In this document: positions 1 to 64,000 of the stretch, one piece after another | Layout of the letters: every line of letters begins with the position of its first letter | Position numbering within the stretch: the first letter of the stretch is position 1 | Source of the DNA: a virus | Virus record (IMG/VR): IMGVR_UViG_3300008113_004623 | Coordinates: 1 to 64,000 of that record | Reading direction: 5' to 3' (one strand) | DNA: 64,000 nt | Notes under the pieces: generated by a model | Told to the model about the DNA's origin: nothing | Database searches by the model: none | Seen by the model: only the letters and a program-made list of their open reading frames with translations | Made by a program: the position numbers and the translations under genes

Positions 1-21
1 TCCTAAAAGGGTAGAAGCGTG

Positions 22-47
22 AAAAAAGGGGAACCGTAGTCCCCCTT
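22..47 (-). terminator. Intrinsic terminator of the minus-strand operon
   Basis: Read on the minus strand, an 8-bp stem (AGGGGGAC paired with GTTCCCCT, one G-T wobble) closes a TACG loop and is followed by six T. The C(UACG)G tetraloop is one of the most stable known. It lies just downstream of the stop codon of the 51-368 gene and fits rho-independent termination of the three minus-strand genes. Confidence 0.85.
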
Positions 48-50
48 GTG

Positions 51-368
51 CTACTGCCACGTACCGCTGGCAAGTAGCTCGTCTATACTTACGTATAGCG
101 ATGGACTTGTCAAGAGGTAGTGCGTAGGCTCGTCTGTGTCTTCGTCTTTTTGAAGACGTAGTACACAGTCAGGGCCTGCTTTCTCGAAGTCATTGTATTT
201 TGCAGACAATGACTTGGACAGCCAGGCCACGATGGCAGTGTCTTTGTTACCATTCTGAGGATTGATAACAATGTACTTGTACTGGTTCTCACCGTTTGAG
301 GTGCGAACAGGCTTAATGAAAAAGCCTTGGCATTCCGCCAATCTTTTTCCGTCTAGAGTGGTATCCAT
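51..368 (-). CDS. Hypothetical protein, 105 aa
   Basis: I do not recognise this protein. It is a soluble, mixed-charge polypeptide with no membrane segment and no catalytic motif I can name. It is the last of three minus-strand genes and is followed by a strong intrinsic terminator. The 164-base space upstream carries two G/C-tract hairpins and no obvious promoter, so it is probably co-transcribed with the 533-739 gene. The ATG is 16 bases after the second hairpin, and no Shine-Dalgarno sequence is visible, as is usual in Bacteroidota. Real-gene status rests on length, position between the hairpins and the terminator, and ordinary amino-acid composition. Confidence 0.6.
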   Translation of the reverse strand: MDTTLDGKRLAECQGFFIKPVRTSNGENQYKYIVINPQNGNKDTAIVAWLSKSLSAKYNDFEKAGPDCVLRLQKDEDTDEPTHYLLTSPSLYVSIDELLASGTWQ

Positions 369-532
369 ATCCGTATAATGTTAGGGGGCGAGCCCCCGCG
401 CAAAAACAAGACGGGGTATAATAAATTGGTGACCCCCAACCACTCATAGACCTAATTAAGTCCTAGGGGGTAGAAAAATTTTGGCTTTAAACTGTTTTAA
501 AAAAATTGGGTGGGGGGGGGTAGGAAAAAAAT
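369..532 (-). other. Gene-free leader with two G/C-tract hairpins and a G9 tract
   Basis: No open reading frame is supported here. Read as minus-strand RNA, one stem pairs ACCCCC (471-466) with GGGGGT (437-432). A second pairs the C and G tracts at 384-398, close to the start codon of the 51-368 gene. A run of nine G on the plus strand lies at 512-520. The arrangement looks like a structured 5' leader or an intercistronic processing element. No promoter consensus was found within it. Confidence 0.4.
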
Positions 533-739
533 TTAGGAAGACGGTGGGATGATTCTATTAAAGGTTTGGTTGTTTCTTGCTCTTATGTCTTTATGGGTAA
601 ATTGCCATAGTTCTCCGTTATCTAGGATTATGGTATAGATTGTGTCGGTTTCGTGGCCGTAGTCTGTGACTAGCCAGATTATGCCGTTTCCTTTGGGGGT
701 GGTTACTTCTAGTCTATTGTGGGGTTCGTATATGTGCAT
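533..739 (-). CDS. Hypothetical protein, 68 aa
   Basis: A small protein of unknown function, rich in beta-type residues, with a central run of the pattern GNGIIWLVTDYG and then TIYTIILDNGELWQF. This pattern suggests a small SH3-like or Tudor-like barrel, but that is only an impression. Its start overlaps the end of the 714-1406 gene by 26 bases, which indicates translational coupling and co-transcription from the promoter at 1431-1424. The C-terminal tail is polar and proline/serine-ended. Confidence 0.55.
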   Translation of the reverse strand: MHIYEPHNRLEVTTPKGNGIIWLVTDYGHETDTIYTIILDNGELWQFTHKDIRARNNQTFNRIIPPSS

Positions 740-1406
740 CTCTTTGGCATAGTTTAGTATAAAGTAGGGTATCAGTAGACCATTGTTTTCCTGTCCACCA
801 TTGGAATCCTTTGAATTGGGATTTGTATATGCAGGATTCTTCGTAGCCTCCTAGGAGATAAAGATATTTACAGCCTTGGAGTTTTGCTAGTTGGCATTCG
901 TACATCTGGGAGATATTACCTAAAGATAGTTTAGGTTCTTGGTAGTCCCATAGGAACTGATAGGATACAAATGCGGATTCTTCGTCCTGTTGGTAGACTT
1001 TGTGGATTAATGCGCCTATTAGTTTTTCTTCCTTGTAGTAGAGAAGTACAAAAAAGTCTTCTGTAGTTAAGAAGTCTTTTAATTCTATCTTACGCTGAAA
1101 TCCGTGCTTTCCTACGTACTTGGAATAAATAGGCTCTAAAAGTTCTATAATCTCTAGGGTTAATCGGTGACGACTGCAGCGAATACTTCGAGCTAGTTTT
1201 TGCGTAGTCTTACTGGCTTTATACTGAGTTAAGTCTAGTCTGACCGATCTCAAATTATACCAGTAGGCTCCCCATTCCACCCATCCAGCCTCTAAGTAGT
1301 CAATAAAGTCCCTGCCTTCAGCTATTCCCTTAGGATCTGAATAGATAAAGTCTTGCTCAGTGATTTTACCGAATCCTTCTATATGGTCAAAGACTACTTT
1401 TATCAT
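714..1406 (-). CDS. Arginyl-tRNA-protein transferase-like (GNAT-fold) protein
   Basis: This 230-residue protein has the layout of the GNAT-like C-terminal half of ATE/Bpt aminoacyl-tRNA-protein transferases. A strand segment LLYYKEEKLIGALIHK comes first, then SLGNISQMYECQLAKLQGCK, then LYLLGGYEESCIYKSQF, which resembles the family's YYLGYYI-x-YK motif. Family members add an amino acid from a charged tRNA to a protein N-terminus and mark it for degradation. The N-terminal cysteine cluster of true ATE1 is absent, so the substrate is unknown and it could be another GNAT-fold enzyme. It is first in the minus-strand operon, 17 bases from a TAAATTTG promoter element. Fold assignment is moderate; exact activity is uncertain. 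Confidence 0.5.
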   Translation of the reverse strand: MIKVVFDHIEGFGKITEQDFIYSDPKGIAEGRDFIDYLEAGWVEWGAYWYNLRSVRLDLTQYKASKTTQKLARSIRCSRHRLTLEIIELLEPIYSKYVGKHGFQRKIELKDFLTTEDFFVLLYYKEEKLIGALIHKVYQQDEESAFVSYQFLWDYQEPKLSLGNISQMYECQLAKLQGCKYLYLLGGYEESCIYKSQFKGFQWWTGKQWSTDTLLYTKLCQRDAHIRTPQ

Positions 1407-1423
1407 CTTAATCTATGTTATTT

Positions 1424-1431
1424 CAAATTTA
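1424..1431 (-). promoter_or_regulatory. Bacteroidota-type -7 element for the minus-strand operon
   Basis: The minus strand reads TAAATTTG, an exact match to the TAnnTTTG -7 element. It lies 17 bases upstream of the ATG at 1406 and almost touches the plus-strand element at 1434-1441, so the two genes are divergently transcribed. No TTG is present 19 bases upstream. Confidence 0.6.
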
Positions 1432-1433
1432 AC

Positions 1434-1441
1434 TATCTTTG
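1434..1441 (+). promoter_or_regulatory. Bacteroidota-type -7 element for the 1449 gene
   Basis: TATCTTTG matches TAnnTTTG. Only seven bases separate it from the ATG at 1449, so the transcript would be leaderless or nearly so. This spacing decides the start codon: the in-frame ATG at 1353 lies upstream of the promoter. No TTG is found at the usual distance. Confidence 0.6.
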
Positions 1442-1448
1442 TTCTTAT

Positions 1449-1928
1449 ATGGAGAATGTTTTATTATTAGATAGGGAAAGAGAAGAGGCTCTTATACAGA
1501 AGGTTTGTTTAGAGATATCTTCTTTGGTTAGGTTTGAGTCTATTAAAGACTGTGCGATTTTTTGCGTAGGTCCTAAGTACTCTAGTTCTTTGGCTATGCG
1601 GGTCGCTCACTCCTTAGTAGCTTCAGATAAACTTATTCCTAATATCATTTCAATCGATATTCCAAACGAATCAGATTCCGAAGAAATTAAAGAAAAATAC
1701 TTAGCTATGTTTACTGCTTTGGTGCCTATGTGGAAACAAAATGTAGCTCGTATTGTCTTGGTTTACGCCAAAGACTTTAACTATGCAGGAGATCTTGTAG
1801 GAGAACTCGTAACAGGAGGCTACACTAAGAATAGTTTGACTGTGGTTAAGCTGGTTTCTGCCTCCTCTGAAGGTATTGTTGGGGAAGTGTCTGACAAGTC
1901 TGCTAAGTTTTGGTGGCAAGCCGATTAA
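1449..1928 (+). CDS. Hypothetical protein, 159 aa, first plus-strand gene
   Basis: I do not recognise this protein. It begins with a charged helical segment (ENVLLLDREREEALIQK). It has alternating hydrophobic strands such as CAIFCVGP and IVLVYAKDF followed by glycine-containing turns, which looks like an alpha/beta Rossmann-like or phosphoribosyltransferase-like fold without a motif I can name. An in-frame extension to 1353 exists but would start inside the divergent minus-strand gene and upstream of the TATCTTTG promoter, so 1449 is preferred. It is separated from the fibre gene at 2012 by a second promoter and probably forms its own transcription unit. Confidence 0.6.
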   Translation: MENVLLLDREREEALIQKVCLEISSLVRFESIKDCAIFCVGPKYSSSLAMRVAHSLVASDKLIPNIISIDIPNESDSEEIKEKYLAMFTALVPMWKQNVARIVLVYAKDFNYAGDLVGELVTGGYTKNSLTVVKLVSASSEGIVGEVSDKSAKFWWQAD

Positions 1929-1974
1929 GCCTTTAACTTAAAAGGTTAAATCTTTACTTTTTCCTCTAAAGACT

Positions 1975-1982
1975 TATATTTG
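1975..1982 (+). promoter_or_regulatory. Bacteroidota-type -7 element before the long fibre gene
   Basis: TATATTTG, an exact TAnnTTTG match, lies 29 bases upstream of the ATG at 2012. At the -33 position the sequence reads TTT rather than TTG. A weak TTTAAC/GTTAAA hairpin lies just upstream, after the preceding stop codon. Confidence 0.65.
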
Positions 1983-2011
1983 TATAGTCGCCTTATGCGA
2001 CCCCAATACCT

Positions 2012-4150
2012 ATGCCTTATAGCAATCCCATAACTACTCAAGAACAACAGGATTTAGCAAGATATAATCCCTTACATCCTAGAGATGGCAGTGCCAATGA
2101 GTTATATATGCCACCTGCGTACTTTTTGGTACCTCCTGCAACACAGGCTGGACCTGTAAAGTGGCGATTGTTTGACGCAGCCTACATCTCTACGGGTATT
2201 ATTGACCCCAATAGGTTGGGTACGGGAGCCACTGGGGCAGGAAACCTTTACCTAGCTGATGACGGACAGTGGAAACCTGTTGCAGGTGGAGGCGGTGGAG
2301 GAGACATGTACAAGGCCACCTACGACACTGACAATAGTGGTATCGTAGATAAGGCAGAGGCTCTTACAACTTTAGGAAGAAACTCAACTGGAGCGACTTT
2401 GTACGAGGGTACGATTGTACGGATTGAAGGATCTACGGGAAACCGCCCCAATTTTGTAAAGGCTCAGGGAAACAATGACGCAAACTCTGCTCAGACTTTC
2501 GGGGTAGTTATGACTGATATAGCAAACAACTCAGACGGCTATGTTTTGGTTCAAGGAACTCTTCATGACTTAGACACAAGAACAGGAGCAGGAGGTGCTA
2601 CAAATCCATTTACAGACGTAACTTTAGCAGATGGAGATTTGCTTTATCTTCACCCTACAATCGCAGGGTATGTAACCAATATAAAACCTTTAGCTCCTCA
2701 GCACTTAGTTTACGTAGGAGTAGTTACGAGGACTTCTCCGACTAACGGAACAATCGTTTATCGTATTCAAAACGGTTACGAACTATACGAACTTCACGAT
2801 GTAGCTCCTCTTCCTTACATTAATAACGGAGTCTTATACCGAGATACCGCTACGAACCTTTGGAAGTCAGCTACCATCTCTACTCTTTTAGGCGGCACTC
2901 CCTTACTGACTGTACCTACCTTAGCTCAAGTTACTACAGCAGGAAATACAACTACTAATGCTATTACTGTTGGTGGGTTAAACTTGAGTAGCAATATTGC
3001 AATAACTACAAATAATGCTTATGGGCTAAATTATGTAACTTTTACTTCGTTAACATCAGGTCAAGGCATATCAGCAGGTTATATTCCAAACGGAACTCCT
3101 AGCGGGTTTGCTTACGTTTTTCAATTTAATAAATCAAGTACTGCTAACGTTAACGCTTTATTATTTGTTGGCGGAGGGGCTTCTGCTGCTGGATCAGCAA
3201 ACAAACATGTTATATCTACATCTGCTGATGGTACTGCTTTAGGTCAACCTTTAGTATTAAGAGTAGCACCTTCATCAACTTCATGGTCCCTAGTAAATGA
3301 CCACTTTACTATTTTTCCAACAGGAAACGTAGTTATTCAAAATGCATCAAGTTCTGCCACAGACGCAGGATACAAGTTAGATGTTAACGGAAGTGTCAGA
3401 TTTAAAAGTGCGGGCAGTACTTCAGCAACCAATGCGTTGTTATTGCAGAACAGTGCTGGTACGCAATTAGGATACATAAGCGATTCTGGACAGTGGATGG
3501 TTGGTACTGGAACTTCAGGTTCAGGTACTGACGGGACATACGGGCTGGATGTTAATGCAAACGTACTGGTTCGAGGACAACTGAGGTTTTTATCAAGTGG
3601 AGTATCAACAGTAATACAATTTCGAGGTATATCTGGAAATGGTGCGTATGACATACAAGGTGGTGACTATTCTACAACTGGTAATCATCCAGACGTAACG
3701 CGGATTCGTTTTACAAACACTGGTGTACATTGGCAAGGTGTCATGTCTTTTTGGACAAAAGACGCAAATACTACTACTATTACTGAACGTTTACGAATTG
3801 ACCAGTTCGGTAATATCGGTATAGGTACAACAGCACCTGCTTATAGATTAGACGTATATCAAGCAAATGTCAAAGTTCAAATTAGAACAACTGCAGAAAA
3901 CCAAAATGCTTCTTTATTTTTTGGAACTAATTTCGATGCCGCTTCTTTGCCCAAAACAGCAATTATAGCTCAAGGATTAGGTAGTTGGTCTAGAGCAAAT
4001 CTTCATTTTTGTTTAAGTACCAGTGATGTAAATAATGCTGTTGAAGCGTCACTGTCTGATTCTAAAATGGTGATATTTAATTCAGGTAATGTTGCAATTG
4101 GTTCTACAACAAATGCAGGTTATAAGTTAGATGTTAATGGTACAAAATAG
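2012..4150 (+). CDS. Tail fibre, N-terminal part (frameshifted from 4131-7217)
   Basis: This 712-residue reading frame encodes the virion-proximal part of a very long tail fibre. Residues 1-100 are unique and end in a glycine run (GGGGGG). A compact domain around residues 115-260 follows (EGTIVRIEG, LVQGTLHDLDTRTGAGG, YVGVVTRTS). From about residue 430 the sequence carries repeats of the type GNVxIG-x-TT-x-GYKLDVNG, which fold into trimeric shaft segments in related fibres. It stops at TAG (4148-4150) immediately after such a repeat. The expected continuation lies in the +1 frame as 4131-7217, so the two are probably one gene of about 1,730 codons. Dropping one A from the run at 4144-4147 joins them. 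Confidence 0.8.
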   Translation: MPYSNPITTQEQQDLARYNPLHPRDGSANELYMPPAYFLVPPATQAGPVKWRLFDAAYISTGIIDPNRLGTGATGAGNLYLADDGQWKPVAGGGGGGDMYKATYDTDNSGIVDKAEALTTLGRNSTGATLYEGTIVRIEGSTGNRPNFVKAQGNNDANSAQTFGVVMTDIANNSDGYVLVQGTLHDLDTRTGAGGATNPFTDVTLADGDLLYLHPTIAGYVTNIKPLAPQHLVYVGVVTRTSPTNGTIVYRIQNGYELYELHDVAPLPYINNGVLYRDTATNLWKSATISTLLGGTPLLTVPTLAQVTTAGNTTTNAITVGGLNLSSNIAITTNNAYGLNYVTFTSLTSGQGISAGYIPNGTPSGFAYVFQFNKSSTANVNALLFVGGGASAAGSANKHVISTSADGTALGQPLVLRVAPSSTSWSLVNDHFTIFPTGNVVIQNASSSATDAGYKLDVNGSVRFKSAGSTSATNALLLQNSAGTQLGYISDSGQWMVGTGTSGSGTDGTYGLDVNANVLVRGQLRFLSSGVSTVIQFRGISGNGAYDIQGGDYSTTGNHPDVTRIRFTNTGVHWQGVMSFWTKDANTTTITERLRIDQFGNIGIGTTAPAYRLDVYQANVKVQIRTTAENQNASLFFGTNFDAASLPKTAIIAQGLGSWSRANLHFCLSTSDVNNAVEASLSDSKMVIFNSGNVAIGSTTNAGYKLDVNGTK

Positions 4151-6770
4151 TAATTCTTCTGGATTTAGTGGCATTGAATATTTAAATCAATCTGGAAACG
4201 TAAGAGTATTTACTGGGTTTAATAACAACAATGGAACAGAATTTAGATTTAATAACATAGCTACAAATGGTTTTATTCAATTTATAATACCAACTGATGC
4301 AAGTAGTTATGTAGATTTTGGTTCGGGTTATAGTGGAGGGGTTGTCACAAATTCATTGTTTAGATTTAGAAGTAATGGTAATGTCCTAATAGGAACAACT
4401 ACAGACACAGGACATAAACTAAGAGTACAAGGAACAGTATCAGCAGTATTAACTAATGCAACACATACAAACGCAGTATACTACAATACAACTACAGGAG
4501 AACTTACTTATGGTGCTTTGCCTGTAGTTGCTACTCCTACATTGCAACAAGTAACTACAGCAGGTAACATAACCACAAATGCAGTAAGGGTAGAAATTGC
4601 ATCTGGCGATGGGTTATTTTTAAAAGCAGCAACTAGTGGAGTTTCGTATCCTTTAATTATGGCTGCTGATTCAGCAGGAAGAGGATTTGTTATAGGATCT
4701 AGTGCATTAACTTTTACTAGTAGAGCAACCTACGGTGTTCAATTTAACGTAAGAAGCAATTATAGTGAAATACAAGCATATACTAATATATCAATAGGAA
4801 CTCCTTATCCATTTATTATAAATCCTACTGGAGGGGATGTGTTGATTGGTACTACAACGCTTTCGGGATATAAACTTGATGTAGTAGGAAGTACTAGAGT
4901 TTCAAGTTTATATATAAATTCTACAGCAGGTATTGATATTCTAGGCTTAGGAGGTATTTCAAGATTAGGATTTCCATCTTCTGCAATTGTTTTAGGAGCT
5001 GCATTTACTACAGCTCGGTTGTTTATACACGATGCCAGTTCTGTAACAATTACAACAGCATCTTCTTTTTCAGCTGTAGCAAGTTCCTTATTAACTATTG
5101 ATTCTACTACTCAAGGTTTTCTACAGCCTCGCATGACCAATGCACAGGTACTGGCAATCGCTACGCCTGCAACAGGATTACAAGCATACGATACTACAAA
5201 CAACAAGAATCTTTTATACAACGGAACAGCTTGGCAAAACATAGCTACCGAATCTTGGGTAACAGCACAAGGTTACTTAACTTCAGTTACAGAAACAGAC
5301 ACACTACAAAGCGTTACTAACAGAGGAGCTACAACTACTAATCCTATTACAGTACATACTTTATACATAGGTAAAGGAGGAGGAAATGAAGAAACCAATA
5401 CAGCCGTAGGATACAATGCTCTTGTAAGTAACACAGTTCCTTATTATGGGGCAGGATTTAGAAACACAGCATTTGGATACAACGCACTTACTGCAAATAC
5501 TATAGGTTCCTACAATACAGTTATGGGACGGAGTGCAGGTGCATCTAACACAACAGGAAATGGTAACACATTTATAGGAGAAGGAGCAGGAGAGCAAAAT
5601 ACAACAGGAGGTAGTAACGTATATATTGGAAATACTAGTGGGGGAAATCAAACTACTTCTCAGAATACTTACGTAGGTTCATCTGCTGGTTATAGTGCAG
5701 CTGTAGGAACAGGTTACAGTACTTATATAGGCTATTTAGCAGGACACGCTACAACAGGTGGAGATAATGTTTTCTTAGGACATAGAGCTGGTTTTGGTTC
5801 CACTAACAGTAACTGGTTTATTATAGGCAACAGAAACAATGCAAGTTTAATTGAAGGTAACTTCTCTACAGGTAACGTAATGATTGGTACCTCAACGGAT
5901 AGTGGTTATAAACTAGATGTTAATGGAACGACTAGAATTTCAGGAAGCTTAACTGTAGATACAAATACTTTATTTGTAGACGCTGCTAATAATAGAGTTG
6001 GTATAGGTACTACTAGTCCCGATTCTCTACTTACTGTCTCAGCAGATAAGTTTGGTACTCTTGGAGGATCAATATCTGTGGTTAATAGTTCAGAAGGAGG
6101 CGGAAGCGTTTCAGGTATTTTTATGGGTAGTTACGCTCGTAAGACTGCTATTTTCTACAACTGGACAGCTAACTACGGACGTGGAGAGTTAATTTTTGCA
6201 ACTAATAACGTAGCTGATGCAAGCAATGCGTGGATTACTGATGGCAAAATGCATATTAAAGCCAACGGAAACGTTACTATTGGAACTTCAACTGATTCAG
6301 GATTTAAACTAGATGTCAACGGTAATACAATTATTCGTGGCAACTTGTCTATGACCGATGCAACTAACCGTTACATCTACGGAATTAACGGAAACTACAT
6401 CAATTTATACAACGGAGGAACAGGTGGTGTAGAAATTTACGGATTGAACGGAACTGCAGAAAACAAAGTTTACGGAGCACTTAGAGTAACAGGAAACTTG
6501 ATTACTCAAGGTTCATTCAGTATGAACGGAAGTCTAGACATCGGTAGTAACAATAGTGTATATGCTATGTCTAATGGTATTACTTTGTATAGAGGTTTTG
6601 ACGCAAGCATGCAGTTCTATCTAGGGCACCCAACAGTTGGAGATTTCCTTTGGGATTACCCCGCAGGCACTACACTTATGACTCTTAGGCGTGGAGGAAA
6701 CTTGCTTATTGGAACAACTACTGATAGCGGATATAAGCTCAACGTAAATGGCTCGTTTAGATCTAACGGA
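3304..6770 (+). repeat. Degenerate fibre-shaft repeats (GNVxIGTTTxSGYKLDVNG)
   Basis: About nine imperfect copies occur, for example ending at 3390, 3860, 4140, 4430, 4885, 5930, 6015, 6320 and 6755. Each has a G-N-V-x-I-G turn, a TT-x-SGY loop and a KLDVNG strand, spaced 60-400 bases apart. They are protein-level repeats that still share DNA words such as aaactagatgttaa, so they are also possible recombination sites. The apparent frameshift at 4144-4150 lies at the end of one copy. Confidence 0.75.
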
Positions 6771-7217
6771 GATAGTTATGTAGCTTCTGCTAATGGTCGT
6801 GTGTTTGGTTTTGACGGATTAAGTGCAGGCCAAACTTTACACTTCCAATACGGAGGAGATTCTAGTCACCGTATAAGTACGACTCACGGCAGCGCAGCAC
6901 AGATGGATGCATATCACGGATTAATTATCCGTACTAGTCCTGCAAGTGGAGGTAAGGCTCTTATTGTTAACCAAAGAAACTCTGCCCACTTTATCCAAGA
7001 GTGGCAAGAGAACGGCACGCAGAAAGCCTACATCAACTCTCAAGGTAATCTTTACTTAGCCCAACTAGATGCGGGAGCAGACGGTCCCGTAATTTCTACA
7101 AGTGGATTACTAAGTAGCGTGGCTGGGTATACAGGCACAGTAACAATCCAACAACCTGCTCCTTTGCCTCCGATTAACATTGATGTTCAAAATGGTATCA
7201 TTGTTAACGTTTTTTAA
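4131..7217 (+). CDS. Tail fibre, C-terminal part (continuation of 2012-4150)
   Basis: The frame begins with an ATG inside the end of 2012-4150, which is probably not a true start. It carries six further NVLIGTTTDSGYKLDVNG-type repeats. Between about residues 420 and 560 it has a YadA-like stretch built from NTAVGYNAL, NTVMGRSAG, NTFIGEGAG and NVYIGNTSG units, typical of left-handed beta-roll adhesin stalks. The tip region (about residues 860-1028) carries no peptidase S74 chaperone that I recognise. It ends with PVISTSGLLSSVAGYTGT and a hydrophobic INIDVQNGIIVNVF end. It is the likely host-contact portion of the fibre. If the frameshift is real, this half would not be made unless recoded or reinitiated. 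Confidence 0.8.
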   Translation: MLMVQNSNSSGFSGIEYLNQSGNVRVFTGFNNNNGTEFRFNNIATNGFIQFIIPTDASSYVDFGSGYSGGVVTNSLFRFRSNGNVLIGTTTDTGHKLRVQGTVSAVLTNATHTNAVYYNTTTGELTYGALPVVATPTLQQVTTAGNITTNAVRVEIASGDGLFLKAATSGVSYPLIMAADSAGRGFVIGSSALTFTSRATYGVQFNVRSNYSEIQAYTNISIGTPYPFIINPTGGDVLIGTTTLSGYKLDVVGSTRVSSLYINSTAGIDILGLGGISRLGFPSSAIVLGAAFTTARLFIHDASSVTITTASSFSAVASSLLTIDSTTQGFLQPRMTNAQVLAIATPATGLQAYDTTNNKNLLYNGTAWQNIATESWVTAQGYLTSVTETDTLQSVTNRGATTTNPITVHTLYIGKGGGNEETNTAVGYNALVSNTVPYYGAGFRNTAFGYNALTANTIGSYNTVMGRSAGASNTTGNGNTFIGEGAGEQNTTGGSNVYIGNTSGGNQTTSQNTYVGSSAGYSAAVGTGYSTYIGYLAGHATTGGDNVFLGHRAGFGSTNSNWFIIGNRNNASLIEGNFSTGNVMIGTSTDSGYKLDVNGTTRISGSLTVDTNTLFVDAANNRVGIGTTSPDSLLTVSADKFGTLGGSISVVNSSEGGGSVSGIFMGSYARKTAIFYNWTANYGRGELIFATNNVADASNAWITDGKMHIKANGNVTIGTSTDSGFKLDVNGNTIIRGNLSMTDATNRYIYGINGNYINLYNGGTGGVEIYGLNGTAENKVYGALRVTGNLITQGSFSMNGSLDIGSNNSVYAMSNGITLYRGFDASMQFYLGHPTVGDFLWDYPAGTTLMTLRRGGNLLIGTTTDSGYKLNVNGSFRSNGDSYVASANGRVFGFDGLSAGQTLHFQYGGDSSHRISTTHGSAAQMDAYHGLIIRTSPASGGKALIVNQRNSAHFIQEWQENGTQKAYINSQGNLYLAQLDAGADGPVISTSGLLSSVAGYTGTVTIQQPAPLPPINIDVQNGIIVNVF

Positions 7218-7218
7218 C

Positions 7219-7248
7219 TTGATTTTTTAACATAAATAATTAAATTTG
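7219..7248 (+). promoter_or_regulatory. Full Bacteroidota-type promoter (TTG-N19-TAAATTTG)
   Basis: TTG at 7219-7221 is followed after 19 bases by TAAATTTG at 7241-7248. The ATG of the next gene is at 7256, seven bases after the -7 element, so the mRNA would be nearly leaderless. It starts a short operon of three small genes. Confidence 0.75.
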
Positions 7249-7255
7249 TAGTATC

Positions 7256-7552
7256 ATGACTAAAATAGAAGACGTAATAGTTCCAAGCAGAGGTACTGGT
7301 AAGTACTTTGGAATTAAATGTTTGCAAATAGATATCGCTAAAAACACTGCGGTAGCTCCATCATTCTACTGGCACGTAAAAACAGAAGACACTCAGTTAG
7401 TATCTGACGTGGAAACTGTAGTTCCTGGAGTTACCATCCTTGACGGAAACTTGTCTATGACTCCCGAAGAATATGCTTTGTGGGGTACTGATGACTCTTA
7501 CGTAATTGACTGGGCTCTTGCTAAACTTGGTTTTGTAGAGATTCCCGAGTAA
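7256..7552 (+). CDS. Hypothetical protein, 98 aa (tail-fibre accessory candidate)
   Basis: This small soluble protein is not recognised. It contains an aromatic/beta segment (APSFYWHVKTEDTQLVSD) and an acidic C-terminal half (MTPEEYALWGTDDSYVIDWA). It directly follows the long fibre gene and has its own near-leaderless promoter. Small proteins downstream of fibres in Bacteroidota phages are often fibre chaperones or tip proteins; that role is inferred from position only. Confidence 0.6.
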   Translation: MTKIEDVIVPSRGTGKYFGIKCLQIDIAKNTAVAPSFYWHVKTEDTQLVSDVETVVPGVTILDGNLSMTPEEYALWGTDDSYVIDWALAKLGFVEIPE

Positions 7553-7584
7553 TTTTGAATAACACGTTTAATTAAACCAACCAT

Positions 7585-7854
7585 ATGTCTACTAAAAAAA
7601 TTGACTTAAACAAAGCTATCACAGATCTTGATGGCAAAGAAATTGAAGGTTCTAACTTAGGTAAGTTAGTTGCACAGGTATTGGCTTCTTCTAACAAAGG
7701 GGACGCTCTAAAGTACATGTCTTGGGCTTTAAAATTGCATGCAGGAGAAAGCTTAGAGCTAGATCCTTCTGATGCAGAGACCCTAAAGAATTTTGTAAAA
7801 GACCACGAGCAGTTAACTATCTTAACTAAAGCTCAGGTATTAGGCGCATTCTAA
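7585..7854 (+). CDS. Hypothetical helical protein, 89 aa
   Basis: A small, largely helical and acidic protein opening with KKIDLNKAITDLDGKEIEG, then a helix (LGKLVAQVLASS) and a polar C-terminal half. This resembles small tail-associated proteins found beside fibre genes in several Bacteroidota phages, where the opening reads as a short beta-hairpin followed by helices. No enzymatic motif is visible. It sits 32 bases after the previous gene and two bases before the next, in one operon. Confidence 0.6.
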   Translation: MSTKKIDLNKAITDLDGKEIEGSNLGKLVAQVLASSNKGDALKYMSWALKLHAGESLELDPSDAETLKNFVKDHEQLTILTKAQVLGAF

Positions 7855-7856
7855 TT

Positions 7857-8132
7857 ATGGCTGAAGCAAGAATACCTTTGACCCCAGAAGAAAAGCAACA
7901 GTTAGAAGCTTTTCAAAATAAAGTACACCAAGTTATTATTGACTTAGGTAAGATTGAATTACAACTTAGTGACTTACTAAATGTTAAGGAACAAGTTAAA
8001 AAGGTAATGGCTGATGTTGTAACTCAACAGAACCAATACTTTGCTGACTTAGAAACCAAGTATGGGAAAGGCGGAGTAGATCCACAATCTTACGAGTACG
8101 TAGTTTCTGGAGAAGATTTAGAAGCAAATTAA
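7857..8132 (+). CDS. Hypothetical coiled-coil protein, 91 aa
   Basis: The first 70 residues have strong heptad character (LTPEEKQQLEAFQNKVHQ, then LGKIELQLSDLLNVKEQ), which predicts a two-helix coiled coil. The C-terminus is glycine-containing and acidic. It is the last gene of the 7256-8132 operon. A chaperone or assembly-partner role for the fibre genes is plausible but unproven. Confidence 0.6.
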   Translation: MAEARIPLTPEEKQQLEAFQNKVHQVIIDLGKIELQLSDLLNVKEQVKKVMADVVTQQNQYFADLETKYGKGGVDPQSYEYVVSGEDLEAN

Positions 8133-8152
8133 AAGCAAATTAAAAAAGTTTT

Positions 8153-8182
8153 TTGGCGATTACAGATATTCTATTATATTTG
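8153..8182 (+). promoter_or_regulatory. Full Bacteroidota-type promoter driving a short transcript
   Basis: TTG at 8153-8155, 19 bases, then TATATTTG at 8175-8182. Only about 65 bases downstream lies a strong intrinsic terminator (8223-8254) with no open reading frame between. It therefore either drives a small RNA or is an attenuated promoter. Confidence 0.7.
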
Positions 8183-8187
8183 TATCA

Positions 8188-8254
8188 CCATTCAACCTTC
8201 TGTTTTCGTTCTTTATTACCGCAAAAAGGCAGCACCCCCTAGTGCTGCTTTTTT
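8188..8254 (+). ncRNA. Candidate small RNA, about 65 nt
   Basis: The interval from the predicted start of transcription after TATATTTG (8175-8182) to the end of the terminator T-run would give an RNA of about 65-70 bases. It has a pyrimidine-rich 5' half and a terminator hairpin at the 3' end. It contains no start codon with a useful frame. This is inference from promoter-terminator spacing; no known RNA family is recognised. Confidence 0.4.
8223..8254 (+). terminator. Intrinsic terminator
   Basis: GCAGCAC (8229-8235) pairs perfectly with GTGCTGC (8242-8248) around a CCCCTA loop, preceded by five A and followed by six T. This is a textbook rho-independent terminator, and the flanking A and T runs could make it partly bidirectional. 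Confidence 0.9.
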
Positions 8255-8272
8255 GTTTGTATACGAGTCTAC

Positions 8273-8302
8273 TTGACTTTATTTATAAATTAACTATTTT
8301 TG
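8273..8302 (+). promoter_or_regulatory. Full Bacteroidota-type promoter for the second fibre operon
   Basis: TTG (8273-8275) in the context acTTGact, 19 bases, then TATTTTTG (8295-8302). The ATG at 8325 follows after 22 bases. It probably drives 8325-13592. Confidence 0.75.
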
Positions 8303-8324
8303 TGAACAACCGATATTCTGTTAC

Positions 8325-8672
8325 ATGAGGGACATGAGATTTAGACCAGAGTTCATGGGCAACGGACACGCTGGCCAGGTCAAAGATCTTATTGTTAAAG
8401 GTCGCAGTAGAGTTACTCATTTAAACTTAATAGATTACAATGCGTTGAAATTTATGCAGGGTTCTATTGAGGGTATTTCTATTGACGGCAATCTTGCAAC
8501 AGTACAGGATGCTATTGGAGAGTTCCAGACTACTTTAGTGATTGACCAGCGTCTAGCTAGTTTTGACCTGAAGTTCTTTGATAAATACTCTACAGTATCT
8601 TACTTGTTGTATGACGACCTTGGAGAGCCTGGTTATCTACTAACAGAATTAGGAGAAAGACTTATCGTTTAA
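8325..8672 (+). CDS. Hypothetical protein, 115 aa
   Basis: I do not recognise this protein. It has alternating strands (KDLIVKGRSRVTHLNLI, GNLATVQDAIGEF) and no membrane segment. It opens the operon that continues with a DNPHGVT-type fibre starting two bases after its stop. Two in-frame ATGs (8325 and 8334) are possible; the first is used here because it matches the spacing to the promoter. A tail-tip or fibre-attachment role is inferred from position. Confidence 0.6.
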   Translation: MRDMRFRPEFMGNGHAGQVKDLIVKGRSRVTHLNLIDYNALKFMQGSIEGISIDGNLATVQDAIGEFQTTLVIDQRLASFDLKFFDKYSTVSYLLYDDLGEPGYLLTELGERLIV

Positions 8673-8673
8673 G

Positions 8674-9981
8674 ATGGCAACAGTATTAGAAAGAAGAACC
8701 TCGCAACTACCCATACTAACTAGTCTTAGTGCGGTAGATTATATTGTCATTCTTAAACAGGGAGTGACAGGTCTTGCTTCTGTAAGCGAGGTAACTGCTG
8801 CTTCTTTTTCTGGAAAAACAACCGACCAACTAACTGAAGGATCTAACAATCTTTATTTTACGTCAGGTAGAGTTGTTCAAGAAATTCTAAACACGTTAGT
8901 AGCAGGTACAAATGTTTCCTTTAATTATAATTTAGGCACAAACAAAATTACAATTAACTCTACGGGAAACGTAATCAGCGTAAATAATAAGTCAGGTGCC
9001 GTTAGTTTAAACACAGATGACATAAGTGAAGGCTCGACCAATCGTTATTTTTCAGATGAAAGAGTAGACGACAGAGTTGCTGGTTTACTTCAGGCAGGAT
9101 CTAACGTATCTATAGTTTACGACGATAATCTTAACAGGATTGTAATTAGTAGTGTGGGTAACGTACAGAGCGTTAACGGAGCCGTAGGAAACGTTGTTTT
9201 AACTTCAGATAATATAAACGAGGGGACCTCGAATCTTTACTTTACAACAACTCGAGCTAACCAGTGGTTTACAAGCCAGACTACTACAAGTTTAGCAGAG
9301 GGCAATAATCTTTATTTTACACAAGCTAGAGCAGTTGCTTCTGTTTTAACAGGTTTAACTAGTCAATCAAACGTTCAGATTACTGCAACGGACTCTATTT
9401 TAGTTGCGTTTGGTAAACTCCAAACCCAACACACAACTCTTCTTAACTCTACAAACGCTCATACAGCACGCACAGACAATCCTCACGGAGTAACTAAAGC
9501 ACAAGTAGGATTAGATAACGTTCCAAACGTTAATACGACAAACGCAGATAACATTACAAGTGGGACTCTAGCAGATGCGCGACTTTCTGCTAACGTAACT
9601 CAACAAGGAAACACGTTTAACGTAGCAAATAAATTAGTTAGATTAGACGCTCTAGGAAAACTTCCTGCAATAGATGGATCTCAACTTACGGGCTTGGTTT
9701 CTCAAATTGCTAACCTATCGGATGTTCAGCTTACCTCACTAGCTCCTGGAGAAAGTTTAGTTTACAACGGAACCAAGTGGACTAACCAAATTACCACAGC
9801 AGATGTACGCCACGACTACGTAGGTGTCTACTCTTATTGTGGAAAGGCTCCTCAGTTAAGTTCTGAAAGTGCTGCTGTTTGGAAAATTAAAAGAATCCAA
9901 GTTTTAGCAGACGGAAACGTACTTATTACCCAAGCAAACAATGTGACCTGGACAGGTCGCCTAACCCATACATATTCATAA
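8674..9981 (+). CDS. Tail fibre with EGxxNxYFT and DNPHGVT repeats
   Basis: This 435-residue fibre has a short N-terminal attachment region (residues 1-45, LPILTSLSAVDYIVILKQ). Four shaft repeats of the type TDxIxEGSTNxYFTxxRV follow, around residues 50-70, 110-130, 168-185 and 200-220. Next comes the hallmark HTARTDNPHGVTKAQVGLDN near residues 265-285, found in many phage tail fibres. Residues 300-345 continue as LSANVTQQGNTFNVANKLVR and LDALGKLPAIDGSQL. The short C-terminal domain is not recognised. It probably forms a thin trimeric fibre that binds a host surface structure. Confidence 0.85.
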   Translation: MATVLERRTSQLPILTSLSAVDYIVILKQGVTGLASVSEVTAASFSGKTTDQLTEGSNNLYFTSGRVVQEILNTLVAGTNVSFNYNLGTNKITINSTGNVISVNNKSGAVSLNTDDISEGSTNRYFSDERVDDRVAGLLQAGSNVSIVYDDNLNRIVISSVGNVQSVNGAVGNVVLTSDNINEGTSNLYFTTTRANQWFTSQTTTSLAEGNNLYFTQARAVASVLTGLTSQSNVQITATDSILVAFGKLQTQHTTLLNSTNAHTARTDNPHGVTKAQVGLDNVPNVNTTNADNITSGTLADARLSANVTQQGNTFNVANKLVRLDALGKLPAIDGSQLTGLVSQIANLSDVQLTSLAPGESLVYNGTKWTNQITTADVRHDYVGVYSYCGKAPQLSSESAAVWKIKRIQVLADGNVLITQANNVTWTGRLTHTYS

Positions 9982-9985
9982 AATT

Positions 9986-10282
9986 ATGCCTATACAATCA
10001 ACACAACCAACCATTGTAGACGGAGTAGAATATCCCCTTCTCCTTGTTAACTTAGCTATATCTCCTGTAGTACACGAAGGCGGTATTATTGGAGCATCTG
10101 TAGCTATGCGTTTAACTCCGTATAGAGAAGTAGGAGGAGCTATTGAGCAACTACCAGACCACGCAAAAGCCGTTTCATATTTTGACGTATTCAAAGAAGC
10201 TGAGACTGATCCTGAGATTGCTTCTGCAATTGAGAAGATCATGACTGGTCTTCAAGAATTTATTACAGATAAAGGATTGTAA
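9986..10282 (+). CDS. Small fibre-accessory protein, 98 aa
   Basis: The first half is beta-rich (GVEYPLLLVNLAISPVVHEG, IIGASVAMRLTPY). The second half is helical (DPEIASAIEKIMTGLQEFI). It lies between a fibre gene and the discoidin-domain fibre genes with very short spacers (4 and 2 bases), so it is surely co-transcribed with them. No catalytic motif is visible. I infer a connector or assembly factor for the adjacent fibres; function unknown. Confidence 0.6.
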   Translation: MPIQSTQPTIVDGVEYPLLLVNLAISPVVHEGGIIGASVAMRLTPYREVGGAIEQLPDHAKAVSYFDVFKEAETDPEIASAIEKIMTGLQEFITDKGL

Positions 10283-10284
10283 GT

Positions 10285-11016
10285 ATGGCATTAAGGGTAG
10301 CACTAGCATCAGGAAATTGGTCAAATCCAGCAATATGGAATAACGGTGTTTTACCTGTTGCTGGTGATGTGGTTGCATCAAACGGATTTACTGTCACGAT
10401 TGATCAGAACATTACTGTAGATACGCTAACTAATACTGTACAAACTCCTGTTATTATTACCCCTGCAATGACTTCGAATACTGCACCAAGTGGTATTGTT
10501 ACTGCAAGCGGTGTTTTTGGTGGAGGATTTGAAGCTTGGCGTGCATTTGATAGGGTTTTTAATAACTGGTTAAGTGCAGGTCCTACGGGTTGGGTAGCAT
10601 ATGAATTTACAAGTCCTAAAATTGTACAGATTTATCAAATGGTTCCTCCTACAAACAATGCTCCAGGGTCTGTTCCAAGAAACTGGACGTTTGAAGCATG
10701 GGACGGAACGACTTGGGTAGTTTTAGATACGGTCACTGGCAATTCAGGCACGGCAACTGTGACAAGAACAACGACCAATACTACAGCGTATATAAGATAC
10801 AGAATTAATATTACATTAAACAACGGAGACTTAGCTTACACTGGTGTGACTGAGTTGCGTATGTATGAAGCTAATGACTACACGATAAATTCAGTAGCAG
10901 GGGGTGGATTTATTTTAAATAGTGGATATACGGTTAATGCGAATTTAACGGGAGGTGCTGTAGATTTGCTTACTTATACTAACATTAAATATTACAGGCG
11001 ACATTGTAAACAATAA
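10285..11016 (+). CDS. Discoidin-like receptor-binding protein, N-terminal part (frameshifted)
   Basis: Residues 1-45 match a G8-like opening: GNW, then W-N-x-G-x-LP-x-x-GD, and a VTID strand. Residues 60-200 look like an F5/8 type C (discoidin) sugar-binding domain: AWRAFD, WVAYEF, PRNWTFEAWDGTTWVVLD, YIRYRINIT, then a closing ELRMYE strand. A beta-helix then starts, but the frame ends at TAA (11014-11016). The +1 frame over 10979-11023 reads LTLNITGDIVNNNAG and runs straight into 11024-11908. The intact neighbour at 11910-13592 has the full architecture, so this is the front half of a broken gene. Confidence 0.8.
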   Translation: MALRVALASGNWSNPAIWNNGVLPVAGDVVASNGFTVTIDQNITVDTLTNTVQTPVIITPAMTSNTAPSGIVTASGVFGGGFEAWRAFDRVFNNWLSAGPTGWVAYEFTSPKIVQIYQMVPPTNNAPGSVPRNWTFEAWDGTTWVVLDTVTGNSGTATVTRTTTNTTAYIRYRINITLNNGDLAYTGVTELRMYEANDYTINSVAGGGFILNSGYTVNANLTGGAVDLLTYTNIKYYRRHCKQ

Positions 11017-11023
11017 TGCAGGC

Positions 11024-11908
11024 ATGGTCGTTAGGATTGCGAATACAGGAACTTTGAATATTATCGGGAATGTATATAATACAACTGCTAGTTATGGAAA
11101 CTGTTTAAATATTATTGCCAATGCTACTGTAAATATTACAGGTAATATTTTTACATCAGGCGTTTCAGTTTTTTCGAATCAAACATTAATTGCTGTTAGT
11201 GCTGCTTCCACGCTTAATATTGTTGGAAATGTAACACATATTTCTAGTAACAGCACTAGTTCTTCATGTATAGCCATAACTGCTTCAGCAACGATTAGAA
11301 TAACAGGCGTGGTTACTGGCGGTGATTTTAGTTCTTCTTGTAATGCTGTATCGACTAATGCAGCGTGTTTGTTAAATATCGTTGGAAGTATTATATCAAG
11401 ACCACCACCAAATGGAATAGGTCCAGCAGTAGTGTCTACTAATAGTAGTGCTATTAATTTGTTTTCAGGACCTTTTATTTGTAATAACTACGGCTTTGTT
11501 CCTTTTCAGTGCATCCGTATGCATTTAATACCGAACGTTACATCATACTTTGAATTCAGAGACGAGACCACAAATGGTGCGGTGTCTCCAGGAGCAATAG
11601 CACCCGCTGCAAGACTTGTTTCTCCTGGCGGAGCAGTAGACGCTCCAATTCCAGCCAATGTTCGCTCAGGCATTAGTTATGCCTCTGGAACTTTATTAGG
11701 AACAATGGCAGTACCTTCTCCATCAAACGTAGCCAACAATGTGCCTGTAGATAATACAGTAGGAACTGCAATACTAGATCCTAATGCAATTTGGTCTGTT
11801 CCTTTAGCATCTATCAATACTCTAAACAGTATAGGTCGAAGAGTTAAAAACGCTGCTACAGTAGAAACTACTGGAGCACAAATAGAAAGTATATTAAATA
11901 GTTTATAA
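11024..11908 (+). CDS. Discoidin-like receptor-binding protein, C-terminal part
   Basis: This is the downstream half of the gene that starts at 10285. It carries a right-handed beta-helix-like series (TGTLNIIGNV, ATVNITGNIF, STLNIVGNV, CLLNIVGSII). A conserved neck (FEFRDETTNGAV-SPG) follows. The C-terminal segment has the NTVGTAILDPNAIW and NSIGRRVKN-type signature that also closes the paralogue. The ATG at 11024 is internal in the presumed intact protein. Each rung matches the intact paralogue in order, so this is a fragment rather than an independent gene. If translated alone it would lack the sugar-binding head. Confidence 0.75.
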   Translation: MVVRIANTGTLNIIGNVYNTTASYGNCLNIIANATVNITGNIFTSGVSVFSNQTLIAVSAASTLNIVGNVTHISSNSTSSSCIAITASATIRITGVVTGGDFSSSCNAVSTNAACLLNIVGSIISRPPPNGIGPAVVSTNSSAINLFSGPFICNNYGFVPFQCIRMHLIPNVTSYFEFRDETTNGAVSPGAIAPAARLVSPGGAVDAPIPANVRSGISYASGTLLGTMAVPSPSNVANNVPVDNTVGTAILDPNAIWSVPLASINTLNSIGRRVKNAATVETTGAQIESILNSL

Positions 11909-11909
11909 T

Positions 11910-13592
11910 ATGGGATTAAGACTTGCTGTAGCTAATGGAAACTGGTCACTGGCTTCAACTTGGAACGGGGGTGTATTACCTCAACCTGGCGATGTGGTAG
12001 CATCTAATGGTTTTACAGTAACAATTGACCAAAATATTAACGTTGATTCGTTGACTAATGCTGTGACCAACCCTGTTAGTGCAGTTCCAACAATGACTGG
12101 GTACACAACTCCATCTGGTATAGTAACATCTAGTGGAGAATATAACACAGGTTCTTTAGCTTGGTATGCGTTTGATAACAATGGTGGTACTGCTTGGAGA
12201 ACTTCATTACCTCAAGTTGGATGGGTTGCTTATGAATTTACATCCTTAAAAACTATTACAACTTATGTAGTGTCAGGAGATGCTAGTTATGCTCCTAAAA
12301 ATTTTACATTTGAAGGATGGAACGGGTCATCGTGGATTGTTCTCGATACAGTAACAAATAATACATCTGGTACTATTACAAGATCTATTGCTAGTCCTGG
12401 CAGTTATATTAAGTATCGATTAAATGTTACAACAAATATTAGTGGAGGTGTTTTTACTGTAGTAGGTTCTTTAATATTATACGAAGGTGCAGACAGTACA
12501 GTAGCATCAGTAGCAGGAGGTGGGTTTGTGCTTAACTCAGGTGTGACTGTTACGTGTACTACTACTAGTACTATAACTAGTGTAGGAACAACTCTTATAA
12601 CGTATTCAGGATCAGGTACTTCGACACTAAATGCAAATTTAATTGGAGGTAATAATTTTAACTTACCGTGCGTTACATTTAGTGGTACAGGTACTTTAAA
12701 TATAACTGGATATGCTCTTGTAACTAATAGTTCGGATGGTTGCCCAACGATATTGCACTCAAGTACTGGGACGTTAAATTTTGTAGGAAGTATAACTACC
12801 AATTCTAGAAGTGGTAGTTCTGGCATAATTATTAGCGGTGCAGGTACTTTAAATTATACTGGAGACGTTTACTCAGGAACTTCAAGTACAGGTTCTGTAG
12901 GAATTAGAGTAAATGGTACTGCTGCTGTTGTTAATATGACTGGTAATTTAATTTGGCAGTCATCGGGAAGCACTTTTTCTAGTCCATTAGTTAGTTTAGT
13001 TTCTAACAGTTTTAATTTAACTGGAAATGTATTTGGAGGTTTTAATAATGGAATACAATCTTCTTCTAATTCTTACTTAAAAGTAATAGGTACAATTACT
13101 GCAGGTATTAGTGCTGCAGCTATTAGCTCAACTAGTAGCGGTGCTATTAATATTTTTACAGGACCTTTTATTTCACACCCAACAGGAATACAACCACTGT
13201 ATGTAGCCCGCATGCACTATCAACGAACCCTTGGTTCTTACTACGAGTTTAGAGATAACTCCACCAATGGTGCATTACCACCAGCAGCAAATGCCCCTAC
13301 AACCAGACTAAACTCTCCAGAAGTAGGATCTGATTTACCAGCAGTTGCAAATGTACGTTTTGGAACAACTTATGGTTATGGAAGTCTAACAGGAACTTTG
13401 CGTATGCCTCACCCTAACCAAGTAACCTATGGAGTAGCAGTAGATAATACTTTTGGAACAGCCGTACTTACAGCAGCATCTGTGTGGGATTACTTAGTAG
13501 ATAACATCACTACAGCAAACAGTATAGGATTGCGTTTAAAGAACGTATCTACTCCACAAACAGTTGGTTCACAACTTGCTTCTTTACTGTAA
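11910..13592 (+). CDS. Discoidin-like receptor-binding protein (intact paralogue)
   Basis: This 560-residue protein is a tandem paralogue of the broken 10285-11908 gene and shows the intact architecture. It has a G8-like N-terminus (residues 1-45), a discoidin-like sugar-binding domain (about 65-195; WVAYEFTS, PKNFTFEGWNGSSWIVLD), and a beta-helix of TGTLNxTGxV rungs (about 235-400). A neck (YYEFRDNSTNGALPPA) and a C-terminal domain (about 500-560) with VWDYLVDNITTANSIGLR follow. It likely forms trimers that bind host glycans. Start codons of the two paralogues lie one base after the preceding stop, so they are one operon. Having two copies suggests a dual-receptor or diversifying system. Confidence 0.8.
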   Translation: MGLRLAVANGNWSLASTWNGGVLPQPGDVVASNGFTVTIDQNINVDSLTNAVTNPVSAVPTMTGYTTPSGIVTSSGEYNTGSLAWYAFDNNGGTAWRTSLPQVGWVAYEFTSLKTITTYVVSGDASYAPKNFTFEGWNGSSWIVLDTVTNNTSGTITRSIASPGSYIKYRLNVTTNISGGVFTVVGSLILYEGADSTVASVAGGGFVLNSGVTVTCTTTSTITSVGTTLITYSGSGTSTLNANLIGGNNFNLPCVTFSGTGTLNITGYALVTNSSDGCPTILHSSTGTLNFVGSITTNSRSGSSGIIISGAGTLNYTGDVYSGTSSTGSVGIRVNGTAAVVNMTGNLIWQSSGSTFSSPLVSLVSNSFNLTGNVFGGFNNGIQSSSNSYLKVIGTITAGISAAAISSTSSGAINIFTGPFISHPTGIQPLYVARMHYQRTLGSYYEFRDNSTNGALPPAANAPTTRLNSPEVGSDLPAVANVRFGTTYGYGSLTGTLRMPHPNQVTYGVAVDNTFGTAVLTAASVWDYLVDNITTANSIGLRLKNVSTPQTVGSQLASLL

Positions 13593-13604
13593 GTTACACC
13601 TTAC

Positions 13605-13634
13605 TTGACTTATTTTTTTAAAACTTTATATTTG
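13605..13634 (+). promoter_or_regulatory. Full Bacteroidota-type promoter for the lysis cassette
   Basis: TTG (13605-13607; acTTGact), 19 bases, then TATATTTG (13627-13634), 22 bases before the ATG at 13657. A short GTAAG/CTTAC hairpin (13589-13604) with a following T-run ends the preceding gene and abuts the -33 box. Confidence 0.75.
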
Positions 13635-13656
13635 TTAACAATCAAAGTTAACATTT

Positions 13657-13962
13657 ATGAAATTATTAAATTCTATCGGAAAAGCATTTTCCAGCTTCTT
13701 CAGTTGGGTTAAAGCTTTCTTGGCAGATGCTGATGGGGAGGCTTCATCTAAAAGATTAAGCATGCTCTTTCTGGTTGCTTGTCTTGGATTTGGTTTTGTG
13801 GCTAGTGCTCTTACTCACGAAAGCATTCAGCCATCTGAGCACCTCACTGATGCGGTGGTTACAGTCATTCTTTTCTTAGCTGGTTTTACCAACGTAGACC
13901 GTGCTATTAAAGCATTTGGAGCTAAGAAAAACGACTCATCTTCAACTTCTGAAACTCTTTAA
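13657..13962 (+). CDS. Putative holin
   Basis: The 101-residue protein has an amphipathic N-terminus (SIGKAFSSFFSWVKAFLADA) and two predicted membrane helices, about residues 35-53 (MLFLVACLGFGFVASAL) and 69-84 (AVVTVILFLAGF). A charged, serine-rich tail follows. Size and topology match class II or III holins, which time lysis by forming inner-membrane lesions. It is the first gene after its own promoter and is followed within 650 bases by a wall-hydrolase candidate and a spanin-like protein. Another small membrane protein role cannot be excluded. Confidence 0.6.
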   Translation: MKLLNSIGKAFSSFFSWVKAFLADADGEASSKRLSMLFLVACLGFGFVASALTHESIQPSEHLTDAVVTVILFLAGFTNVDRAIKAFGAKKNDSSSTSETL

Positions 13963-13964
13963 TT

Positions 13965-14204
13965 ATGGAAGGAACTATTGGACAAATCTTATTGTTTGCG
14001 GGATACAGAGTACCTATGTACTGGTTCTTGTGTGATGGTCGCTTATTGCCTATCCATGATTACCCTGCACTTTTTTCTATCCTTGGTACCAAGTATGGAG
14101 GAGACGGAGTACACAATTTTGCACTACCTAATTTAAAAGACGCTCAAGTAGAAGGTATTCATTATATTATCTGCTACGCAGGAGAATATCCTATGTTTGA
14201 TTAA
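13965..14204 (+). CDS. Tail-collar-domain protein, 79 aa
   Basis: The protein is almost exactly one phage tail collar domain. It has GTIGQILLFAG at the start, then WFLCDGRLLPIHDYPALFSI, the GTKYGGDGVHNFALPNLKD motif and a short C-terminus. The domain caps short fibres in T4-like phages and occurs in microcystin-dependent proteins. Here it is standalone and placed between the holin and the lysin. It is probably a minor tail or fibre component that happens to share the late lysis transcript. Confidence 0.8.
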   Translation: MEGTIGQILLFAGYRVPMYWFLCDGRLLPIHDYPALFSILGTKYGGDGVHNFALPNLKDAQVEGIHYIICYAGEYPMFD

Positions 14205-14214
14205 TTTTACAATT

Positions 14215-14889
14215 ATGAATTACACTTTAGAACAAATAAAACAAGTTGTCCTAGATAAGGGCTATACTTGGTTTAACGACGACGAAAACAAAAGCTACGA
14301 TGTAAACATCATCGGAGTACGTAACTCTGCTACAGGAAGCGAAGTAACCAACTTATTTGATGACACTCTTACTTTGGCGTACAAAGAATATGGTGTATGG
14401 AAATTCCACCAATGGCAAGCCACTACAGAACCTGGTAAAAAAGGTATGCTTCAAGGCAAAGCTGTGGGCGGAGTTGCGTTTTTGGTTCCTGGACAGTATC
14501 GCAGATCTCACGCAATTGGATTACACCAAGGCAAATACGAGGCTTTACGTCAAGTAGGAAACCTTAAATTGTATAGAGACGGCAACAAAGACCTTGAGTT
14601 CGACAAAGACAAAATTACCGAGTGTTCTAACTGTGGAGTAAATATCCATATGGCAGGAGCAGACTCTACCTTTGTTGAGAACTGGTCTGAGGGATGTCAA
14701 GTGTTCAAGCGTCAAAAAGACTTCTTGCAGTTTATAGACATTATCAAGAAAGCTCGCCTAGTGCACGGCAACTTGTTCTCTTATACCTTACTAGAATCGT
14801 CTGATATCTTCCCTGAGCACAAAGCAGTAGGAGAGAAGAAGGATGAGGCACGTAAGGCGGCCAAGAAACCTGTAGCCAAAAAGAAGTGA
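14215..14889 (+). CDS. Putative endolysin, L,D-transpeptidase-like
   Basis: The start at 14215 is chosen because an in-frame ATG at 14197 lies inside the preceding gene. The 224-residue protein has a catalytic-looking block: GVNIHMAG with His145, then NWSEGCQVF with Ser158 and Cys161. The H-x12-S-x-G-C spacing resembles the YkuD active site (H-x14-17-S/T-HGC), a family that cuts or forges peptidoglycan cross-links using the cysteine. Upstream, TTEPGKKGMLQGKAVGG and VPGQYRRSHAIGLHQGKY are conserved-looking loops. The C-terminus is a lysine/alanine-rich basic tail. No signal peptide is seen, so export would rely on the holin. Hydrolase class is inferred. Confidence 0.55.
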   Translation: MNYTLEQIKQVVLDKGYTWFNDDENKSYDVNIIGVRNSATGSEVTNLFDDTLTLAYKEYGVWKFHQWQATTEPGKKGMLQGKAVGGVAFLVPGQYRRSHAIGLHQGKYEALRQVGNLKLYRDGNKDLEFDKDKITECSNCGVNIHMAGADSTFVENWSEGCQVFKRQKDFLQFIDIIKKARLVHGNLFSYTLLESSDIFPEHKAVGEKKDEARKAAKKPVAKKK

Positions 14890-14957
14890 TGGGGTCGTAA
14901 TACTTTTCATTGCTTTTTATTTTCAATTAGCCTATATAGGAAATCGCATTTATAAAA

Positions 14958-15263
14958 ATGGAAGAATTAAACGAAGATCTAAAATTCAAAATAAGCGTTA
15001 AGACACTTGCAGCTATTGTTGCAGGTGTTGCTACGCTTATCGGTGCTTGGTACGCATTTGATGCAAGCATTGATGCACGCATAGAAGAGAAAGTAAATGC
15101 TATGAAGCCAGGAAAAGGGTTCTACCAAGTAGATCCTTCCGATCCTGCTGCAAAAGAAACATGGCCTCCTTCTCGCCAAGAGTATCAAATGAAAGATGAA
15201 CTTGCTCGCCAAATGCTAGACCGACACGAAGAACGTATTAAAAGACTAGAAGATAAACAATAA
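14958..15263 (+). CDS. Spanin-like inner-membrane protein, 101 aa
   Basis: A single predicted membrane helix lies at about residues 14-33 (VKTLAAIVAGVATLIGAWYA). It is followed by a charged periplasmic segment ending in a heptad-like helix (ELARQMLDRHEERIKRLEDK). This N-in topology with a coiled coil matches an inner-membrane spanin or a Bacteroidota lysis accessory. It lies between the lysin candidate and the thioredoxin-like protein. No lipobox-bearing outer-membrane partner is recognised. Confidence 0.5.
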   Translation: MEELNEDLKFKISVKTLAAIVAGVATLIGAWYAFDASIDARIEEKVNAMKPGKGFYQVDPSDPAAKETWPPSRQEYQMKDELARQMLDRHEERIKRLEDKQ

Positions 15264-15267
15264 AATC

Positions 15268-15633
15268 ATGAAAACAATCTTAGGAATCTTTTCTCTATTT
15301 ATTGTAGCCATTGGGGCTGCAATCTTTACTACGGACAGTGCTCAGCCTGCTCCGTTTAACCCAGCGGCATCTAAATATGTGTTAGTACAGTTTAATGCTA
15401 GTTGGCACAGTTCTCCTAACGTAACTGGATTTGAAACAATCAAGTGGTGCGCTTATCAAGAAGTAGACATAGCTAAGAACCCCTTAGCAAAGTCCAAGCA
15501 TAAGATCCTCACCCTCCCCACTGTAATCTTTTTTAAAGACGGTGTAGAAGTAAAACGTTGGGAAGCTGGAATTGGAATGAAAGCATCATTTACAGCTCAA
15601 CAGATTGGTGCAGAAATTCAGCGTTTAAAATAA
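15268..15633 (+). CDS. Membrane-anchored thioredoxin-like protein lacking CxxC
   Basis: Residues 1-25 form a signal anchor (TILGIFSLFIVAIGAAIF). The rest follows the thioredoxin pattern: strand YVLVQFNASW where thioredoxins have the active-site approach, then a helix, strand QEVDIAKN, the cis-proline strand TLPTVIFFKDGVEVKRW, and a final helix. At the active-site position the sequence is WHSSPN instead of WCxxC, so it cannot do normal disulfide exchange. One cysteine remains (KWCAY). It is the last gene before a strong terminator. A structural or binding role at the membrane during lysis is inferred. Confidence 0.6.
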   Translation: MKTILGIFSLFIVAIGAAIFTTDSAQPAPFNPAASKYVLVQFNASWHSSPNVTGFETIKWCAYQEVDIAKNPLAKSKHKILTLPTVIFFKDGVEVKRWEAGIGMKASFTAQQIGAEIQRLK

Positions 15634-15654
15634 GGTAGTTTCCAAATATAGAAG

Positions 15655-15690
15655 TACCCTAGGCAAACAAGTTTTGCCAGGGTATTTTTA
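15655..15690 (+). terminator. Intrinsic terminator of the lysis cassette
   Basis: TACCCT-A-GGCAAA pairs with TTTGCC-A-GGGTA around a short loop and is followed by TTTTTATTTA. The stem is about 11-12 bp with one internal A-A mismatch. It ends the 13657-15633 transcription unit. Confidence 0.85.
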
Positions 15691-16045
15691 TTTAATAGCA
15701 ATCTTATAGTACAGCAGTCTCGACAAGAAGGGAAGAGAGCGAATCCTACATTCCAATCAGCTTGTTTACCAAACGCTGTCGAAGCTACGCAGAGCTGTCG
15801 ACAATGAGTCCATATTGTGTCCACCCTTTTGCCTAGCCGTGCTAGGGTATGGCACTGTACCTTTCAAATAACTACCTTTTTTGACACTATCGGAGAAACC
15901 TCTGTTCACTTCTTTGAGTTACTAATACTATCCGACTTCTGGCCTGCTACTTCACAATCGTGCCCTCACAGGCGATCACCTGGTAAGATGGTGTCGCTGC
16001 AATATTAGAAAGAAAATTCGAGAAGTGCAACAGGGTGCTGCACAA
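15691..16045. other. Gene-free structured element (candidate ncRNA, origin or packaging site)
   Basis: No convincing gene lies here and base composition is visibly richer in G+C than the flanks. Three strong hairpins are seen. TGTCGA-AGCT pairs with AGCT-G-TCGACA around ACGCAG (15777-15803). CCTAGC pairs with GCTAGG (15832-15846). GCGA-T-CACC pairs with GGTG-TCGC (15972-15997). A fourth possible stem pairs TCGGA with TCCGA near 15890-15940. CTAGGCAAA in the terminator (15659-15667) is also complementary to TTTGCCTAG at 15828-15836. It sits between convergent transcription units and just before the DNA-packaging genes. Structured RNA and a DNA site are both possible. Confidence 0.45.
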
Positions 16046-16309
16046 TTATTTTGTAGCGCGTGCTTCGGGTGCACAATCAGAAACCTGTGAGGGAAGTTCG
16101 TCTTCTAGCAAGTCGTCTACTGCCATAAAGACAAACTCGTATAGATACTTGTCTTTGTACGGCTGCTTGCCTAGAAATTTCTTAAAGGATTTATGAAGCT
16201 CAACTTTAAATGCTGAAATATTGCCTGCTATAACTACACCGTATTCGTCTAGTTCCTCTTTGAGGGCTGCAAATACTTCGTCCTTAGTTGGGAGTTTTCT
16301 TTTGAGCAT
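16046..16309 (-). CDS. Hypothetical protein, 87 aa
   Basis: A small, mostly helical, charged protein (LPTKDEVFAALKEELDEYG, then LYEFVFMAVDDLLEDELP). I do not recognise a family. The start at 16309 is chosen because the longer reading uses a TTG inside the promoter element. With ATG at 16309 the TATATTTG element ends only three bases upstream, which implies a leaderless mRNA. It is a lone minus-strand gene inside the plus-strand late block, so it may be regulated separately, for example as an early regulator. It converges on the structured element at 15691-16045. Confidence 0.55.
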   Translation of the reverse strand: MLKRKLPTKDEVFAALKEELDEYGVVIAGNISAFKVELHKSFKKFLGKQPYKDKYLYEFVFMAVDDLLEDELPSQVSDCAPEARATK

Positions 16310-16312
16310 ACA

Positions 16313-16320
16313 CAAATATA
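16313..16320 (-). promoter_or_regulatory. Bacteroidota-type -7 element on the minus strand
   Basis: The minus strand reads TATATTTG, ending three bases before the ATG at 16309. It is an exact TAnnTTTG match but has no TTG at the -33 position. The distance implies a transcript that starts at or next to the start codon. Confidence 0.55.
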
Positions 16321-16368
16321 AATTAATCTTTATTTTTTGCTATTAATATTTTATGTTATAACAAAGGC

Positions 16369-16725
16369 GTGCAACTACATCAATCCTACATAGACATCTT
16401 ATTACGTCTAGCTGGTCATAGACTGTCTGATTTGTACACCAGTATACTAGCGCACAGTTCCTACTACGGCACTATTAACAAAGAAATCAAAGACATGATT
16501 GCCATAGAAAACGAGACTTCTAGTCAAGTTATTTCCAATGCAATCACTAGGTTACGTAAATTAGGATTGCTAGAAAAGAACATCATCAACAAGAAATTGT
16601 CGCCTATGAATAAAGACAATGCTTCAATTACTTTGTTGTTGACTGTTGTTCCTCCTGCACCTGTTGCTACTTCTGCACCCGCTGAGTCTGTTATAACATC
16701 TAATGTGAATGTCGCTGTATCCTAA
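16369..16725 (+). CDS. Winged-helix DNA-binding protein (putative)
   Basis: The 118-residue protein starts with GTG, since no in-frame ATG precedes the first conserved-looking helix. Residues 1-85 look like a MarR/Rrf2-type winged helix. Helices LLRLAGHRLSDLYTSILAHS and NKEIKDMIAIENETSSQVIS are followed by recognition-helix-like AITRLRKLGLLEKN and a polar wing. The C-terminal tail is rich in Pro, Ala and Val and looks disordered. Placed before HU/IHF-like and terminase genes, it could regulate late transcription or help packaging. No clean TAnnTTTG promoter is seen upstream. The last 17 bases overlap the next gene. Confidence 0.6.
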   Translation: MQLHQSYIDILLRLAGHRLSDLYTSILAHSSYYGTINKEIKDMIAIENETSSQVISNAITRLRKLGLLEKNIINKKLSPMNKDNASITLLLTVVPPAPVATSAPAESVITSNVNVAVS

Positions 16726-17260
16726 ACGTGAAATAAAATTCAAATCTCATGGATTGTTTTCTGGTATAGCTAGAAAAACAGGGTATACTGTGACGCAAAT
16801 AAATCAAGTATACACTTGGTACATTAATGAGGTGTTAGAACAATTAGGTAGTACTCCTGCTTGTCAAGTTTATTTAAAGGGACTTGGACTTTTAAAATTT
16901 GATGCAGGGTTATCGATTAGAAACTTAGCTGGATTTATTAATGGTCTACAGGTTTCTGTATCTGAGTTTATAGACGACAGTCAACCGCCTAGAGTAACCT
17001 ATAGTTACCTAGTTAACAGACACAAACTTCTTGTAGACGCTATTTATTCTTTCCGTGAGAGACTAGCTAAGCTAAAAAGTTTGGGAAACATCAACGAGAC
17101 ATACTACATTAATAAGTTGACTCGTTCAGAGAAACTAGAAAACCAACTAAATCAAATATATGAATCTATTCAAAGAATACCTGAGTATCAGCAAAAAAGG
17201 ACTACAGAACGCGGACAAGATTTTGTATGGACTGACGAACAAGGTAGCAAACCATTTTAG
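16709..17260 (+). CDS. HU/IHF-like DNA-bending protein
   Basis: Residues 18-70 fit the HU/IHF fold: IARKTGYTVTQINQVYTWYI and NEVLEQLGSTPACQVYLKGL, then GLLKFD, the equivalent of the family's GfGtF turn. The remaining residues (about 105-183) are helical and charged and are specific to the phage. crAss-like phages typically encode two IHF-like subunits near the packaging and structural genes; the second candidate here is at 32848. It is expected to bend DNA during packaging or transcription. It overlaps the preceding gene by 17 bases and the next by 101 bases. Confidence 0.65.
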   Translation: MSLYPKREIKFKSHGLFSGIARKTGYTVTQINQVYTWYINEVLEQLGSTPACQVYLKGLGLLKFDAGLSIRNLAGFINGLQVSVSEFIDDSQPPRVTYSYLVNRHKLLVDAIYSFRERLAKLKSLGNINETYYINKLTRSEKLENQLNQIYESIQRIPEYQQKRTTERGQDFVWTDEQGSKPF

Positions 17261-17534
17261 ATTATTAAGTGATGAGAAAAAAGAAATTATTGCAGATCGA
17301 ATGGAACGTTGTCTTGGATGTCCCTACAATTCTCAAAATGCGAGACTATCCCAGGAATATGTCGAACTTACAGGAAAGCACTACGACACAGCCCGACCTG
17401 AGTTACACTGTTCGCTTTGTGGCTGCATCCTCGAAATCAAAACCTCGTCCCTTTCTTCGGATTGTGGTATCGTAGACTGGAACGAAGATAATCCAGATAA
17501 ACAACTAGAACCTAAATGGACTAAATATGAATAA
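17160..17534 (+). CDS. Zinc-ribbon-like cysteine protein, 124 aa
   Basis: The protein has two cysteine pairs, CLGCPYNSQNA near residues 51-62 and CSLCGCIL near residues 84-91, spaced as in a zinc ribbon. A further cysteine sits at SDCGIVDW. The N-terminal 45 residues are helical (LFKEYLSISKKGLQNADKI). The ICxxCPYNSxNA-type motif is familiar from conserved small proteins next to terminase genes in Bacteroidota phages, where the function is unknown. It overlaps the HU/IHF-like gene by 101 bases in another frame. The ATG at 17160 is kept because the overlapping N-terminus has normal coding character. A nucleic-acid-binding or packaging role is inferred. Confidence 0.7.
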   Translation: MNLFKEYLSISKKGLQNADKILYGLTNKVANHFRLLSDEKKEIIADRMERCLGCPYNSQNARLSQEYVELTGKHYDTARPELHCSLCGCILEIKTSSLSSDCGIVDWNEDNPDKQLEPKWTKYE

Positions 17535-17673
17535 CAACACCAAAACCCAAGGACAACAAAAACCTACCATTACTAACGGCTGTGGAGGCAAACAAGGCAC
17601 CAAGTGTGGCGTAGAACTTTACATCATGCCGCACGATGGTAAAATCAACATAGCGAAAGCTATTAAAAAGTAA
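17527..17673 (+). CDS. Small hypothetical protein, 48 aa
   Basis: An uninterrupted 49-codon frame starts with ATG eight bases before the end of the preceding gene and stops seven bases before the next start. The protein is polar with a glycine/cysteine patch (NGCGGKQGTKCGVELYIM) and a lysine end. The tight overlap, AT-rich codon choice like its neighbours, and lack of any competing frame support it as real. Function unknown. Confidence 0.6.
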   Translation: MNNNTKTQGQQKPTITNGCGGKQGTKCGVELYIMPHDGKINIAKAIKK

Positions 17674-17680
17674 TTAGACA

Positions 17681-17896
17681 ATGGAAACCAACCAACCTAA
17701 GTCAACCTTCAATAAAAAAGAAATCATTGAGTCGCCTAAGACTTTTCAAGATGCTTTGCTGTCTACAGTAAAAGTTTTCTGGAAAGCAGGCTATCAATAT
17801 TCTCAGAAGGGTAAGAATGAAGATTTTTACTCTACGTTGTTGGAAGACTTTATGAATTTATCCTATCAAGAATTTTTAAAAAAATATGGCGAATAA
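17681..17896 (+). CDS. Hypothetical protein, 71 aa
   Basis: A small helical protein with no family I recognise. The segment PKTFQDALLSTVKVFWKAGY, then FYSTLLEDFMNLSYQEFLKK suggests a helical bundle. It lies between the 48-residue protein and the coiled-coil protein before the large terminase, and overlaps the latter by 11 bases, so it is translationally coupled to the packaging genes. Confidence 0.6.
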   Translation: METNQPKSTFNKKEIIESPKTFQDALLSTVKVFWKAGYQYSQKGKNEDFYSTLLEDFMNLSYQEFLKKYGE

Positions 17897-18200
17897 AAGA
17901 CAGACATACGTATCTGCGGAACTTGAGTGGGCTGAGTCAAAGTTAGCCGAGTGGAGAGATTACGTAGACAAGAATCCTATATCGGAACTAAAAGACCGTA
18001 TAGAATGGAAGCCAACTTCTAAGGGTGGAGCCATACCTATGGTTATTGCATCTATAGAAAGCCAAATCAAATCTCTAAGAGACACTATGAAGGAGTACCT
18101 TTCTTTACTAGAAGTCGTAGACAAACTTAGAGAAAAAGAAGAAGCTAAACAGGAGGCAAGAGGATCGCAAGAGATTAATGGTAAAATGAAAAACTTCTAA
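17886..18200 (+). CDS. Candidate small terminase subunit
   Basis: The 104-residue protein is strongly helical and charged (AELEWAESKLAEWRDYVDKN, then IESQIKSLRDTMKEYLSLL and a KLREKEEAKQEAR end). It ends one base before the large terminase start. Small terminase subunits recognise the packaging site, form rings and are usually short, helical and encoded directly upstream of the large subunit. The assignment is by position and helical character only. No helix-turn-helix is clear, so it may instead be another packaging accessory. Confidence 0.45.
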   Translation: MANKRQTYVSAELEWAESKLAEWRDYVDKNPISELKDRIEWKPTSKGGAIPMVIASIESQIKSLRDTMKEYLSLLEVVDKLREKEEAKQEARGSQEINGKMKNF

Positions 18201-18201
18201 T

Positions 18202-20214
18202 ATGTATTTAGACAGTCCTGAATTTCTAATCAACGTTAAACGACTTCCAGACGCAGAGTCTGATGAGTACACTGCGTTTTGGCAGAACGAGGACAAGAAA
18301 ATCAATGAAGGAGTTACTATCAATGGATTTTATTTTTCGCCATTTATCTATTGGCATTTGAATTTTGGCGCATTATATATTGACGAAAAAGTTGGTAATC
18401 GGAATATTAGAAAACTAGGAAAGCCCCAATTATGGGACACTTACCTAGAAGTAGATGATGCAATCTACCGAGCCGAGACCCATTCAGAAGGAAAGAAAGG
18501 GTTAGTTATTGTAGGTAGTCGACGTATCTCAAAAACTATTTTAACTTCTTCGTACATTGCGCACAAAGCAATCACACTTCAGGGAGGAGACAATTTGATA
18601 TCAGCTCTAAACCAACCCGACTTGAATAACACCACTCAAGCCGTAGATTTGATATTAAGAAACCTCCCTGATTATTTTAGATTCCCCCGTATTGAAGATG
18701 ACTGGAAGCGTCAAGTAACTCTTGGTTACAAAGACAAGAAAACCAACGCACGACACGAGTGGTCCAAGATACACGTTAGAAACTTTGACGAAGGCAACAA
18801 CACGGAAGCAGCGGCAGGTCTTACCTTATCTTCGTTTATGCTTGAAGAAGCAGGTAAGGGTAGAATCCTAAACTGCTTGGCTGCGACTATTCCTTGTTTT
18901 GACTCACCGTATGGCTGGCGTTGTTCTCCTATTGTAATTGGAACATCGGGAGACATGACGAAAGCAGGAGACTTAGAGGAACTCTTCAATAATCCAGACG
19001 CTTATAACTTTCTTCCTGTAGCTGTAGAAGAATCAGGTAAGTCTTATGGCTTGTTTGTTCCAGGAACTAAATCACTTAAAGTTCCAAAAGAACCAACGCC
19101 TCTTGGACTTTATTTAAAAAAAGAAGAACCCTCCGAATTAGACAATATTACTATTTGGGTAGCTGACCAAGAAAAAGGTCACGAAATGATTATCAAGAAC
19201 AGAGAGCAAGTAAAGAAAGCTTCTGGTCTTGAAGCCTACCTAAAGGAAGTAATGTACTACCCACTCACGCACGAGGAGTGTTTTATGGAAATGTCGCAGA
19301 ACATTTTTCCTGTAGATCTTTTACAAGAACAACTCCAAAAACTAATAGCCAACGAAGTACGTGCAGATTTTGTAGAATTGTACGTAAAGCCTGATGGAAA
19401 GATTGCCCATAAGTTTACCGATAAAAAACCCGTAGAAAACTTCCCTACAAAGCCCGCAGACAACTTAGAGGGCGTGGTTCAAATCTGGGAATATCCTGTA
19501 CTAGATGCACCTTATGGTTTATACACAGCAGGAACTGACCCATATAAACAGTCACAAGCCCAGTACTCTACATCTTTGGGATCAACCTATATTTATAAGC
19601 GAGTACATAATATTTCTGGAGAGGGATGGCAAAACATTGTAGTTGCTTGTTATACAGGTCGACCTAAAAAGATTGAGACGTGGTATGAAACAACCAAGAA
19701 TCTTTTGAAGTTCTACAACGCCAAGACTTTGTGTGAAAACATGGACTATGGTTTTATTCAACACTGTGTTGAGAAGAACGAAGGTCCTCGTATTCTAGAA
19801 CGTACTCCCTCTTTCTTAACAGACATCCACCCCAACTCAATGGTAAACCGTGACTACGGTATCCACATGACTAAGGAAATCAAAGCGTACTTATTGGGTC
19901 TAATCATTGAATACATAACCGAAGTAATTGATGTAGAAAGAGATTCTGACGGCAATATTGTAAAAGAAAGACTAGGCGTAACAAGAATCTTAGATCCTCT
20001 TTTAATAAAAGAATTAATAAAATATACACCAAAACTCAATGTTGACCGTATTATTGCATTTGGTTTGACGCTTGCTATGACTAGAAGTCTTGCGAACAAA
20101 GTTGTCATTCATAGCAACACGGAAGATGATAGGATTCGGGAATATTTTCAAACCAAAAAAATTGCTAGTCCATTTAGGTCTGGCTCCTTAACACCATTTT
20201 CAAGATTTAGATAA
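18202..20214 (+). CDS. terL: Large terminase subunit
   Basis: This 670-residue protein has the ATPase-plus-nuclease layout of the DNA-packaging motor. The Walker A-like loop is VGSRRISKT (Gly105 to Thr112), a deviant P-loop with the arginine typical of terminases. The Walker B is FMLEEAG with acidic Glu215-Glu216. The RNase H-like nuclease follows: GTDPYK (Asp446), ENMDYGF (Asp515) and NVDRIIAFGLTLA (Asp615), the expected acidic triad. It cuts concatemeric DNA and pumps it through the portal. Length is normal for crAss-like terminases. It starts directly after the candidate small subunit and ends eight bases before the portal gene. Confidence 0.93.
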   Translation: MYLDSPEFLINVKRLPDAESDEYTAFWQNEDKKINEGVTINGFYFSPFIYWHLNFGALYIDEKVGNRNIRKLGKPQLWDTYLEVDDAIYRAETHSEGKKGLVIVGSRRISKTILTSSYIAHKAITLQGGDNLISALNQPDLNNTTQAVDLILRNLPDYFRFPRIEDDWKRQVTLGYKDKKTNARHEWSKIHVRNFDEGNNTEAAAGLTLSSFMLEEAGKGRILNCLAATIPCFDSPYGWRCSPIVIGTSGDMTKAGDLEELFNNPDAYNFLPVAVEESGKSYGLFVPGTKSLKVPKEPTPLGLYLKKEEPSELDNITIWVADQEKGHEMIIKNREQVKKASGLEAYLKEVMYYPLTHEECFMEMSQNIFPVDLLQEQLQKLIANEVRADFVELYVKPDGKIAHKFTDKKPVENFPTKPADNLEGVVQIWEYPVLDAPYGLYTAGTDPYKQSQAQYSTSLGSTYIYKRVHNISGEGWQNIVVACYTGRPKKIETWYETTKNLLKFYNAKTLCENMDYGFIQHCVEKNEGPRILERTPSFLTDIHPNSMVNRDYGIHMTKEIKAYLLGLIIEYITEVIDVERDSDGNIVKERLGVTRILDPLLIKELIKYTPKLNVDRIIAFGLTLAMTRSLANKVVIHSNTEDDRIREYFQTKKIASPFRSGSLTPFSRFR

Positions 20215-20222
20215 CTACTACT

Positions 20223-22667
20223 ATGATAATCGAAGCTTTAAAAGAATACAATGATCCGCTAAATCATGCGTATTTTTATCCTCGACAGTTTATATCTCGC
20301 AAAGAAAAAAGCAGCGAGCAATTTATCAAGTCTACTTTAGACTACTTTGCTAATATTGCTTTTGCACAGTATAAACAGAATATAACCTTTAGGAAGAACT
20401 ACCGCTTATTTAACGGTGAATTTAACTTTGAAGACTATGTAAATCAACCAGAGTACAAAGAGATTATTGATTATCTAGCTGATGTACCTGACCAAGAGCC
20501 AGAGATACCTCAGTACCTAAAACACTACTCTATTGTAAATCCTCCAATTAACCAATTGAAGGGTGAATTGATTAATCGTCCACACAAGTATAAAGTAAAG
20601 GCTGTAGATGATGCAGCTGTAGACGAAGTAATTGACTTTAGAACTAATCTGTTAAAGGAATACTTTTTAAATCAACTAAAAAGCAAATTAGAAGGTACTC
20701 CTATTTCTGAGGAGGAATTATCTGCCCAGGAACAAGAAATCCAAAATAAAATTTTAGACTACACTTCTGTAGCGGAGGAGTGGGGTAATAAAACTTTAAA
20801 TGCACTTAAATATCATTTTAACTTTAAGGAAAAATCTCAGCAATCTTTCCTAGACTTTTTGATTACTGGAAAAGAGTTTCACCATTTCTATCCAGATAAT
20901 TCTCGCGTAGGATTTAACTATAAAGTAGAGAACCCATCAAACGTATGGTATCTAGCTAATCGTAATGCTATTTACACAGACGACTGCTGGGCAACAGGTA
21001 CAATTGAAGTTCTTTCTGTTTCTGAAATTGTATCCCGTTACCAATTAACTGGAGAAGAAATTGAGCATCTTGAAACTCGAGCTATTCAAAACTTACGCAA
21101 CAACGAATACTCTCCTTTAGCCCCTGCACTTCCAAACCCCAACGATCCTTTGTGGCAGCTTACCTTTGAAAACGTAGGTGACTTTGCTAATGGAGGTATT
21201 GACCATAACGTATTCTCATTTAACTCCCAGCACGCTTTCACAGTAGTTACTTGTTACTGGCAATCTAAGAAACGCATCTACAAGAGAACCTATTTAGATG
21301 AACAAGGTTTTCAGCAGGAGATGTTTGTTAACGAAGATTACAAATTTGACAAGCGTATGGGTGATGTTTCCTTAGAGGAAATCTGGATTAACGAATGGTG
21401 GAGAGGTATTAAGATTGGCGCAGACATTTACATTAATGTAGAGCCTTTAGAGTATTTACAGACCAGCCCTATTGTTGGGGTAATTAACACTGCTAGAAAC
21501 ACTCAAGGTAAGTCTTTCTTAGATTTATTAAAACCTTACCAAATTCTTTATAACATTGCAATGAACCAATTGTGGGAGTTGCTAGAAAAAGAAATTGGTG
21601 TTGTGTTCTTAGGCGACTTAAAAGTTGTTCCAAAAAAGGATACTCAAGATCCTATTGAGATGTTACTATGGAACGCAAAGAATCGTGGAACTTTATTTAT
21701 TGATACGTCTATAGAGAATACGGGAGGAGCTGTACAGTTCAACCAAATGACTCGCGTAGACTTGTCTCGTTCTGCTGAGATTCAAACTCGTATCCAGTTA
21801 GCGCAGACATTAAGAAACGAAGCCTATGAATTAATTGGTATAACTCGTCAACGTTTAGGAGGAACTCAACCTTCTGAAACAGCTACAGCTACCAACAATG
21901 CAATGATTCAATCCTTTGCACAAACAGAAACTTGGTTTGCTTGGCACGACACTATTCTACAGAAAGTTTACCAAACTATCTTAGATGTTACTCAATACAT
22001 AGAATTACAGAAGCCTACTTCTACCTTGAATTACTTAAACTCTGAATTAGAGAGTGTATTCCTTCAAGTTACAAAAGATGAGTTGCTTCATGAGTTGTTT
22101 GTGTTTGTTACATCTTATGCAGAAGATAAAGCAACTCTTGACCAGCTTAAACAATTGGCACAACCTGCTATGCAGAACGGAGCTGAGTTGATTGAGATGT
22201 TAGATTTATTTACAGCGTCTTCTGAGAGAAACTTACGTAAGACATTACAAGACGTACAGAAGCGTAAACAAGCAATGATGGAGCAACAGAACCAGTTGAA
22301 GCAACAAGAGCTAGCTCAACAGCAAGAACAATTCCAAGCTAAGATGCAGATGGATGCTGCTGAGAAAGCTGAACAGGCTCGTCGTGAGGATATGAACAAA
22401 GAACTAGACAGACAGAACCGCTTAGAAGTTGAAAAACTAAGAGGTATTGCAAATGAAGGTTCGTTCAATCCAAATGCAGATACAACTGATTTGTTAATAA
22501 AGCAGACTTCATTATCTCAACAAATCTCTAGAGATGCTTTTGAAAAAGCCAACAAGCGTCAACAGAACTCTTTAAAATCAAGAGAACTTGACCTAAAAGA
22601 GAAGGAGATTGATACCAACTTAGAGATAGCAAAAACTAATAAAAATAAGTACGATAGAAAAAAGTAA
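20223..22667 (+). CDS. Portal protein
   Basis: The 814-residue protein occupies the classic position after the large terminase. Aromatic- and loop-rich central parts (GNKTLNALKYHFNFKEKS, then VEPLEYLQTSPIVGVINTAR) precede a stem/crown portion (QTRIQLAQTLRNEAYELIGI). It ends in a glutamine-rich coiled coil from about residue 670 (MEQQNQLKQQELAQQQEQ). Length is in the range of crAss-like portals. Twelve copies would form the ring at one capsid vertex and connect to the ring proteins. No catalytic motif is expected. Recognition rests on position, size and overall pattern. Confidence 0.85.
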   Translation: MIIEALKEYNDPLNHAYFYPRQFISRKEKSSEQFIKSTLDYFANIAFAQYKQNITFRKNYRLFNGEFNFEDYVNQPEYKEIIDYLADVPDQEPEIPQYLKHYSIVNPPINQLKGELINRPHKYKVKAVDDAAVDEVIDFRTNLLKEYFLNQLKSKLEGTPISEEELSAQEQEIQNKILDYTSVAEEWGNKTLNALKYHFNFKEKSQQSFLDFLITGKEFHHFYPDNSRVGFNYKVENPSNVWYLANRNAIYTDDCWATGTIEVLSVSEIVSRYQLTGEEIEHLETRAIQNLRNNEYSPLAPALPNPNDPLWQLTFENVGDFANGGIDHNVFSFNSQHAFTVVTCYWQSKKRIYKRTYLDEQGFQQEMFVNEDYKFDKRMGDVSLEEIWINEWWRGIKIGADIYINVEPLEYLQTSPIVGVINTARNTQGKSFLDLLKPYQILYNIAMNQLWELLEKEIGVVFLGDLKVVPKKDTQDPIEMLLWNAKNRGTLFIDTSIENTGGAVQFNQMTRVDLSRSAEIQTRIQLAQTLRNEAYELIGITRQRLGGTQPSETATATNNAMIQSFAQTETWFAWHDTILQKVYQTILDVTQYIELQKPTSTLNYLNSELESVFLQVTKDELLHELFVFVTSYAEDKATLDQLKQLAQPAMQNGAELIEMLDLFTASSERNLRKTLQDVQKRKQAMMEQQNQLKQQELAQQQEQFQAKMQMDAAEKAEQARREDMNKELDRQNRLEVEKLRGIANEGSFNPNADTTDLLIKQTSLSQQISRDAFEKANKRQQNSLKSRELDLKEKEIDTNLEIAKTNKNKYDRKK

Positions 22668-22716
22668 AGGCTAAATGTACACTTTAGCTATAATAATCAC
22701 GACTTTTTTTAACTTA

Positions 22717-22746
22717 TTGAATTAATTTTTTTAAATATTACTTTTG
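22717..22746 (+). promoter_or_regulatory. Full Bacteroidota-type promoter for the scaffold-capsid genes
   Basis: TTG (22717-22719), 19 bases, then TACTTTTG (22739-22746), 20 bases before the ATG at 22767. A weak GCTAAA/TTTAGC hairpin with a later seven-T run precedes it. It gives the capsid genes a separate, probably strong, transcript. Confidence 0.7.
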
Positions 22747-22766
22747 AAATAACCAAACCAACCTAT

Positions 22767-23933
22767 ATGATCACAAATGACAATCCACTAGAGAGTCTAG
22801 AGTTCTTAGATTTATTATCCGCAGATGACCCAATTGATTCACCTGCTTATGATCCCAACAAAAATATCGCTCCCGATATTTTATCTGGCCAACCTCTAAC
22901 ACCTACCGATGATGTTTTAGACGACGAAGAGGAAGAAGATGAAACTCCTACTCCTCCCGCACCAAAAACACCACCAGCTAATGAGCCTCCTGCTCCATCA
23001 GATGAACCTGATGATGAACCAGAGCCTTTAGAAGAGGAAGAAGAAGATGACGATATTAACTACTTTGCTACTTTCGGTAAAGGATTAATTAAAGCAGGTA
23101 TGCTAGAACTTGAAGAAGGAGAAGATCCTGAGCAAGTAGAGTGGACTGAGCAGACTTTTTTAGATAAAATGGAACAAACCATTGAGAAGAAAGCTTGGGA
23201 TACTTTAGAAAGCATAGCAATGGAAACGTATGGCGAAGCTGGAGTTAAACTTGTTGAAGACTTATTTATTAATAAGGTTCCAGTCAACGAATACTTAACT
23301 ATGTTCCGCAACGAAGAAATTGTTTCTAATATCAACCTAGAAAACGAAGGCAACCAAGAAAGAGTACTTCGTTTATACTTAGCTAAGACTGGTATGGAAG
23401 AAGAAGAAATCGAAGATCAGATTGCTTATGCAAAAGATAACGATAGACTTGCTGCCTACGCTAAGAAATACCACGGTAAATTATTAGAAAGAATGGAACT
23501 AGAGCGTCAGACTATGGCTGAAGAAAGTGCAGCTAGAGTGCAAGCAGCTCAACAAAAAGAACAAGAGCGTCAACAAACTTACGCTTCTGTTTTAGAAAAA
23601 TCCATTAAAGAAGGATCTATTGAAGGTTATCCAATTAATGAAAACTCTGCGGGAGAATTGTTTGACTTTGTTTTATCTAAGTCTGTACAATTACCCAACG
23701 GTCAAAGGATAAGTGAGTTTGAATACAAACTTGCTACCATGCGTCAAGAGGATCCATCTAAATTTTTAGCTGTAGCTAGACTAGTTCAAAACAACTTAGA
23801 TCTAACTCCAATTAAAAAGAAAGGTGTGTCTGAAGAAACAAACTCAATTTTTAACGAATTGAGAACCAAAAACAAAAAGCCCGCCAAGAGCAGTAGGTCT
23901 GATCAAGACGTATTCTCTAGGTACTTTAAATAA
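22767..23933 (+). CDS. Scaffold-type acidic protein
   Basis: The 388-residue protein has a highly acidic, proline-rich N-terminal third (runs of E and D around residues 50-95, such as DDEEEEDETP and EEEEEDDD). A helical, charged remainder (LERMELERQTMAEESAARVQ) follows, with a basic C-terminal tail (RTKNKKPAKSSRSDQD). Its place directly between portal and capsid genes, its charge and its helical content are typical of phage scaffolds, which guide shell assembly and then leave. No protease domain is recognised. It is the first gene of the capsid transcription unit. Confidence 0.75.
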   Translation: MITNDNPLESLEFLDLLSADDPIDSPAYDPNKNIAPDILSGQPLTPTDDVLDDEEEEDETPTPPAPKTPPANEPPAPSDEPDDEPEPLEEEEEDDDINYFATFGKGLIKAGMLELEEGEDPEQVEWTEQTFLDKMEQTIEKKAWDTLESIAMETYGEAGVKLVEDLFINKVPVNEYLTMFRNEEIVSNINLENEGNQERVLRLYLAKTGMEEEEIEDQIAYAKDNDRLAAYAKKYHGKLLERMELERQTMAEESAARVQAAQQKEQERQQTYASVLEKSIKEGSIEGYPINENSAGELFDFVLSKSVQLPNGQRISEFEYKLATMRQEDPSKFLAVARLVQNNLDLTPIKKKGVSEETNSIFNELRTKNKKPAKSSRSDQDVFSRYFK

Positions 23934-23953
23934 AAACATAATTTAAAATAACT

Positions 23954-25498
23954 ATGCCAAATCAAAACATTCCAAGAGTCAATGGGCGAGTGATAGCCAA
24001 CGCCCACATGACTAGTTCTTACTATTCCAAAAATGGTTTGAACAAACTTACCGACAAGAACTTTGTCGAGACCATGTTGCGTACTAAGCCCGACCAGTAT
24101 GACAAAATGATGATTCGTTTGTTTACAGACACTAAACTGTATTCAAATGATTTGATCGATCTTGTTATGAAGTCTGGCAAGCCTTTCATGGTAAACGATC
24201 CTAACGGTGTTTTCACCTACAAAATTAAGAAGCGTGCTGAACTTCCTAAAGTTGTTGCTGCTTACTCTGCTGGTACTACTTCAGCTTTGCCTGCAAAGCC
24301 TGGTATCGACGGACAAGAATTTGATGTAATTTTTGACAAGCAAGTATTTGCTGTTAACGATATCATCACTTCTCACCGTTACGAGCAAGAGGTTCAAATT
24401 CAGATTGTGTCTGAAGGTGAGCGTTTCCAAAATGCTTTCCGTTACCGTTGCCGTGCCGCTGGTGCTAACTCTGCTGATTTCGTAAGCTCTCGCTTCTTGA
24501 CAGTAGGGGTTGAGTACTTCAAAGTTGGTAACGTATTGGGTGAGTTCTCTACCAGCTTCTCTGGTTTAGGCTTGTTCGATGGTCACTTGGAAGTTATGGC
24601 TGATGTTCTTAACCAATATGGTGTAGAGCACACTATCACTGACTGGGCTGATGCTACCAAATTAGGTGCACAAACTGATGCTTCTGGTAATCCTTTGGAC
24701 ATCACTTACTACTCTGTAACTGATCCTATGGCTGAAGGTGAGAAAACCAAAATCGTTGGTTGGGAACCTACAGTATCTAGATTGCTTCGTATGGAGATGT
24801 TGCGCATGCGTGCAAACATGTTGATGTGGGGTCGTCAAGGTAATACTAAAGATGAGAAGGGCCGTCCTACTCGTTTGAAGCCAGGTTTGTGGCAGCAGTT
24901 GCACTTGGGTAACGTTATCTACTACGATCGCGGTCAGTTCAGTTTAAACTTGTTGCGTTCTGCAATTGGTGACTTGTTCTACAACCGTGTTAAAGTAGCT
25001 GATCGTTACGTTAAAGTATACACTAACCGTGCAGGTATGGAGTTAGCTTCTTCTGCAATGCGTAAAGACTTCAACAACTCTAACTTCATGTTGTCTGCTG
25101 ACAAATTCATGGATGGTAAAGATCGTTTGAAGCAAGGTTACGCTTTACAGTTTGACCACTTCATGACTACTGAGACTGGTCCAGTTGAGTTCATTGAACT
25201 AGAGCAATTGAACGAGCATGCTACTTTCTTAGAGTTAGGTCCTAACAAGAAAGTTCCACCAATTTTCATCATCATGGACGTGAGCAACGAAGGTGGCTCT
25301 AACATCCGCGAGGTGAAATTGTCAACTCGTCCTAACATGTACTATCAGTACATCCCTGGTTCAGTTGGTTTCGGAAGCCAGCAGACTGTAATTGCTAACA
25401 AAGATCCTTATAGCACTTACATCATGAAAGACTTCTGCGGTATCTTCTTGGAAGATCCAACCAGAACTGTAATCATTAAAGAATACCCACGCCTCTAA
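23954..25498 (+). CDS. Major capsid protein
   Basis: The 514-residue protein follows the scaffold gene and has a size typical of crAss-like HK97-fold capsid proteins. Segments such as FMVNDPNGVFTYKIKKRAEL and IIMDVSNEGG and a C-terminal FGSQQTVIANKDPYSTYIMK have the expected mixed beta character. The codon choice is markedly different from neighbours: CGT, GGT, AAC and TTG dominate while AGA and TTA are rare, as expected for a very highly expressed gene. The start AUG follows an A/T-rich stretch without Shine-Dalgarno. A G/C hairpin follows the stop codon. Confidence 0.88.
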   Translation: MPNQNIPRVNGRVIANAHMTSSYYSKNGLNKLTDKNFVETMLRTKPDQYDKMMIRLFTDTKLYSNDLIDLVMKSGKPFMVNDPNGVFTYKIKKRAELPKVVAAYSAGTTSALPAKPGIDGQEFDVIFDKQVFAVNDIITSHRYEQEVQIQIVSEGERFQNAFRYRCRAAGANSADFVSSRFLTVGVEYFKVGNVLGEFSTSFSGLGLFDGHLEVMADVLNQYGVEHTITDWADATKLGAQTDASGNPLDITYYSVTDPMAEGEKTKIVGWEPTVSRLLRMEMLRMRANMLMWGRQGNTKDEKGRPTRLKPGLWQQLHLGNVIYYDRGQFSLNLLRSAIGDLFYNRVKVADRYVKVYTNRAGMELASSAMRKDFNNSNFMLSADKFMDGKDRLKQGYALQFDHFMTTETGPVEFIELEQLNEHATFLELGPNKKVPPIFIIMDVSNEGGSNIREVKLSTRPNMYYQYIPGSVGFGSQQTVIANKDPYSTYIMKDFCGIFLEDPTRTVIIKEYPRL

Positions 25499-25515
25499 TC
25501 TAGGCGGTCTCTGAC

Positions 25516-25537
25516 GGGGGAGCCTTAAAACTCCCCC
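25516..25537 (+). terminator. Hairpin after the capsid gene
   Basis: GGGGGAG pairs with CTCCCCC around CCTTAAAA. No T-run follows, so it may be an RNA-stabilising or partial-attenuation hairpin rather than a full terminator. The same GGGGGAG/CTCCCCC stem, with a T-run, follows the 27243 gene. Confidence 0.55.
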
Positions 25538-25575
25538 ATTAGGGATAATAGATTAAAAAACAAAAAAAACCAACC

Positions 25576-26514
25576 ATGACTAAAGACATATTAAAGGGAG
25601 TACGTATAATCCGCCCTTACAAAAAAACGATCTCTAATCCACGTACATTAGAAGGATCACTGGCCCAAAACGGCTACAACTTTATCCCAGGAACTGCTCG
25701 TAAGTTTTACCCAAGAGTAGATTCTAGAGGGGTGATAAGAACAGGACTCGATGAAAACTCTCCAAAGTTGAAAGGAATCCTGGACTTAAAAACAAGGGAA
25801 CAAGAAACTGCACGAGTTAAGCAATTGAAAGAGTACTACGAATCTTTGCTTGACGAATCACTTGAGCCCAACAGCACGTTCTATGAAGAAATAAAAGAAA
25901 ATGGAATTAATCTCGAAGATGGAGATAACATTTTTAACATGGAGAATCCAAGAGACGCAGTAAATTTTTACTGGTTAATGGAGACAGAAATGGTTGCACC
26001 TAGTTTAGATGCAATTGAGTCTGGCGAAATTGATGGGTCTATGGTAAGATTCTACGTGTTTGATGGTACTGTCGAGACTAAGACTACATTTGAGCGCAAG
26101 AAGCGTATTAACAGTGCGATTGCGGCTTTGGATAAAATGAGCCAAATCAAACGTAAAAAAGTACAAAAGCTTATCGGCTTAGGACTTGCTAATACGTCTT
26201 CCGAGGAAGAAGTTTATAATGCAATAGATGAATACTTACGTACACCATCTACCGCATTAGGACTTGATCCTATAGAAAACTTTATGAGAATCATGAATTA
26301 TAGTGATGACATGTTAGATGCTAAAGCTGTAATCAAGGATCTTATAGACACCAACATTGTTCGAGTAAAAGGCTCTGTTGTATACGAAGGTGAGCATGTT
26401 TGGGCTAAGTCACTAGAAGAGTTTGAGCTCTTTATGGTAGACCCCAAAAACACCGTAGAATACGAAGCTTTCAAAGACAAGTTAAAACAAAAGTTAAAGA
26501 TTAATACCTTATAA
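25576..26514 (+). CDS. Conserved-looking virion protein, 312 aa
   Basis: I do not recognise a named family. The N-terminus is basic (ILKGVRIIRPYKKTISNPRT). A glutamine/glutamate-rich helix follows (REQETARVKQLKEYYESLLD), and two helical repeats of charged residues make up the rest. It lies between the capsid gene and a ring-protein candidate, where crAss-like phages encode head-completion or head-decoration proteins. Its stop codon overlaps the next start (TAATG), so it is coupled to that gene. A head-completion role is inferred from position. Confidence 0.6.
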   Translation: MTKDILKGVRIIRPYKKTISNPRTLEGSLAQNGYNFIPGTARKFYPRVDSRGVIRTGLDENSPKLKGILDLKTREQETARVKQLKEYYESLLDESLEPNSTFYEEIKENGINLEDGDNIFNMENPRDAVNFYWLMETEMVAPSLDAIESGEIDGSMVRFYVFDGTVETKTTFERKKRINSAIAALDKMSQIKRKKVQKLIGLGLANTSSEEEVYNAIDEYLRTPSTALGLDPIENFMRIMNYSDDMLDAKAVIKDLIDTNIVRVKGSVVYEGEHVWAKSLEEFELFMVDPKNTVEYEAFKDKLKQKLKINTL

Positions 26515-27230
26515 TGATACCTGTTCAAGAGTTGATATACGAGTTTAAGTTGATGATTAATAAAGTTAATCGTCAAGATAATGTTGATATTCCTATTGAG
26601 GATATCATCATCTATCTTAATCGTGCACAACTCTCTTGGATTAAAACAAAAATTAATCCAAACAATGTATACAAGACAGGGTATGAGTCTATTCGGAAGC
26701 GGATTGATGACCTACAAGTTTTAAAGGTTTCCAATCTTCAACTTCCTGTTACAAAATCGAATGATTCTTATCTAATTGGGTATGAGTGCCCATTAGACCA
26801 AGCACCAGATTATATGTTCTACGTATCAAGTCATTGTTTAGCTAGCAGAAAAAAATGCGAAAAAAACCTTGGTATTGATTTAGTAAAACAAGGAGACATC
26901 CGCACTATGTACTTTGATTCAAACTTTAGCCCTTCATTTGAGTGGAGAAGCACACTGGCTACCATTGGCGATGATAAGTTGCATGTATATACTGCGGAAG
27001 AATTTACAGTAAAAGAAGTATATCTTACTTACTTACGTTACCCGAAAACTATTGATGTAGACGGTTACGAAAAGTTAGACGGTACACTTTCTCAAACTGT
27101 AGATTGTGAACTTCCAGGTTATACTAAATATGATATAGTAGATTTAGCTGTAAAATTTGCTGCTCAATCTAATGACAATCAAGCTCAGGCTGTTTTTGCA
27201 GAAGATAGAATTATTAAACACTCAGAATAA
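26514..27230 (+). CDS. Collar/ring protein candidate, 238 aa
   Basis: The N-terminus (VQELIYEFKLMINKVNRQDN, then EDIIIYLNRAQLSWIK) is the helical signature of head-tail adaptor or ring proteins of crAss-like phages. A beta-rich remainder with a CPLDQAPDYMFYVSS segment follows. The C-terminal helix KYDIVDLAVKFAAQSNDN supports an adaptor fold. Such proteins stack below the portal to link it to the tail tube. It starts one base before the stop of the preceding gene. Family membership is judged by pattern; a position-specific search would be needed to name the ring number. Confidence 0.55.
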   Translation: MIPVQELIYEFKLMINKVNRQDNVDIPIEDIIIYLNRAQLSWIKTKINPNNVYKTGYESIRKRIDDLQVLKVSNLQLPVTKSNDSYLIGYECPLDQAPDYMFYVSSHCLASRKKCEKNLGIDLVKQGDIRTMYFDSNFSPSFEWRSTLATIGDDKLHVYTAEEFTVKEVYLTYLRYPKTIDVDGYEKLDGTLSQTVDCELPGYTKYDIVDLAVKFAAQSNDNQAQAVFAEDRIIKHSE

Positions 27231-27242
27231 AAATAAAATAAC

Positions 27243-28559
27243 ATGAATCACAAAATCACACAAGTATTCGTCCCTACCTCAGTAGATACTTCTCTAGGTA
27301 CCGACGGATTAGGAAAACAAGTGATGGGTATTTACAACCCTAGCACTTATGCTAACATTGGTGGTACTGCAGCTGATGCAGACTTCTTGGTAGCTATCGG
27401 TTCTGCTGCTGTAGGTAGCAAATACGGTTCTTTCAAAAGTTCCCCCATCAAATTGTCTAACATCATCTCTACTCGTAAAACTGTAGCTGATACTACTGTA
27501 CAACAGCAGATCACTTACATCGGTTACGATGAGGTTAACGATTCTAAGTCTCCCGTATTTGGTTGTGACGAAGAGTACACTTTAACCATCAAGATTGATG
27601 AGTATTGGTCTAAAGGCGTATTCCAGCCTATGATTCAGGAATCAGTACGTGTTAAAACCACTTGCTGCACTGAATGTGGCGGAAACTGCGACGCTTTAGG
27701 TTGCTACCCATTCATGATTGAATTGGTAAACAAAGTGAACAACAATCCTTTGTTGAGCAAGTATGTAAGTGCTGCTATCGTAAACAAAGGTACTGCACCT
27801 ACTTACAAGTTCCGTTTGGTTCTTCCTGATCCTGGTACAGACCCAACTACTGCTGTACGTGCCGCTTATGCTTCTTATGTAGCAACTGCTGCTACTGACA
27901 TCGTAGTTACTTCTGACACCGACGGTGACGGTAACGACACTAACATCATGTATGAGTTGACTTCTAACGTAGCTGCTATCAATAGCGGTGCTCAGGAGTT
28001 ACCTCCTTACAATGGTATTGCTTGGGAAAAATTCGAAGCAACTGCTGGTTCTGTTACTGCTTGCGGTATCAAGTTAACTGGTAAAGCTTTGGATGCTTTC
28101 GGAAACGCTTGCGTTCCTGATGCAGTTCCTTACGTGTTCAACTTGGTTCGTTTCCAAGCTGTAGTTCACAAAGGTCCTTTCACTACTATGGATTTTGACT
28201 TGCCTTCAGATTGCGGAAACTGGTCTGTAACTAAGGTTCAAGACATCAAGTATCCTGTAGGTGTTGGTACTGCTATGGCCGAGTTCGAGCGTCACCACTT
28301 CACTAATAACTTGCCTGCTACTGCAGATGCTCGTTACTACTGGAATCCAATCTACAACGAAGATGCTAACCAGTACTTGTACGTTAACTCTTCTACCACT
28401 TATGACATGTACGAGATTACTTATTTGGAAGATTCTCCTGTAGGATTCGAGAATAAGACTCGCAACACTCATTCGTTGGTTGTATTGGCTGCTGCTGGTG
28501 TAACTGCTGCGGTAACTACTGCGTTGAACAACGTATTGCCTACTGCTCTCCACGTGTAA
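27243..28559 (+). CDS. Abundant virion protein, 438 aa (second major structural protein)
   Basis: I do not recognise the family, but the coding pattern says it is made in large amounts. Codon choice matches the capsid gene (CGT, GGT, AAC, TTG, GCT) and differs from all other neighbours, and a strong terminator follows. A cysteine cluster CCTECGGNCDALGC lies near residues 141-154. The protein is beta-rich and glycine/alanine-rich with a DTDGDGNDTN loop around residue 220 that resembles a calcium-binding loop. A decoration protein, a head-fibre or a tail tube/sheath-like subunit are all possible. The position between ring candidate and small cysteine-rich proteins favours a head-decoration or collar role. 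Confidence 0.65.
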   Translation: MNHKITQVFVPTSVDTSLGTDGLGKQVMGIYNPSTYANIGGTAADADFLVAIGSAAVGSKYGSFKSSPIKLSNIISTRKTVADTTVQQQITYIGYDEVNDSKSPVFGCDEEYTLTIKIDEYWSKGVFQPMIQESVRVKTTCCTECGGNCDALGCYPFMIELVNKVNNNPLLSKYVSAAIVNKGTAPTYKFRLVLPDPGTDPTTAVRAAYASYVATAATDIVVTSDTDGDGNDTNIMYELTSNVAAINSGAQELPPYNGIAWEKFEATAGSVTACGIKLTGKALDAFGNACVPDAVPYVFNLVRFQAVVHKGPFTTMDFDLPSDCGNWSVTKVQDIKYPVGVGTAMAEFERHHFTNNLPATADARYYWNPIYNEDANQYLYVNSSTTYDMYEITYLEDSPVGFENKTRNTHSLVVLAAAGVTAAVTTALNNVLPTALHV

Positions 28560-28567
28560 TCTACTTA

Positions 28568-28592
28568 GGGGGAGATAACACTCCCCCTTTTT
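28568..28592 (+). terminator. Intrinsic terminator after the abundant virion protein
   Basis: GGGGGAG (28568-28574) pairs with CTCCCCC (28581-28587) around ATAACA and is followed by five T. It resembles the hairpin after the capsid gene. Confidence 0.85.
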
Positions 28593-28613
28593 AACCTTTA
28601 ACCCAAAAAATAA

Positions 28614-29060
28614 ATGAAAGATTTAATCTTAAAAACTGGAACATACGTAGAGTTAGTTACAAACAAGAACACCCAGAGTAAAGCTGTCCCTGGCGCTTCT
28701 TTGGAGAAGTTTGTAGTTAACCTATTGAAGAATCCAACTTGCTGTGCCAAGTTTGTTTCTTTATCTAAAGGTGTAGTTACTCAAAGTGGAAGTATTACAA
28801 CTGCTGTTACTCTTAACCAGCCTGCTGGTGAGATTACAACTGTAAGTGCTACTATTGCTGCAGGTGCTATGTCTACGTTTACGTTGAACAATAGCTTTAT
28901 TAAAGCTGATTCTGTAATTCTTGCTGTAGTAAATGATACTACTGGTTCTGGCTTAATTGCTGTACAAGTAGATAACATTGTAGCAGGTTCTTGCTCAATT
29001 TCTTTAGGAGGCGTTGTTGCAAACACTGGAACTGTAACTGTTGCTTTTGCAATTTTCTAA
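28614..29060 (+). CDS. Small virion protein, 148 aa
   Basis: The N-terminus (LILKTGTYVELVTNKNTQ) and then a CC pair (NPTCCAKFVSLSKG) precede a beta-sandwich-like body of Thr/Ser/Val-rich strands (SITTAVTLNQPAGEITTVS, SGLIAVQVDNIVAG). The composition is that of an external decoration or fibre-knob domain. It lies between two intrinsic terminators, so it may be expressed as a short separate message or by partial read-through from the abundant 438-residue gene. Function unknown. Confidence 0.6.
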   Translation: MKDLILKTGTYVELVTNKNTQSKAVPGASLEKFVVNLLKNPTCCAKFVSLSKGVVTQSGSITTAVTLNQPAGEITTVSATIAAGAMSTFTLNNSFIKADSVILAVVNDTTGSGLIAVQVDNIVAGSCSISLGGVVANTGTVTVAFAIF

Positions 29061-29070
29061 ACAACTTAAT

Positions 29071-29096
29071 AGGGGAGAGAAATCTCCCCTTTATTT
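29071..29096 (+). terminator. Intrinsic terminator with GAAA loop
   Basis: AGGGGAGA pairs with TCTCCCCT around GAAA, a GNRA tetraloop, and is followed by TTTATTT. It is the third G/C hairpin within 3.6 kb in the capsid region. Confidence 0.75.
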
Positions 29097-29102
29097 AAAC
29101 CT

Positions 29103-29615
29103 ATGCCAAACATTAAACTAAACTTAGAAGTATATAAATCAAAGGACTGTGGCAGCATGGCTGTACTTGATACGTCCTACTATCCAGTACCACCTGATAC
29201 TGCTAGTATCACTATTGATGTACCAGGTTATGATACTCCGTACAACTTTCCTTTTATCTTAAACGAGATAAATATTTTAAACGCTTATTCGTTTGGCCTA
29301 GTTGCAAATGATGAGGACAGCGCTCAGTATCAATTACCTGACGGTGTTTATCATTTGACTATTACTACTTGTCCTGACTTAGGATTAAATAGTAGATTCC
29401 ATCTAAGAACCTGTAATATTGATTGTCGCTTAGCTGCTCAGTGGGTTAAGTACGTTGACTGCTGCGACGATGAAAAAATGTTATACTACTTAGATAAAAT
29501 TGACTTCTTGTTACGGGGAGCTGAAGCTCAAGCCGATTTGTGCAACCCAGAAAAAGCCACTGAACTTTATAGAAAAGCAGATGACTTACTCAGAAGAATT
29601 GAACTTGACTGTTAA
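29103..29615 (+). CDS. Cysteine-rich virion protein, 170 aa
   Basis: A beta-rich N-terminal half (INLxVYKSKDCGSMAVLD-like strands and DVPGYDTPYNFPFIL) is followed by a cysteine-bearing linker (TCNIDCRLAAQ, VDCCDDEKML) and a helical C-terminus (EAQADLCNPEKATELYRKAD). It sits in a run of five or six adjacent cysteine-rich proteins, and a metal-binding or disulfide-linked collar is possible. The stop codon lies inside the next gene's start region (overlap of 35 bases). Confidence 0.6.
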   Translation: MPNIKLNLEVYKSKDCGSMAVLDTSYYPVPPDTASITIDVPGYDTPYNFPFILNEINILNAYSFGLVANDEDSAQYQLPDGVYHLTITTCPDLGLNSRFHLRTCNIDCRLAAQWVKYVDCCDDEKMLYYLDKIDFLLRGAEAQADLCNPEKATELYRKADDLLRRIELDC

Positions 29616-29769
29616 GAAGAAACTTGCTAATGCTGCCTACAAAGAGTTGCAGCATATCAAGTATCTGACTAAACCATATCATAAAAAGTCTAGAAAGTAC
29701 GCAAGCTTTCTTAGATATCAACATTGCTTAGATTGCGCACAAACTTTAAATTTTAAAACAAAACACTAA
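29581..29769 (+). CDS. Small basic protein, 62 aa
   Basis: A longer frame starts at 29500, but that start is buried deep in the preceding gene. The ATG at 29581 is more likely, overlapping the preceding gene by 35 bases. The protein is rich in Lys, Tyr and His with two cysteines near its end (HCLDCAQ). It precedes the next gene by one base. It may be a minor virion or chaperone protein. Confidence 0.5.
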   Translation: MTYSEELNLTVKKKLANAAYKELQHIKYLTKPYHKKSRKYASFLRYQHCLDCAQTLNFKTKH

Positions 29770-29770
29770 C

Positions 29771-30325
29771 ATGGCTAAATGTTGTCAAACAAATAACTGC
29801 GTAGAACTAACACCATCAGGGTGTGTTCGATACACTGGTACTCCTACCGAAGGAGGACTTATTGATAAACAGGACTACTGTGATCCTTATATTAATGATA
29901 TCATTAAGTTGTTTGATGACAACTTAACCTCATTAGATGTTCGAGTAGGTATAGATAAAACCGCATTAGACACAGCTAACACAGCTTGTGGTACATCGCC
30001 TGTTATCAATACTAACACTATAACAGTAAAAGACGATAAGTATTATTCGTCTGAGGTAGTTCTTAAACTTGTAGGAGTAATCTGTGAACTTCGTTCTAGA
30101 TTAAACTATTTAGTAAATGAGAACATCAACGTAAATTCAGGCAATCTTCATTGGGAAGATTTACCATTGAGTCCTGATTTTAAAAATTGGATGCAACAAA
30201 ATGGATATGCCGCTTGTTTAGGCAATGATCCTTGCGATCCAACTCAACAGATTCAAACTCTAGGAGTATTACTTCAAGCTTTAATTAAAAAGATTTGTGA
30301 GTGCTGCGAGGGCACTATTCAATAA
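29771..30325 (+). CDS. Cysteine-rich virion protein, 184 aa
   Basis: The N-terminus has the pattern CCQTNNCVELTPSGCVRYTG, a cysteine-turn-YTG motif also seen at the start of the next gene (CLSTNWAKCITYSG). That points to a shared attachment domain. The middle is helical (YINDIIKLFDDNLTSLDVRV, then SEVVLKLVGVICELRSRLN). The C-terminus carries another cysteine cluster (KKICECCEG). It is followed by the 638-residue fibre nine bases later. I infer that the two proteins share a binding partner on the capsid or collar. Confidence 0.6.
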   Translation: MAKCCQTNNCVELTPSGCVRYTGTPTEGGLIDKQDYCDPYINDIIKLFDDNLTSLDVRVGIDKTALDTANTACGTSPVINTNTITVKDDKYYSSEVVLKLVGVICELRSRLNYLVNENINVNSGNLHWEDLPLSPDFKNWMQQNGYAACLGNDPCDPTQQIQTLGVLLQALIKKICECCEGTIQ

Positions 30326-30333
30326 AATAAACT

Positions 30334-32250
30334 ATGGGACATTGTACTGATTGTTACGGATCTTCAGTTGTAGCCCCTTGCAGTGATCAAGGTTGCTTAT
30401 CAACAAACTGGGCTAAGTGTATTACTTACTCAGGTGTAGACTTATATTGCGCAACTGGCGCACTTGGAACTATTAGCATTTCTGGTACTGCTGTTGTGCC
30501 TGGAACCACTACTACGCACTCAAATGTATCAGGAGTAAACCTTACTGGTTCAGGTGTAGGTGCCACTTTTGACGTAGTAAGAACTGCAGGAAGTAATACT
30601 TACACAGTAATTATTGCCAACAGAGGTTCTGGATATGCTCCTTTAAATCAGATTAAAATTTTAGGAACTAGTGTAGGAGGTGCTTCTCCAGCTAACGATA
30701 TTACGTTAACTGTACAAACACTAAATGCAGTTATTCCTACAGGAGCTAACTTAGACACCATTATTACTACTTTCCACAATGCTTTGTGTTCTGCAGTAGT
30801 TGGCGGTGGCGGTGTAGATTACTCTGCATTAAACTATTCTTGTCTTCGTCAAAACGGAGTCTTGACAGGAATTGGAACTCCGATTACCACTGAAGCTCAG
30901 TTTGTACAGTCTGCATCTGCTGCAATGTGTGCATTAAACACAACGCTTCAAGATTATGATGGACAAATTATCTTAAATAACATCGAAGGAGCCATACCAG
31001 GTTTACCTGCAACTTATAACTTAGATCAGTATTTAACTTCTCTTACTTCTTATGTAAATACTATTAGAAGTTATGTAGAAATGGATACTGTGTTAGGTAA
31101 TCCTTGTATTAGCTATCCTTTTTCAGCAAAGCCTACTTCTGATTTAATTTCTGATTACATTAATTGGATTACAAGTAATATGTGCGGCATGCACACTTCT
31201 TTAAGTGGATTTGCAGCTACAACAGCTACAACAGCAAATAACTTAAAGACATATATCTCTGGAGTTGGTGCAGTGCCTGCAAACGTAAACACGTCTTCTC
31301 TGCCTGGTGGATCTGCAACTAGTACTGCGTCAGCAGCTATTAGTTTGCTTGTTTCTCAAGTAGCTAGTATTAATGGAACTTTGTTAACAGTACCAACTGC
31401 AAACTATGCATTAACTTGGGCATCTTGTTTTCCTAGTTCTTTCCCAGCTAACTCAGTATTTACTGGACAAACTTGGAACTATACCAACACAGCAACTACT
31501 TTACAAACTCAATTAGATCGTATAGTAGCAGTTCTTTCTACGCTAAACATAAAATTCGACAATACGAAATTTACCATTACTGCAGGATCTTGTGGTCCTA
31601 CAATTGGTTTAGCTGCAGGAGTTGCATTTACTCCAGCTAGTTTGAATGCTGCTGTATTAAACGACCTAGGAGACGTAACTATAACTTCACCTTCTAACGG
31701 GGATATTTTAACCTATGAGTCAGCAGTTTGGAAGAACAAAGCAATTACTGTAAAAGTAAACGGCTCAACTGTTGGAGTTACTAAGACTGTAAGTGCAAGT
31801 GAGGTTGCCTTTGACTTAGCTTTAGTTAATAATACTCCAGTTATTTATCCATTGATTGGTGCAAGTTCTGCTGAGTTTGCCGTAGTTAATGCTACTAGAT
31901 TCCCACTAGGAGGTCAACCATTCCCTTACGCAGTTTTGCACGGAAACATGGTAACTCTACATGGAGTACTTCAGCTTAATATGGTAAGCTTTACTTGGAA
32001 TCACTTAGCGTCTAAGTTAGTAGCTACATTACCAGCAGCAGTAAGACCTGCTTCAACTGATGTATACTTTAATGCAGAACTATACATTAAAGTAGGAGCA
32101 AACTACTCTTCAGTTTATACTAGAGCTACTGGACACATTACACCTGGTGGTAATTTAAATCTAAATTTAATGAACCCTGCAGGAGGTATTGTACTTACTT
32201 CAGGAGATTTGATTGAAGTAGTAATAGGAGGCGTTACCTACGCTATATAA
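30334..32250 (+). CDS. Head- or collar-fibre protein, 638 aa
   Basis: The N-terminus is a cysteine-rich attachment segment (CTDCYGSS, CSDQGCLSTNWAKCITYSG). A beta-domain at about residues 60-130 follows (GSGVGATFDVVRT, NRGSGYAPLNQIKILGT). A long helical/coiled shaft then leads to the fibre motif LNDLGDVTITSPSNGDIL near residue 440. The distal domain (about 505-638) is a beta-sandwich with strands such as VLHGNMVTLHGVLQL and LIEVVIGGVTYAI. This domain order matches trimeric head or collar fibres. It ends its operon, which is followed by two hairpins and a new promoter. Confidence 0.7.
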   Translation: MGHCTDCYGSSVVAPCSDQGCLSTNWAKCITYSGVDLYCATGALGTISISGTAVVPGTTTTHSNVSGVNLTGSGVGATFDVVRTAGSNTYTVIIANRGSGYAPLNQIKILGTSVGGASPANDITLTVQTLNAVIPTGANLDTIITTFHNALCSAVVGGGGVDYSALNYSCLRQNGVLTGIGTPITTEAQFVQSASAAMCALNTTLQDYDGQIILNNIEGAIPGLPATYNLDQYLTSLTSYVNTIRSYVEMDTVLGNPCISYPFSAKPTSDLISDYINWITSNMCGMHTSLSGFAATTATTANNLKTYISGVGAVPANVNTSSLPGGSATSTASAAISLLVSQVASINGTLLTVPTANYALTWASCFPSSFPANSVFTGQTWNYTNTATTLQTQLDRIVAVLSTLNIKFDNTKFTITAGSCGPTIGLAAGVAFTPASLNAAVLNDLGDVTITSPSNGDILTYESAVWKNKAITVKVNGSTVGVTKTVSASEVAFDLALVNNTPVIYPLIGASSAEFAVVNATRFPLGGQPFPYAVLHGNMVTLHGVLQLNMVSFTWNHLASKLVATLPAAVRPASTDVYFNAELYIKVGANYSSVYTRATGHITPGGNLNLNLMNPAGGIVLTSGDLIEVVIGGVTYAI

Positions 32251-32256
32251 GATATT

Positions 32257-32316
32257 GACAGGATTTAGGTTGGTTTCCCCTGTCTAATGCTGAAATGAGC
32301 CTAGGAGACTAGGCTC
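32257..32316 (+). terminator. Tandem hairpins after the fibre gene
   Basis: GACAGG (32257-32262) can pair with CCTGTC (32279-32284). GAGCCTAG (32297-32304) pairs perfectly with CTAGGCTC (32309-32316) around the GNRA loop GAGA. No T-run follows, so this could be a termination aid, an RNase-resistant 3' end or a regulatory structure just before the promoter at 32335. Confidence 0.5.
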
Positions 32317-32334
32317 TATCAGTTTAAGATAAAC

Positions 32335-32364
32335 TTGACTAAAAATGAAATTTAAGTATATTTG
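32335..32364 (+). promoter_or_regulatory. Full Bacteroidota-type promoter for the collar and tail-hub genes
   Basis: TTG (32335-32337; acTTGact), 19 bases, then TATATTTG (32357-32364). The ATG at 32379 follows after 14 bases. It probably drives the collar, tail-hub and first cargo genes up to 45463. Confidence 0.75.
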
Positions 32365-32378
32365 TAATACGTAGAGTT

Positions 32379-32845
32379 ATGCTAACTAATGCAGAATTAA
32401 TCGCTAGAGTTAAAAATGCTATGATTTAAGTTGTAATGTACGAAGAACTAAAAATAAACTTCCTAAAATAGAAGAAGGATTATATTCCTACTTTATTCAG
32501 GGGGTATTTAATACTTCAAACTCTGAAGAGTTGTTTCCAACAACAATCAGAGATTTCATCAACCACAGTCGCCTAAGAGTTAAAACGCCAAAGAAATTCT
32601 ACACAATTCGTAATGGTTACTTATATGTACTAGACCCTGACGTAGAGTCTGTGAATATGTATGCCTACTTTACTGAGTCAATTGAAGATGCTGATGGATC
32701 TGAATGTCTTAGTATGTACGATAAAGAATTTAAGATTGCTTCCTATTTAGTTGATCCTTTAATTCAGTTGGTTAATCAGGAATTAATTAATTACCATAAG
32801 TTACCAGTTGAGCAAGAGGATAACAATAGAGATGAACAAATTTAA
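32379..32845 (+). CDS. Collar-region protein, about 155 aa, frameshifted
   Basis: From the promoter-proximal ATG the frame reads LTNAELIARVKNAM and then hits TAA at 32427-32429. The frame starting at 32414 continues with DLSCNVRRTKNKLPKIEE, then LYSYFIQGVFNTSNSEELFP and on to 32845. One extra base near 32421-32424 (ATG-GAT) would join them without interruption. The frame also offers a TTG start at 32531, but codon character extends well upstream of it. No family is recognised; it precedes the HU/IHF-like and ring-like genes and ends in an acidic tail. Sequencing error and true mutation both remain possible. Confidence 0.6.
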
Positions 32846-32847
32846 TT

Positions 32848-33300
32848 ATGGAAGTTAAGCCAAGAGCACATTACAAAACTTTAGTATCCGATATAAACTG
32901 CACATCAAAAGTCGCCTACCGAAAGTTTTTAAAAGACACACAACGTTCTGACATTACATTTGAGATGTTTTCAAAAATCCCGCCTTTAGTGCATGAGGCG
33001 ATGATTGAGAAAATAAAGTCTGGCCCATATGCGGTTAATATTCCTAATCTAGGAGTATTAAAGCTATTAAAGCTAATTCCTATTTTAAAAGGACATGCAT
33101 TAATAGATTGGGGCAGATACAACAAAACTAAGGTGTGGGCTCCTCATAGAAATAATCATTCCGATGGTTACATCTATAAAACCCATCTTTATACATACGC
33201 AAAGAAATACCCCAAGTTAAGTTTCTTTGATTTCCAAGTTGCTCGGAAACACCAAAGAGAATTAGCTCGACTGATAAAAAATAACGAACTAAACCGATGA
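32848..33300 (+). CDS. HU/IHF-like or conserved phage DNA-binding protein, 150 aa
   Basis: Residues 45-80 carry a PNLGVLKLLK turn after a helical stretch (FSKIPPLVHEAMIEKIKSGP), a layout like the strand-turn that closes HU/IHF domains. The later block HRNNHSDGYIYKTHLYTYAK resembles a conserved element of proteins found near the tail genes of Bacteroidota phages. The C-terminus is basic (ARKHQRELARLIKNN). With the 16709 protein it would form the pair of IHF-like subunits common in crAss-like phages. It overlaps the next start by four bases (ATGA). The assignment is tentative. Confidence 0.5.
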   Translation: MEVKPRAHYKTLVSDINCTSKVAYRKFLKDTQRSDITFEMFSKIPPLVHEAMIEKIKSGPYAVNIPNLGVLKLLKLIPILKGHALIDWGRYNKTKVWAPHRNNHSDGYIYKTHLYTYAKKYPKLSFFDFQVARKHQRELARLIKNNELNR

Positions 33301-34133
33301 AGTACGAAAATATAAACTTCATATCTTCTGAGCCTCTAATTGCCGAGGTTAAACAAGAACTTAAAAGTTACTTTGAATCAGGAGCTATTTCTGAAATTTT
33401 AATACCTACATTTATAGATCAAGCATTACGCAAGTTAAAGGTGATGGTTTTAAAACCTGAAGATGTAATTCTTCACTTTGTTAATTATAAGTCTGAATTA
33501 CCTTGTGACTTTGCTTTACTTGATCGTGCAGTTCTTTATGATTCAGATATTACTTTTTCTTCTGGAATGACTTCTTTAAAAGGGTATTGGTATCGTTCTT
33601 ATGAAGTTCTTGAAGGGTGCGTAGACTGTAATCCTAAGACAGAGTTCTTTGAGCAGCTAATGATTCCTACTCCTGGGTTTAAAATAACAATGAAGAAACC
33701 TAAGTGGGTAAGAGTTTATCACGGATCTAAATCTTTGTGTACTGAGGGCTGCCCAAACTTAAACGAGCCTGGTCCTGAGATTATTCAAATTCATAATAAC
33801 AAAACCGTAAGTTCTTCTTTTGAAGAGGGCTGTATACACGTAAGATATTTTTCTCGTCCTGTTGACGACGACGGTATTCCTACAGTTCCAGAAATTTTGG
33901 AAGTTGAAGAATACATAAAAGCTTATTTAAAATTTAAATTCTTTGAAATCTTATGGCACTCTCAGATTGATGAAAGTGCTGCTCAAGTAGAAAAGAAATT
34001 TCAGTACTACAAACAAGACCAACTTGCTAAGTTACAGGCTGCATTTTCTTATCTGCTTACCAAGACCAAACAGCAAATTGCTGATAGCGTAGTAAAGGGT
34101 AGAAAACAATTCGTTAAATACCACATTAAATAA
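33297..34133 (+). CDS. Collar/ring (tail tubular) protein candidate, 278 aa
   Basis: The N-terminal helices (PLIAEVKQELKSYFESGAIS, then TFIDQALRKLKVMVLKPED) and the beta-rich core (YKSELPCDFALLDRAVLYDS) have the order seen in ring/adaptor proteins of short-tailed phages. The core includes a CVDCNP pair and a CTEGCPN pair. The C-terminal helix-rich segment (VEEYIKAYLKFKFFEILWHS) would line the channel. It lies immediately before the tail hub gene and overlaps its start by one base. It is probably the last ring between portal and tail hub. The cysteine pairs fit the cysteine-rich theme of this block. Confidence 0.6.
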   Translation: MKYENINFISSEPLIAEVKQELKSYFESGAISEILIPTFIDQALRKLKVMVLKPEDVILHFVNYKSELPCDFALLDRAVLYDSDITFSSGMTSLKGYWYRSYEVLEGCVDCNPKTEFFEQLMIPTPGFKITMKKPKWVRVYHGSKSLCTEGCPNLNEPGPEIIQIHNNKTVSSSFEEGCIHVRYFSRPVDDDGIPTVPEILEVEEYIKAYLKFKFFEILWHSQIDESAAQVEKKFQYYKQDQLAKLQAAFSYLLTKTKQQIADSVVKGRKQFVKYHIK

Positions 34134-37100
34134 TGGAAAACAAAGTAAATCAGAATCTCATAGGACTTAACCTTGACGCAATTACGTGGCAAGTAAAAGA
34201 CAATCAAATTACTTGGGCTTTAAATGCAAACATTCAAGCCCACGATGGAGATTCTATTACTTATACCAACGAGCCTGGTAACACTTCTTGTTACGATTTT
34301 ACAGAAGGAGAATTAGCAGGATTTAAAGTTGTTGGATTTACTAACATTGTTGAGCAGTCAAAAGTTATTTTATTTCTTACACACCCCGATGGACGTTCTC
34401 GCATAGGGCAGATTACAGCAATTAACAACGCCTGCTTAGATATAGAGATAACTGAAAAGGACTGTGGCTGTAAAGAAGGAACAATCATAACAGAGAATAC
34501 TGTATTTGAAGACTTACCTGAGCCAACTGTTTCTTTAGAGTGTCCAGCTGGATTTACTTATAATCCAATTTCAAAGAAGTGCGAACAAATCGCATATAGA
34601 GCATTGAACACAGAGTTACCAGGTGTTCCTGTAATTGAAACTTGTATAGACGGTGGACCTTGTGGAGTTGTTTCTACTCACGGATGTAACTATCCAAGAG
34701 TATATGGCGATACTTGGACAGCATTAGATCCTAATAGTTATTCATCTATTTACTCAACTTTGAACCAGTCTTTCTGGGTTCCTAATGGTGCGGGTGTGTT
34801 TAATGTCTCTACTTATGTAAAAGAGATTGCTGTACAAGCAGACTTAAATCCTTCAGGTGGAGGATGTCGAACCTGCCATACTGTGTCGCACGGGTTTATT
34901 GGATTCACAGAAACAGTATGTATTCCTGAAACTAAAAAATATTTCTTAGGAGTTGCGGCCGATGAATCCTTGCGTATTACTGTAGATGGTGTTGTTATCT
35001 TAGATATTCAAGCAGGAACAAGTCCAACTGAATCTGCAAAAAGATTATTTGCAAATTATCCAGGAAATCCAGCTGTAGATAATGGTTCGACTATGTGGTC
35101 AACCTTTAATATCTTTCCAGTTGAGTTTACTGCAGGTAGTCACTTAATTAAGTTTGAGTATAGAAACAGTTTAGGTATTGGGATGTTTGCGTATGAGTTA
35201 TACGACATTACTTTAGCTGAACTTACAAGCCCTTCTTTAACAAAAGCTACATTACAAAGTAAAAGAGTTATTAGTAATGGCCAGCCTATTAGTTCTCAAC
35301 CTAAACGTCCTACTACTGCTAATCCTCCAGGATTAGGTGGTTTGTTTACTGAGTTGACTAGTGCTTGTCCTGAAGGTTACACACTAGTTGCTGATGAAAA
35401 CTGTCTTGTAAGATGTAGAGGAATTATTTATCAAAATCAAATTGAGATTACTTCTGAACCTACTTGCTGTAAATACGAAGATCTCGTTGTAGATGATTGC
35501 TTATCATCTTGCGAAGATGATTGTTATGAGTATGTAGTAGGCTTTAAAGCTTCGGGCATAGCAGTAACAGACCCTACTACTGGGGAAGTTATAGTTATAG
35601 GGGATCCATTAAGCACAGTACAAAAAACATTTAGTTACACTGACTGTGAAGGAAACTATGTTGAGGACTTTATTTTAGCTACTAACAAAAGATTCAAAGC
35701 AAAGAAAGGTACTTTAGATTTAAACCACCCAAGACTAGTCGTAATTCAAGAAGTTCTTGTAACAGGACAAACGCAGACTTTTTCTAAAGATAACTGTTGT
35801 TTAAACTTTGATATTGCTTTTCCTGTAAACGCAGAATACCGCATAGATGAGTGTGAGACTAAAATTTATTATATCTCTAGAAACAATCCTCCTAGATATT
35901 TTTCTGTAGAATATCCTTATGGTAGAGATGCTTGTGGTGAAGCAAGAACTTGTATTAAAGAATCTTGTGAGGACTCTAAAATCTTTGCTGACTTTTGTAT
36001 TCCAGAAGTACATGTAACTGATGTAAATGACGGAGGACAATTAAAGGCAGGTGTTTATTCTTTTGCTATTGCTTATGCAGACGAACAAGGAATTGAGCTT
36101 ACTGAGTATTGTGATCTTACTAATCCAATTCCTATTTATGAAAGATCAATTACCGAACAAACTGAGTATGTAACCTCCAAGTCGGTTAACTTAAAAGTTT
36201 TACATAAGACTAAGATATTTGAATACTTTAACGTAGTAGTAGCTGAGACAGTTAACACTGTTACCAATTATCATTTAGTAGGAACTTACAGAGTTAATCA
36301 GTACGCAGACACAGACCAAGTTATTTATACAGGAGATTATAAATCTACGTTCTCTTCCATTGTTCCGCTTATTCGTGGTCCCCATTACGAAACAGCAAAC
36401 ATTATTGAGAAGCAAAACGACATTCTAATGTTAGCTGACTTAGAGGAGTATCCTAAATATAACTTCCAGCCCTTTGCTTCTAAGATTAACCTTTTGTGGG
36501 AAACTGTACAGATGCCTGCAGATGGACAGTTTGATTACTCTTCTCCTGAAGTTGCATACTTCTTCCGCACTTATCAGCGTGATGAGGTTTATGCTTTTGG
36601 TATTAAGTTCAGACTAAAGAACGGTAAGTATACAGATGTATTCCATATTCCAGGAAGAAAAGCCAACTCAAATGATTTAATACTAGAACAAGCTGCAAGT
36701 AATTTAGATGTCTTTGTTGGAGAATCTGATTGTATATTCCCAAGTGAACTTCCTCGTTGGCAAGTATACAACACTGCAAGTGCTGGCGTACCTATATCTA
36801 AAGACGAAGATCTTTCTGATGAAATTGAAAAACAATATAACTGTGCTATTAAAAACCATAAGCAAGGTCAATTTGCTTACTGGGAGTCTACCGAAGTATA
36901 TCCATGCTACGATGAGATATGGGGACAGTCTACCGATCCTAACGCACCTTATTACGACCCAAATGCCTTAGCAGGTAAACCTATAAGACATCATAAGTTT
37001 CCTGACTCTGCTAAAGTCCATATACACGACAAGCAGATGGCGCATGATGGAGAGATAGATCACACAGTAACCAACGACTACAACTCAACCATCTATCCTA

Positions 37101-40100
37101 TTGGGGTACGTATAGACGAAGCTGCTTTGACTTCTTTGTTAAATCAAAAGAAAGCAGACGGAACTTATGCATACACTGTTTACGATCCTATTAAAAAGAC
37201 TAACGTTCCAATTAAAGACGTTATTTGTGGATACGAACTGGTGCATGCAACTCGCGTAGGTAACAAGTCTGTTATAGCAAAAGGTCTTTTATATGACGTA
37301 GGTGTATTTGAAGATAACTCTGGAGATGGTCCTATCAAGAAATACTACTATCCTAACTACCCATACAACGATTTATTTGCTGATCCCTACTTGATGAATG
37401 ATTCAAGATGGTATCAGGAAAGTGAAAAGGTATTGGAAGAAGACGGTTCTACTGGCGTAGGTGGTGTAGGTGGATTTGCCAATGTTCCTATTATCGGTAA
37501 CAACAGATACACTTTCTATTCTCCCGATACATCTTTCCAATATCCTAAGATTGGAACAGAGCTTAAATTAGAGACCATTGAGTTTGGTAAAGTACTAGGT
37601 CACTTTATGCCAGTGGCTGAACACCCTCGCTATAGATTCTTAAAGAAACAAGCGTTTATTGACGCAGGTACTTTGGCTTCTCTTATTTCTTTTGAGCAAA
37701 AATCAGAGACTGAAGCCGACATTTCTGTTACCGTAGGAGGTAGAAACCGAAGTGCATTTACTGCTAGAATAGATAAACTGTTTACTAACGAACAATTATT
37801 CTTGGATATAGCCGAGAAACTTATTCCATTTGTAAACTTTGCTTATCAGTATAATTCAATTGCTACTTATAACCAATATGTTGCAATAGACCCACTTAAC
37901 CTTCCTTCCATACATAGAGGAAAGTCACGTAGGTTTCACAATAGACTTAGAGAAACTTCAGTTTATCTTAAACTAAGAGATTATCTTCCATTACACTCTA
38001 CTCAGATTATAGATAATAGTCGTTACATAGCCTCGAATCATGCTTCTAGTAATCCACAAGATTTAACTGAAGACAGATTAACTAGAGCCTATTACTCTTC
38101 AGTAAAACGACAATTCCCTAATCAGTACGGTCCACTTGAAAACTTACGTTATGTAAACACAGGTTATCGTCAAGATATTATCACACATGCTGGGGGTTCA
38201 GTAAGTTTATCTTATAAATACTATCCTGCTTTTGGAGGAGATACTTACATTACACCTTTTGCTATTAAGCGTAAACATTCTTTCTTTACAAGAAACTTAG
38301 TTAACCTTCCAGCCAAAGCCGATGAGATGCCATTTGACTACTGGTTATTTCCTAACTTAGGATATCCAAAGTTTTTTATTGGGACCAGTTCAAATATGGA
38401 CAGCTTAAATTCTGGAGACATTGCTGCGTTTATTGCTGGTATTGCTATTGCTGTGGCCGCTAGTTACGGCTTCACTGCTACAGGAGGTTTAGCTGGCGTA
38501 GGAAATTACTTAACTCAAATTACTACCAACTACGTTTTTATGAATGGTGCAGCTCCTTTTATTACTTTAGGAGTTAATGCTATTTGGAGCAAGTTTGTTA
38601 AGAAAACATCTTTAGACAAAGCAGAAAATACCAGATATCATAAAGACGGTATTTTTTATACAGCGTCTTATGGTATTCCAATTTTCTTTGTAGAGTCTGA
38701 CGTAAACCTACACTTCCGTCACGGTCGTGATTTAGACAAAGAGAACTTCTACCCTAACGTAGGTGGAGGAGTTCCTGATGACTGGTTGCAAGAAGCTACT
38801 GTACCGATTAAGTTTGATAACTACTATCACTACAACGCGACTTACTCTGTACAAAATATGTCGCCTAACCAGCCCTATCGATTAAAGTACCCTAACTTAG
38901 AGTGTATTATTAATCACCAGAACAGAGTAATCTATTCAGATCAGGCTAGTGATTCTAATCTTACCTCAGACAAGTGGTTAGCTTTCCGTCCAGGAAACTT
39001 CTACGACTTCCCTAAACAAGGTGGCCGCTTAATTGATTTAAATGCAGGAGAGAGCGAAAGAGTGTATGCTCGATTTGAAAATACCACTAAAGTATACAAT
39101 GCTCGTATTGTATTAAGTTCTACTTCTCCTTATCAGTTAGAGATAGGCAACGCAGATATGTTCAAGCAGAAGCCTGTAGATTTGTCTGCTACTGACTTAG
39201 GATATATTGGATCTCAGCACAAAGCGTATGTACGTTGTGAGTACGGAACATTCTGGGTGGATGCTAAACGTGGTCACGTTTATCAAATCACTGGACAAGG
39301 ATTTAACGAGATTAAGTCTGAATTAAACTATAACTGGTTTAAAGAAAACCTACCATTCCAAATTCTAAAAGACTTCCCTGAAGCAGACGTAGATGTTCCT
39401 TCATTGGGTATTGGAATTATTATGGGCTGGGACGAGCGTTTTGAGCGTATCTTTATAACTAAGTTAGACTACAGAGTAAGACTTCAGTACAGAACAGGTA
39501 CTACTAAAGTAGAATACATAACCGATAGACTAGACCCTGACTATCGCTATTACGTTCTTAATACCAACGGAGTACGTACACGTATTGACTTTAGTCAGAA
39601 AGAATACTTTGAGAACAAGTCATGGACTGTAGCATATAGCCCAAAGATGAAGAACTTTATTTCTTTCTATTCTTTCATGCCTAACTTCTTTATTCCTCAG
39701 TTGGGACACTTCCAAACTATCATAACTACTCCACTAGGATCATCTTTGTGGAATCATAATTTAAGCCCATATATTTACCAAACTTATTACGGTAAATTAT
39801 ATCCTTACATTATTGAGTACTTAATAAATAGTTTGCCAATCAACTCGTCTGTAACTAGTATATCTTTAATTCAAGATATCCAAGAGTACTATTCTAAGTA
39901 TGAATACTATTCTTTGGGTACAGCAAATAATAAAAACACAGCTAACTTTACAAAAGCAATTGTCTATAATCGTGAACAATCTTCTGGAATTATTAATTTA
40001 ATACCTGAAGTTTTTGGTAACACTAGACAAAAGATTTTGTATCCAAGAATGACCCCTACTGGTATTGAGGCTCTTCTTTCTAGGAGAGAAAACAAATATA

Positions 40101-40357
40101 CCTTTAATGGTTTCTGGAACATAGCAGCGCAGTCAAACGGACAATCTTTATGGACTACTAAGTGGGAAGATCTACAGAATAATTATTTTATTGATAAGTT
40201 GCCAAACACAAAAGCAATTAGGAATCTAAGTGTTGCTTATCAGAAAAATAAGATAAAGGCAGATTTCACAAAAATTAGATTGATTCAAGACAAGTACAAT
40301 AGATATAAATTTGTAAACAACTTACAGATAACTCAAATTAATAACACTACCTTATAA
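34133..40357 (+). CDS. Tail hub / stabilisation protein with PA14-like insertion
   Basis: This 2074-residue protein matches the position and opening of crAss-like stabilisation proteins (P22 gp10-like): residues 1-60 include IGLNLDAITWQVKDNQIT and LNANIQAHDGDSITYTNEPG. Residues about 135-160 (CPAGFTYNPISKKCEQ) and 415-430 (CPEGYTLVADENC) are paired cysteine modules. Between them lies a PA14-like sugar-binding fold (about 266-361; FLGVAADESLRITVDGVVIL, then GSHLIKFEYRNSLGIGMFAY). The remainder is a long beta-propeller-like and tail-needle-associated body. A Gly/Ala-rich hydrophobic segment lies near residue 1430 (IAAFIAGIAIAVAASYGF). It would plug the tail and contact host sugars. Confidence 0.75.
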   Translation: MENKVNQNLIGLNLDAITWQVKDNQITWALNANIQAHDGDSITYTNEPGNTSCYDFTEGELAGFKVVGFTNIVEQSKVILFLTHPDGRSRIGQITAINNACLDIEITEKDCGCKEGTIITENTVFEDLPEPTVSLECPAGFTYNPISKKCEQIAYRALNTELPGVPVIETCIDGGPCGVVSTHGCNYPRVYGDTWTALDPNSYSSIYSTLNQSFWVPNGAGVFNVSTYVKEIAVQADLNPSGGGCRTCHTVSHGFIGFTETVCIPETKKYFLGVAADESLRITVDGVVILDIQAGTSPTESAKRLFANYPGNPAVDNGSTMWSTFNIFPVEFTAGSHLIKFEYRNSLGIGMFAYELYDITLAELTSPSLTKATLQSKRVISNGQPISSQPKRPTTANPPGLGGLFTELTSACPEGYTLVADENCLVRCRGIIYQNQIEITSEPTCCKYEDLVVDDCLSSCEDDCYEYVVGFKASGIAVTDPTTGEVIVIGDPLSTVQKTFSYTDCEGNYVEDFILATNKRFKAKKGTLDLNHPRLVVIQEVLVTGQTQTFSKDNCCLNFDIAFPVNAEYRIDECETKIYYISRNNPPRYFSVEYPYGRDACGEARTCIKESCEDSKIFADFCIPEVHVTDVNDGGQLKAGVYSFAIAYADEQGIELTEYCDLTNPIPIYERSITEQTEYVTSKSVNLKVLHKTKIFEYFNVVVAETVNTVTNYHLVGTYRVNQYADTDQVIYTGDYKSTFSSIVPLIRGPHYETANIIEKQNDILMLADLEEYPKYNFQPFASKINLLWETVQMPADGQFDYSSPEVAYFFRTYQRDEVYAFGIKFRLKNGKYTDVFHIPGRKANSNDLILEQAASNLDVFVGESDCIFPSELPRWQVYNTASAGVPISKDEDLSDEIEKQYNCAIKNHKQGQFAYWESTEVYPCYDEIWGQSTDPNAPYYDPNALAGKPIRHHKFPDSAKVHIHDKQMAHDGEIDHTVTNDYNSTIYPIGVRIDEAALTSLLNQKKADGTYAYTVYDPIKKTNVPIKDVICGYELVHATRVGNKSVIAKGLLYDVGVFEDNSGDGPIKKYYYPNYPYNDLFADPYLMNDSRWYQESEKVLEEDGSTGVGGVGGFANVPIIGNNRYTFYSPDTSFQYPKIGTELKLETIEFGKVLGHFMPVAEHPRYRFLKKQAFIDAGTLASLISFEQKSETEADISVTVGGRNRSAFTARIDKLFTNEQLFLDIAEKLIPFVNFAYQYNSIATYNQYVAIDPLNLPSIHRGKSRRFHNRLRETSVYLKLRDYLPLHSTQIIDNSRYIASNHASSNPQDLTEDRLTRAYYSSVKRQFPNQYGPLENLRYVNTGYRQDIITHAGGSVSLSYKYYPAFGGDTYITPFAIKRKHSFFTRNLVNLPAKADEMPFDYWLFPNLGYPKFFIGTSSNMDSLNSGDIAAFIAGIAIAVAASYGFTATGGLAGVGNYLTQITTNYVFMNGAAPFITLGVNAIWSKFVKKTSLDKAENTRYHKDGIFYTASYGIPIFFVESDVNLHFRHGRDLDKENFYPNVGGGVPDDWLQEATVPIKFDNYYHYNATYSVQNMSPNQPYRLKYPNLECIINHQNRVIYSDQASDSNLTSDKWLAFRPGNFYDFPKQGGRLIDLNAGESERVYARFENTTKVYNARIVLSSTSPYQLEIGNADMFKQKPVDLSATDLGYIGSQHKAYVRCEYGTFWVDAKRGHVYQITGQGFNEIKSELNYNWFKENLPFQILKDFPEADVDVPSLGIGIIMGWDERFERIFITKLDYRVRLQYRTGTTKVEYITDRLDPDYRYYVLNTNGVRTRIDFSQKEYFENKSWTVAYSPKMKNFISFYSFMPNFFIPQLGHFQTIITTPLGSSLWNHNLSPYIYQTYYGKLYPYIIEYLINSLPINSSVTSISLIQDIQEYYSKYEYYSLGTANNKNTANFTKAIVYNREQSSGIINLIPEVFGNTRQKILYPRMTPTGIEALLSRRENKYTFNGFWNIAAQSNGQSLWTTKWEDLQNNYFIDKLPNTKAIRNLSVAYQKNKIKADFTKIRLIQDKYNRYKFVNNLQITQINNTTL

Positions 40358-40365
40358 CCTATACC

Positions 40366-40746
40366 ATGAAAGAAAAAGAAATTTTTACAACAGTTAAGCC
40401 CGAGCTAGTTATCGGACAACTGTTTCAGTCTAGGGATACAATCCACATTGCACATCTCCAGACTCTTTCTTACGCAGAGCATAAAGCTTTGAATGAGTAC
40501 TATGACGGAATTTTAGATTTGACTGATAGTTTGCTAGAAGCCTACTTTGGTACTATCGGCAAACGAGTAAATTTTAAAATTCCTGGTTCTGAGTATGTAA
40601 ATCCTCAGCAACATTTAAAACAATTAATGGATTACGTTAAAAAACATCGCGTAGTATTTGGAATGGAGAATACCCATCTTCAAAATATTATTGATGAAAT
40701 AATCGCTTTGATTGCAAAAACATTATATTTACTTACATTATCATAA
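40366..40746 (+). CDS. DUF5856-like helical protein, 126 aa
   Basis: The sequence LFQSRDTIHIAHLQTLSYAE, then HKALNEYYDGILDLTDSLLE follows the pattern I remember for DUF5856, a family of small helical phage proteins thought to have a Dps- or ferritin-like four-helix bundle. Conserved histidines and acids in the first two helices (HIAHL, HKALNEYYD) are compatible with metal binding. The stop codon overlaps the next start by one base (TAATG). The job in the virion is not known; its place before the cargo genes hints at packaging with them. Confidence 0.65.
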   Translation: MKEKEIFTTVKPELVIGQLFQSRDTIHIAHLQTLSYAEHKALNEYYDGILDLTDSLLEAYFGTIGKRVNFKIPGSEYVNPQQHLKQLMDYVKKHRVVFGMENTHLQNIIDEIIALIAKTLYLLTLS

Positions 40747-41654
40747 TGGGACGTTTACAAAAATCTTATTCTACCTGCATGGAATGTGGAGGTAAAATGA
40801 AAATGAAGTCTGGAGGCAAGTGGATACAGTCTGCTATTAAGAATCCAGGTTCATTTACAAAACAAGCACAATCTGCTGGAATGTCTGTTCCTGCATTTAG
40901 AGACAAAGTACTTGCTAACAAAGAAGACTATTCTTCTACTACTGTTAAAAGAGCTAACTTAGCTAAGACACTTTCTAAAATGCGTAAAGGTCAAGGTGGT
41001 ATGGATTTCAAAGATCCAATGGGGCCAGATCGTATGATGGCAGAAGAAGCAATGAGTAATGAAATGGACAATACAATGGCTCCTGCAATGGAATCAGAAA
41101 TTGCTTTATTAGATCCTAATCTTGAACAAGCTAAAGCTACTCTTAGCAACTTGGAGAAACAAGCCGAAATGGAAAGTGTTCGTAAGTATCAACGTATGCT
41201 TAACGAAAAGTATGGCGCTGATTTAGTACCAGACGGAGCGTGGGGTCCTAAAACTCAAGCTGCTTACGAGAAGTTTGTTTTAAACAAATCAGCTAGTAGA
41301 CCAAAAGAAGCACCACAACCTGCATTTTGGGACAGATCTTCTGAACAAAGATTTAATACTCCAGCCAACATTATGCCGACAACAAGTCGTCCTTCTCTTT
41401 CTACCTATCTTAGTGCAGTGCCTCAAAAGAATAAAGGTTTTGATAAAGCAGTAGCAGATCTTCGTCGTATGCCTGTATCAGGTTATGGAACTGATTCTCA
41501 GCCTGAAACAAAAACTCAAACAGTAGCTCAAGCACGGAAAAATTTATCAAGCAGTCCTTTATATAAAGCAGCTACAAAAGCAAAAACTCCTAGTCTAAGT
41601 TCTTTCTATATTAATAAGACTGGATCTAATGCCTCTCCTATTAAAATTAGATAA
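40746..41654 (+). CDS. Cargo protein with peptidoglycan-binding domain, 302 aa
   Basis: The N-terminus has a CMECGGKMKMKSGG segment, a motif shared with the following cargo genes (KSGG, QDGG). Residues about 146-178 form a peptidoglycan-binding-1 module (RKYQRMLNEKYGADLVPDGA, then WGPKTQAAYEKF). The rest is Lys-, Ser- and Thr-rich and looks disordered. The module would hold the protein at the host wall while DNA is ejected or help local wall digestion. It lies in the block of internal virion proteins between tail hub and RNA polymerase. Confidence 0.65.
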   Translation: MGRLQKSYSTCMECGGKMKMKSGGKWIQSAIKNPGSFTKQAQSAGMSVPAFRDKVLANKEDYSSTTVKRANLAKTLSKMRKGQGGMDFKDPMGPDRMMAEEAMSNEMDNTMAPAMESEIALLDPNLEQAKATLSNLEKQAEMESVRKYQRMLNEKYGADLVPDGAWGPKTQAAYEKFVLNKSASRPKEAPQPAFWDRSSEQRFNTPANIMPTTSRPSLSTYLSAVPQKNKGFDKAVADLRRMPVSGYGTDSQPETKTQTVAQARKNLSSSPLYKAATKAKTPSLSSFYINKTGSNASPIKIR

Positions 41655-41660
41655 TCATCA

Positions 41661-44600
41661 ATGGAAATTAAGTCTCTTTATAAAAAATTTTTAAAGTACA
41701 GCAAGCCTACTGCGCCTAAAAGTAAGGTTCAATCTAAGAAAATAGATATGAGCAAAAGAGGTTTATGGGACAAAAACAAAAACAAAGTTATTGTTCCCTC
41801 AAACCGTATTACTATGAAAGGCCCAAAGGGTGAGCAAGATTTTTTTAAGAGACCTGTATTAGCTACTGGGTTGCAATCGGGCAAACAAGTCTTGATGCAA
41901 CCTGGTAGAGAATATTATTTTCCAAATGATGAGCAGGTGTTTGAAAAACGCATGCAGGATGGTGGAACAGTTCAAACTAATATGCTTCAACCTATTAAGA
42001 AGGACGAAGAATCTCTTCCAATTATTTTAGAATCTTTGTTTTCTCAATTTCAAAAATCTAAAGAAGAGTTTGGTGTGGAGCCAGAAGAATCTGAATCTAT
42101 GGGTACTCCGTCTTTACAAGATGGAGCCTTAGTAAAAGACGAAGACATTAGAATGGACCCAATTGAGATTAATGCTGAGTTACCTCCTTGGTATATTCGT
42201 TATCCTCGAAAAGCGTTAAGAGCTGCCAATGCCAAATTAGAAGATTGGGGTGCACAATATGCCCAAAAAATTTCTGATGCAACTGGTGGTAAAGATTGGT
42301 ATAAAGAAGCTAATCCTTTTGGAAGTCTTGCTTTAGAGTTTTTAAATGCACCTCAATATACAGCAACTTATGGTGTAACTGGTAAGGTACAGACACCTTC
42401 TGAAGCAATGGATATTCAAAATCCTTATGGAGCTTTTGCTATAGATGCTATAACAGATCCTATGAATTTAGTTGGTGTAGGTGTATCTAGTAAAGCTAGA
42501 AACATATTTAGTCAAGTTCCTGATCGACTTAATAGCTTAGGGAGAAAAAGAGGATTAAGAAATTCTAGTCCATTAGTTCTAGAAAATAATCAACTGCCTC
42601 CTCCTCCGTTTAAACTTAAATTTATGCCTGACGGTTCAATACAATCTATTAATAATTTGGATTTAAATTATATACCAGGTTCTTACAGACCTGATTATGC
42701 AGAAACTGCTTTTAAATCAAAAAATATATCAGGACTAACTAAAGAAGAAGCTTTAGCTAAAGTATCTGCTAAAGATAAAGATGTTGTTTCTAAAATGTCT
42801 GAAACTGATTTTGAACAAACTGTTTTAAAACCTACGGGAGAAATTGTCTCTTATAAACCTTCTTTAAGTTTAAATTTAGGCTTTAATCCTACTACAAGAA
42901 ATTTATCTTTACAAGATACAATTCCTATGACTCCAACTGAGTATACTAATATTTTTAATTCTAGATTAGATGTACTTAATGATATAATTGCTAAAAATAA
43001 TAAATCAGGAATAAATTATACTGTTAAAGAACTATCTCCTTCAGGGGCATTAAGATTTAATACTCCAGCTCAAGTAGAAAAATTAGGTTTAACAAATAAT
43101 ATGATTGATGACTTAACTCGCAGAGGTTATATAGATAGTAAAGGTAATATAGATCCTCGTCTGCAAGATTATGTTGATCGGTGGGGTTCTAATACTAGAG
43201 ATATTGCAGAAGGAGAGGCAGTCTGGGGCGTACAAATAAATCCTGGGTTATGGCAAGGTGAAGTACAAGATATTGCAAATGTTGATTATTTTAAAGCTAT
43301 CCCAGGGTTGAATATGAATAATACAACTGCTAGTGTATTTTCAGATGCTATGCCAAGAAGAGGTACAAATACTTATAAAAGCATAAACGAATACCTTAAA
43401 AGAATGAATCTTGGTAGAGTAAAACCTGGCTTTAATTCCCAAACTCAATTTTCTAGCGGACTTTGGCAAGATGCTATAAAAAAGGGAAATGCTTTTGGAT
43501 ATTTTGGTAATCCAACAACTGTGTACGGTTCTATGAGAACTGTAGCACCTATAGGAATTGGTGCAGCAGCAGGAGCATCACAGTTACAGAATAATAAACA
43601 AGGTATGCAAAGTGGGGGATTTAGTTATACACCTCCTTCACGTAGAGCATTTACAACATCATATCAACAACCTACAAGGAGTACATCAGATAATACAAGA
43701 GTAGTAACTCCTAATGTATCTGATGCTACAAGAGCTATGGTGGCTGATCAAAGAGCTAGGGAAGCTGCAGCAAAAAGATCGGGAGTTATATATGCAGGAA
43801 CTCCTGAAAGTGATTATGAAAAAGCTAAAAAAGCTGCGTCATTTGTAGAGCAATCAAAACTAGCCGATGGCTTTGCTACTCCGCTAGATTATGTATTAGA
43901 TACAGTTAATCCTACTCAGTATGTATTTAATGCAACTGATTTAGTAGGTAATCAAGTATCTGCTGTTAAGAATTTAGCACAAGGAAATTTTCAAGAAGCG
44001 GGTTCTGATTTATTAGAAGCACAGATGAATGCATTAAGTCTTGTACCAATAACTAAAGCAGCAGCTCCAGTATTAAAACCAATATTAAAACAAGCAACCC
44101 GTTATGGGGATGATGTGATACAAACTTCTAAAATAGCTGGTAGACCAGCTTTACCTAAGTATAAAGATGTCTATCGTGCAGAACACGCAGGATTTAATCA
44201 AGTAGCAACTCCTCAAGACATTACAGGAAGATGGGCTGCTAATAGTGCAGATGAGGCTAGCTATTATGTGCAAAATTTAAAAGACCCAACAACGGGAAAA
44301 GTGATGAATGCTTTTTCTGGAGAACAAGTTCCTGTAAGAATTATGAAACAAAGAGTTCCTGAGTATAAATACAATCAACAATTTGCTGAGGGAATGCCAG
44401 AAGAGGCTAGAATAATGAGCATGGGTCCTGGCCGCTTATCAAGGACCGAACTAGATCAAGTACTAGGGCCAGGTGCAACAAAAAGATTTGAAACAAATCA
44501 ATTTTCTAATCAAGATTTAGCAGCAATGCAAACGGCTCCTTTTTTATTTAATCCTAATGAAGGTATCTTAGATGCAGGAATAATAAATAATCTACGACAG

Positions 44601-44825
44601 GGTAAAAATACATTAAGTGGTAGAGCTTCTGTATTTGCTACTCAAAATCAAGCAGCTGATTATTTATTAAATCAAACTAAAAGTAAACAGAACGTATCTT
44701 CCCTAAATAAATATCTACCATTTAATACATTTCAAATGGGTGGTATGTCTATACCAGGAGTAAATGGAACTGTAGTAGCATCTAGTCCTTCACTTTATAA
44801 AAAATATAAAACTAAAAAGAAATGA
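41661..44825 (+). CDS. Large cargo protein with possible ADP-ribosyltransferase region, 1054 aa
   Basis: The N-terminal 100 residues are basic (LYKKFLKYSKPTAPKSKVQS) with a QDGG motif like other cargo proteins here. A Gly/Ala-rich hydrophobic stretch lies near residue 635 (APIGIGAAAGASQLQN) and a second region near 785 (SALSLVPITKAAAPV-like). At about residues 833-870 the order YKDVYRAEHAG, TGRWAANSADEASYYVQ resembles the opening arginine and the following strand of an ADP-ribosyltransferase fold. The glutamate motif is not clear. It is probably injected with the genome. The next gene starts four bases before its stop. Confidence 0.55.
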   Translation: MEIKSLYKKFLKYSKPTAPKSKVQSKKIDMSKRGLWDKNKNKVIVPSNRITMKGPKGEQDFFKRPVLATGLQSGKQVLMQPGREYYFPNDEQVFEKRMQDGGTVQTNMLQPIKKDEESLPIILESLFSQFQKSKEEFGVEPEESESMGTPSLQDGALVKDEDIRMDPIEINAELPPWYIRYPRKALRAANAKLEDWGAQYAQKISDATGGKDWYKEANPFGSLALEFLNAPQYTATYGVTGKVQTPSEAMDIQNPYGAFAIDAITDPMNLVGVGVSSKARNIFSQVPDRLNSLGRKRGLRNSSPLVLENNQLPPPPFKLKFMPDGSIQSINNLDLNYIPGSYRPDYAETAFKSKNISGLTKEEALAKVSAKDKDVVSKMSETDFEQTVLKPTGEIVSYKPSLSLNLGFNPTTRNLSLQDTIPMTPTEYTNIFNSRLDVLNDIIAKNNKSGINYTVKELSPSGALRFNTPAQVEKLGLTNNMIDDLTRRGYIDSKGNIDPRLQDYVDRWGSNTRDIAEGEAVWGVQINPGLWQGEVQDIANVDYFKAIPGLNMNNTTASVFSDAMPRRGTNTYKSINEYLKRMNLGRVKPGFNSQTQFSSGLWQDAIKKGNAFGYFGNPTTVYGSMRTVAPIGIGAAAGASQLQNNKQGMQSGGFSYTPPSRRAFTTSYQQPTRSTSDNTRVVTPNVSDATRAMVADQRAREAAAKRSGVIYAGTPESDYEKAKKAASFVEQSKLADGFATPLDYVLDTVNPTQYVFNATDLVGNQVSAVKNLAQGNFQEAGSDLLEAQMNALSLVPITKAAAPVLKPILKQATRYGDDVIQTSKIAGRPALPKYKDVYRAEHAGFNQVATPQDITGRWAANSADEASYYVQNLKDPTTGKVMNAFSGEQVPVRIMKQRVPEYKYNQQFAEGMPEEARIMSMGPGRLSRTELDQVLGPGATKRFETNQFSNQDLAAMQTAPFLFNPNEGILDAGIINNLRQGKNTLSGRASVFATQNQAADYLLNQTKSKQNVSSLNKYLPFNTFQMGGMSIPGVNGTVVASSPSLYKKYKTKKK

Positions 44826-45289
44826 GTCAAATGATAAAACGTAAAGACGGGTCGTATTCAAGACGCGGACTTTGGGACAACATTAGAGCTAATAGAGGCA
44901 GCGGCAAAAAGCCTACTAAACAAATGCTAGCGCAAGAAAAAAAGATTAAAGCAGAAAGCAAAAGCATGAAGTCTGGTGGACGTTTATACCAAGCATATAA
45001 AAGTGGAGGCACTATTCCTCACACTACTAAAGGCCCTAGAGCAAACTATCGCCCAACTAAATCAGGTGCAGGAATGACAGCTAAAGGAGTGGCCGCATAT
45101 AGAAGAGCTAATCCAGGTTCTAAATTACAAACAGCAGTAACAGGTAAAGTAAAACCAGGCAGTAAAGATGCAAATAGGAGAAAGTCTTATTGCGCACGTT
45201 CTTTAGGTCAGTTGCGTCAAGCTTCTGAAAAAACTAAGAACGACCCTAACTCAAGAATACGTCAGGCAAGAAGAAGATGGAAATGTTAA
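44822..45289 (+). CDS. Small basic virion protein with KSYCAR/RRWKC signature, 155 aa
   Basis: The protein is strongly basic. Its C-terminal 90 residues carry a block I recognise from internal proteins of many marine and gut phages: GAGMTAKGVAAYRRANPGSK, then RKSYCARSLGQLRQASEKT, then NSRIRQARRRWKC. The N-terminus repeats the KSGG motif of neighbouring cargo genes. The charge suggests DNA or RNA binding inside the capsid, and the paired cysteines may bind metal. Function is not established for the family. It overlaps the previous gene by four bases. Confidence 0.7.
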   Translation: MSQMIKRKDGSYSRRGLWDNIRANRGSGKKPTKQMLAQEKKIKAESKSMKSGGRLYQAYKSGGTIPHTTKGPRANYRPTKSGAGMTAKGVAAYRRANPGSKLQTAVTGKVKPGSKDANRRKSYCARSLGQLRQASEKTKNDPNSRIRQARRRWKC

Positions 45290-45313
45290 ACATTAACTTT
45301 TAAAATTAATACT

Positions 45314-45463
45314 ATGGCAACTAAAGCAAAATCCACTAGTGTTTTGTCTGCATTTAAAGACAAACCTAAAGTAAGTAGACCTGGCATTCACGCTAAGACT
45401 AAATCTTCTAAGTTAAAGCAAAGTAAGAACTATCATAAAGCATATAGAGGGCAGGGGAAATAA
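45314..45463 (+). CDS. Small basic protein, 49 aa
   Basis: A 49-residue lysine-rich protein (ATKAKSTSVLSAFKDKPKVS, then RPGIHAKTKSSKLKQSKNYH). It closely resembles short SRPGxHAKTKSSxxKxSKNYxKAYRGQG proteins I recall from Bacteroidota phages. The basic charge fits a DNA-condensing or cargo-linking role. Its stop codon lies inside the loop of the terminator at 45451-45478, so translation and termination may interact. The length makes it easy to miss but the coding frame is clean. Confidence 0.7.
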   Translation: MATKAKSTSVLSAFKDKPKVSRPGIHAKTKSSKLKQSKNYHKAYRGQGK

Positions 45464-45478
45464 TCCCTTGCTTTTTTT
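45451..45478 (+). terminator. Intrinsic terminator overlapping a stop codon and the next promoter
   Basis: GCAGGGG (45451-45457) pairs with CCCTTGC (45465-45471, one wobble) around AAATAAT and is followed by seven T. The TAA stop of the 49-residue gene is in the loop. The TTG -33 box of the next promoter (45468-45470) is in the 3' arm. Confidence 0.85.
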
Positions 45479-45497
45479 ACTTTATAAACTATATTTG
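45468..45497 (+). promoter_or_regulatory. Full Bacteroidota-type promoter for the giant cargo genes
   Basis: TTG (45468-45470), 19 bases, then TATATTTG (45490-45497). The leader to the ATG at 45559 is 61 bases and A/T-rich, the longest in this window. It likely drives 45559-57204. Confidence 0.75.
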
Positions 45498-45558
45498 TAA
45501 TTACCTATAATATAATCAGTTATTAACTTTCAATGTTATAACTTTAAAAATTAAACTA

Positions 45559-48372
45559 ATGTTAAGGCATTCTTTATATAAAAAGTTTGGTAAAAAATAC
45601 CAGGTAGGAGGTGAAAAAGACCCCGCTGCCCCATTTAAGGCACCTGCTCCTTTTGGAACATATACTACCCCCAATCAACCACAAGGAACTATTAGTACTC
45701 CTGATGCATCTTTTGCTCCTGGAGTATTTAGTAATGAAAAAGCAGACAATACCTTTACGCCCTTTCCTGCTCCGTTAAATATATTTGATGTTAATCAACA
45801 AACACCTGAACCCGAACAGGGTCCCTTAACCCAACAAGAAGTAACAGAGCGTGCTATTACAGTTGACCCTATGGCAGAAGTAGAACCTAAAGAAGAAAAA
45901 AATAAAAATGGAAATTTTTCTGATTACGCTACTTTAGGACTAGCTGGAATTTCAGGAGTTCTTAATTATCAAGATGCATTAAAGCAAGATCAAAAATTTA
46001 AACAATCTATTCAGCAGAGAGATAGTAAACCTGTATATGACTACAATTGGATGTACGGTAGGACTACTTCTGGTGGAACAGAATATCAACCAATTATTAT
46101 GGCAAAACAAGGTGCAAACATTCGTAGGCCACTAAATTCATTAGAAACAGCTAATGTTGAAATTGAAGGTGGAGAATTTTTAATTCTTCCTGATGGCACT
46201 ACTGAAATAGCAAAAGGTCCTTCCCACGCAAAAGGCGGCATTGATACTATATTACCTGAAGGAACAAAAGTATTTTCAAATCACTTACGTCCTGCAGACT
46301 TACATAAAATGCCTGCGCCTTATAAACAAATGTTGTTAGGTGGATATATGGAAGAAGGTGGAGAAGTAGAAGACTTAGGATTAGATTATCTAGAAGACAT
46401 GTTGGAAGATTCTGGTAAGTTTAAAGGTAAAGATGCTAAGAAAACTTTTGCAGAAATTGCTAAACGATACGACTTAAAAGTTTACCAAGATGTACTTAAT
46501 AATCCATTTGCTTCTGCTGTAGATAAAGAAACAGCTCAAGTAATGATGCAGCGTAACGCTAAAATTCTTGACCAACTTTTCCGCGATCAACAAATTCTTA
46601 ACGGTAACTCTAATGGGGAGCCTATGGAGGAAATGAAAAATGGTGGAATAAACAATCCTGGTTTTAAAGCTCTTCCTGCTGAAGTTCAAGCTAAGATACT
46701 TTCTAACATGCAAACTGGTGGGAGATACAAAATCCCAGAAGGAAGTAGAGTAATTGCAGAATCCGATTTAGCTAATGCTCAACCTGGAGATTATGTACGA
46801 TTTGCAAATGGTACAGTAAAGAAACTTACCAAGAAAGATGTACAAACAATTGACAAAGGATTTAATAAAGACTTCTCTGTAATGAAACAGCGTTGGGATG
46901 ATCCTAGTCTTAATCCAGTTAAAGACCAAATGTGGAACAGGTACATTCAAGCTAATCCAAACACAAAGATTAGCAAACAACAATACCTAGATAACTACAT
47001 TAAAACACAAGAGCAGTTATATGCTATTGACGCAGCTGCTGCTAATAACCCTAATATTGACTTATCTAACCCAGAGTGGGATAGAACTTCAGGAGGTGCT
47101 AAGAATAAGCGATATAAAGAACTAGCCAAACAATTAGGATTACCTGAACTTACCGAAGATCAGATTTCTCAGTTCCAACAAGGATATAAAGACCTTGCAA
47201 CAATTCAACAAGATCCTCAATATCAAGCAGCCCTTGCTGATTTTGATTTAACTCCTAAAGGTGTTGGGGACCAAATGTATTTAGGAAAGGCCATTTCTCC
47301 AGCAGATGCTATCTTAGGCAACACTACTGTAAGACAGCTTCAATATTTAAAAAATAGAGAACAAGTTCCTACTTACCAATACGAAGATGTACCAGAAAAC
47401 ATGCCTCCTGGTCAAGCTTATGACTTAAATGTTAGCGGTAGACGTGGTACTTATAGAGGCATGCCTTATCCTGTAAGTCAAGCTATCCCATCCGCATATG
47501 CACTAGCACAAGCACAAGAAACTTTTCCTTATGCTATTCCTGAAGTAGAAGCTCCTTACATAAGACCGCAGACTTTAAACATTCAAAGTCAGTTGCAAGA
47601 TGCAGATAATAATGCTATTGCTGCAATGCGTTACGGGGCAGATCCTAACTTAGCATATATAGCAGGACTTGATGCAAAGCAAAAGTCTTTTGAGAATAAA
47701 CAAAACTATGATGCAGATGCACGAGCTAAAGCAGATATGTATAATGCAGAAGCTAAGATGCGTGCTGATTCAATAAATGCTCAGATGTTTAACCAAGTAT
47801 ACAATGATATGTACGCTGGTGCAAAGTCTGCTCAGTCTGAAGAAAAACAAAAAGCAATTGCTTCCTTAATTACTAATCGTAATAAGTGGCAACAAGACGA
47901 AAACTTAAAAGAGTTTTATTTCAATAACTTTGTAACTAATTACGATTTTGATGGTAGAAATCCGAGTTTAACTATGGATGCTACAGGAACAAATCAGTTT
48001 AGTATTACAGGAGTAAAACCTACTCAGTCTACTCAGTCTACTCCTGCTACGCCAACTACGCAGTCTGCTAACGCTACTACAGCACCGTCTACTGCTTCAA
48101 CAACAACTCCAACTCCAGCTACAACTTCTACGCCTACTACTACAGGAGTACCTGTAGATTCTACATTTAGAGCTTCTTTAAATCCTAATCTACCGCCTTC
48201 TATGCAGTATGGAGTAACTAATCCTGCATTGCCTGATTTAGGTACGCCTGTAATGAAGACTAACTTAAATCCAAACTTACCATTATCTATGCAGTATGGT
48301 ATGGAGATGGGTGGACAATTAGAGACTTACTTGAATCCATTCAAAAAGAAAAAAGGTTTCAGAAAAAAATAA
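45559..48372 (+). CDS. Structural cargo protein with EGGE-GGI motif, 937 aa
   Basis: The N-terminus is basic then proline-rich and disordered. Residues about 199-245 contain a motif recurring in Bacteroidota-phage virion proteins: NVEIEGGEFLILPDGTTEIA, then KGPSHAKGGIDTILPEGTK and FSNHLRP. The middle third is helical. The C-terminal 110 residues form a Thr/Pro/Ser-rich linker with two LNPNLPxSMQYG repeats and a final basic LNPFKKKKGFRKK. The domain order is typical of proteins packed inside the head and passed through the tail. It starts the promoter-driven giant-gene unit. Confidence 0.6.
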   Translation: MLRHSLYKKFGKKYQVGGEKDPAAPFKAPAPFGTYTTPNQPQGTISTPDASFAPGVFSNEKADNTFTPFPAPLNIFDVNQQTPEPEQGPLTQQEVTERAITVDPMAEVEPKEEKNKNGNFSDYATLGLAGISGVLNYQDALKQDQKFKQSIQQRDSKPVYDYNWMYGRTTSGGTEYQPIIMAKQGANIRRPLNSLETANVEIEGGEFLILPDGTTEIAKGPSHAKGGIDTILPEGTKVFSNHLRPADLHKMPAPYKQMLLGGYMEEGGEVEDLGLDYLEDMLEDSGKFKGKDAKKTFAEIAKRYDLKVYQDVLNNPFASAVDKETAQVMMQRNAKILDQLFRDQQILNGNSNGEPMEEMKNGGINNPGFKALPAEVQAKILSNMQTGGRYKIPEGSRVIAESDLANAQPGDYVRFANGTVKKLTKKDVQTIDKGFNKDFSVMKQRWDDPSLNPVKDQMWNRYIQANPNTKISKQQYLDNYIKTQEQLYAIDAAAANNPNIDLSNPEWDRTSGGAKNKRYKELAKQLGLPELTEDQISQFQQGYKDLATIQQDPQYQAALADFDLTPKGVGDQMYLGKAISPADAILGNTTVRQLQYLKNREQVPTYQYEDVPENMPPGQAYDLNVSGRRGTYRGMPYPVSQAIPSAYALAQAQETFPYAIPEVEAPYIRPQTLNIQSQLQDADNNAIAAMRYGADPNLAYIAGLDAKQKSFENKQNYDADARAKADMYNAEAKMRADSINAQMFNQVYNDMYAGAKSAQSEEKQKAIASLITNRNKWQQDENLKEFYFNNFVTNYDFDGRNPSLTMDATGTNQFSITGVKPTQSTQSTPATPTTQSANATTAPSTASTTTPTPATTSTPTTTGVPVDSTFRASLNPNLPPSMQYGVTNPALPDLGTPVMKTNLNPNLPLSMQYGMEMGGQLETYLNPFKKKKGFRKK

Positions 48373-48378
48373 TTTACT

Positions 48379-50037
48379 ATGATTTCGCATAAATCCAAAG
48401 GATTTGTTTATCCAGACTATATCTCTCCTCTACCAGCAGATGAGTTCATTAAGGGCGCACTGCTTAAACAAAAAATGTATGATGAGGGTATTGAGAAAGT
48501 TCAACAGCAACTTGACGCATACGGCCAGATTAGAAAAACTCTTCTGAAAGAAGAGGATAAAGCTTACTTTGACCAAGAGGCTACTAAATTAGTTTCTGCA
48601 TTAAACAAAAATGCAGGATTGGATTTTGCTAATAAGAATAATTTGAGATCAGCATTATCTCTAGGTAAAAATCTAATTAATGATCCCGTTATAGCTACTG
48701 CTGCTGAATCAACTGCTACTTATCAAAAGATGATAGAGGAGTATAACAAACTCGATCCTAAGAATAGAAGTTCTGTAAATGATTACTTCTTTATGAAAGA
48801 CATTAACAATTGGTTGAAAGATGGTAAGTACGGCAGTAAACTAAAGTATAACCCTTATACTGTTTATACAGACGAGCATGTAAAACTTTGGAAAGAATTG
48901 TCTACCTCACTTAAACCCGAAGAACAAGAGTTTCCTGTATTTGATGGAGCTAGTGGTGAATGGATTGTTCAGAAGAAATACTCAGGTGTAACTGCACAAA
49001 GATTTAGAGATGCTTATATAAACGGACTAAGCGCACAGGCTAAGAATCAACTAGAGATGGAGGCTCGTTACTCCTTAGAGACAGGAGATAGAAATAAAAT
49101 TACTAGTTTCTATAACCAAGATTTAAACAATAAAATAACTTCAACAACTTTAGAATTAAACCGATTAAACGAGGAAAAACAAAAAGTTGCTGCAAAGTAC
49201 GGCTCATCGTCTCCAGAAACTTTAAGACTAGACGAACAAATTAAGAGCATAAATGCTACAAAGGTATTTTATGAAAACAAACAAGCAGGCGAACTAACTG
49301 ATGGTGATTTAGTATCTTTCTTAAAAGATGATAAAATACTAGATGCTGCTGGAGCCTTTGCCTATAAGAGTGAAAGTTCTAAACTTGAGGCAAATCCTTA
49401 CGTAGTAGATTACAAGAGAATGCAGAATAACTTAGCGGAATATCAAGCTAAGGCTCAAATTGATATTGCTAAAGAAGAAGAATTAGTTAGACGCGGACTA
49501 AAAGACGGATCAACAAACGGAATGTTAAGTCCAGGTGCCTATCTGCCAGATTCTAAGTATGAAAAAAATCCAGTTATTCAAGACTTTAATCCAATCTACG
49601 GACAAACTAGAAGTATAGAAGAAGCTGCTTTAATTCAAAATGGGCTTGTTAAGTTTTCTGAAGGGAAAACTGTAGAACAAGCACTGCAATCAATAATGGA
49701 TGAAGGTAAACTATCAGGAGAAGACAGACGTGATATTAATGAGATGTTCTTACCTTCTGGGTTTTTAGAAAGACGCCCAGTAGCTGAACAACGTGAACGT
49801 CAAGCAAGAGGACAAAAATTAGTTGAGGAGATGTTTTGGAAATTTAAAGGCATGTACGACTCATTAAAAGGAAATAGATCAATTAAACAAGGGGATGAAA
49901 GTTTCTCTTTAAATCCATCTAGCACTGTATCTGTTTTAGAAATGACAGGCGGTGTTAGGGATATGAGTGTTGCTTCTTTATTAAATAGAGATGGAAGTTA
50001 CTTGTCTCAGATTAAAGAAATTAAAATTAAGAAATAA
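48379..50037 (+). CDS. Helical cargo protein, 552 aa
   Basis: The protein is almost entirely helical and charged. The opening SKGFVYPDYISPLPADEFIK leads to heptad-like helices (EGIEKVQQQLDAYGQIRKTL, LELNRLNEEKQKVAAKY). There is no cysteine cluster and no membrane segment. Such long helical proteins between giant cargo genes are typical of internal virion proteins that unfold for passage through the tail. It begins six bases after the 937-residue gene and ends 18 bases before the 2382-residue gene. Confidence 0.6.
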   Translation: MISHKSKGFVYPDYISPLPADEFIKGALLKQKMYDEGIEKVQQQLDAYGQIRKTLLKEEDKAYFDQEATKLVSALNKNAGLDFANKNNLRSALSLGKNLINDPVIATAAESTATYQKMIEEYNKLDPKNRSSVNDYFFMKDINNWLKDGKYGSKLKYNPYTVYTDEHVKLWKELSTSLKPEEQEFPVFDGASGEWIVQKKYSGVTAQRFRDAYINGLSAQAKNQLEMEARYSLETGDRNKITSFYNQDLNNKITSTTLELNRLNEEKQKVAAKYGSSSPETLRLDEQIKSINATKVFYENKQAGELTDGDLVSFLKDDKILDAAGAFAYKSESSKLEANPYVVDYKRMQNNLAEYQAKAQIDIAKEEELVRRGLKDGSTNGMLSPGAYLPDSKYEKNPVIQDFNPIYGQTRSIEEAALIQNGLVKFSEGKTVEQALQSIMDEGKLSGEDRRDINEMFLPSGFLERRPVAEQRERQARGQKLVEEMFWKFKGMYDSLKGNRSIKQGDESFSLNPSSTVSVLEMTGGVRDMSVASLLNRDGSYLSQIKEIKIKK

Positions 50038-50055
50038 CATAAGTAATTAAGAGGC

Positions 50056-53000
50056 ATGGCAAAAAAAGTAGATAGTTCTTTTAACTTTTTAGGAATAGAT
50101 CCTCGCTTAAATGTAGGAGACCCCAACGTTGTTAAGGCAGCAGTAGACCAATCCATTAATAGTAATCCTGTTTTATTTAATGCTTATCACACTAAGGAAA
50201 TCCTAAGACCACAATTAGATGAAATAAGAAGAGAGAAAGAAACCGAACGTTTACGTAATATAAACGTAAACTCTTTTAATTATCTTGCTAAGAAGGCGGG
50301 GTACGACGAAGGTTATGCTTCTAATCTTTATAACAGAATACAAGACTTACCTAATTTACCTGAGCAACAAGCAACTGCTGCCTACAATGAATTAGCAAAA
50401 GAATTAGATGATTTAAAAGAAAAAGGAACTACTTCTTCTTTTGGTGGATTTGATTACTTATCTGATATAGGTGAAGGTCTTTTTGAAGCTGCGCGAGGTG
50501 CAACTAATATTAGCCATGAACTTTTTGGTGGAGCTAAGTACACTGACCCACAAGAATGGTTAGGTAAAAATAAAAATGACCAAACCGCACAAGCTGTGCT
50601 CGATGAGTTATTTACTCCCTCAGACATTTATAAGTATGCTAAACGTGTATTAGATAGTAAACAGAAAGAAGTATCTATTAATAAGTTTAAACAGAACTTA
50701 GGTGATGTTGACGGAGTTTTGCAGTTACTTGAATCTAAATCAAGAAATTTAAATAGTGGAAATAGTTTTGATGACTTACTACTTCCTGTATTAGAGAATC
50801 AATTTAGAACACCTGGTTCTGATTGGTACCGAGATGCCGAAGGAGAGTTAAGTCCTCAGTATGTAAAAGAATTTCAAAACTATGTTAAGCAAGGTTTTCA
50901 AGAAAAGTTTGATGATCAAAGTTTTGTAACTAACATTTTAAATAAACCTGCTCGTTACGCAAAGTATGATTTAGAAACAGAAGCACTTAATGACTACAAG
51001 ACAGTTCTACAAAAAGGATTGTTTGACTTAGTTGATGAGCGTAGACAACTTCTTGATGAAGAAAAACTTGTAAAAGATAGCCCAGAAGACAAACAGTACA
51101 TCAACAAAATTGAGCGTATTAATTCTCAATTAGACAAACTAGTAGCAAGAGAAAAAAGTATTGATAAAGTATACGGAGTATCTGTAGGAGACCGTAGTGG
51201 ATTTTTTAAAGCTACTTTAGGCAGTGGCTATATGGCTTTTAGAGATTTGCGTGACTTTTTAACTCCAGATTATTTTCAAGGCCCTGAGTCTGATGCAAAT
51301 ACTCAAGTTATTAGAAATGCTATGTATAAACCTGAAGTACTACGATATGATAAATACGGAAATCCTGTATTATCAAATCAAGTATTTTATGAAAGTGCTT
51401 CGGGTACAAAAGCAAACTGGCGTGGCTTTTTTGAGTCTGGTGGGGCTATTGTAGGTGACATGGCACCTGCTATTGCTACGGGGTCTATACTTGCGCGTGG
51501 AGTTTCTTCTGGTTTAGCTCTTGCAGGAACTGAAGCAGGCTCTGCAACATTAGGTGCTAGAGTAGCTTCTACAGCAGCAAAGACTTACGATAAAGTAAAC
51601 AAGTACGGAAGTCTTCGCTTAGCAGATCGTATTTCTACTTTTGCAACTATCTATGCAACTACTAATGAGCGTATATACGAACAAGAAAAGAAGTGGGGAG
51701 GTAATGCTGAAGAACGGGCTCGTTATTTAGCAGTAGCTGAAGCCGCATCCGAAGCTATAGGTTTTCCTGATGTAGGAATATTAAAGTTAACTCCATTTAG
51801 TAGAGGATTAGGTGCGGCCAGTAAAACAGCTGCAGGAATATCTTTAACTAGATCTGAGTTAGCGAAGGCATATTTACGTGGAGGTTCTGAATTTGCTAAG
51901 ACTGCAGTTAAAGCCAACTTAGTAGAATCTTTTGAAGAAGAAATGGCTTTACTTGGAGAAGCACTTGTAAGTCACGCCTACGCAGATGAGTATGCTCGTG
52001 TAGGTAGAGAACAAACAGAATTTACTGGAGAAAACATAATTGATACTTTTGTTGAATCATTTAAAGGAGGTCTTCTTTATAGTGGTTTAATGACAGGCAT
52101 GAATCATTACAGAGCTACTCGTAAGAATGCTTTGTTAGATCAGGCTGAATACGAGGCCGCAAATAATCCAGAATTATTTAAAGCTAAGTTGAAGGAGATG
52201 CACCAAAAGAATCCTTCAGAACTTTCTGAAAAGCAATTAGCAGATGCTATTGTAACTATAGATAATCTTTCTAACACATTTAAGTCTCTGTCTCAAATAG
52301 ACAACTTAAAAGATTTAAATACCTTTTTCGATGATGAAGATGCACGCAGACAACTATTCACTAAAGCTAGGCAGCGTGATGTTCTACGTTCTATTGACTT
52401 TGATAGTTTGACTCCCGAACAACAAGAAGAATTTACTAAAGCTAAGTTAGGAGGTAAGATTACTAAAAAAGCAACTGCTGAGTATAATAAAGCTCGTCAA
52501 CAGGTAAGTGATTTCTTAGCACAAACCGAGGGACAAACCCTCAGTAAAGAACAAACACAAGAGTTTGTTGCTTTGCAGTTAAAAGCAGCACAACTTCGCA
52601 GTATTGCTAATACTATTGATTTACGTAAGCTTACTGATTCTCAGATGGAAACTTTGGCTTCTATGGGAATAATAGAAGATAAAGACTTTCAGTTTACCCA
52701 AGAAGATTTGGATAAAATGATTGCTGAAGTAGATACTGATATTCTTAAAACAGAGAAACGCGCTTTTCAATATGCTGAGATGACTAAGGCGGAGAAAGCA
52801 GAAGCCATCAAAAAAGCTTACGATAAAAAGATAGAAGCTATTAACCAGGTAGAAGATCCTACGGTTTTGTTCGAGTCATTAGTAGCGTTAAAAAAAGACT
52901 ACGAATATTTAGAAAAAAATGCTTATGGAGTAAATCCAGAAGTTCTTGCAAACAAAGCATCGCTTTTAGATGCTTACCAACAAAGATTCGATGCTCTAAC

Positions 53001-56000
53001 TCAACGCGATGCCTCTGGTGCTAACTTGTTTGAAGCAAGTCTCCGAGAACTAGATATTAATAAAGCTATTACTGATTATAATATTTATGAATTAGTAAAG
53101 TTATCTTCTCGACTAGATCAAAACAAGGATCATGTTGACAGTGCTTTTGCAGAGAATTTAAACGAAGAATTGTTAAATGCTCAAGCACAGATTATAGAAA
53201 ATATACAAAAACTACAGGGAGATCAAAAAATACAAGCTTTAGCTAAGATTATGGATCAAACTGTAAAGTTTAATACATTTACTTATTTTGACCAAAAAGC
53301 ATTTAGTGAATTTATTACAAGTTATACTTATGGCTTAGATTCAGAAACAAACGAAGAAGTAGAGCAGACTATGACTGTTTCTATTACTCCAGAAGAATTT
53401 GAAAAAGTAAGAGCCGAAGTTATTCGGATGCGTGGTATACGTAAGAGTAACTCAATGGCAGCCACTGGTCGTGTAGATAATGTTAGTGTACCAACTGAAA
53501 GCGAAGAGCAAGAAGATGCTATGCGTACATTAGCTCGTAATGTTGCTGCAGCATCTAGTGAGTTAGATGATGATGGTTTTTCTGAAAAATCTGCTTTAGA
53601 AAAACAATACACTGATTCCTTCTTAAAAAACAAAGAAGTAACAGAAGCAGTTCAAGCTTTAAAAGATAGAGTATTTTCTTTATTTAACGAAGGCAGCGCA
53701 CGTGCAGCATCTGTTCTAAACGCATTTAATACCTTACTAACAAATAAAGATACTATTTCTTTTGACGCACAGCTTCAGCAAGTAAAACAAGCTCTTAAAG
53801 CTGAAATTGATGCACTACGAAATGTAGATAAAAACTCTAAATCTGCCAGAGCACTAGAGGGAGTTTTGCTAGAACTAGATTTGTGGACTAAGGCAGCAAA
53901 GAAAATGGTTATTCAAAATCCTGCTGCTAATTTAGGTGACTTAACTAATTTAGAACCTAGCAGAACAAATGTTGTTGATCTTCAAAATGATGTTTTGGAG
54001 GAAGAGTTTGGGGACGAGTTAACGCCAGCACAAGTTCAAACTAAACAATCTGAGATTGACCAACTGAATCAAGAAGCTCAACGTAGACGTTCTCGTCTAC
54101 TAGACTTAACTAGTCCAGCTAGAAGTAATGGAATAGAAGTAACTCCAGATAATGTCATAGTAACAGATCCTGCAGTAAAACGTAGAGTTGCATTTATTGA
54201 TGCACTTTCTACGATGGCAGATACTAAAGTTAAGATTCTAAACAAACGACAGTTTTTGCGTGAGTATTTAGCTAGCAAGTATCCGCAGAAAAACCAAGCA
54301 GACATTGAGCAAGACTTAAAGAGTCTATTAACGTTCTTTACTAATATACCTCAAGACATAGTAGACAACTGGGATACCTTAACTAATCAAGATGAAATTC
54401 TTGCTTCGGTGCATCAGTTACTAGGTAAAGAATTTTTTGATAAAGGGCAGCTTAGATACTATGTAAAGAACAAAGCTCAAGGATTACTAGTTAATCCTGA
54501 AGTTATAATGACTGCCGCAAGTAAAGACGGTAAAGTTTTATTACAGGACTCTTACCCGCTTGAGTTAAGTTTTATTCAGAATACGGGTGAAGGCAATACT
54601 AAAGAGTTTTCTACTGTACCGTGGAGATTGTCAGGACGTATACAAGGAGAATCTACAGACGTTAAAATCTTACCTGGAGATATTATTGCTGCCCATACCG
54701 AAACTTTTGCAAGCAAAGAGTTATTACAAGAATTTTTAGGAAAGAATGATAAAAGCGTATTAGTTGACTATGAGATCAGTGAAGGGGTTCTTACTAATAA
54801 AGATTCTTTTAGCACAATGGCAGAAGTTGAATCTTCTGATATTAAAAACGCTAGTCTTAAAGATTTTTCAATTCCAACACAGCCAGGATCTCGCGTAGCA
54901 GGCAGACGCTACAAATTTAATTTAGGTCGTTTGTACTTTAACAATAATGGTAATCCTGTTATTTTACAGAACAATAAACTTAACGAAGAGGAAATACAAG
55001 CAATAGCTGAGTTAGTATTTAATCCTCCAACTGGAAATATTAGTATGAGCCAGTTAGATGAGGCTTTATTTGATCTAATTAACCAAATCGATAAGAACAA
55101 TCGTATTGTATTCTTCCCAGCAGAGGCGCTTAATCAAATTCAAGCTGACGGTAGTTTAAAAACTTTTTACGAACAAATGTTAGTACCTTCATTAGTTCAA
55201 GAAGTTAACGGCAAACGTAAGTACCAAAAGCTCACAAAAGAACAATTCATTAAAGAGTTAGGAAACTATTACTATAAAGTAAGTCCAACTTTCTTATCTG
55301 GGGGCGCACGCTTTAACGAAAGCATTACTCGTTTCCAAATGAAAGACGGTGTTCCTGAAGTATTAAAACAGCCATACTTAGACTATATTAAAGAAACACA
55401 TCAAGCTCCTATTAATAGTGAGGGAAATGTATCTACTGTAGTTAATAAGATTGTCTATCCAAGTACTACTGACTTAGCCGCACAAACTAAAGCTTTAAAT
55501 CTACAAATCAAGAACGACCAACAACTAACCAGTAAAGGAAAGACAGTAGGAGGCGTTAATCCAAATAGTAATGCCCGAAGTTTAAATCCAACTGCTCCAC
55601 AGTTAAATAGAACTGCTTCAGCTACTTTGAATATGATTCCCTATGCAGAGATTAACTCTTTCTTAGCGAAGTTTGGTATTCCTGTAAAAATTGGTTACTC
55701 TGAAGAAATTTATAACCAATTAGTATTAGCAATTAAAAAAGACCCAAGTATTCTAAGCCTAGTAACTGCTCGCATCGAGAATAACCAGGTTGTTACTTCT
55801 GAGTATGATGGAGGAAATACTAAAGGAATTAACTTACTTATTGGTTCAGTAACTCTTCCTAATGGTCAAAAATATAAAGTGTTTTTTAAACCTGATGAGC
55901 AAAGCGCAGGACTGAACTTAAACATCAATAAAATTGAGGGAGGATTTACTGCAAGTGTGAAAAACACTGATGTTCCTAATCCTACTCCTTCTAATGCTCC

Positions 56001-57204
56001 TAGAGTTCCCTCAGCTGTAGCATCAGATGTTGTAAATAAACTTAGTGCTTTAAACGAAAAAATTCTTGTTATAGATCCTACAGATGAAAAATTCTATATA
56101 GAAGTAGATAAAAACGGGCAAAGAATAGGTGATAAAAAATATCCTAGAGTTTCTAGTCTTACAGGTAAAAGAGAATTTAGCAATAAGACCGCAGCAAATA
56201 GAGGAACTATTATTGATTCTTTACTTAGAGAATTTATTAAGGGGAATATTAAAACGGAAGGCCAAATGATGCAGGCTTACAAAAAAATTAAAGAAACTAA
56301 CCAGTACCCTACAGATACTTTTACTGTTCCTTTTATTTCTGATTTATTTGCTACCTTTAATGGATTTGTTCAAAGTAATCCTAACTTAGTCTTTATTGCC
56401 GATTTACCTACTTTATGGGGTACTTTTAATGGCGTAGATCATGCGGGTACTATTGATTTACTAGCAATAGATAATACTAATGGTAAAGTTTATATAATAG
56501 ATTTAAAAACATCTACACAAGATAGAACAGATACTACTAATAAATTCTACGAAAGTTATACTTCCGCAGATACAATTCAACAATCAGCTTACGCAGAAGC
56601 GTTAGCACAACGTACAGGAATTGTAATAGACGGATTAAAAATTTTCCCAATTCAAGTGGAATTATCAAGAGAGACTCAAACTTATGAAAGTGCTATAGGT
56701 AACAAAAGAAATTCTGGCTATATTTATGAGTTGACTCCAGATCCTAAGTATTTCCCATCAAAGACAACTCCTCCTATAAAAAGTCAAGTACCTTCCAATA
56801 TTAACGTAGAGTCAGTCACTTACCAAAATAGTCAATATACAGTTCATTTGTCTAAAAATCCTTTTTCAGGATTAAATGAGATTGTGCAAATCTTTAATAA
56901 AGATAATGCAGAGATTGATGTTAACAGTACTACAGGTAAAAACGTAGCAAGTCAATTAGACTGGGGAAAGATTAATCCTAGTGCGCCTAAGAAAATGTCT
57001 CCTGCAGACTTAATGGATGCAGCTAACCAAACGCCTCAGGCTCCTGCTGCCCAAAAACAAACTAAACCTTTATCTGCTGCTGTATTTAATTCAGAAGAAG
57101 AAAATCAAGGTAAACAAAATAAAGACGCCTGTGCTAATCCTACCGATAGATTCTCTCAACAAGGTACTACAAAGGTTCCGAGATCTATTAGAAAGAAACC
57201 TTAG
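50056..57204 (+). CDS. Giant internal virion protein with C-terminal PD-(D/E)XK nuclease-like domain
   Basis: At 2382 residues, this is one of the largest proteins in the window. Residues 1-460 are helical. Gly/Ala-rich amphipathic segments near 462-510 (GDMAPAIATGSILARGVSSG) and 672-690 (KGGLLYSGLMTGMNHYR) resemble membrane-active parts of ejection proteins. An ESFEEEMALLGEALVS helix lies at about 624. At the C-terminus a RecB/Cas4-like nuclease is visible: helix GTIIDSLLREFIKG (from Gly2050), HAGTIDLLAID with Asp2134, VYIIDLKTST with Asp2149 and Lys2151, and QQSAYAEAL from Gln2175. A Lys/Pro end follows. It may cut host or competing DNA on entry or act in replication; this is inferred. Confidence 0.75.
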   Translation: MAKKVDSSFNFLGIDPRLNVGDPNVVKAAVDQSINSNPVLFNAYHTKEILRPQLDEIRREKETERLRNINVNSFNYLAKKAGYDEGYASNLYNRIQDLPNLPEQQATAAYNELAKELDDLKEKGTTSSFGGFDYLSDIGEGLFEAARGATNISHELFGGAKYTDPQEWLGKNKNDQTAQAVLDELFTPSDIYKYAKRVLDSKQKEVSINKFKQNLGDVDGVLQLLESKSRNLNSGNSFDDLLLPVLENQFRTPGSDWYRDAEGELSPQYVKEFQNYVKQGFQEKFDDQSFVTNILNKPARYAKYDLETEALNDYKTVLQKGLFDLVDERRQLLDEEKLVKDSPEDKQYINKIERINSQLDKLVAREKSIDKVYGVSVGDRSGFFKATLGSGYMAFRDLRDFLTPDYFQGPESDANTQVIRNAMYKPEVLRYDKYGNPVLSNQVFYESASGTKANWRGFFESGGAIVGDMAPAIATGSILARGVSSGLALAGTEAGSATLGARVASTAAKTYDKVNKYGSLRLADRISTFATIYATTNERIYEQEKKWGGNAEERARYLAVAEAASEAIGFPDVGILKLTPFSRGLGAASKTAAGISLTRSELAKAYLRGGSEFAKTAVKANLVESFEEEMALLGEALVSHAYADEYARVGREQTEFTGENIIDTFVESFKGGLLYSGLMTGMNHYRATRKNALLDQAEYEAANNPELFKAKLKEMHQKNPSELSEKQLADAIVTIDNLSNTFKSLSQIDNLKDLNTFFDDEDARRQLFTKARQRDVLRSIDFDSLTPEQQEEFTKAKLGGKITKKATAEYNKARQQVSDFLAQTEGQTLSKEQTQEFVALQLKAAQLRSIANTIDLRKLTDSQMETLASMGIIEDKDFQFTQEDLDKMIAEVDTDILKTEKRAFQYAEMTKAEKAEAIKKAYDKKIEAINQVEDPTVLFESLVALKKDYEYLEKNAYGVNPEVLANKASLLDAYQQRFDALTQRDASGANLFEASLRELDINKAITDYNIYELVKLSSRLDQNKDHVDSAFAENLNEELLNAQAQIIENIQKLQGDQKIQALAKIMDQTVKFNTFTYFDQKAFSEFITSYTYGLDSETNEEVEQTMTVSITPEEFEKVRAEVIRMRGIRKSNSMAATGRVDNVSVPTESEEQEDAMRTLARNVAAASSELDDDGFSEKSALEKQYTDSFLKNKEVTEAVQALKDRVFSLFNEGSARAASVLNAFNTLLTNKDTISFDAQLQQVKQALKAEIDALRNVDKNSKSARALEGVLLELDLWTKAAKKMVIQNPAANLGDLTNLEPSRTNVVDLQNDVLEEEFGDELTPAQVQTKQSEIDQLNQEAQRRRSRLLDLTSPARSNGIEVTPDNVIVTDPAVKRRVAFIDALSTMADTKVKILNKRQFLREYLASKYPQKNQADIEQDLKSLLTFFTNIPQDIVDNWDTLTNQDEILASVHQLLGKEFFDKGQLRYYVKNKAQGLLVNPEVIMTAASKDGKVLLQDSYPLELSFIQNTGEGNTKEFSTVPWRLSGRIQGESTDVKILPGDIIAAHTETFASKELLQEFLGKNDKSVLVDYEISEGVLTNKDSFSTMAEVESSDIKNASLKDFSIPTQPGSRVAGRRYKFNLGRLYFNNNGNPVILQNNKLNEEEIQAIAELVFNPPTGNISMSQLDEALFDLINQIDKNNRIVFFPAEALNQIQADGSLKTFYEQMLVPSLVQEVNGKRKYQKLTKEQFIKELGNYYYKVSPTFLSGGARFNESITRFQMKDGVPEVLKQPYLDYIKETHQAPINSEGNVSTVVNKIVYPSTTDLAAQTKALNLQIKNDQQLTSKGKTVGGVNPNSNARSLNPTAPQLNRTASATLNMIPYAEINSFLAKFGIPVKIGYSEEIYNQLVLAIKKDPSILSLVTARIENNQVVTSEYDGGNTKGINLLIGSVTLPNGQKYKVFFKPDEQSAGLNLNINKIEGGFTASVKNTDVPNPTPSNAPRVPSAVASDVVNKLSALNEKILVIDPTDEKFYIEVDKNGQRIGDKKYPRVSSLTGKREFSNKTAANRGTIIDSLLREFIKGNIKTEGQMMQAYKKIKETNQYPTDTFTVPFISDLFATFNGFVQSNPNLVFIADLPTLWGTFNGVDHAGTIDLLAIDNTNGKVYIIDLKTSTQDRTDTTNKFYESYTSADTIQQSAYAEALAQRTGIVIDGLKIFPIQVELSRETQTYESAIGNKRNSGYIYELTPDPKYFPSKTTPPIKSQVPSNINVESVTYQNSQYTVHLSKNPFSGLNEIVQIFNKDNAEIDVNSTTGKNVASQLDWGKINPSAPKKMSPADLMDAANQTPQAPAAQKQTKPLSAAVFNSEEENQGKQNKDACANPTDRFSQQGTTKVPRSIRKKP

Positions 57205-57239
57205 TCCATAAGTCTATTTTTATAATTTTTTAATTAACT

Positions 57240-57247
57240 TATATTTG
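57240..57247 (+). promoter_or_regulatory. Bacteroidota-type -7 element before the RNA polymerase gene
   Basis: TATATTTG lies 15 bases before the ATG at 57263. The -33 position reads TTT, not TTG. It would let the polymerase-bearing gene be transcribed separately from the preceding giant gene. Confidence 0.65.
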
Positions 57248-57262
57248 TATTAAAACACGAAC

Positions 57263-60200
57263 ATGATTTGCCCTAATTTTAGTAATCCTAGCATAAGAAA
57301 AGATTTTTATAATCTTGTTGGTATTGTAGGCGAAGATTTTGCCTATTACCTATGGGATAAGAATAATGGACTACCTCTTACTTTACAAGCAAATCCAGCT
57401 AATCTTAATGAAGCAATTGCTAATCCTTTATTTGAAGCTTTGGATGAACAGTTTAATGGTAATTCTACTAAAGCTACTTTAGGAGTAGCTATTACGTTTA
57501 GTAGTGCTTTTCAGAAAAAATACGTAGGATTTAACCGAGCAACTCCTGAGCGTCAAGTACAGTTAATTAATGACTACATTAACAAGTTAGATATTACACT
57601 AGAGCAAGCAACTCAAAATTATATTAAAAGAGCAAATCAAATTAATAGAACATTTAAGAGAGCTGTTAGTGTAACACAAGAAGCTGTAACTAGAGAAGAT
57701 CTTAGTAAAGACCCTAACTCAGTAATTAATCAAATTGAAGATGTTACTGCTCAAGACAGGACTGCTGCTTATGAGTTTTTAAAACGTAACAAGATTGCTC
57801 AGAATATTCGCTTTACGAATGCTCAAAAAGTAGTTAACTCAGGGGCTTATGCACAATGGACTAAACACGGTTTAACTTTATTTAAAGGCTCCGACTATAC
57901 GGACATTTATCACGAGTCTTGGCACGAGTTTACACAATGGTATCTTTCTCCGATTGAAAAAGCATTACTATACAATACTGTAAGAAATAGAGAAGGGACA
58001 GTTACTATAGGCGACTTAGAGATACCTTACTACAGTCTTACTAATAGACAAGTAGAAGAAGTACTAGCGGAAGAGTTTCGTGCTTATTCTATACAGCGTA
58101 ACAGAAACGAAGCGGTTGCTGCAGAACCTCGTATTAGAAACTTCTTTGAGAGAATGTATGATTTCTTAAAGTGGCTTTTCTTTGGTCCAGAAAAAACAAA
58201 AAAACCTGAATCTACTTTTGAGTTTGAAAATGTTTCTGCAATGTTTAGCGCTTTATATGAAGGTAACGTAGATTTATCTCGTAGAGCAGAAACAAACATA
58301 GTAGAAGATTCTTTAAATAGAAGTACAGCTTTAACCTTGCCTATCTTAACGGATGAAGGTTTACAAGAGATAGAGTTAAGCCCTTTAGTCGGTGCTGAGG
58401 TTATAAGTTATGTAAGCTATAGTATCTATAAACAGATGCGTGATCAGAATATTGGCATGAGTCTTTTATTAAATCCTGAGCACAAAAAGAATTTAATCCC
58501 TCAATTATATACAGCAGTTAGAGCAGAGTTAAATGATGTATTAGATAACTTAGAGATAAAAATAGAACAAGCTGAAACATCTAACAACATGGCTGCTTTG
58601 GAAATGTTAGAAGACCAGTACGCTAATATAACTGCACTAGTAAACGAAGATGAAGCCTGGAACCGAGTAGTTGCCCTACATCAAAGTACAACACAAGGCG
58701 AACTCTTTAATATAGATGCGGATGTTACTGTTTCTGTAGAAGAGAATATAGAAAACAGAATAGACGAAGCTCCTGCAGAAGAAAAAACTAGAAACGAAGT
58801 TCAATACGGGGATAAGTCAAATGTTAACCCACTTGAGTTGTATGATCCTTATGTTATTGAGTTAATTAAAAGTTTACCTGACCTAGTTAATATTAACGGC
58901 CAGGTTGTCCCTAGTACGGGCAGCACTCTTGGTTTACCAAAAAACGGAAACTTCAAACATAATAAAAATCTTCTTCAGAACATTCTATCAGGATCTACGT
59001 CTTATGAAGATGCTATTCAGCGATTAATAGAAGCTTCTTCCGTAAGTCCTCAATTAACTTATTTAATTCAATTGCTTCCTAGTCCTGTTAGTGAAACTCT
59101 AACATTAGACGAGATTACATTAAAGAATCAGTTTATGCAGGCCTTGTCTATGCCTCGCGTAGATCCTTATTCTGTAAAAGCAATTGAAAAAACTGAAGAC
59201 ACTACAGTCGATAATGTTATAACATCTAAGAAAGTTATTCAGTTTAATACTTTCTACATTAGTACACTTACCCAAGACGCACTTCTAGAGTACTTAGATA
59301 ATGAGTTCCAAATATCTGCTGCTTCTGATTTTAAATCTGAAACCGATCAATCAACTATAAAACAAAGAAGCTTTGTTAACAAAAGCATAAATGGTTTAGA
59401 GTTTGCTACATTCTCTACAGCTTCTGTATTAGACGCATATAAAGATATTGATAGCACTACTTCCTATAAGACATTATTTGAATTTATGAATGATGCTTTT
59501 GGAGTGGACTTATATCAGGGAATTAGCGAGCAATACCTATTTGATAAGCGTGGTGATATTATCATTGCTAACTCTCCATACACAGAGAGCCAATTAAACG
59601 CACTTACGCAGGTTATTGTAGCTTCTTATAATAAGATTAAGTTATATCACTTAATTAACAATTTAGAAGGTAAGTCACCTATAATTAATAAATTAAAAAA
59701 TGAAGTTCCTTCATCTGTAGAAACTCCTGCTAAGACCTATATCTCTGATGTAAAGAAAAGTTTAGTTACAGCATTAAACACTTTAAGCAATAATTTTAAC
59801 ACACTCAACGCAAAAGACCAAGAGCAGTTTAAAGAGATAGTTGATCTATTTACTAATTCTATAAAAAATAACAATAATCTCAGAACTGAAAGACAGATTC
59901 TTTTCAGAGCTATTGAAAACTATTACAATAAAGTAGTTAAGTCTGCGTCTTACTTAAACGACGAGAACAATATGGAGTGGTCTATCCGTGAGTGGCAGCA
60001 TGTTGTAACCCAAGCAAGCAGTATTAATAATGCCAGAACTCTAGCTGACTTAACAGGCCATTTAAACCCAGCTACAAATAACTTTGTTGGTGTGTCTAAG
60101 TTACTTGCAAAAGCATTTAGCCAAGAGACAGGCGAGCGTAAGTTAAACAGAGATGAAGACAATGTTCTTTTTGAGTTAGTTAATATTTCTGGATACTCTA

Positions 60201-63200
60201 CTAAAGTAGAAGGGAAGAAAACAATTAACTTAAATCCTGACGATAAATTAATCCAAGATTTTATTGGGTTCTTAAAAGACGGCTTAGTTGAGAATCTTCG
60301 GTTTGGTGCAAAATCTACTAGTTTAGGAGTACGTGTAAACGGTTCTAGAAATGAAAGATTGTTCTACGACAGAAGTCGTTTTAGCTACTCAGCTGACACT
60401 GATATAGTTAGACTAGACCCAAAGGTAATGGATACCTTTTTAGACTACTTACGTTACGAATTGAATCGTATGTTTGATGATCGTGCAGAGTCTACTGAAA
60501 AAGAGAAACGTGGATTTGATTTAATCATTTTAAAAGACATTCTGCCTAACAAGGTTCAAGAGTTTAAAGACATAATTAAAAATTCAACCCAAGATAAAGA
60601 AACTACAGTCAACAATATCATTAATCAGATTAATACTGTTAATCGAGCAGAGTTTGATACAGCAGTTACTTTATACTTTAATGAGGAAGTAAGAGCATTC
60701 CGCACCGATTTAGAAGAGATTATTGGAGAAGGAGATGCTAAGTTTGCTGAAGTTTTTGGAACAAAAGAAAACATCAATGAAGTAATAGCCGACTATGTAA
60801 CCCACTACTACACGCAACAGATTGAGTTTTTGCATTTATTTGTAGGAGATCCTTCTAACTTCCAAGTTAAAGGAGAAAACTGGCGTGAATTATTTAAACG
60901 TTTAGGTGCTTCTATTTCTCCAGGTAAACAACCTTTAATAGATTCTCAATTCTTAAATTCATTTAATAACTCACCTAATGGATATTTAGGCAGAGGACTT
61001 GAGCGTTTATACAAACAAAGTCAAAATCCTAATGCAGAAGCCCGCGTATACGATGAAAACTTTACTTACGTTCAGTATAAAGATGTAAAATCATTTACAG
61101 AAGGTCAAGCAGAAGTATATCAACGCGAGTTAATTGAAGGTTACGCTAATTGGTTATCTAGCCAAGACAAGGCTAAAAAGCCTATTGAAGCTTACAGACA
61201 AGAAGCTGCTGATATATTTAAGACTACTATAGATGGTGTTACTACTCAGAAAAAGGAAGCAGACGGTCAAGCCTATGCAACTTTAGATTTTGTAAGGTTC
61301 TATCTAAACTCTATAGGAGAATGGACACCAAAACAAGAAGCGGCCTACCAACACGAACTAAAGGTAGCCGAAAAGATCCTAGAATATAGAGCAACTCCGA
61401 CAGAAACTAAGTTAACAGAACTTAGAACTTTAATTCAAAATTCAAATGCAGGTATATTATTGTCTTTAAAGTTAGGGTACTGGGGTTCTCCAATTGATAA
61501 TCCTAATTATATTACGTTAGGTAAGTACTCGGTAGCTCCTTTGATTCCGTCAACATTATTTGAAACCGATTTAGAAGATCAAATGTCAAATATGTTAATA
61601 GGTGGGGTAGACTTTATTACTTTTGATTCTGGAAATAAAATGGCTTTGCCTGTTTCTAGCTTAGATTTTTACAAAAAAGAAGGCAAGGGCAATGAAGAGC
61701 GTCTAGTTGTTAATGATATTCCTCAAAAGAATATTGTTACTTTTCCTATAAGCGGTTTACGTAGACAGCAATATATCGCGCCTAAGTTTAAAGAAGAAGC
61801 TACTTTGTCTACACAGTTAGTAAAACTTGTATTCTCTAATTTTTATACTAATGGTGAGCTTAATGAAAACATAAGTAAAGTAGCAGGCTTACCTGAAAAG
61901 ATTGATAGATTACAAAAAGCTTTCATCAATGATTTATCAGTAATTGTAGAGAGCGAGAAAGCTAAAATCTATGCAGCTATTGGTGCAGAGTTAAAGGGTG
62001 ATAGAGTAACTAGCATTGACGCAGAAGCATTTTCTGATTGGATTAAAAAAGAATTTGACAAGAAAGATGTTCCCCAGTCTGTTTACGATTATTTAATTAT
62101 TGAAAACAATAACTTTAAGTTTTCTTTAGACGTAGCTCCTCATAGAGCTTTGTTTGAAAGTGTACTTGCTTCTGCTTTATCTAAAAGAGTATTACGTCCC
62201 AAGATGTTTGGGGAAGCACTTGTGCAGGTTTCTTCTTTAGGCTTTAATCAAGCAGGAACTCGTTTTACAAACCCTACTAGAGAACAAGTAAGGAAATACG
62301 GTAACAGTGGTCTAAGAGATTATGGTCGTATTGTAAACGGCAAACATCAGCCTGCAGATATTAAAATTGCTTTTAACTCAAAAAAGTACGGTGCTTTATT
62401 AAACTTAGATTACAAAGGTTCAAAAATTGAAACTCTTGATAGACTAAACGAAGCTTTACTAGACGATGCTTGGGTAGAACTACACTCAAATAAAATTACC
62501 TTAGTAGGTGTTCGTATTCCTGTACAGGGTTTAAACTCTATGGAACACTTTAGAGTAAGACAATTCTTACCAGAAGTTGCAGGACCAATTATTATTGTGC
62601 CTCCATCACTTGTAACTAAATCAGGATCTGACTTTGACATAGATAAATTGTTTATGTACGAGCCTGAGTTAGACTCTGAAGGTAACTTTATTGAAAGAAC
62701 TCCCGAGTTTGTTAAAAATCCTAAAGCAGTATACCAGTACATTAGAGCAAAGAAAATTTTAATTACTGAGCTAAAGTCTCTTAATACTATTTTAGAGAAC
62801 AAACGCCAAGAGTTTATCAGAAACAATGGTTCAAATACTGTAGAAGCAAAAGTATACGATAGTTTGATTGCTAGTAATGGAATGTTAATTCGTCCATTAA
62901 AGAATCGCAAGAAAGAACTAACTGATGGAGAAGAGAGCACATTGTTGGATGAAGTAACCTTAGCTACATTTTCATTAAGTAAGTTTTTAGAAACTCAAAA
63001 AGATAATCCAGAGATTAAATCTTTACAAAAAAAATTAAAAAAGACTCAGGAACTTTTGGCTTCGTTTAAAGGTTACTCTATAAAGTCTGCTAAAGCAGGT
63101 GCTTCTAATGGTTTAATTCAGACAATTAGTGAGATTTTATCTGAGCCTGCTATTATGCCGCAGTTTTTACAGCCTAACGACTCTCCTATTCTTAAACAAC

Positions 63201-64000
63201 TATCAGAAGACTATAAGAATAACTACGGAGGCGGAGGATCAACTATCACTTCTACTTCTGTATTTTCTCCAAGAACTTCTATTAAGATTTTTAGAGAGAA
63301 TGCAACTGGTAAGAAAGCACTAGGTATTGACGCAAAAACCAACGCACTACATAAACTCTATCAACAAGTAGGATTACAGTATACTAACCCTATTGCAAGA
63401 ATGTACTTATTAAAATCTAATAAGACAGCGGATGGACATATTATTTTAGGCGGCTTGTATGATGCGAACAACGAGTACTTAATCTCAGATATTATTAATG
63501 AGTTTATCAACGGACACGTAGACATTGAGAAAGAGGAGTGGATTAACTTCTTTAATGCAGATAAAAACAGAACTAGCGTAATCTTACAGATGGTGCTTAG
63601 TGGTACTCCAATTAAAGATGCTGTGTTAATTGCTAACCAACCTATTGTTCAACACTTTTTAAAATCTAATAAATTAAGCGAAACTGCTCAGTTAATCGGC
63701 ATTGAGCGAAAATTTATTAGTACTTATATTGCTGAAGGATTGAGAAAAATAGGAATGAGTTCCGTGATTGTTAGATCTGGAGGAAAATTTTCTTTACAGG
63801 GTACTATTGAAAAGATGCTTAAAGAAAACTTATTCTCTAAAGCCTTAGACAATTTATCAGAAGCTAATTTTACTCCGTCTGTTGAGAACACGAAGGCCGC
63901 TTACAATAAAATGTTTCAAGAAGCTAATTCTAAGAATCAAGGTGATTTAGCAGCCCAACTAGTATTTCTAAGCCAATACTATGTAGCTAGTGTAATGAAT
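57263..64000 (+). CDS. Giant virion RNA polymerase with metalloprotease motif (partial, runs off the window)
   Basis: The frame is open for 2246 codons to the window end, so the C-terminus is missing. The opening (MICPNFSNPSIRKDFYNLVG, then DFAYYLWDKNNG) resembles giant crAss-like virion proteins. Near residue 217 lies YHESWHEFTQW, a zincin HExxH motif (His217, Glu218, His221), followed by VEEVLAEEFRAY with a candidate third ligand at Glu270 or Glu271. Further on, VGVRIPVQGLNSMEHF (Arg1751, Ser1759) leads to SGSDFDIDKL with Asp1790, Asp1792 and Asp1794. This is the metal-binding DxDxD of the second double-psi barrel of cellular-type RNA polymerases. crAss-like phi14:2 carries a related enzyme in its virion and injects it to transcribe early genes. 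It follows its own -7 element. Confidence 0.85.
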   Translation, partial: MICPNFSNPSIRKDFYNLVGIVGEDFAYYLWDKNNGLPLTLQANPANLNEAIANPLFEALDEQFNGNSTKATLGVAITFSSAFQKKYVGFNRATPERQVQLINDYINKLDITLEQATQNYIKRANQINRTFKRAVSVTQEAVTREDLSKDPNSVINQIEDVTAQDRTAAYEFLKRNKIAQNIRFTNAQKVVNSGAYAQWTKHGLTLFKGSDYTDIYHESWHEFTQWYLSPIEKALLYNTVRNREGTVTIGDLEIPYYSLTNRQVEEVLAEEFRAYSIQRNRNEAVAAEPRIRNFFERMYDFLKWLFFGPEKTKKPESTFEFENVSAMFSALYEGNVDLSRRAETNIVEDSLNRSTALTLPILTDEGLQEIELSPLVGAEVISYVSYSIYKQMRDQNIGMSLLLNPEHKKNLIPQLYTAVRAELNDVLDNLEIKIEQAETSNNMAALEMLEDQYANITALVNEDEAWNRVVALHQSTTQGELFNIDADVTVSVEENIENRIDEAPAEEKTRNEVQYGDKSNVNPLELYDPYVIELIKSLPDLVNINGQVVPSTGSTLGLPKNGNFKHNKNLLQNILSGSTSYEDAIQRLIEASSVSPQLTYLIQLLPSPVSETLTLDEITLKNQFMQALSMPRVDPYSVKAIEKTEDTTVDNVITSKKVIQFNTFYISTLTQDALLEYLDNEFQISAASDFKSETDQSTIKQRSFVNKSINGLEFATFSTASVLDAYKDIDSTTSYKTLFEFMNDAFGVDLYQGISEQYLFDKRGDIIIANSPYTESQLNALTQVIVASYNKIKLYHLINNLEGKSPIINKLKNEVPSSVETPAKTYISDVKKSLVTALNTLSNNFNTLNAKDQEQFKEIVDLFTNSIKNNNNLRTERQILFRAIENYYNKVVKSASYLNDENNMEWSIREWQHVVTQASSINNARTLADLTGHLNPATNNFVGVSKLLAKAFSQETGERKLNRDEDNVLFELVNISGYSTKVEGKKTINLNPDDKLIQDFIGFLKDGLVENLRFGAKSTSLGVRVNGSRNERLFYDRSRFSYSADTDIVRLDPKVMDTFLDYLRYELNRMFDDRAESTEKEKRGFDLIILKDILPNKVQEFKDIIKNSTQDKETTVNNIINQINTVNRAEFDTAVTLYFNEEVRAFRTDLEEIIGEGDAKFAEVFGTKENINEVIADYVTHYYTQQIEFLHLFVGDPSNFQVKGENWRELFKRLGASISPGKQPLIDSQFLNSFNNSPNGYLGRGLERLYKQSQNPNAEARVYDENFTYVQYKDVKSFTEGQAEVYQRELIEGYANWLSSQDKAKKPIEAYRQEAADIFKTTIDGVTTQKKEADGQAYATLDFVRFYLNSIGEWTPKQEAAYQHELKVAEKILEYRATPTETKLTELRTLIQNSNAGILLSLKLGYWGSPIDNPNYITLGKYSVAPLIPSTLFETDLEDQMSNMLIGGVDFITFDSGNKMALPVSSLDFYKKEGKGNEERLVVNDIPQKNIVTFPISGLRRQQYIAPKFKEEATLSTQLVKLVFSNFYTNGELNENISKVAGLPEKIDRLQKAFINDLSVIVESEKAKIYAAIGAELKGDRVTSIDAEAFSDWIKKEFDKKDVPQSVYDYLIIENNNFKFSLDVAPHRALFESVLASALSKRVLRPKMFGEALVQVSSLGFNQAGTRFTNPTREQVRKYGNSGLRDYGRIVNGKHQPADIKIAFNSKKYGALLNLDYKGSKIETLDRLNEALLDDAWVELHSNKITLVGVRIPVQGLNSMEHFRVRQFLPEVAGPIIIVPPSLVTKSGSDFDIDKLFMYEPELDSEGNFIERTPEFVKNPKAVYQYIRAKKILITELKSLNTILENKRQEFIRNNGSNTVEAKVYDSLIASNGMLIRPLKNRKKELTDGEESTLLDEVTLATFSLSKFLETQKDNPEIKSLQKKLKKTQELLASFKGYSIKSAKAGASNGLIQTISEILSEPAIMPQFLQPNDSPILKQLSEDYKNNYGGGGSTITSTSVFSPRTSIKIFRENATGKKALGIDAKTNALHKLYQQVGLQYTNPIARMYLLKSNKTADGHIILGGLYDANNEYLISDIINEFINGHVDIEKEEWINFFNADKNRTSVILQMVLSGTPIKDAVLIANQPIVQHFLKSNKLSETAQLIGIERKFISTYIAEGLRKIGMSSVIVRSGGKFSLQGTIEKMLKENLFSKALDNLSEANFTPSVENTKAAYNKMFQEANSKNQGDLAAQLVFLSQYYVASVMN

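Follow-up and report, generated by a model that had tools for sequence, protein, structure and literature searches.

Organization of the cargo locus

The window analysed here is the whole stretch of 64,000 nucleotides that forms positions 1 to 64,000 of the virus record IMGVR_UViG_3300008113_004623. An open reading frame on its plus strand begins at 57263, stays open through 64000 and reaches past the window; on the 100,502-base virus record it encodes a protein of 2,855 residues, which we call B. Upstream lies protein A, whose position and gene order are those of crassvirus cargo blocks and whose residues 2022-2199 match the exonuclease family phrog_298 (E=1.6e-10). The best explanation of the locus is probably that B is one of three chains of a crassvirus ejection cargo, with A upstream and C, carrying a second zincin-like domain, downstream; we hold this jointly with the disulfide reading developed below and with the same confidence. 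The gene for C in this virus contains an apparent frameshift. As the preliminary description had stated, two motifs lie in a single open frame, HESWH and the polymerase signature DFDID, the latter with RIPVQGLNS ahead of it (Table 1). The N-terminal module of B, which HMM searches also place at the N-terminus of protein C in other crassviruses, was modelled with a pLDDT of about 89-97 over residues 11-120.

Table 1. Cargo genes and features at the end of the window (nucleotide positions in the window unless marked as record positions)
Feature	Position	Strand	Remarks
Cargo protein A (crAss001 gp47-like)	50056..57204	+	2,382 aa; PDDEXK/exonuclease-like region near C-terminus
Sole cysteine codon of A (C2359 of 2382), proposed C-terminal coupler	57130..57132	+	
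Cargo protein B, virion RNA polymerase	57263..64000	+	2,246 of 2,855 aa in window, end at record 65830; 6VR4 profile match
Cysteine 3 of B, proposed N-terminal coupler	57269..57271	+	Other cysteine of B is its last residue, C2855, at record 65825-65827, outside window
N-terminal module CPN..S..F..L...GED.AY..W (about residues 1-110 of B)	57263..57592	+	HMM hits at the start of chains
Zincin-like domain (about residues 170-335 of B)	57770..58267	+	Motif conservation; hhalign to protein C domain
HESWH (217-221), putative zinc-binding motif	57911..57925	+	H217, E218, H221 invariant in 63 sequences
E266 in EEVLAEEFRAY, putative third zinc ligand	58058..58060	+	Invariant in 63 sequences
RNA polymerase core as modelled (residues 1101-2246 of B)	60563..64000	+	pLDDT 87.4, pTM 0.85; Foldseek to 6VR4
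RIPVQGLNS segment (1751-1759)	62513..62539	+	Mostly invariant or nearly so in 48 sequences
DFDID (1790-1794), catalytic DxDxD	62630..62644	+	D, F, D, D and next K invariant in 48 sequences

The polymerase half of B

Searched as a single sequence against Pfam, PHROGs, NCBIfam and the PDB, the B chain returned nothing, and the named relatives were therefore taken from six-frame searches. Scanning viral contigs with the single protein also gave nothing; alignment-based scans of viral contigs did yield relatives. A profile built without phi14:2 found the crystal structure of the phi14:2 enzyme (6VR4) with E=7.8e-115 over 1,048 positions, and G688, D690, F691, D692, D694 and K695 (alignment numbering) are invariant in 48 polymerase sequences. 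A Foldseek search with the core model had 6VR4 as its best PDB match (E=2.3e-24), followed by the AR9 non-virion polymerase; the match of the core to the phi14:2 enzyme, with two double-psi barrels in one chain, was judged on the whole model and not barrel by barrel. The polymerase half of B is a true crassvirus virion RNA polymerase, homologous to the phi14:2 enzyme, and the identity first suggested by eye is borne out by sequence profile and predicted fold alike. Packaging in the virion and transcription of early genes have been established only for the homologues in phi14:2 and crAss001 (PMC10172136, PMC7886860).

The HExxH domain

The preliminary description had also read a zinc metalloprotease in the N-terminal part of B, with an acid in AEEF downstream of the motif. 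Neither HESWH nor DFDID is accidental: H217, E218, H221, Y237, E266 and A269 are invariant across 63 aligned relatives, some of them chosen by the motif itself. AEEF is present at 269-272 and its E270 is nearly invariant among relatives, but the fully conserved acid is E266, the second glutamate of EEVLAEEF, which lies within a predicted helix (261-280). In hhalign the domain aligns with the zincin-like domain of protein C (probability 93, E=2.5e-7), for which 8 out of 28 members in turn give a SprT-like match (best value 1.2e-5), and EEVLAEEFRAY aligns with EEFFAESFAYY of PPEP-1/Zmp1 in a weak match (E=0.12). When the predicted structure around HESWH was checked for a metallopeptidase fold, none matched: the zincin-like model, a multi-domain model with a weak stretch before the motif, gave no match at E <= 0.001 against the PDB and BFVD, and its confidence is low just ahead of HESWH (pLDDT about 35-75 at residues 130-210). 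Pfam assigned the 63 members of the domain to no family, giving scattered chance matches only, and a search for Peptidase_M78 in this virus's own record found none. Motif, third acid and kinship to the domain of C thus speak for the protease claim, whereas the zincin fold was not seen in the model; we regard the domain as conserved and, with partial support, as a putative zincin metallopeptidase of the gluzincin type.

A zincin-like domain in the same chain as the polymerase was found in 58 of the 68 ORFs of sufficient length that a scan by polymerase motif only had collected. The fusion is common in relatives and was earlier noted in GenBank. Its novelty is modest because many crassviruses have it as their normal arrangement and because HExxH also occurs in the unrelated virion polymerase of N4. 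The domain cannot be essential for polymerase function, since the phi14:2 polymerase is active although the domain was found neither in its chain nor in the protein upstream, and since the motif has decayed to WEAFR in locus L199.

Our guess is that the zincin-like domains perhaps act on proteins after entry. The earlier version of this idea, in which the main function of the fusion is processing of the cargo or polymerase by an active protease once ejection has taken place, fits the conservation of HExxH plus Glu, the second HExxH domain in protein C and the HExxH domain of the N4 virion RNA polymerase, a different polymerase type (PMC12633501). We nevertheless find it unlikely given the phi14:2 and L199 cases, and the paper that detected gp47, the domain-bearing protein of crAss001, in virions makes no mention of cleavage. 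Alternatively, the domain might act on a host protein of defence, envelope or transcription after entry, like injected polyvalent proteins, the cargo thread being only a ride. We entertain this tentatively: ART-PolyVal (PF18760), a domain described from polyvalent proteins, is found in protein C of cr55_1 (E=9.4e-10), and gene breaks fall at differing places around the zincin-like domain, but Pfam gives the domain itself no family. A Pfam search found no ART-PolyVal in the A, B and C chains of this virus.

Cysteines at the chain ends

The two cysteines in the 2,855 residues of B are C3 and C2855, the last residue. A has one, C2359/2382, near its C-terminus, and C has one, C5, near its N-terminus; for comparison with these 1 (A), 2 (B) and 1 (C) residues, the cysteine content of the window's other ORFs is 0.73%. 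This layout recurs across the group. Among 72 polymerases below 70% identity, paired cysteines at the end of the upstream chain and the start of the downstream chain were present at 97 of 97 gene junctions (42/42 between A and B, 55/55 between B and C), while 20,000 trials that placed equally many cysteines at random gave 0.0085 such junctions on average and never more than 2. The outer ends are different, with an N-terminal cysteine in 0 of 27 complete first chains and a C-terminal cysteine in 1 of 18 last chains. The N-terminal cysteine is absent in 13 A-B fusions, a count from which the truncated split case L141 was left out; a B-C fusion (L180) is without a C-terminal cysteine, and an A-B-C fusion of 5,542 aa (L199) has zero cysteines. 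Conversely, extra gene splits bring an extra cysteine pair (L039, L060, L089). Internal cysteines exist in some lineages, up to 19 in L206. The cysteines of this group are therefore largely confined to chain ends, with a pair at every junction, none at fused junctions and outer ends almost always free of them.

With the prediction set down in advance, newly fetched loci obeyed the rule at all of their 28 junctions (10/10 between A and B, 18/18 between B and C); two N-terminal cysteines there lay at residue 8 rather than 3-6. The cysteine-lacking fusions L180 and L199 come from this new set. One could ask whether the pattern arose by chance and was inherited, with a few cysteines of the ancestor simply passed on in proteins otherwise poor in this residue. 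In the polymerase phylogeny, the split state between A and B changes only about 4 times, and strongly supported branches force 1 change; with lineages so related and changes so few, a phylogenetic sign test has no power, and the injected cargo of N4 is likewise cysteine-poor. Yet the cysteines keep to the ends even where identity over the remainder of the chain has dropped to about 20%, new splits come with new pairs and fusion goes with their absence, and the advance prediction held; we consider inherited chance very improbable.

Translational coupling as the cause of the terminal cysteines was rejected, because crAss001 obeys the rule even though B and C are encoded on one strand and A on the other. 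An effect of codon choice or stop context is disfavoured, as the C-terminal cysteine is followed by anything from 0 to 26 residues and both codons are used (TGT 165, TGC 29).

A proposed disulfide-linked thread

A phage that delivers several giant proteins, each larger when folded than the tail channel, has to do so in the right order and ratio. From the cysteine pattern we propose, as the probable explanation, that crassviruses link separate ejection proteins head to tail through disulfide bonds formed by their terminal cysteines, giving one thread of ~5,000-8,000 residues that would leave in order and come apart in the reducing host cytoplasm. In the particle, the C-terminus of A would be disulfide-bonded to the N-terminus of B, and the C-terminus of B to the N-terminus of C. 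The separate gene products would then exit the capsid joined in a single uninterrupted thread, always in the same order and at a 1:1:1 ratio, and the reducing cytoplasm would cut the disulfides and set the polymerase free. Gene fusion and terminal cysteine pairs would be interchangeable: gene fission or fusion would make little difference, a peptide bond being equivalent in function to a terminal disulfide. If true, the thread would answer order, stoichiometry and release together, and would explain why cargo genes split and fuse so freely.

In the accessible text of the crAss001 structure paper, which covers reduced and non-reduced virions, disulfides are resolved in the tail and partial unfolding of the cargo is proposed; that text mentions no disulfide between cargo chains and proposes no linkage between cargo proteins (PMC10172136). 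In the literature searched, which covers subscription journals thinly, we found no disulfide-linked ejection proteins of crassviruses or other phages. The terminal cysteines could instead bind a metal or a third partner. They might serve as a docking signal that is non-covalent or built around a metal, such as a shared zinc or iron-sulfur site, seating each chain end on the start of the next without a disulfide. The junction data fit any one-to-one pairing of ends, and the cargo chains also carry putative metal-binding domains. Still, a single cysteine from each side is little to build a metal site from, the list of heads and tails shows no conserved His, Asp or second Cys beside the cysteine, and a tail varying between 0 and 26 residues is easier to reconcile with a flexible disulfide than with a site of defined shape; docking of this kind appears improbable to us. 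What is new here is the end-cysteine rule, not the zincin-polymerase fusion.

Comparison with known systems

The phi14:2 virion RNA polymerase (PDB 6VR4; AGO48955, 2,180 aa) resembles B in its homologous core with DFDID and the RIP.QG segment in a single chain, and in its end cysteines, C3 and C2179 of 2180. It differs in beginning about 430 residues nearer the polymerase core, without the zincin-like domain. In crAss001 the same three cargo proteins as A, B and C are gp47, gp50 and gp49, all detected in virions (PMC10172136), with terminal cysteines at 2339/2341 in gp47, 5 and 2404/2412 in gp50 and 5/1349 in gp49; here, however, the zincin-like domain sits at the C-terminus of gp47 and not in the polymerase chain. 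The giant cargo proteins of Suoliviridae (cr55_1, cr4_1, cr10_1, cr118_1) resemble B in that a single chain holds the zincin-like domain and, about 1,450 residues away, the polymerase, arranged in the same order, but A and B form one protein of 4,300-4,900 aa that has no N-terminal cysteine. A zincin in the crassvirus transcription block had already been named in crAssphage ctbg_1 (AXH74541, 'putative RNAP associated protein fused to zincin protease') and in a 'ZnMc_tr' note for Rudgehvirus jaberico, although in both the domain belongs to the protein preceding the polymerase.

Outside the crassviruses, gp50 of coliphage N4 is, like B, a giant, cysteine-poor injected polymerase with HExxH in the same chain (HELVH at 2228; PMC12633501). 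It is a T7-like single-subunit polymerase, in contrast to B, and its HExxH follows the polymerase domain; gp50, gp51 and gp52 of N4 contain no cysteine at all. Von Willebrand factor and mucin multimers consist of giant proteins joined through disulfides close to their termini, as we propose for crassvirus cargo, but they are eukaryotic, secreted and homopolymeric, and are neither virus cargo nor a substitute for gene fusion.

Results

The open frame of B, the virion RNA polymerase chain under study, extends beyond the window and encodes 2,855 aa in the 100,502-base virus record (see table). Gene order around it is that of a crassvirus: terminase, portal, major head protein, ring protein, muzzle protein, two smaller cargo-like proteins and the giant cargo proteins A, B and C. 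In the window's phage C is in two pieces of 204 aa and 2,020 aa, separated by an apparent frameshift close to a T homopolymer where near relatives have a single open frame; this break is either an assembly error or real. The motif CPN..S..F..L...GED.AY..W marks a start module that is mobile among cargo proteins, opening B in the window's clade and C in Suoliviridae.

The preliminary description had proposed that B carries a virion RNA polymerase and a zinc metalloprotease in one chain, and the polymerase half was borne out. A profile built from a 48-relative alignment that left out Cellulophaga phage phi14:2 matched the structurally solved virion RNA polymerase of that phage, the comparison suggested there, at E=7.8e-115. 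The predicted structure of residues 1101-2246 was confident (pLDDT 87.4, pTM 0.85) and found as its top PDB match the same phi14:2 enzyme (E=2.3e-24), followed by the phage AR9 polymerase. Relatives conserve both DFDID and the RIPVQG segment. The polymerase gene of cr108_1 has an intron-like interruption whose position exactly coincides with the catalytic codons (GSD|YDID).

For the protease half the sequence motifs held and a zincin fold was not recovered. In six crassviruses of different families every invariant residue of the domain falls in HESWH or the later EEVLAEEF, and across 63 sequences H217, E218, H221, Y237, E266 and A269 are invariant. The zinc protease PPEP-1/Zmp1 gave a weak profile match (E=0.12) in which its HETAH and EEFFAESFAYY align with HESWH and EEVLAEEF, making E266 the likely third ligand. 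Hhalign also relates the domain (probability 93) to another HExxH domain, located in C; there H, E, H and E are invariant in 28 sequences, and 8 of the 28 members gave a SprT-like match (best E=1.2e-5). Both active-site helices were modelled with fair to good confidence; since the stretch before them was poorly predicted and fold searches with the model against PDB and BFVD returned no match, we grade the domain as zincin-like by sequence.

Such a fusion is ordinary among crassviruses: of the 68 ORFs reaching far enough upstream in a scan by polymerase motif alone, 58 carried the HExxH domain in the polymerase chain. Earlier GenBank annotations include 'RNAP associated protein fused to zincin protease' and 'ZnMc_tr'. 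Suoliviridae encode A and B as a single protein, and the domain is internal to it. In crAss001 and Intestiviridae, A contains near its C-end either the domain or an HExxH in the corresponding position, and phi14:2, unlike B, shows none of it. In locus L199 the domain is there with its motif decayed to WEAFR.

Coordinates of features (window positions unless a locus or the record is named; L002 is the locus on the window's own record)
Feature	Coordinates	Remarks
Thioredoxin-like protein	15268-15633	Pfam E=0.00083; signal-like start
Cysteine-rich tail-region proteins	29103-32250, 34133-40357	up to 6.5% cysteine
Two smaller cargo-like proteins, upstream of A	45559-48372, 48379-50037	no cysteine in either
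A	50056-57204	adjoins B upstream
B	57263-64000	stop at record position 65830
N-terminal module of B	57263-57592	
C	L002:8665-15547	record 65864-72746
C, 204-aa piece	L002:8665-9279	record 65864-66478
C, 2,020-aa piece	L002:9485-15547	record 66684-72746
Second zincin-like domain, in C	L002:10121-10880	HELTH, residue 323 of the 2,020-aa ORF; conserved in 28 relatives, weakly SprT-like
C starts bearing the N-terminal module	L005, L007, L010, L011	
Interruption in cr108_1 polymerase gene	L014:15845-16136	
Single A-B-C ORF	L199:1643-18268	5,542 aa

B contains exactly two cysteines, at positions 3 and 2855, where about 21 would be expected from the 0.73% of the window's other ORFs pooled. A has a single cysteine (2359 of 2382) and C a single one at residue 5, so that cargo cysteines in this phage occur only at chain ends facing a gene junction. 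The same end cysteines are found in phi14:2 (A 1797/1797; B 3 and 2179/2180; C 3), in crAss001 (gp47, its A, 2339/2341; gp50, its B, 5, 1334 and 2404/2412; gp49, its C, 5) and likewise in environmental relatives.

This gives a rule: each gene break has a cysteine near the C-end of the upstream chain and another near the N-end of the downstream chain. With start codons taken as the first ATG, it was kept at 42/42 A|B and 55/55 B|C junctions of 72 polymerases of <70% identity; scattering equal numbers of cysteines at random gave a mean of 0.0085 such junctions and a maximum of 2 in 20,000 trials. The outer ends differ, with an N-end cysteine in 0/27 first chains and a C-end cysteine in 1/18 last chains. 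The N-terminal cysteine is missing from A-B fusions (13 cases), B-C fusions (Intestiviridae) show none within the last 30 residues, and a further split of C (L039, L060, L089) comes with a middle chain bearing a cysteine at either end. The crAss002 annotation is 32 residues longer, and an internal start, MSC, agrees with the rule. Internal cysteine counts are uncertain for cr4_1, cr53_1, cr114_1 and cr130_1 because of many in-frame stops under the standard code.

The rule was written down as a prediction before new loci were fetched by other queries. By our count of the output, leaving out L181 (crAss001) and L182, L205 and L207 (near copies of others), it was obeyed at 10/10 A|B and 18/18 B|C junctions, two N-terminal cysteines lying at residue 8 rather than 3-6. 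L199, a new locus with A, B and C in one ORF, has no cysteine. Many internal cysteines occur in the new loci L198, L202 and L206; their near-absence is thus common, not universal.

Discussion

On the polymerase tree about four changes of the A|B split state suffice, of which a strongly supported branch carries one. Independent events are therefore few, and a sign test has no power. The strength of the rule is that the ends persist against a cysteine-poor background, together with the extra splits and the fused cases.

Since chain ends are paired one-to-one and a peptide bond can take the place of the pairing, they are most likely joined by a head-to-tail disulfide. Disulfides do form in crAss001 virions, being resolved in the tail (PMC10172136). 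The same phage keeps the rule although its A lies on the opposite strand, indicating a link between proteins and not adjoining reading frames. We infer that a giant cargo that must unfold to pass through the tail would keep its order and ratio as one linked A-B-C thread, whose parts the reducing cytoplasm would then free.

Outside the cargo, the cysteine-rich tail-region proteins contrast with it and fit a disulfide-stabilised tail; the muzzle protein has 35 cysteines. The thioredoxin-like protein seems to lack catalytic cysteines, as WHSSP replaces the expected WCxxC.

The virion RNA polymerase of N4 belongs to a different polymerase type and also has an HExxH domain (PMC12633501). The N4 ejection proteins gp50, gp51 and gp52 (L179; 4,294 aa summed) contain no cysteine, and by this comparison injected phage cargo may generally avoid it.
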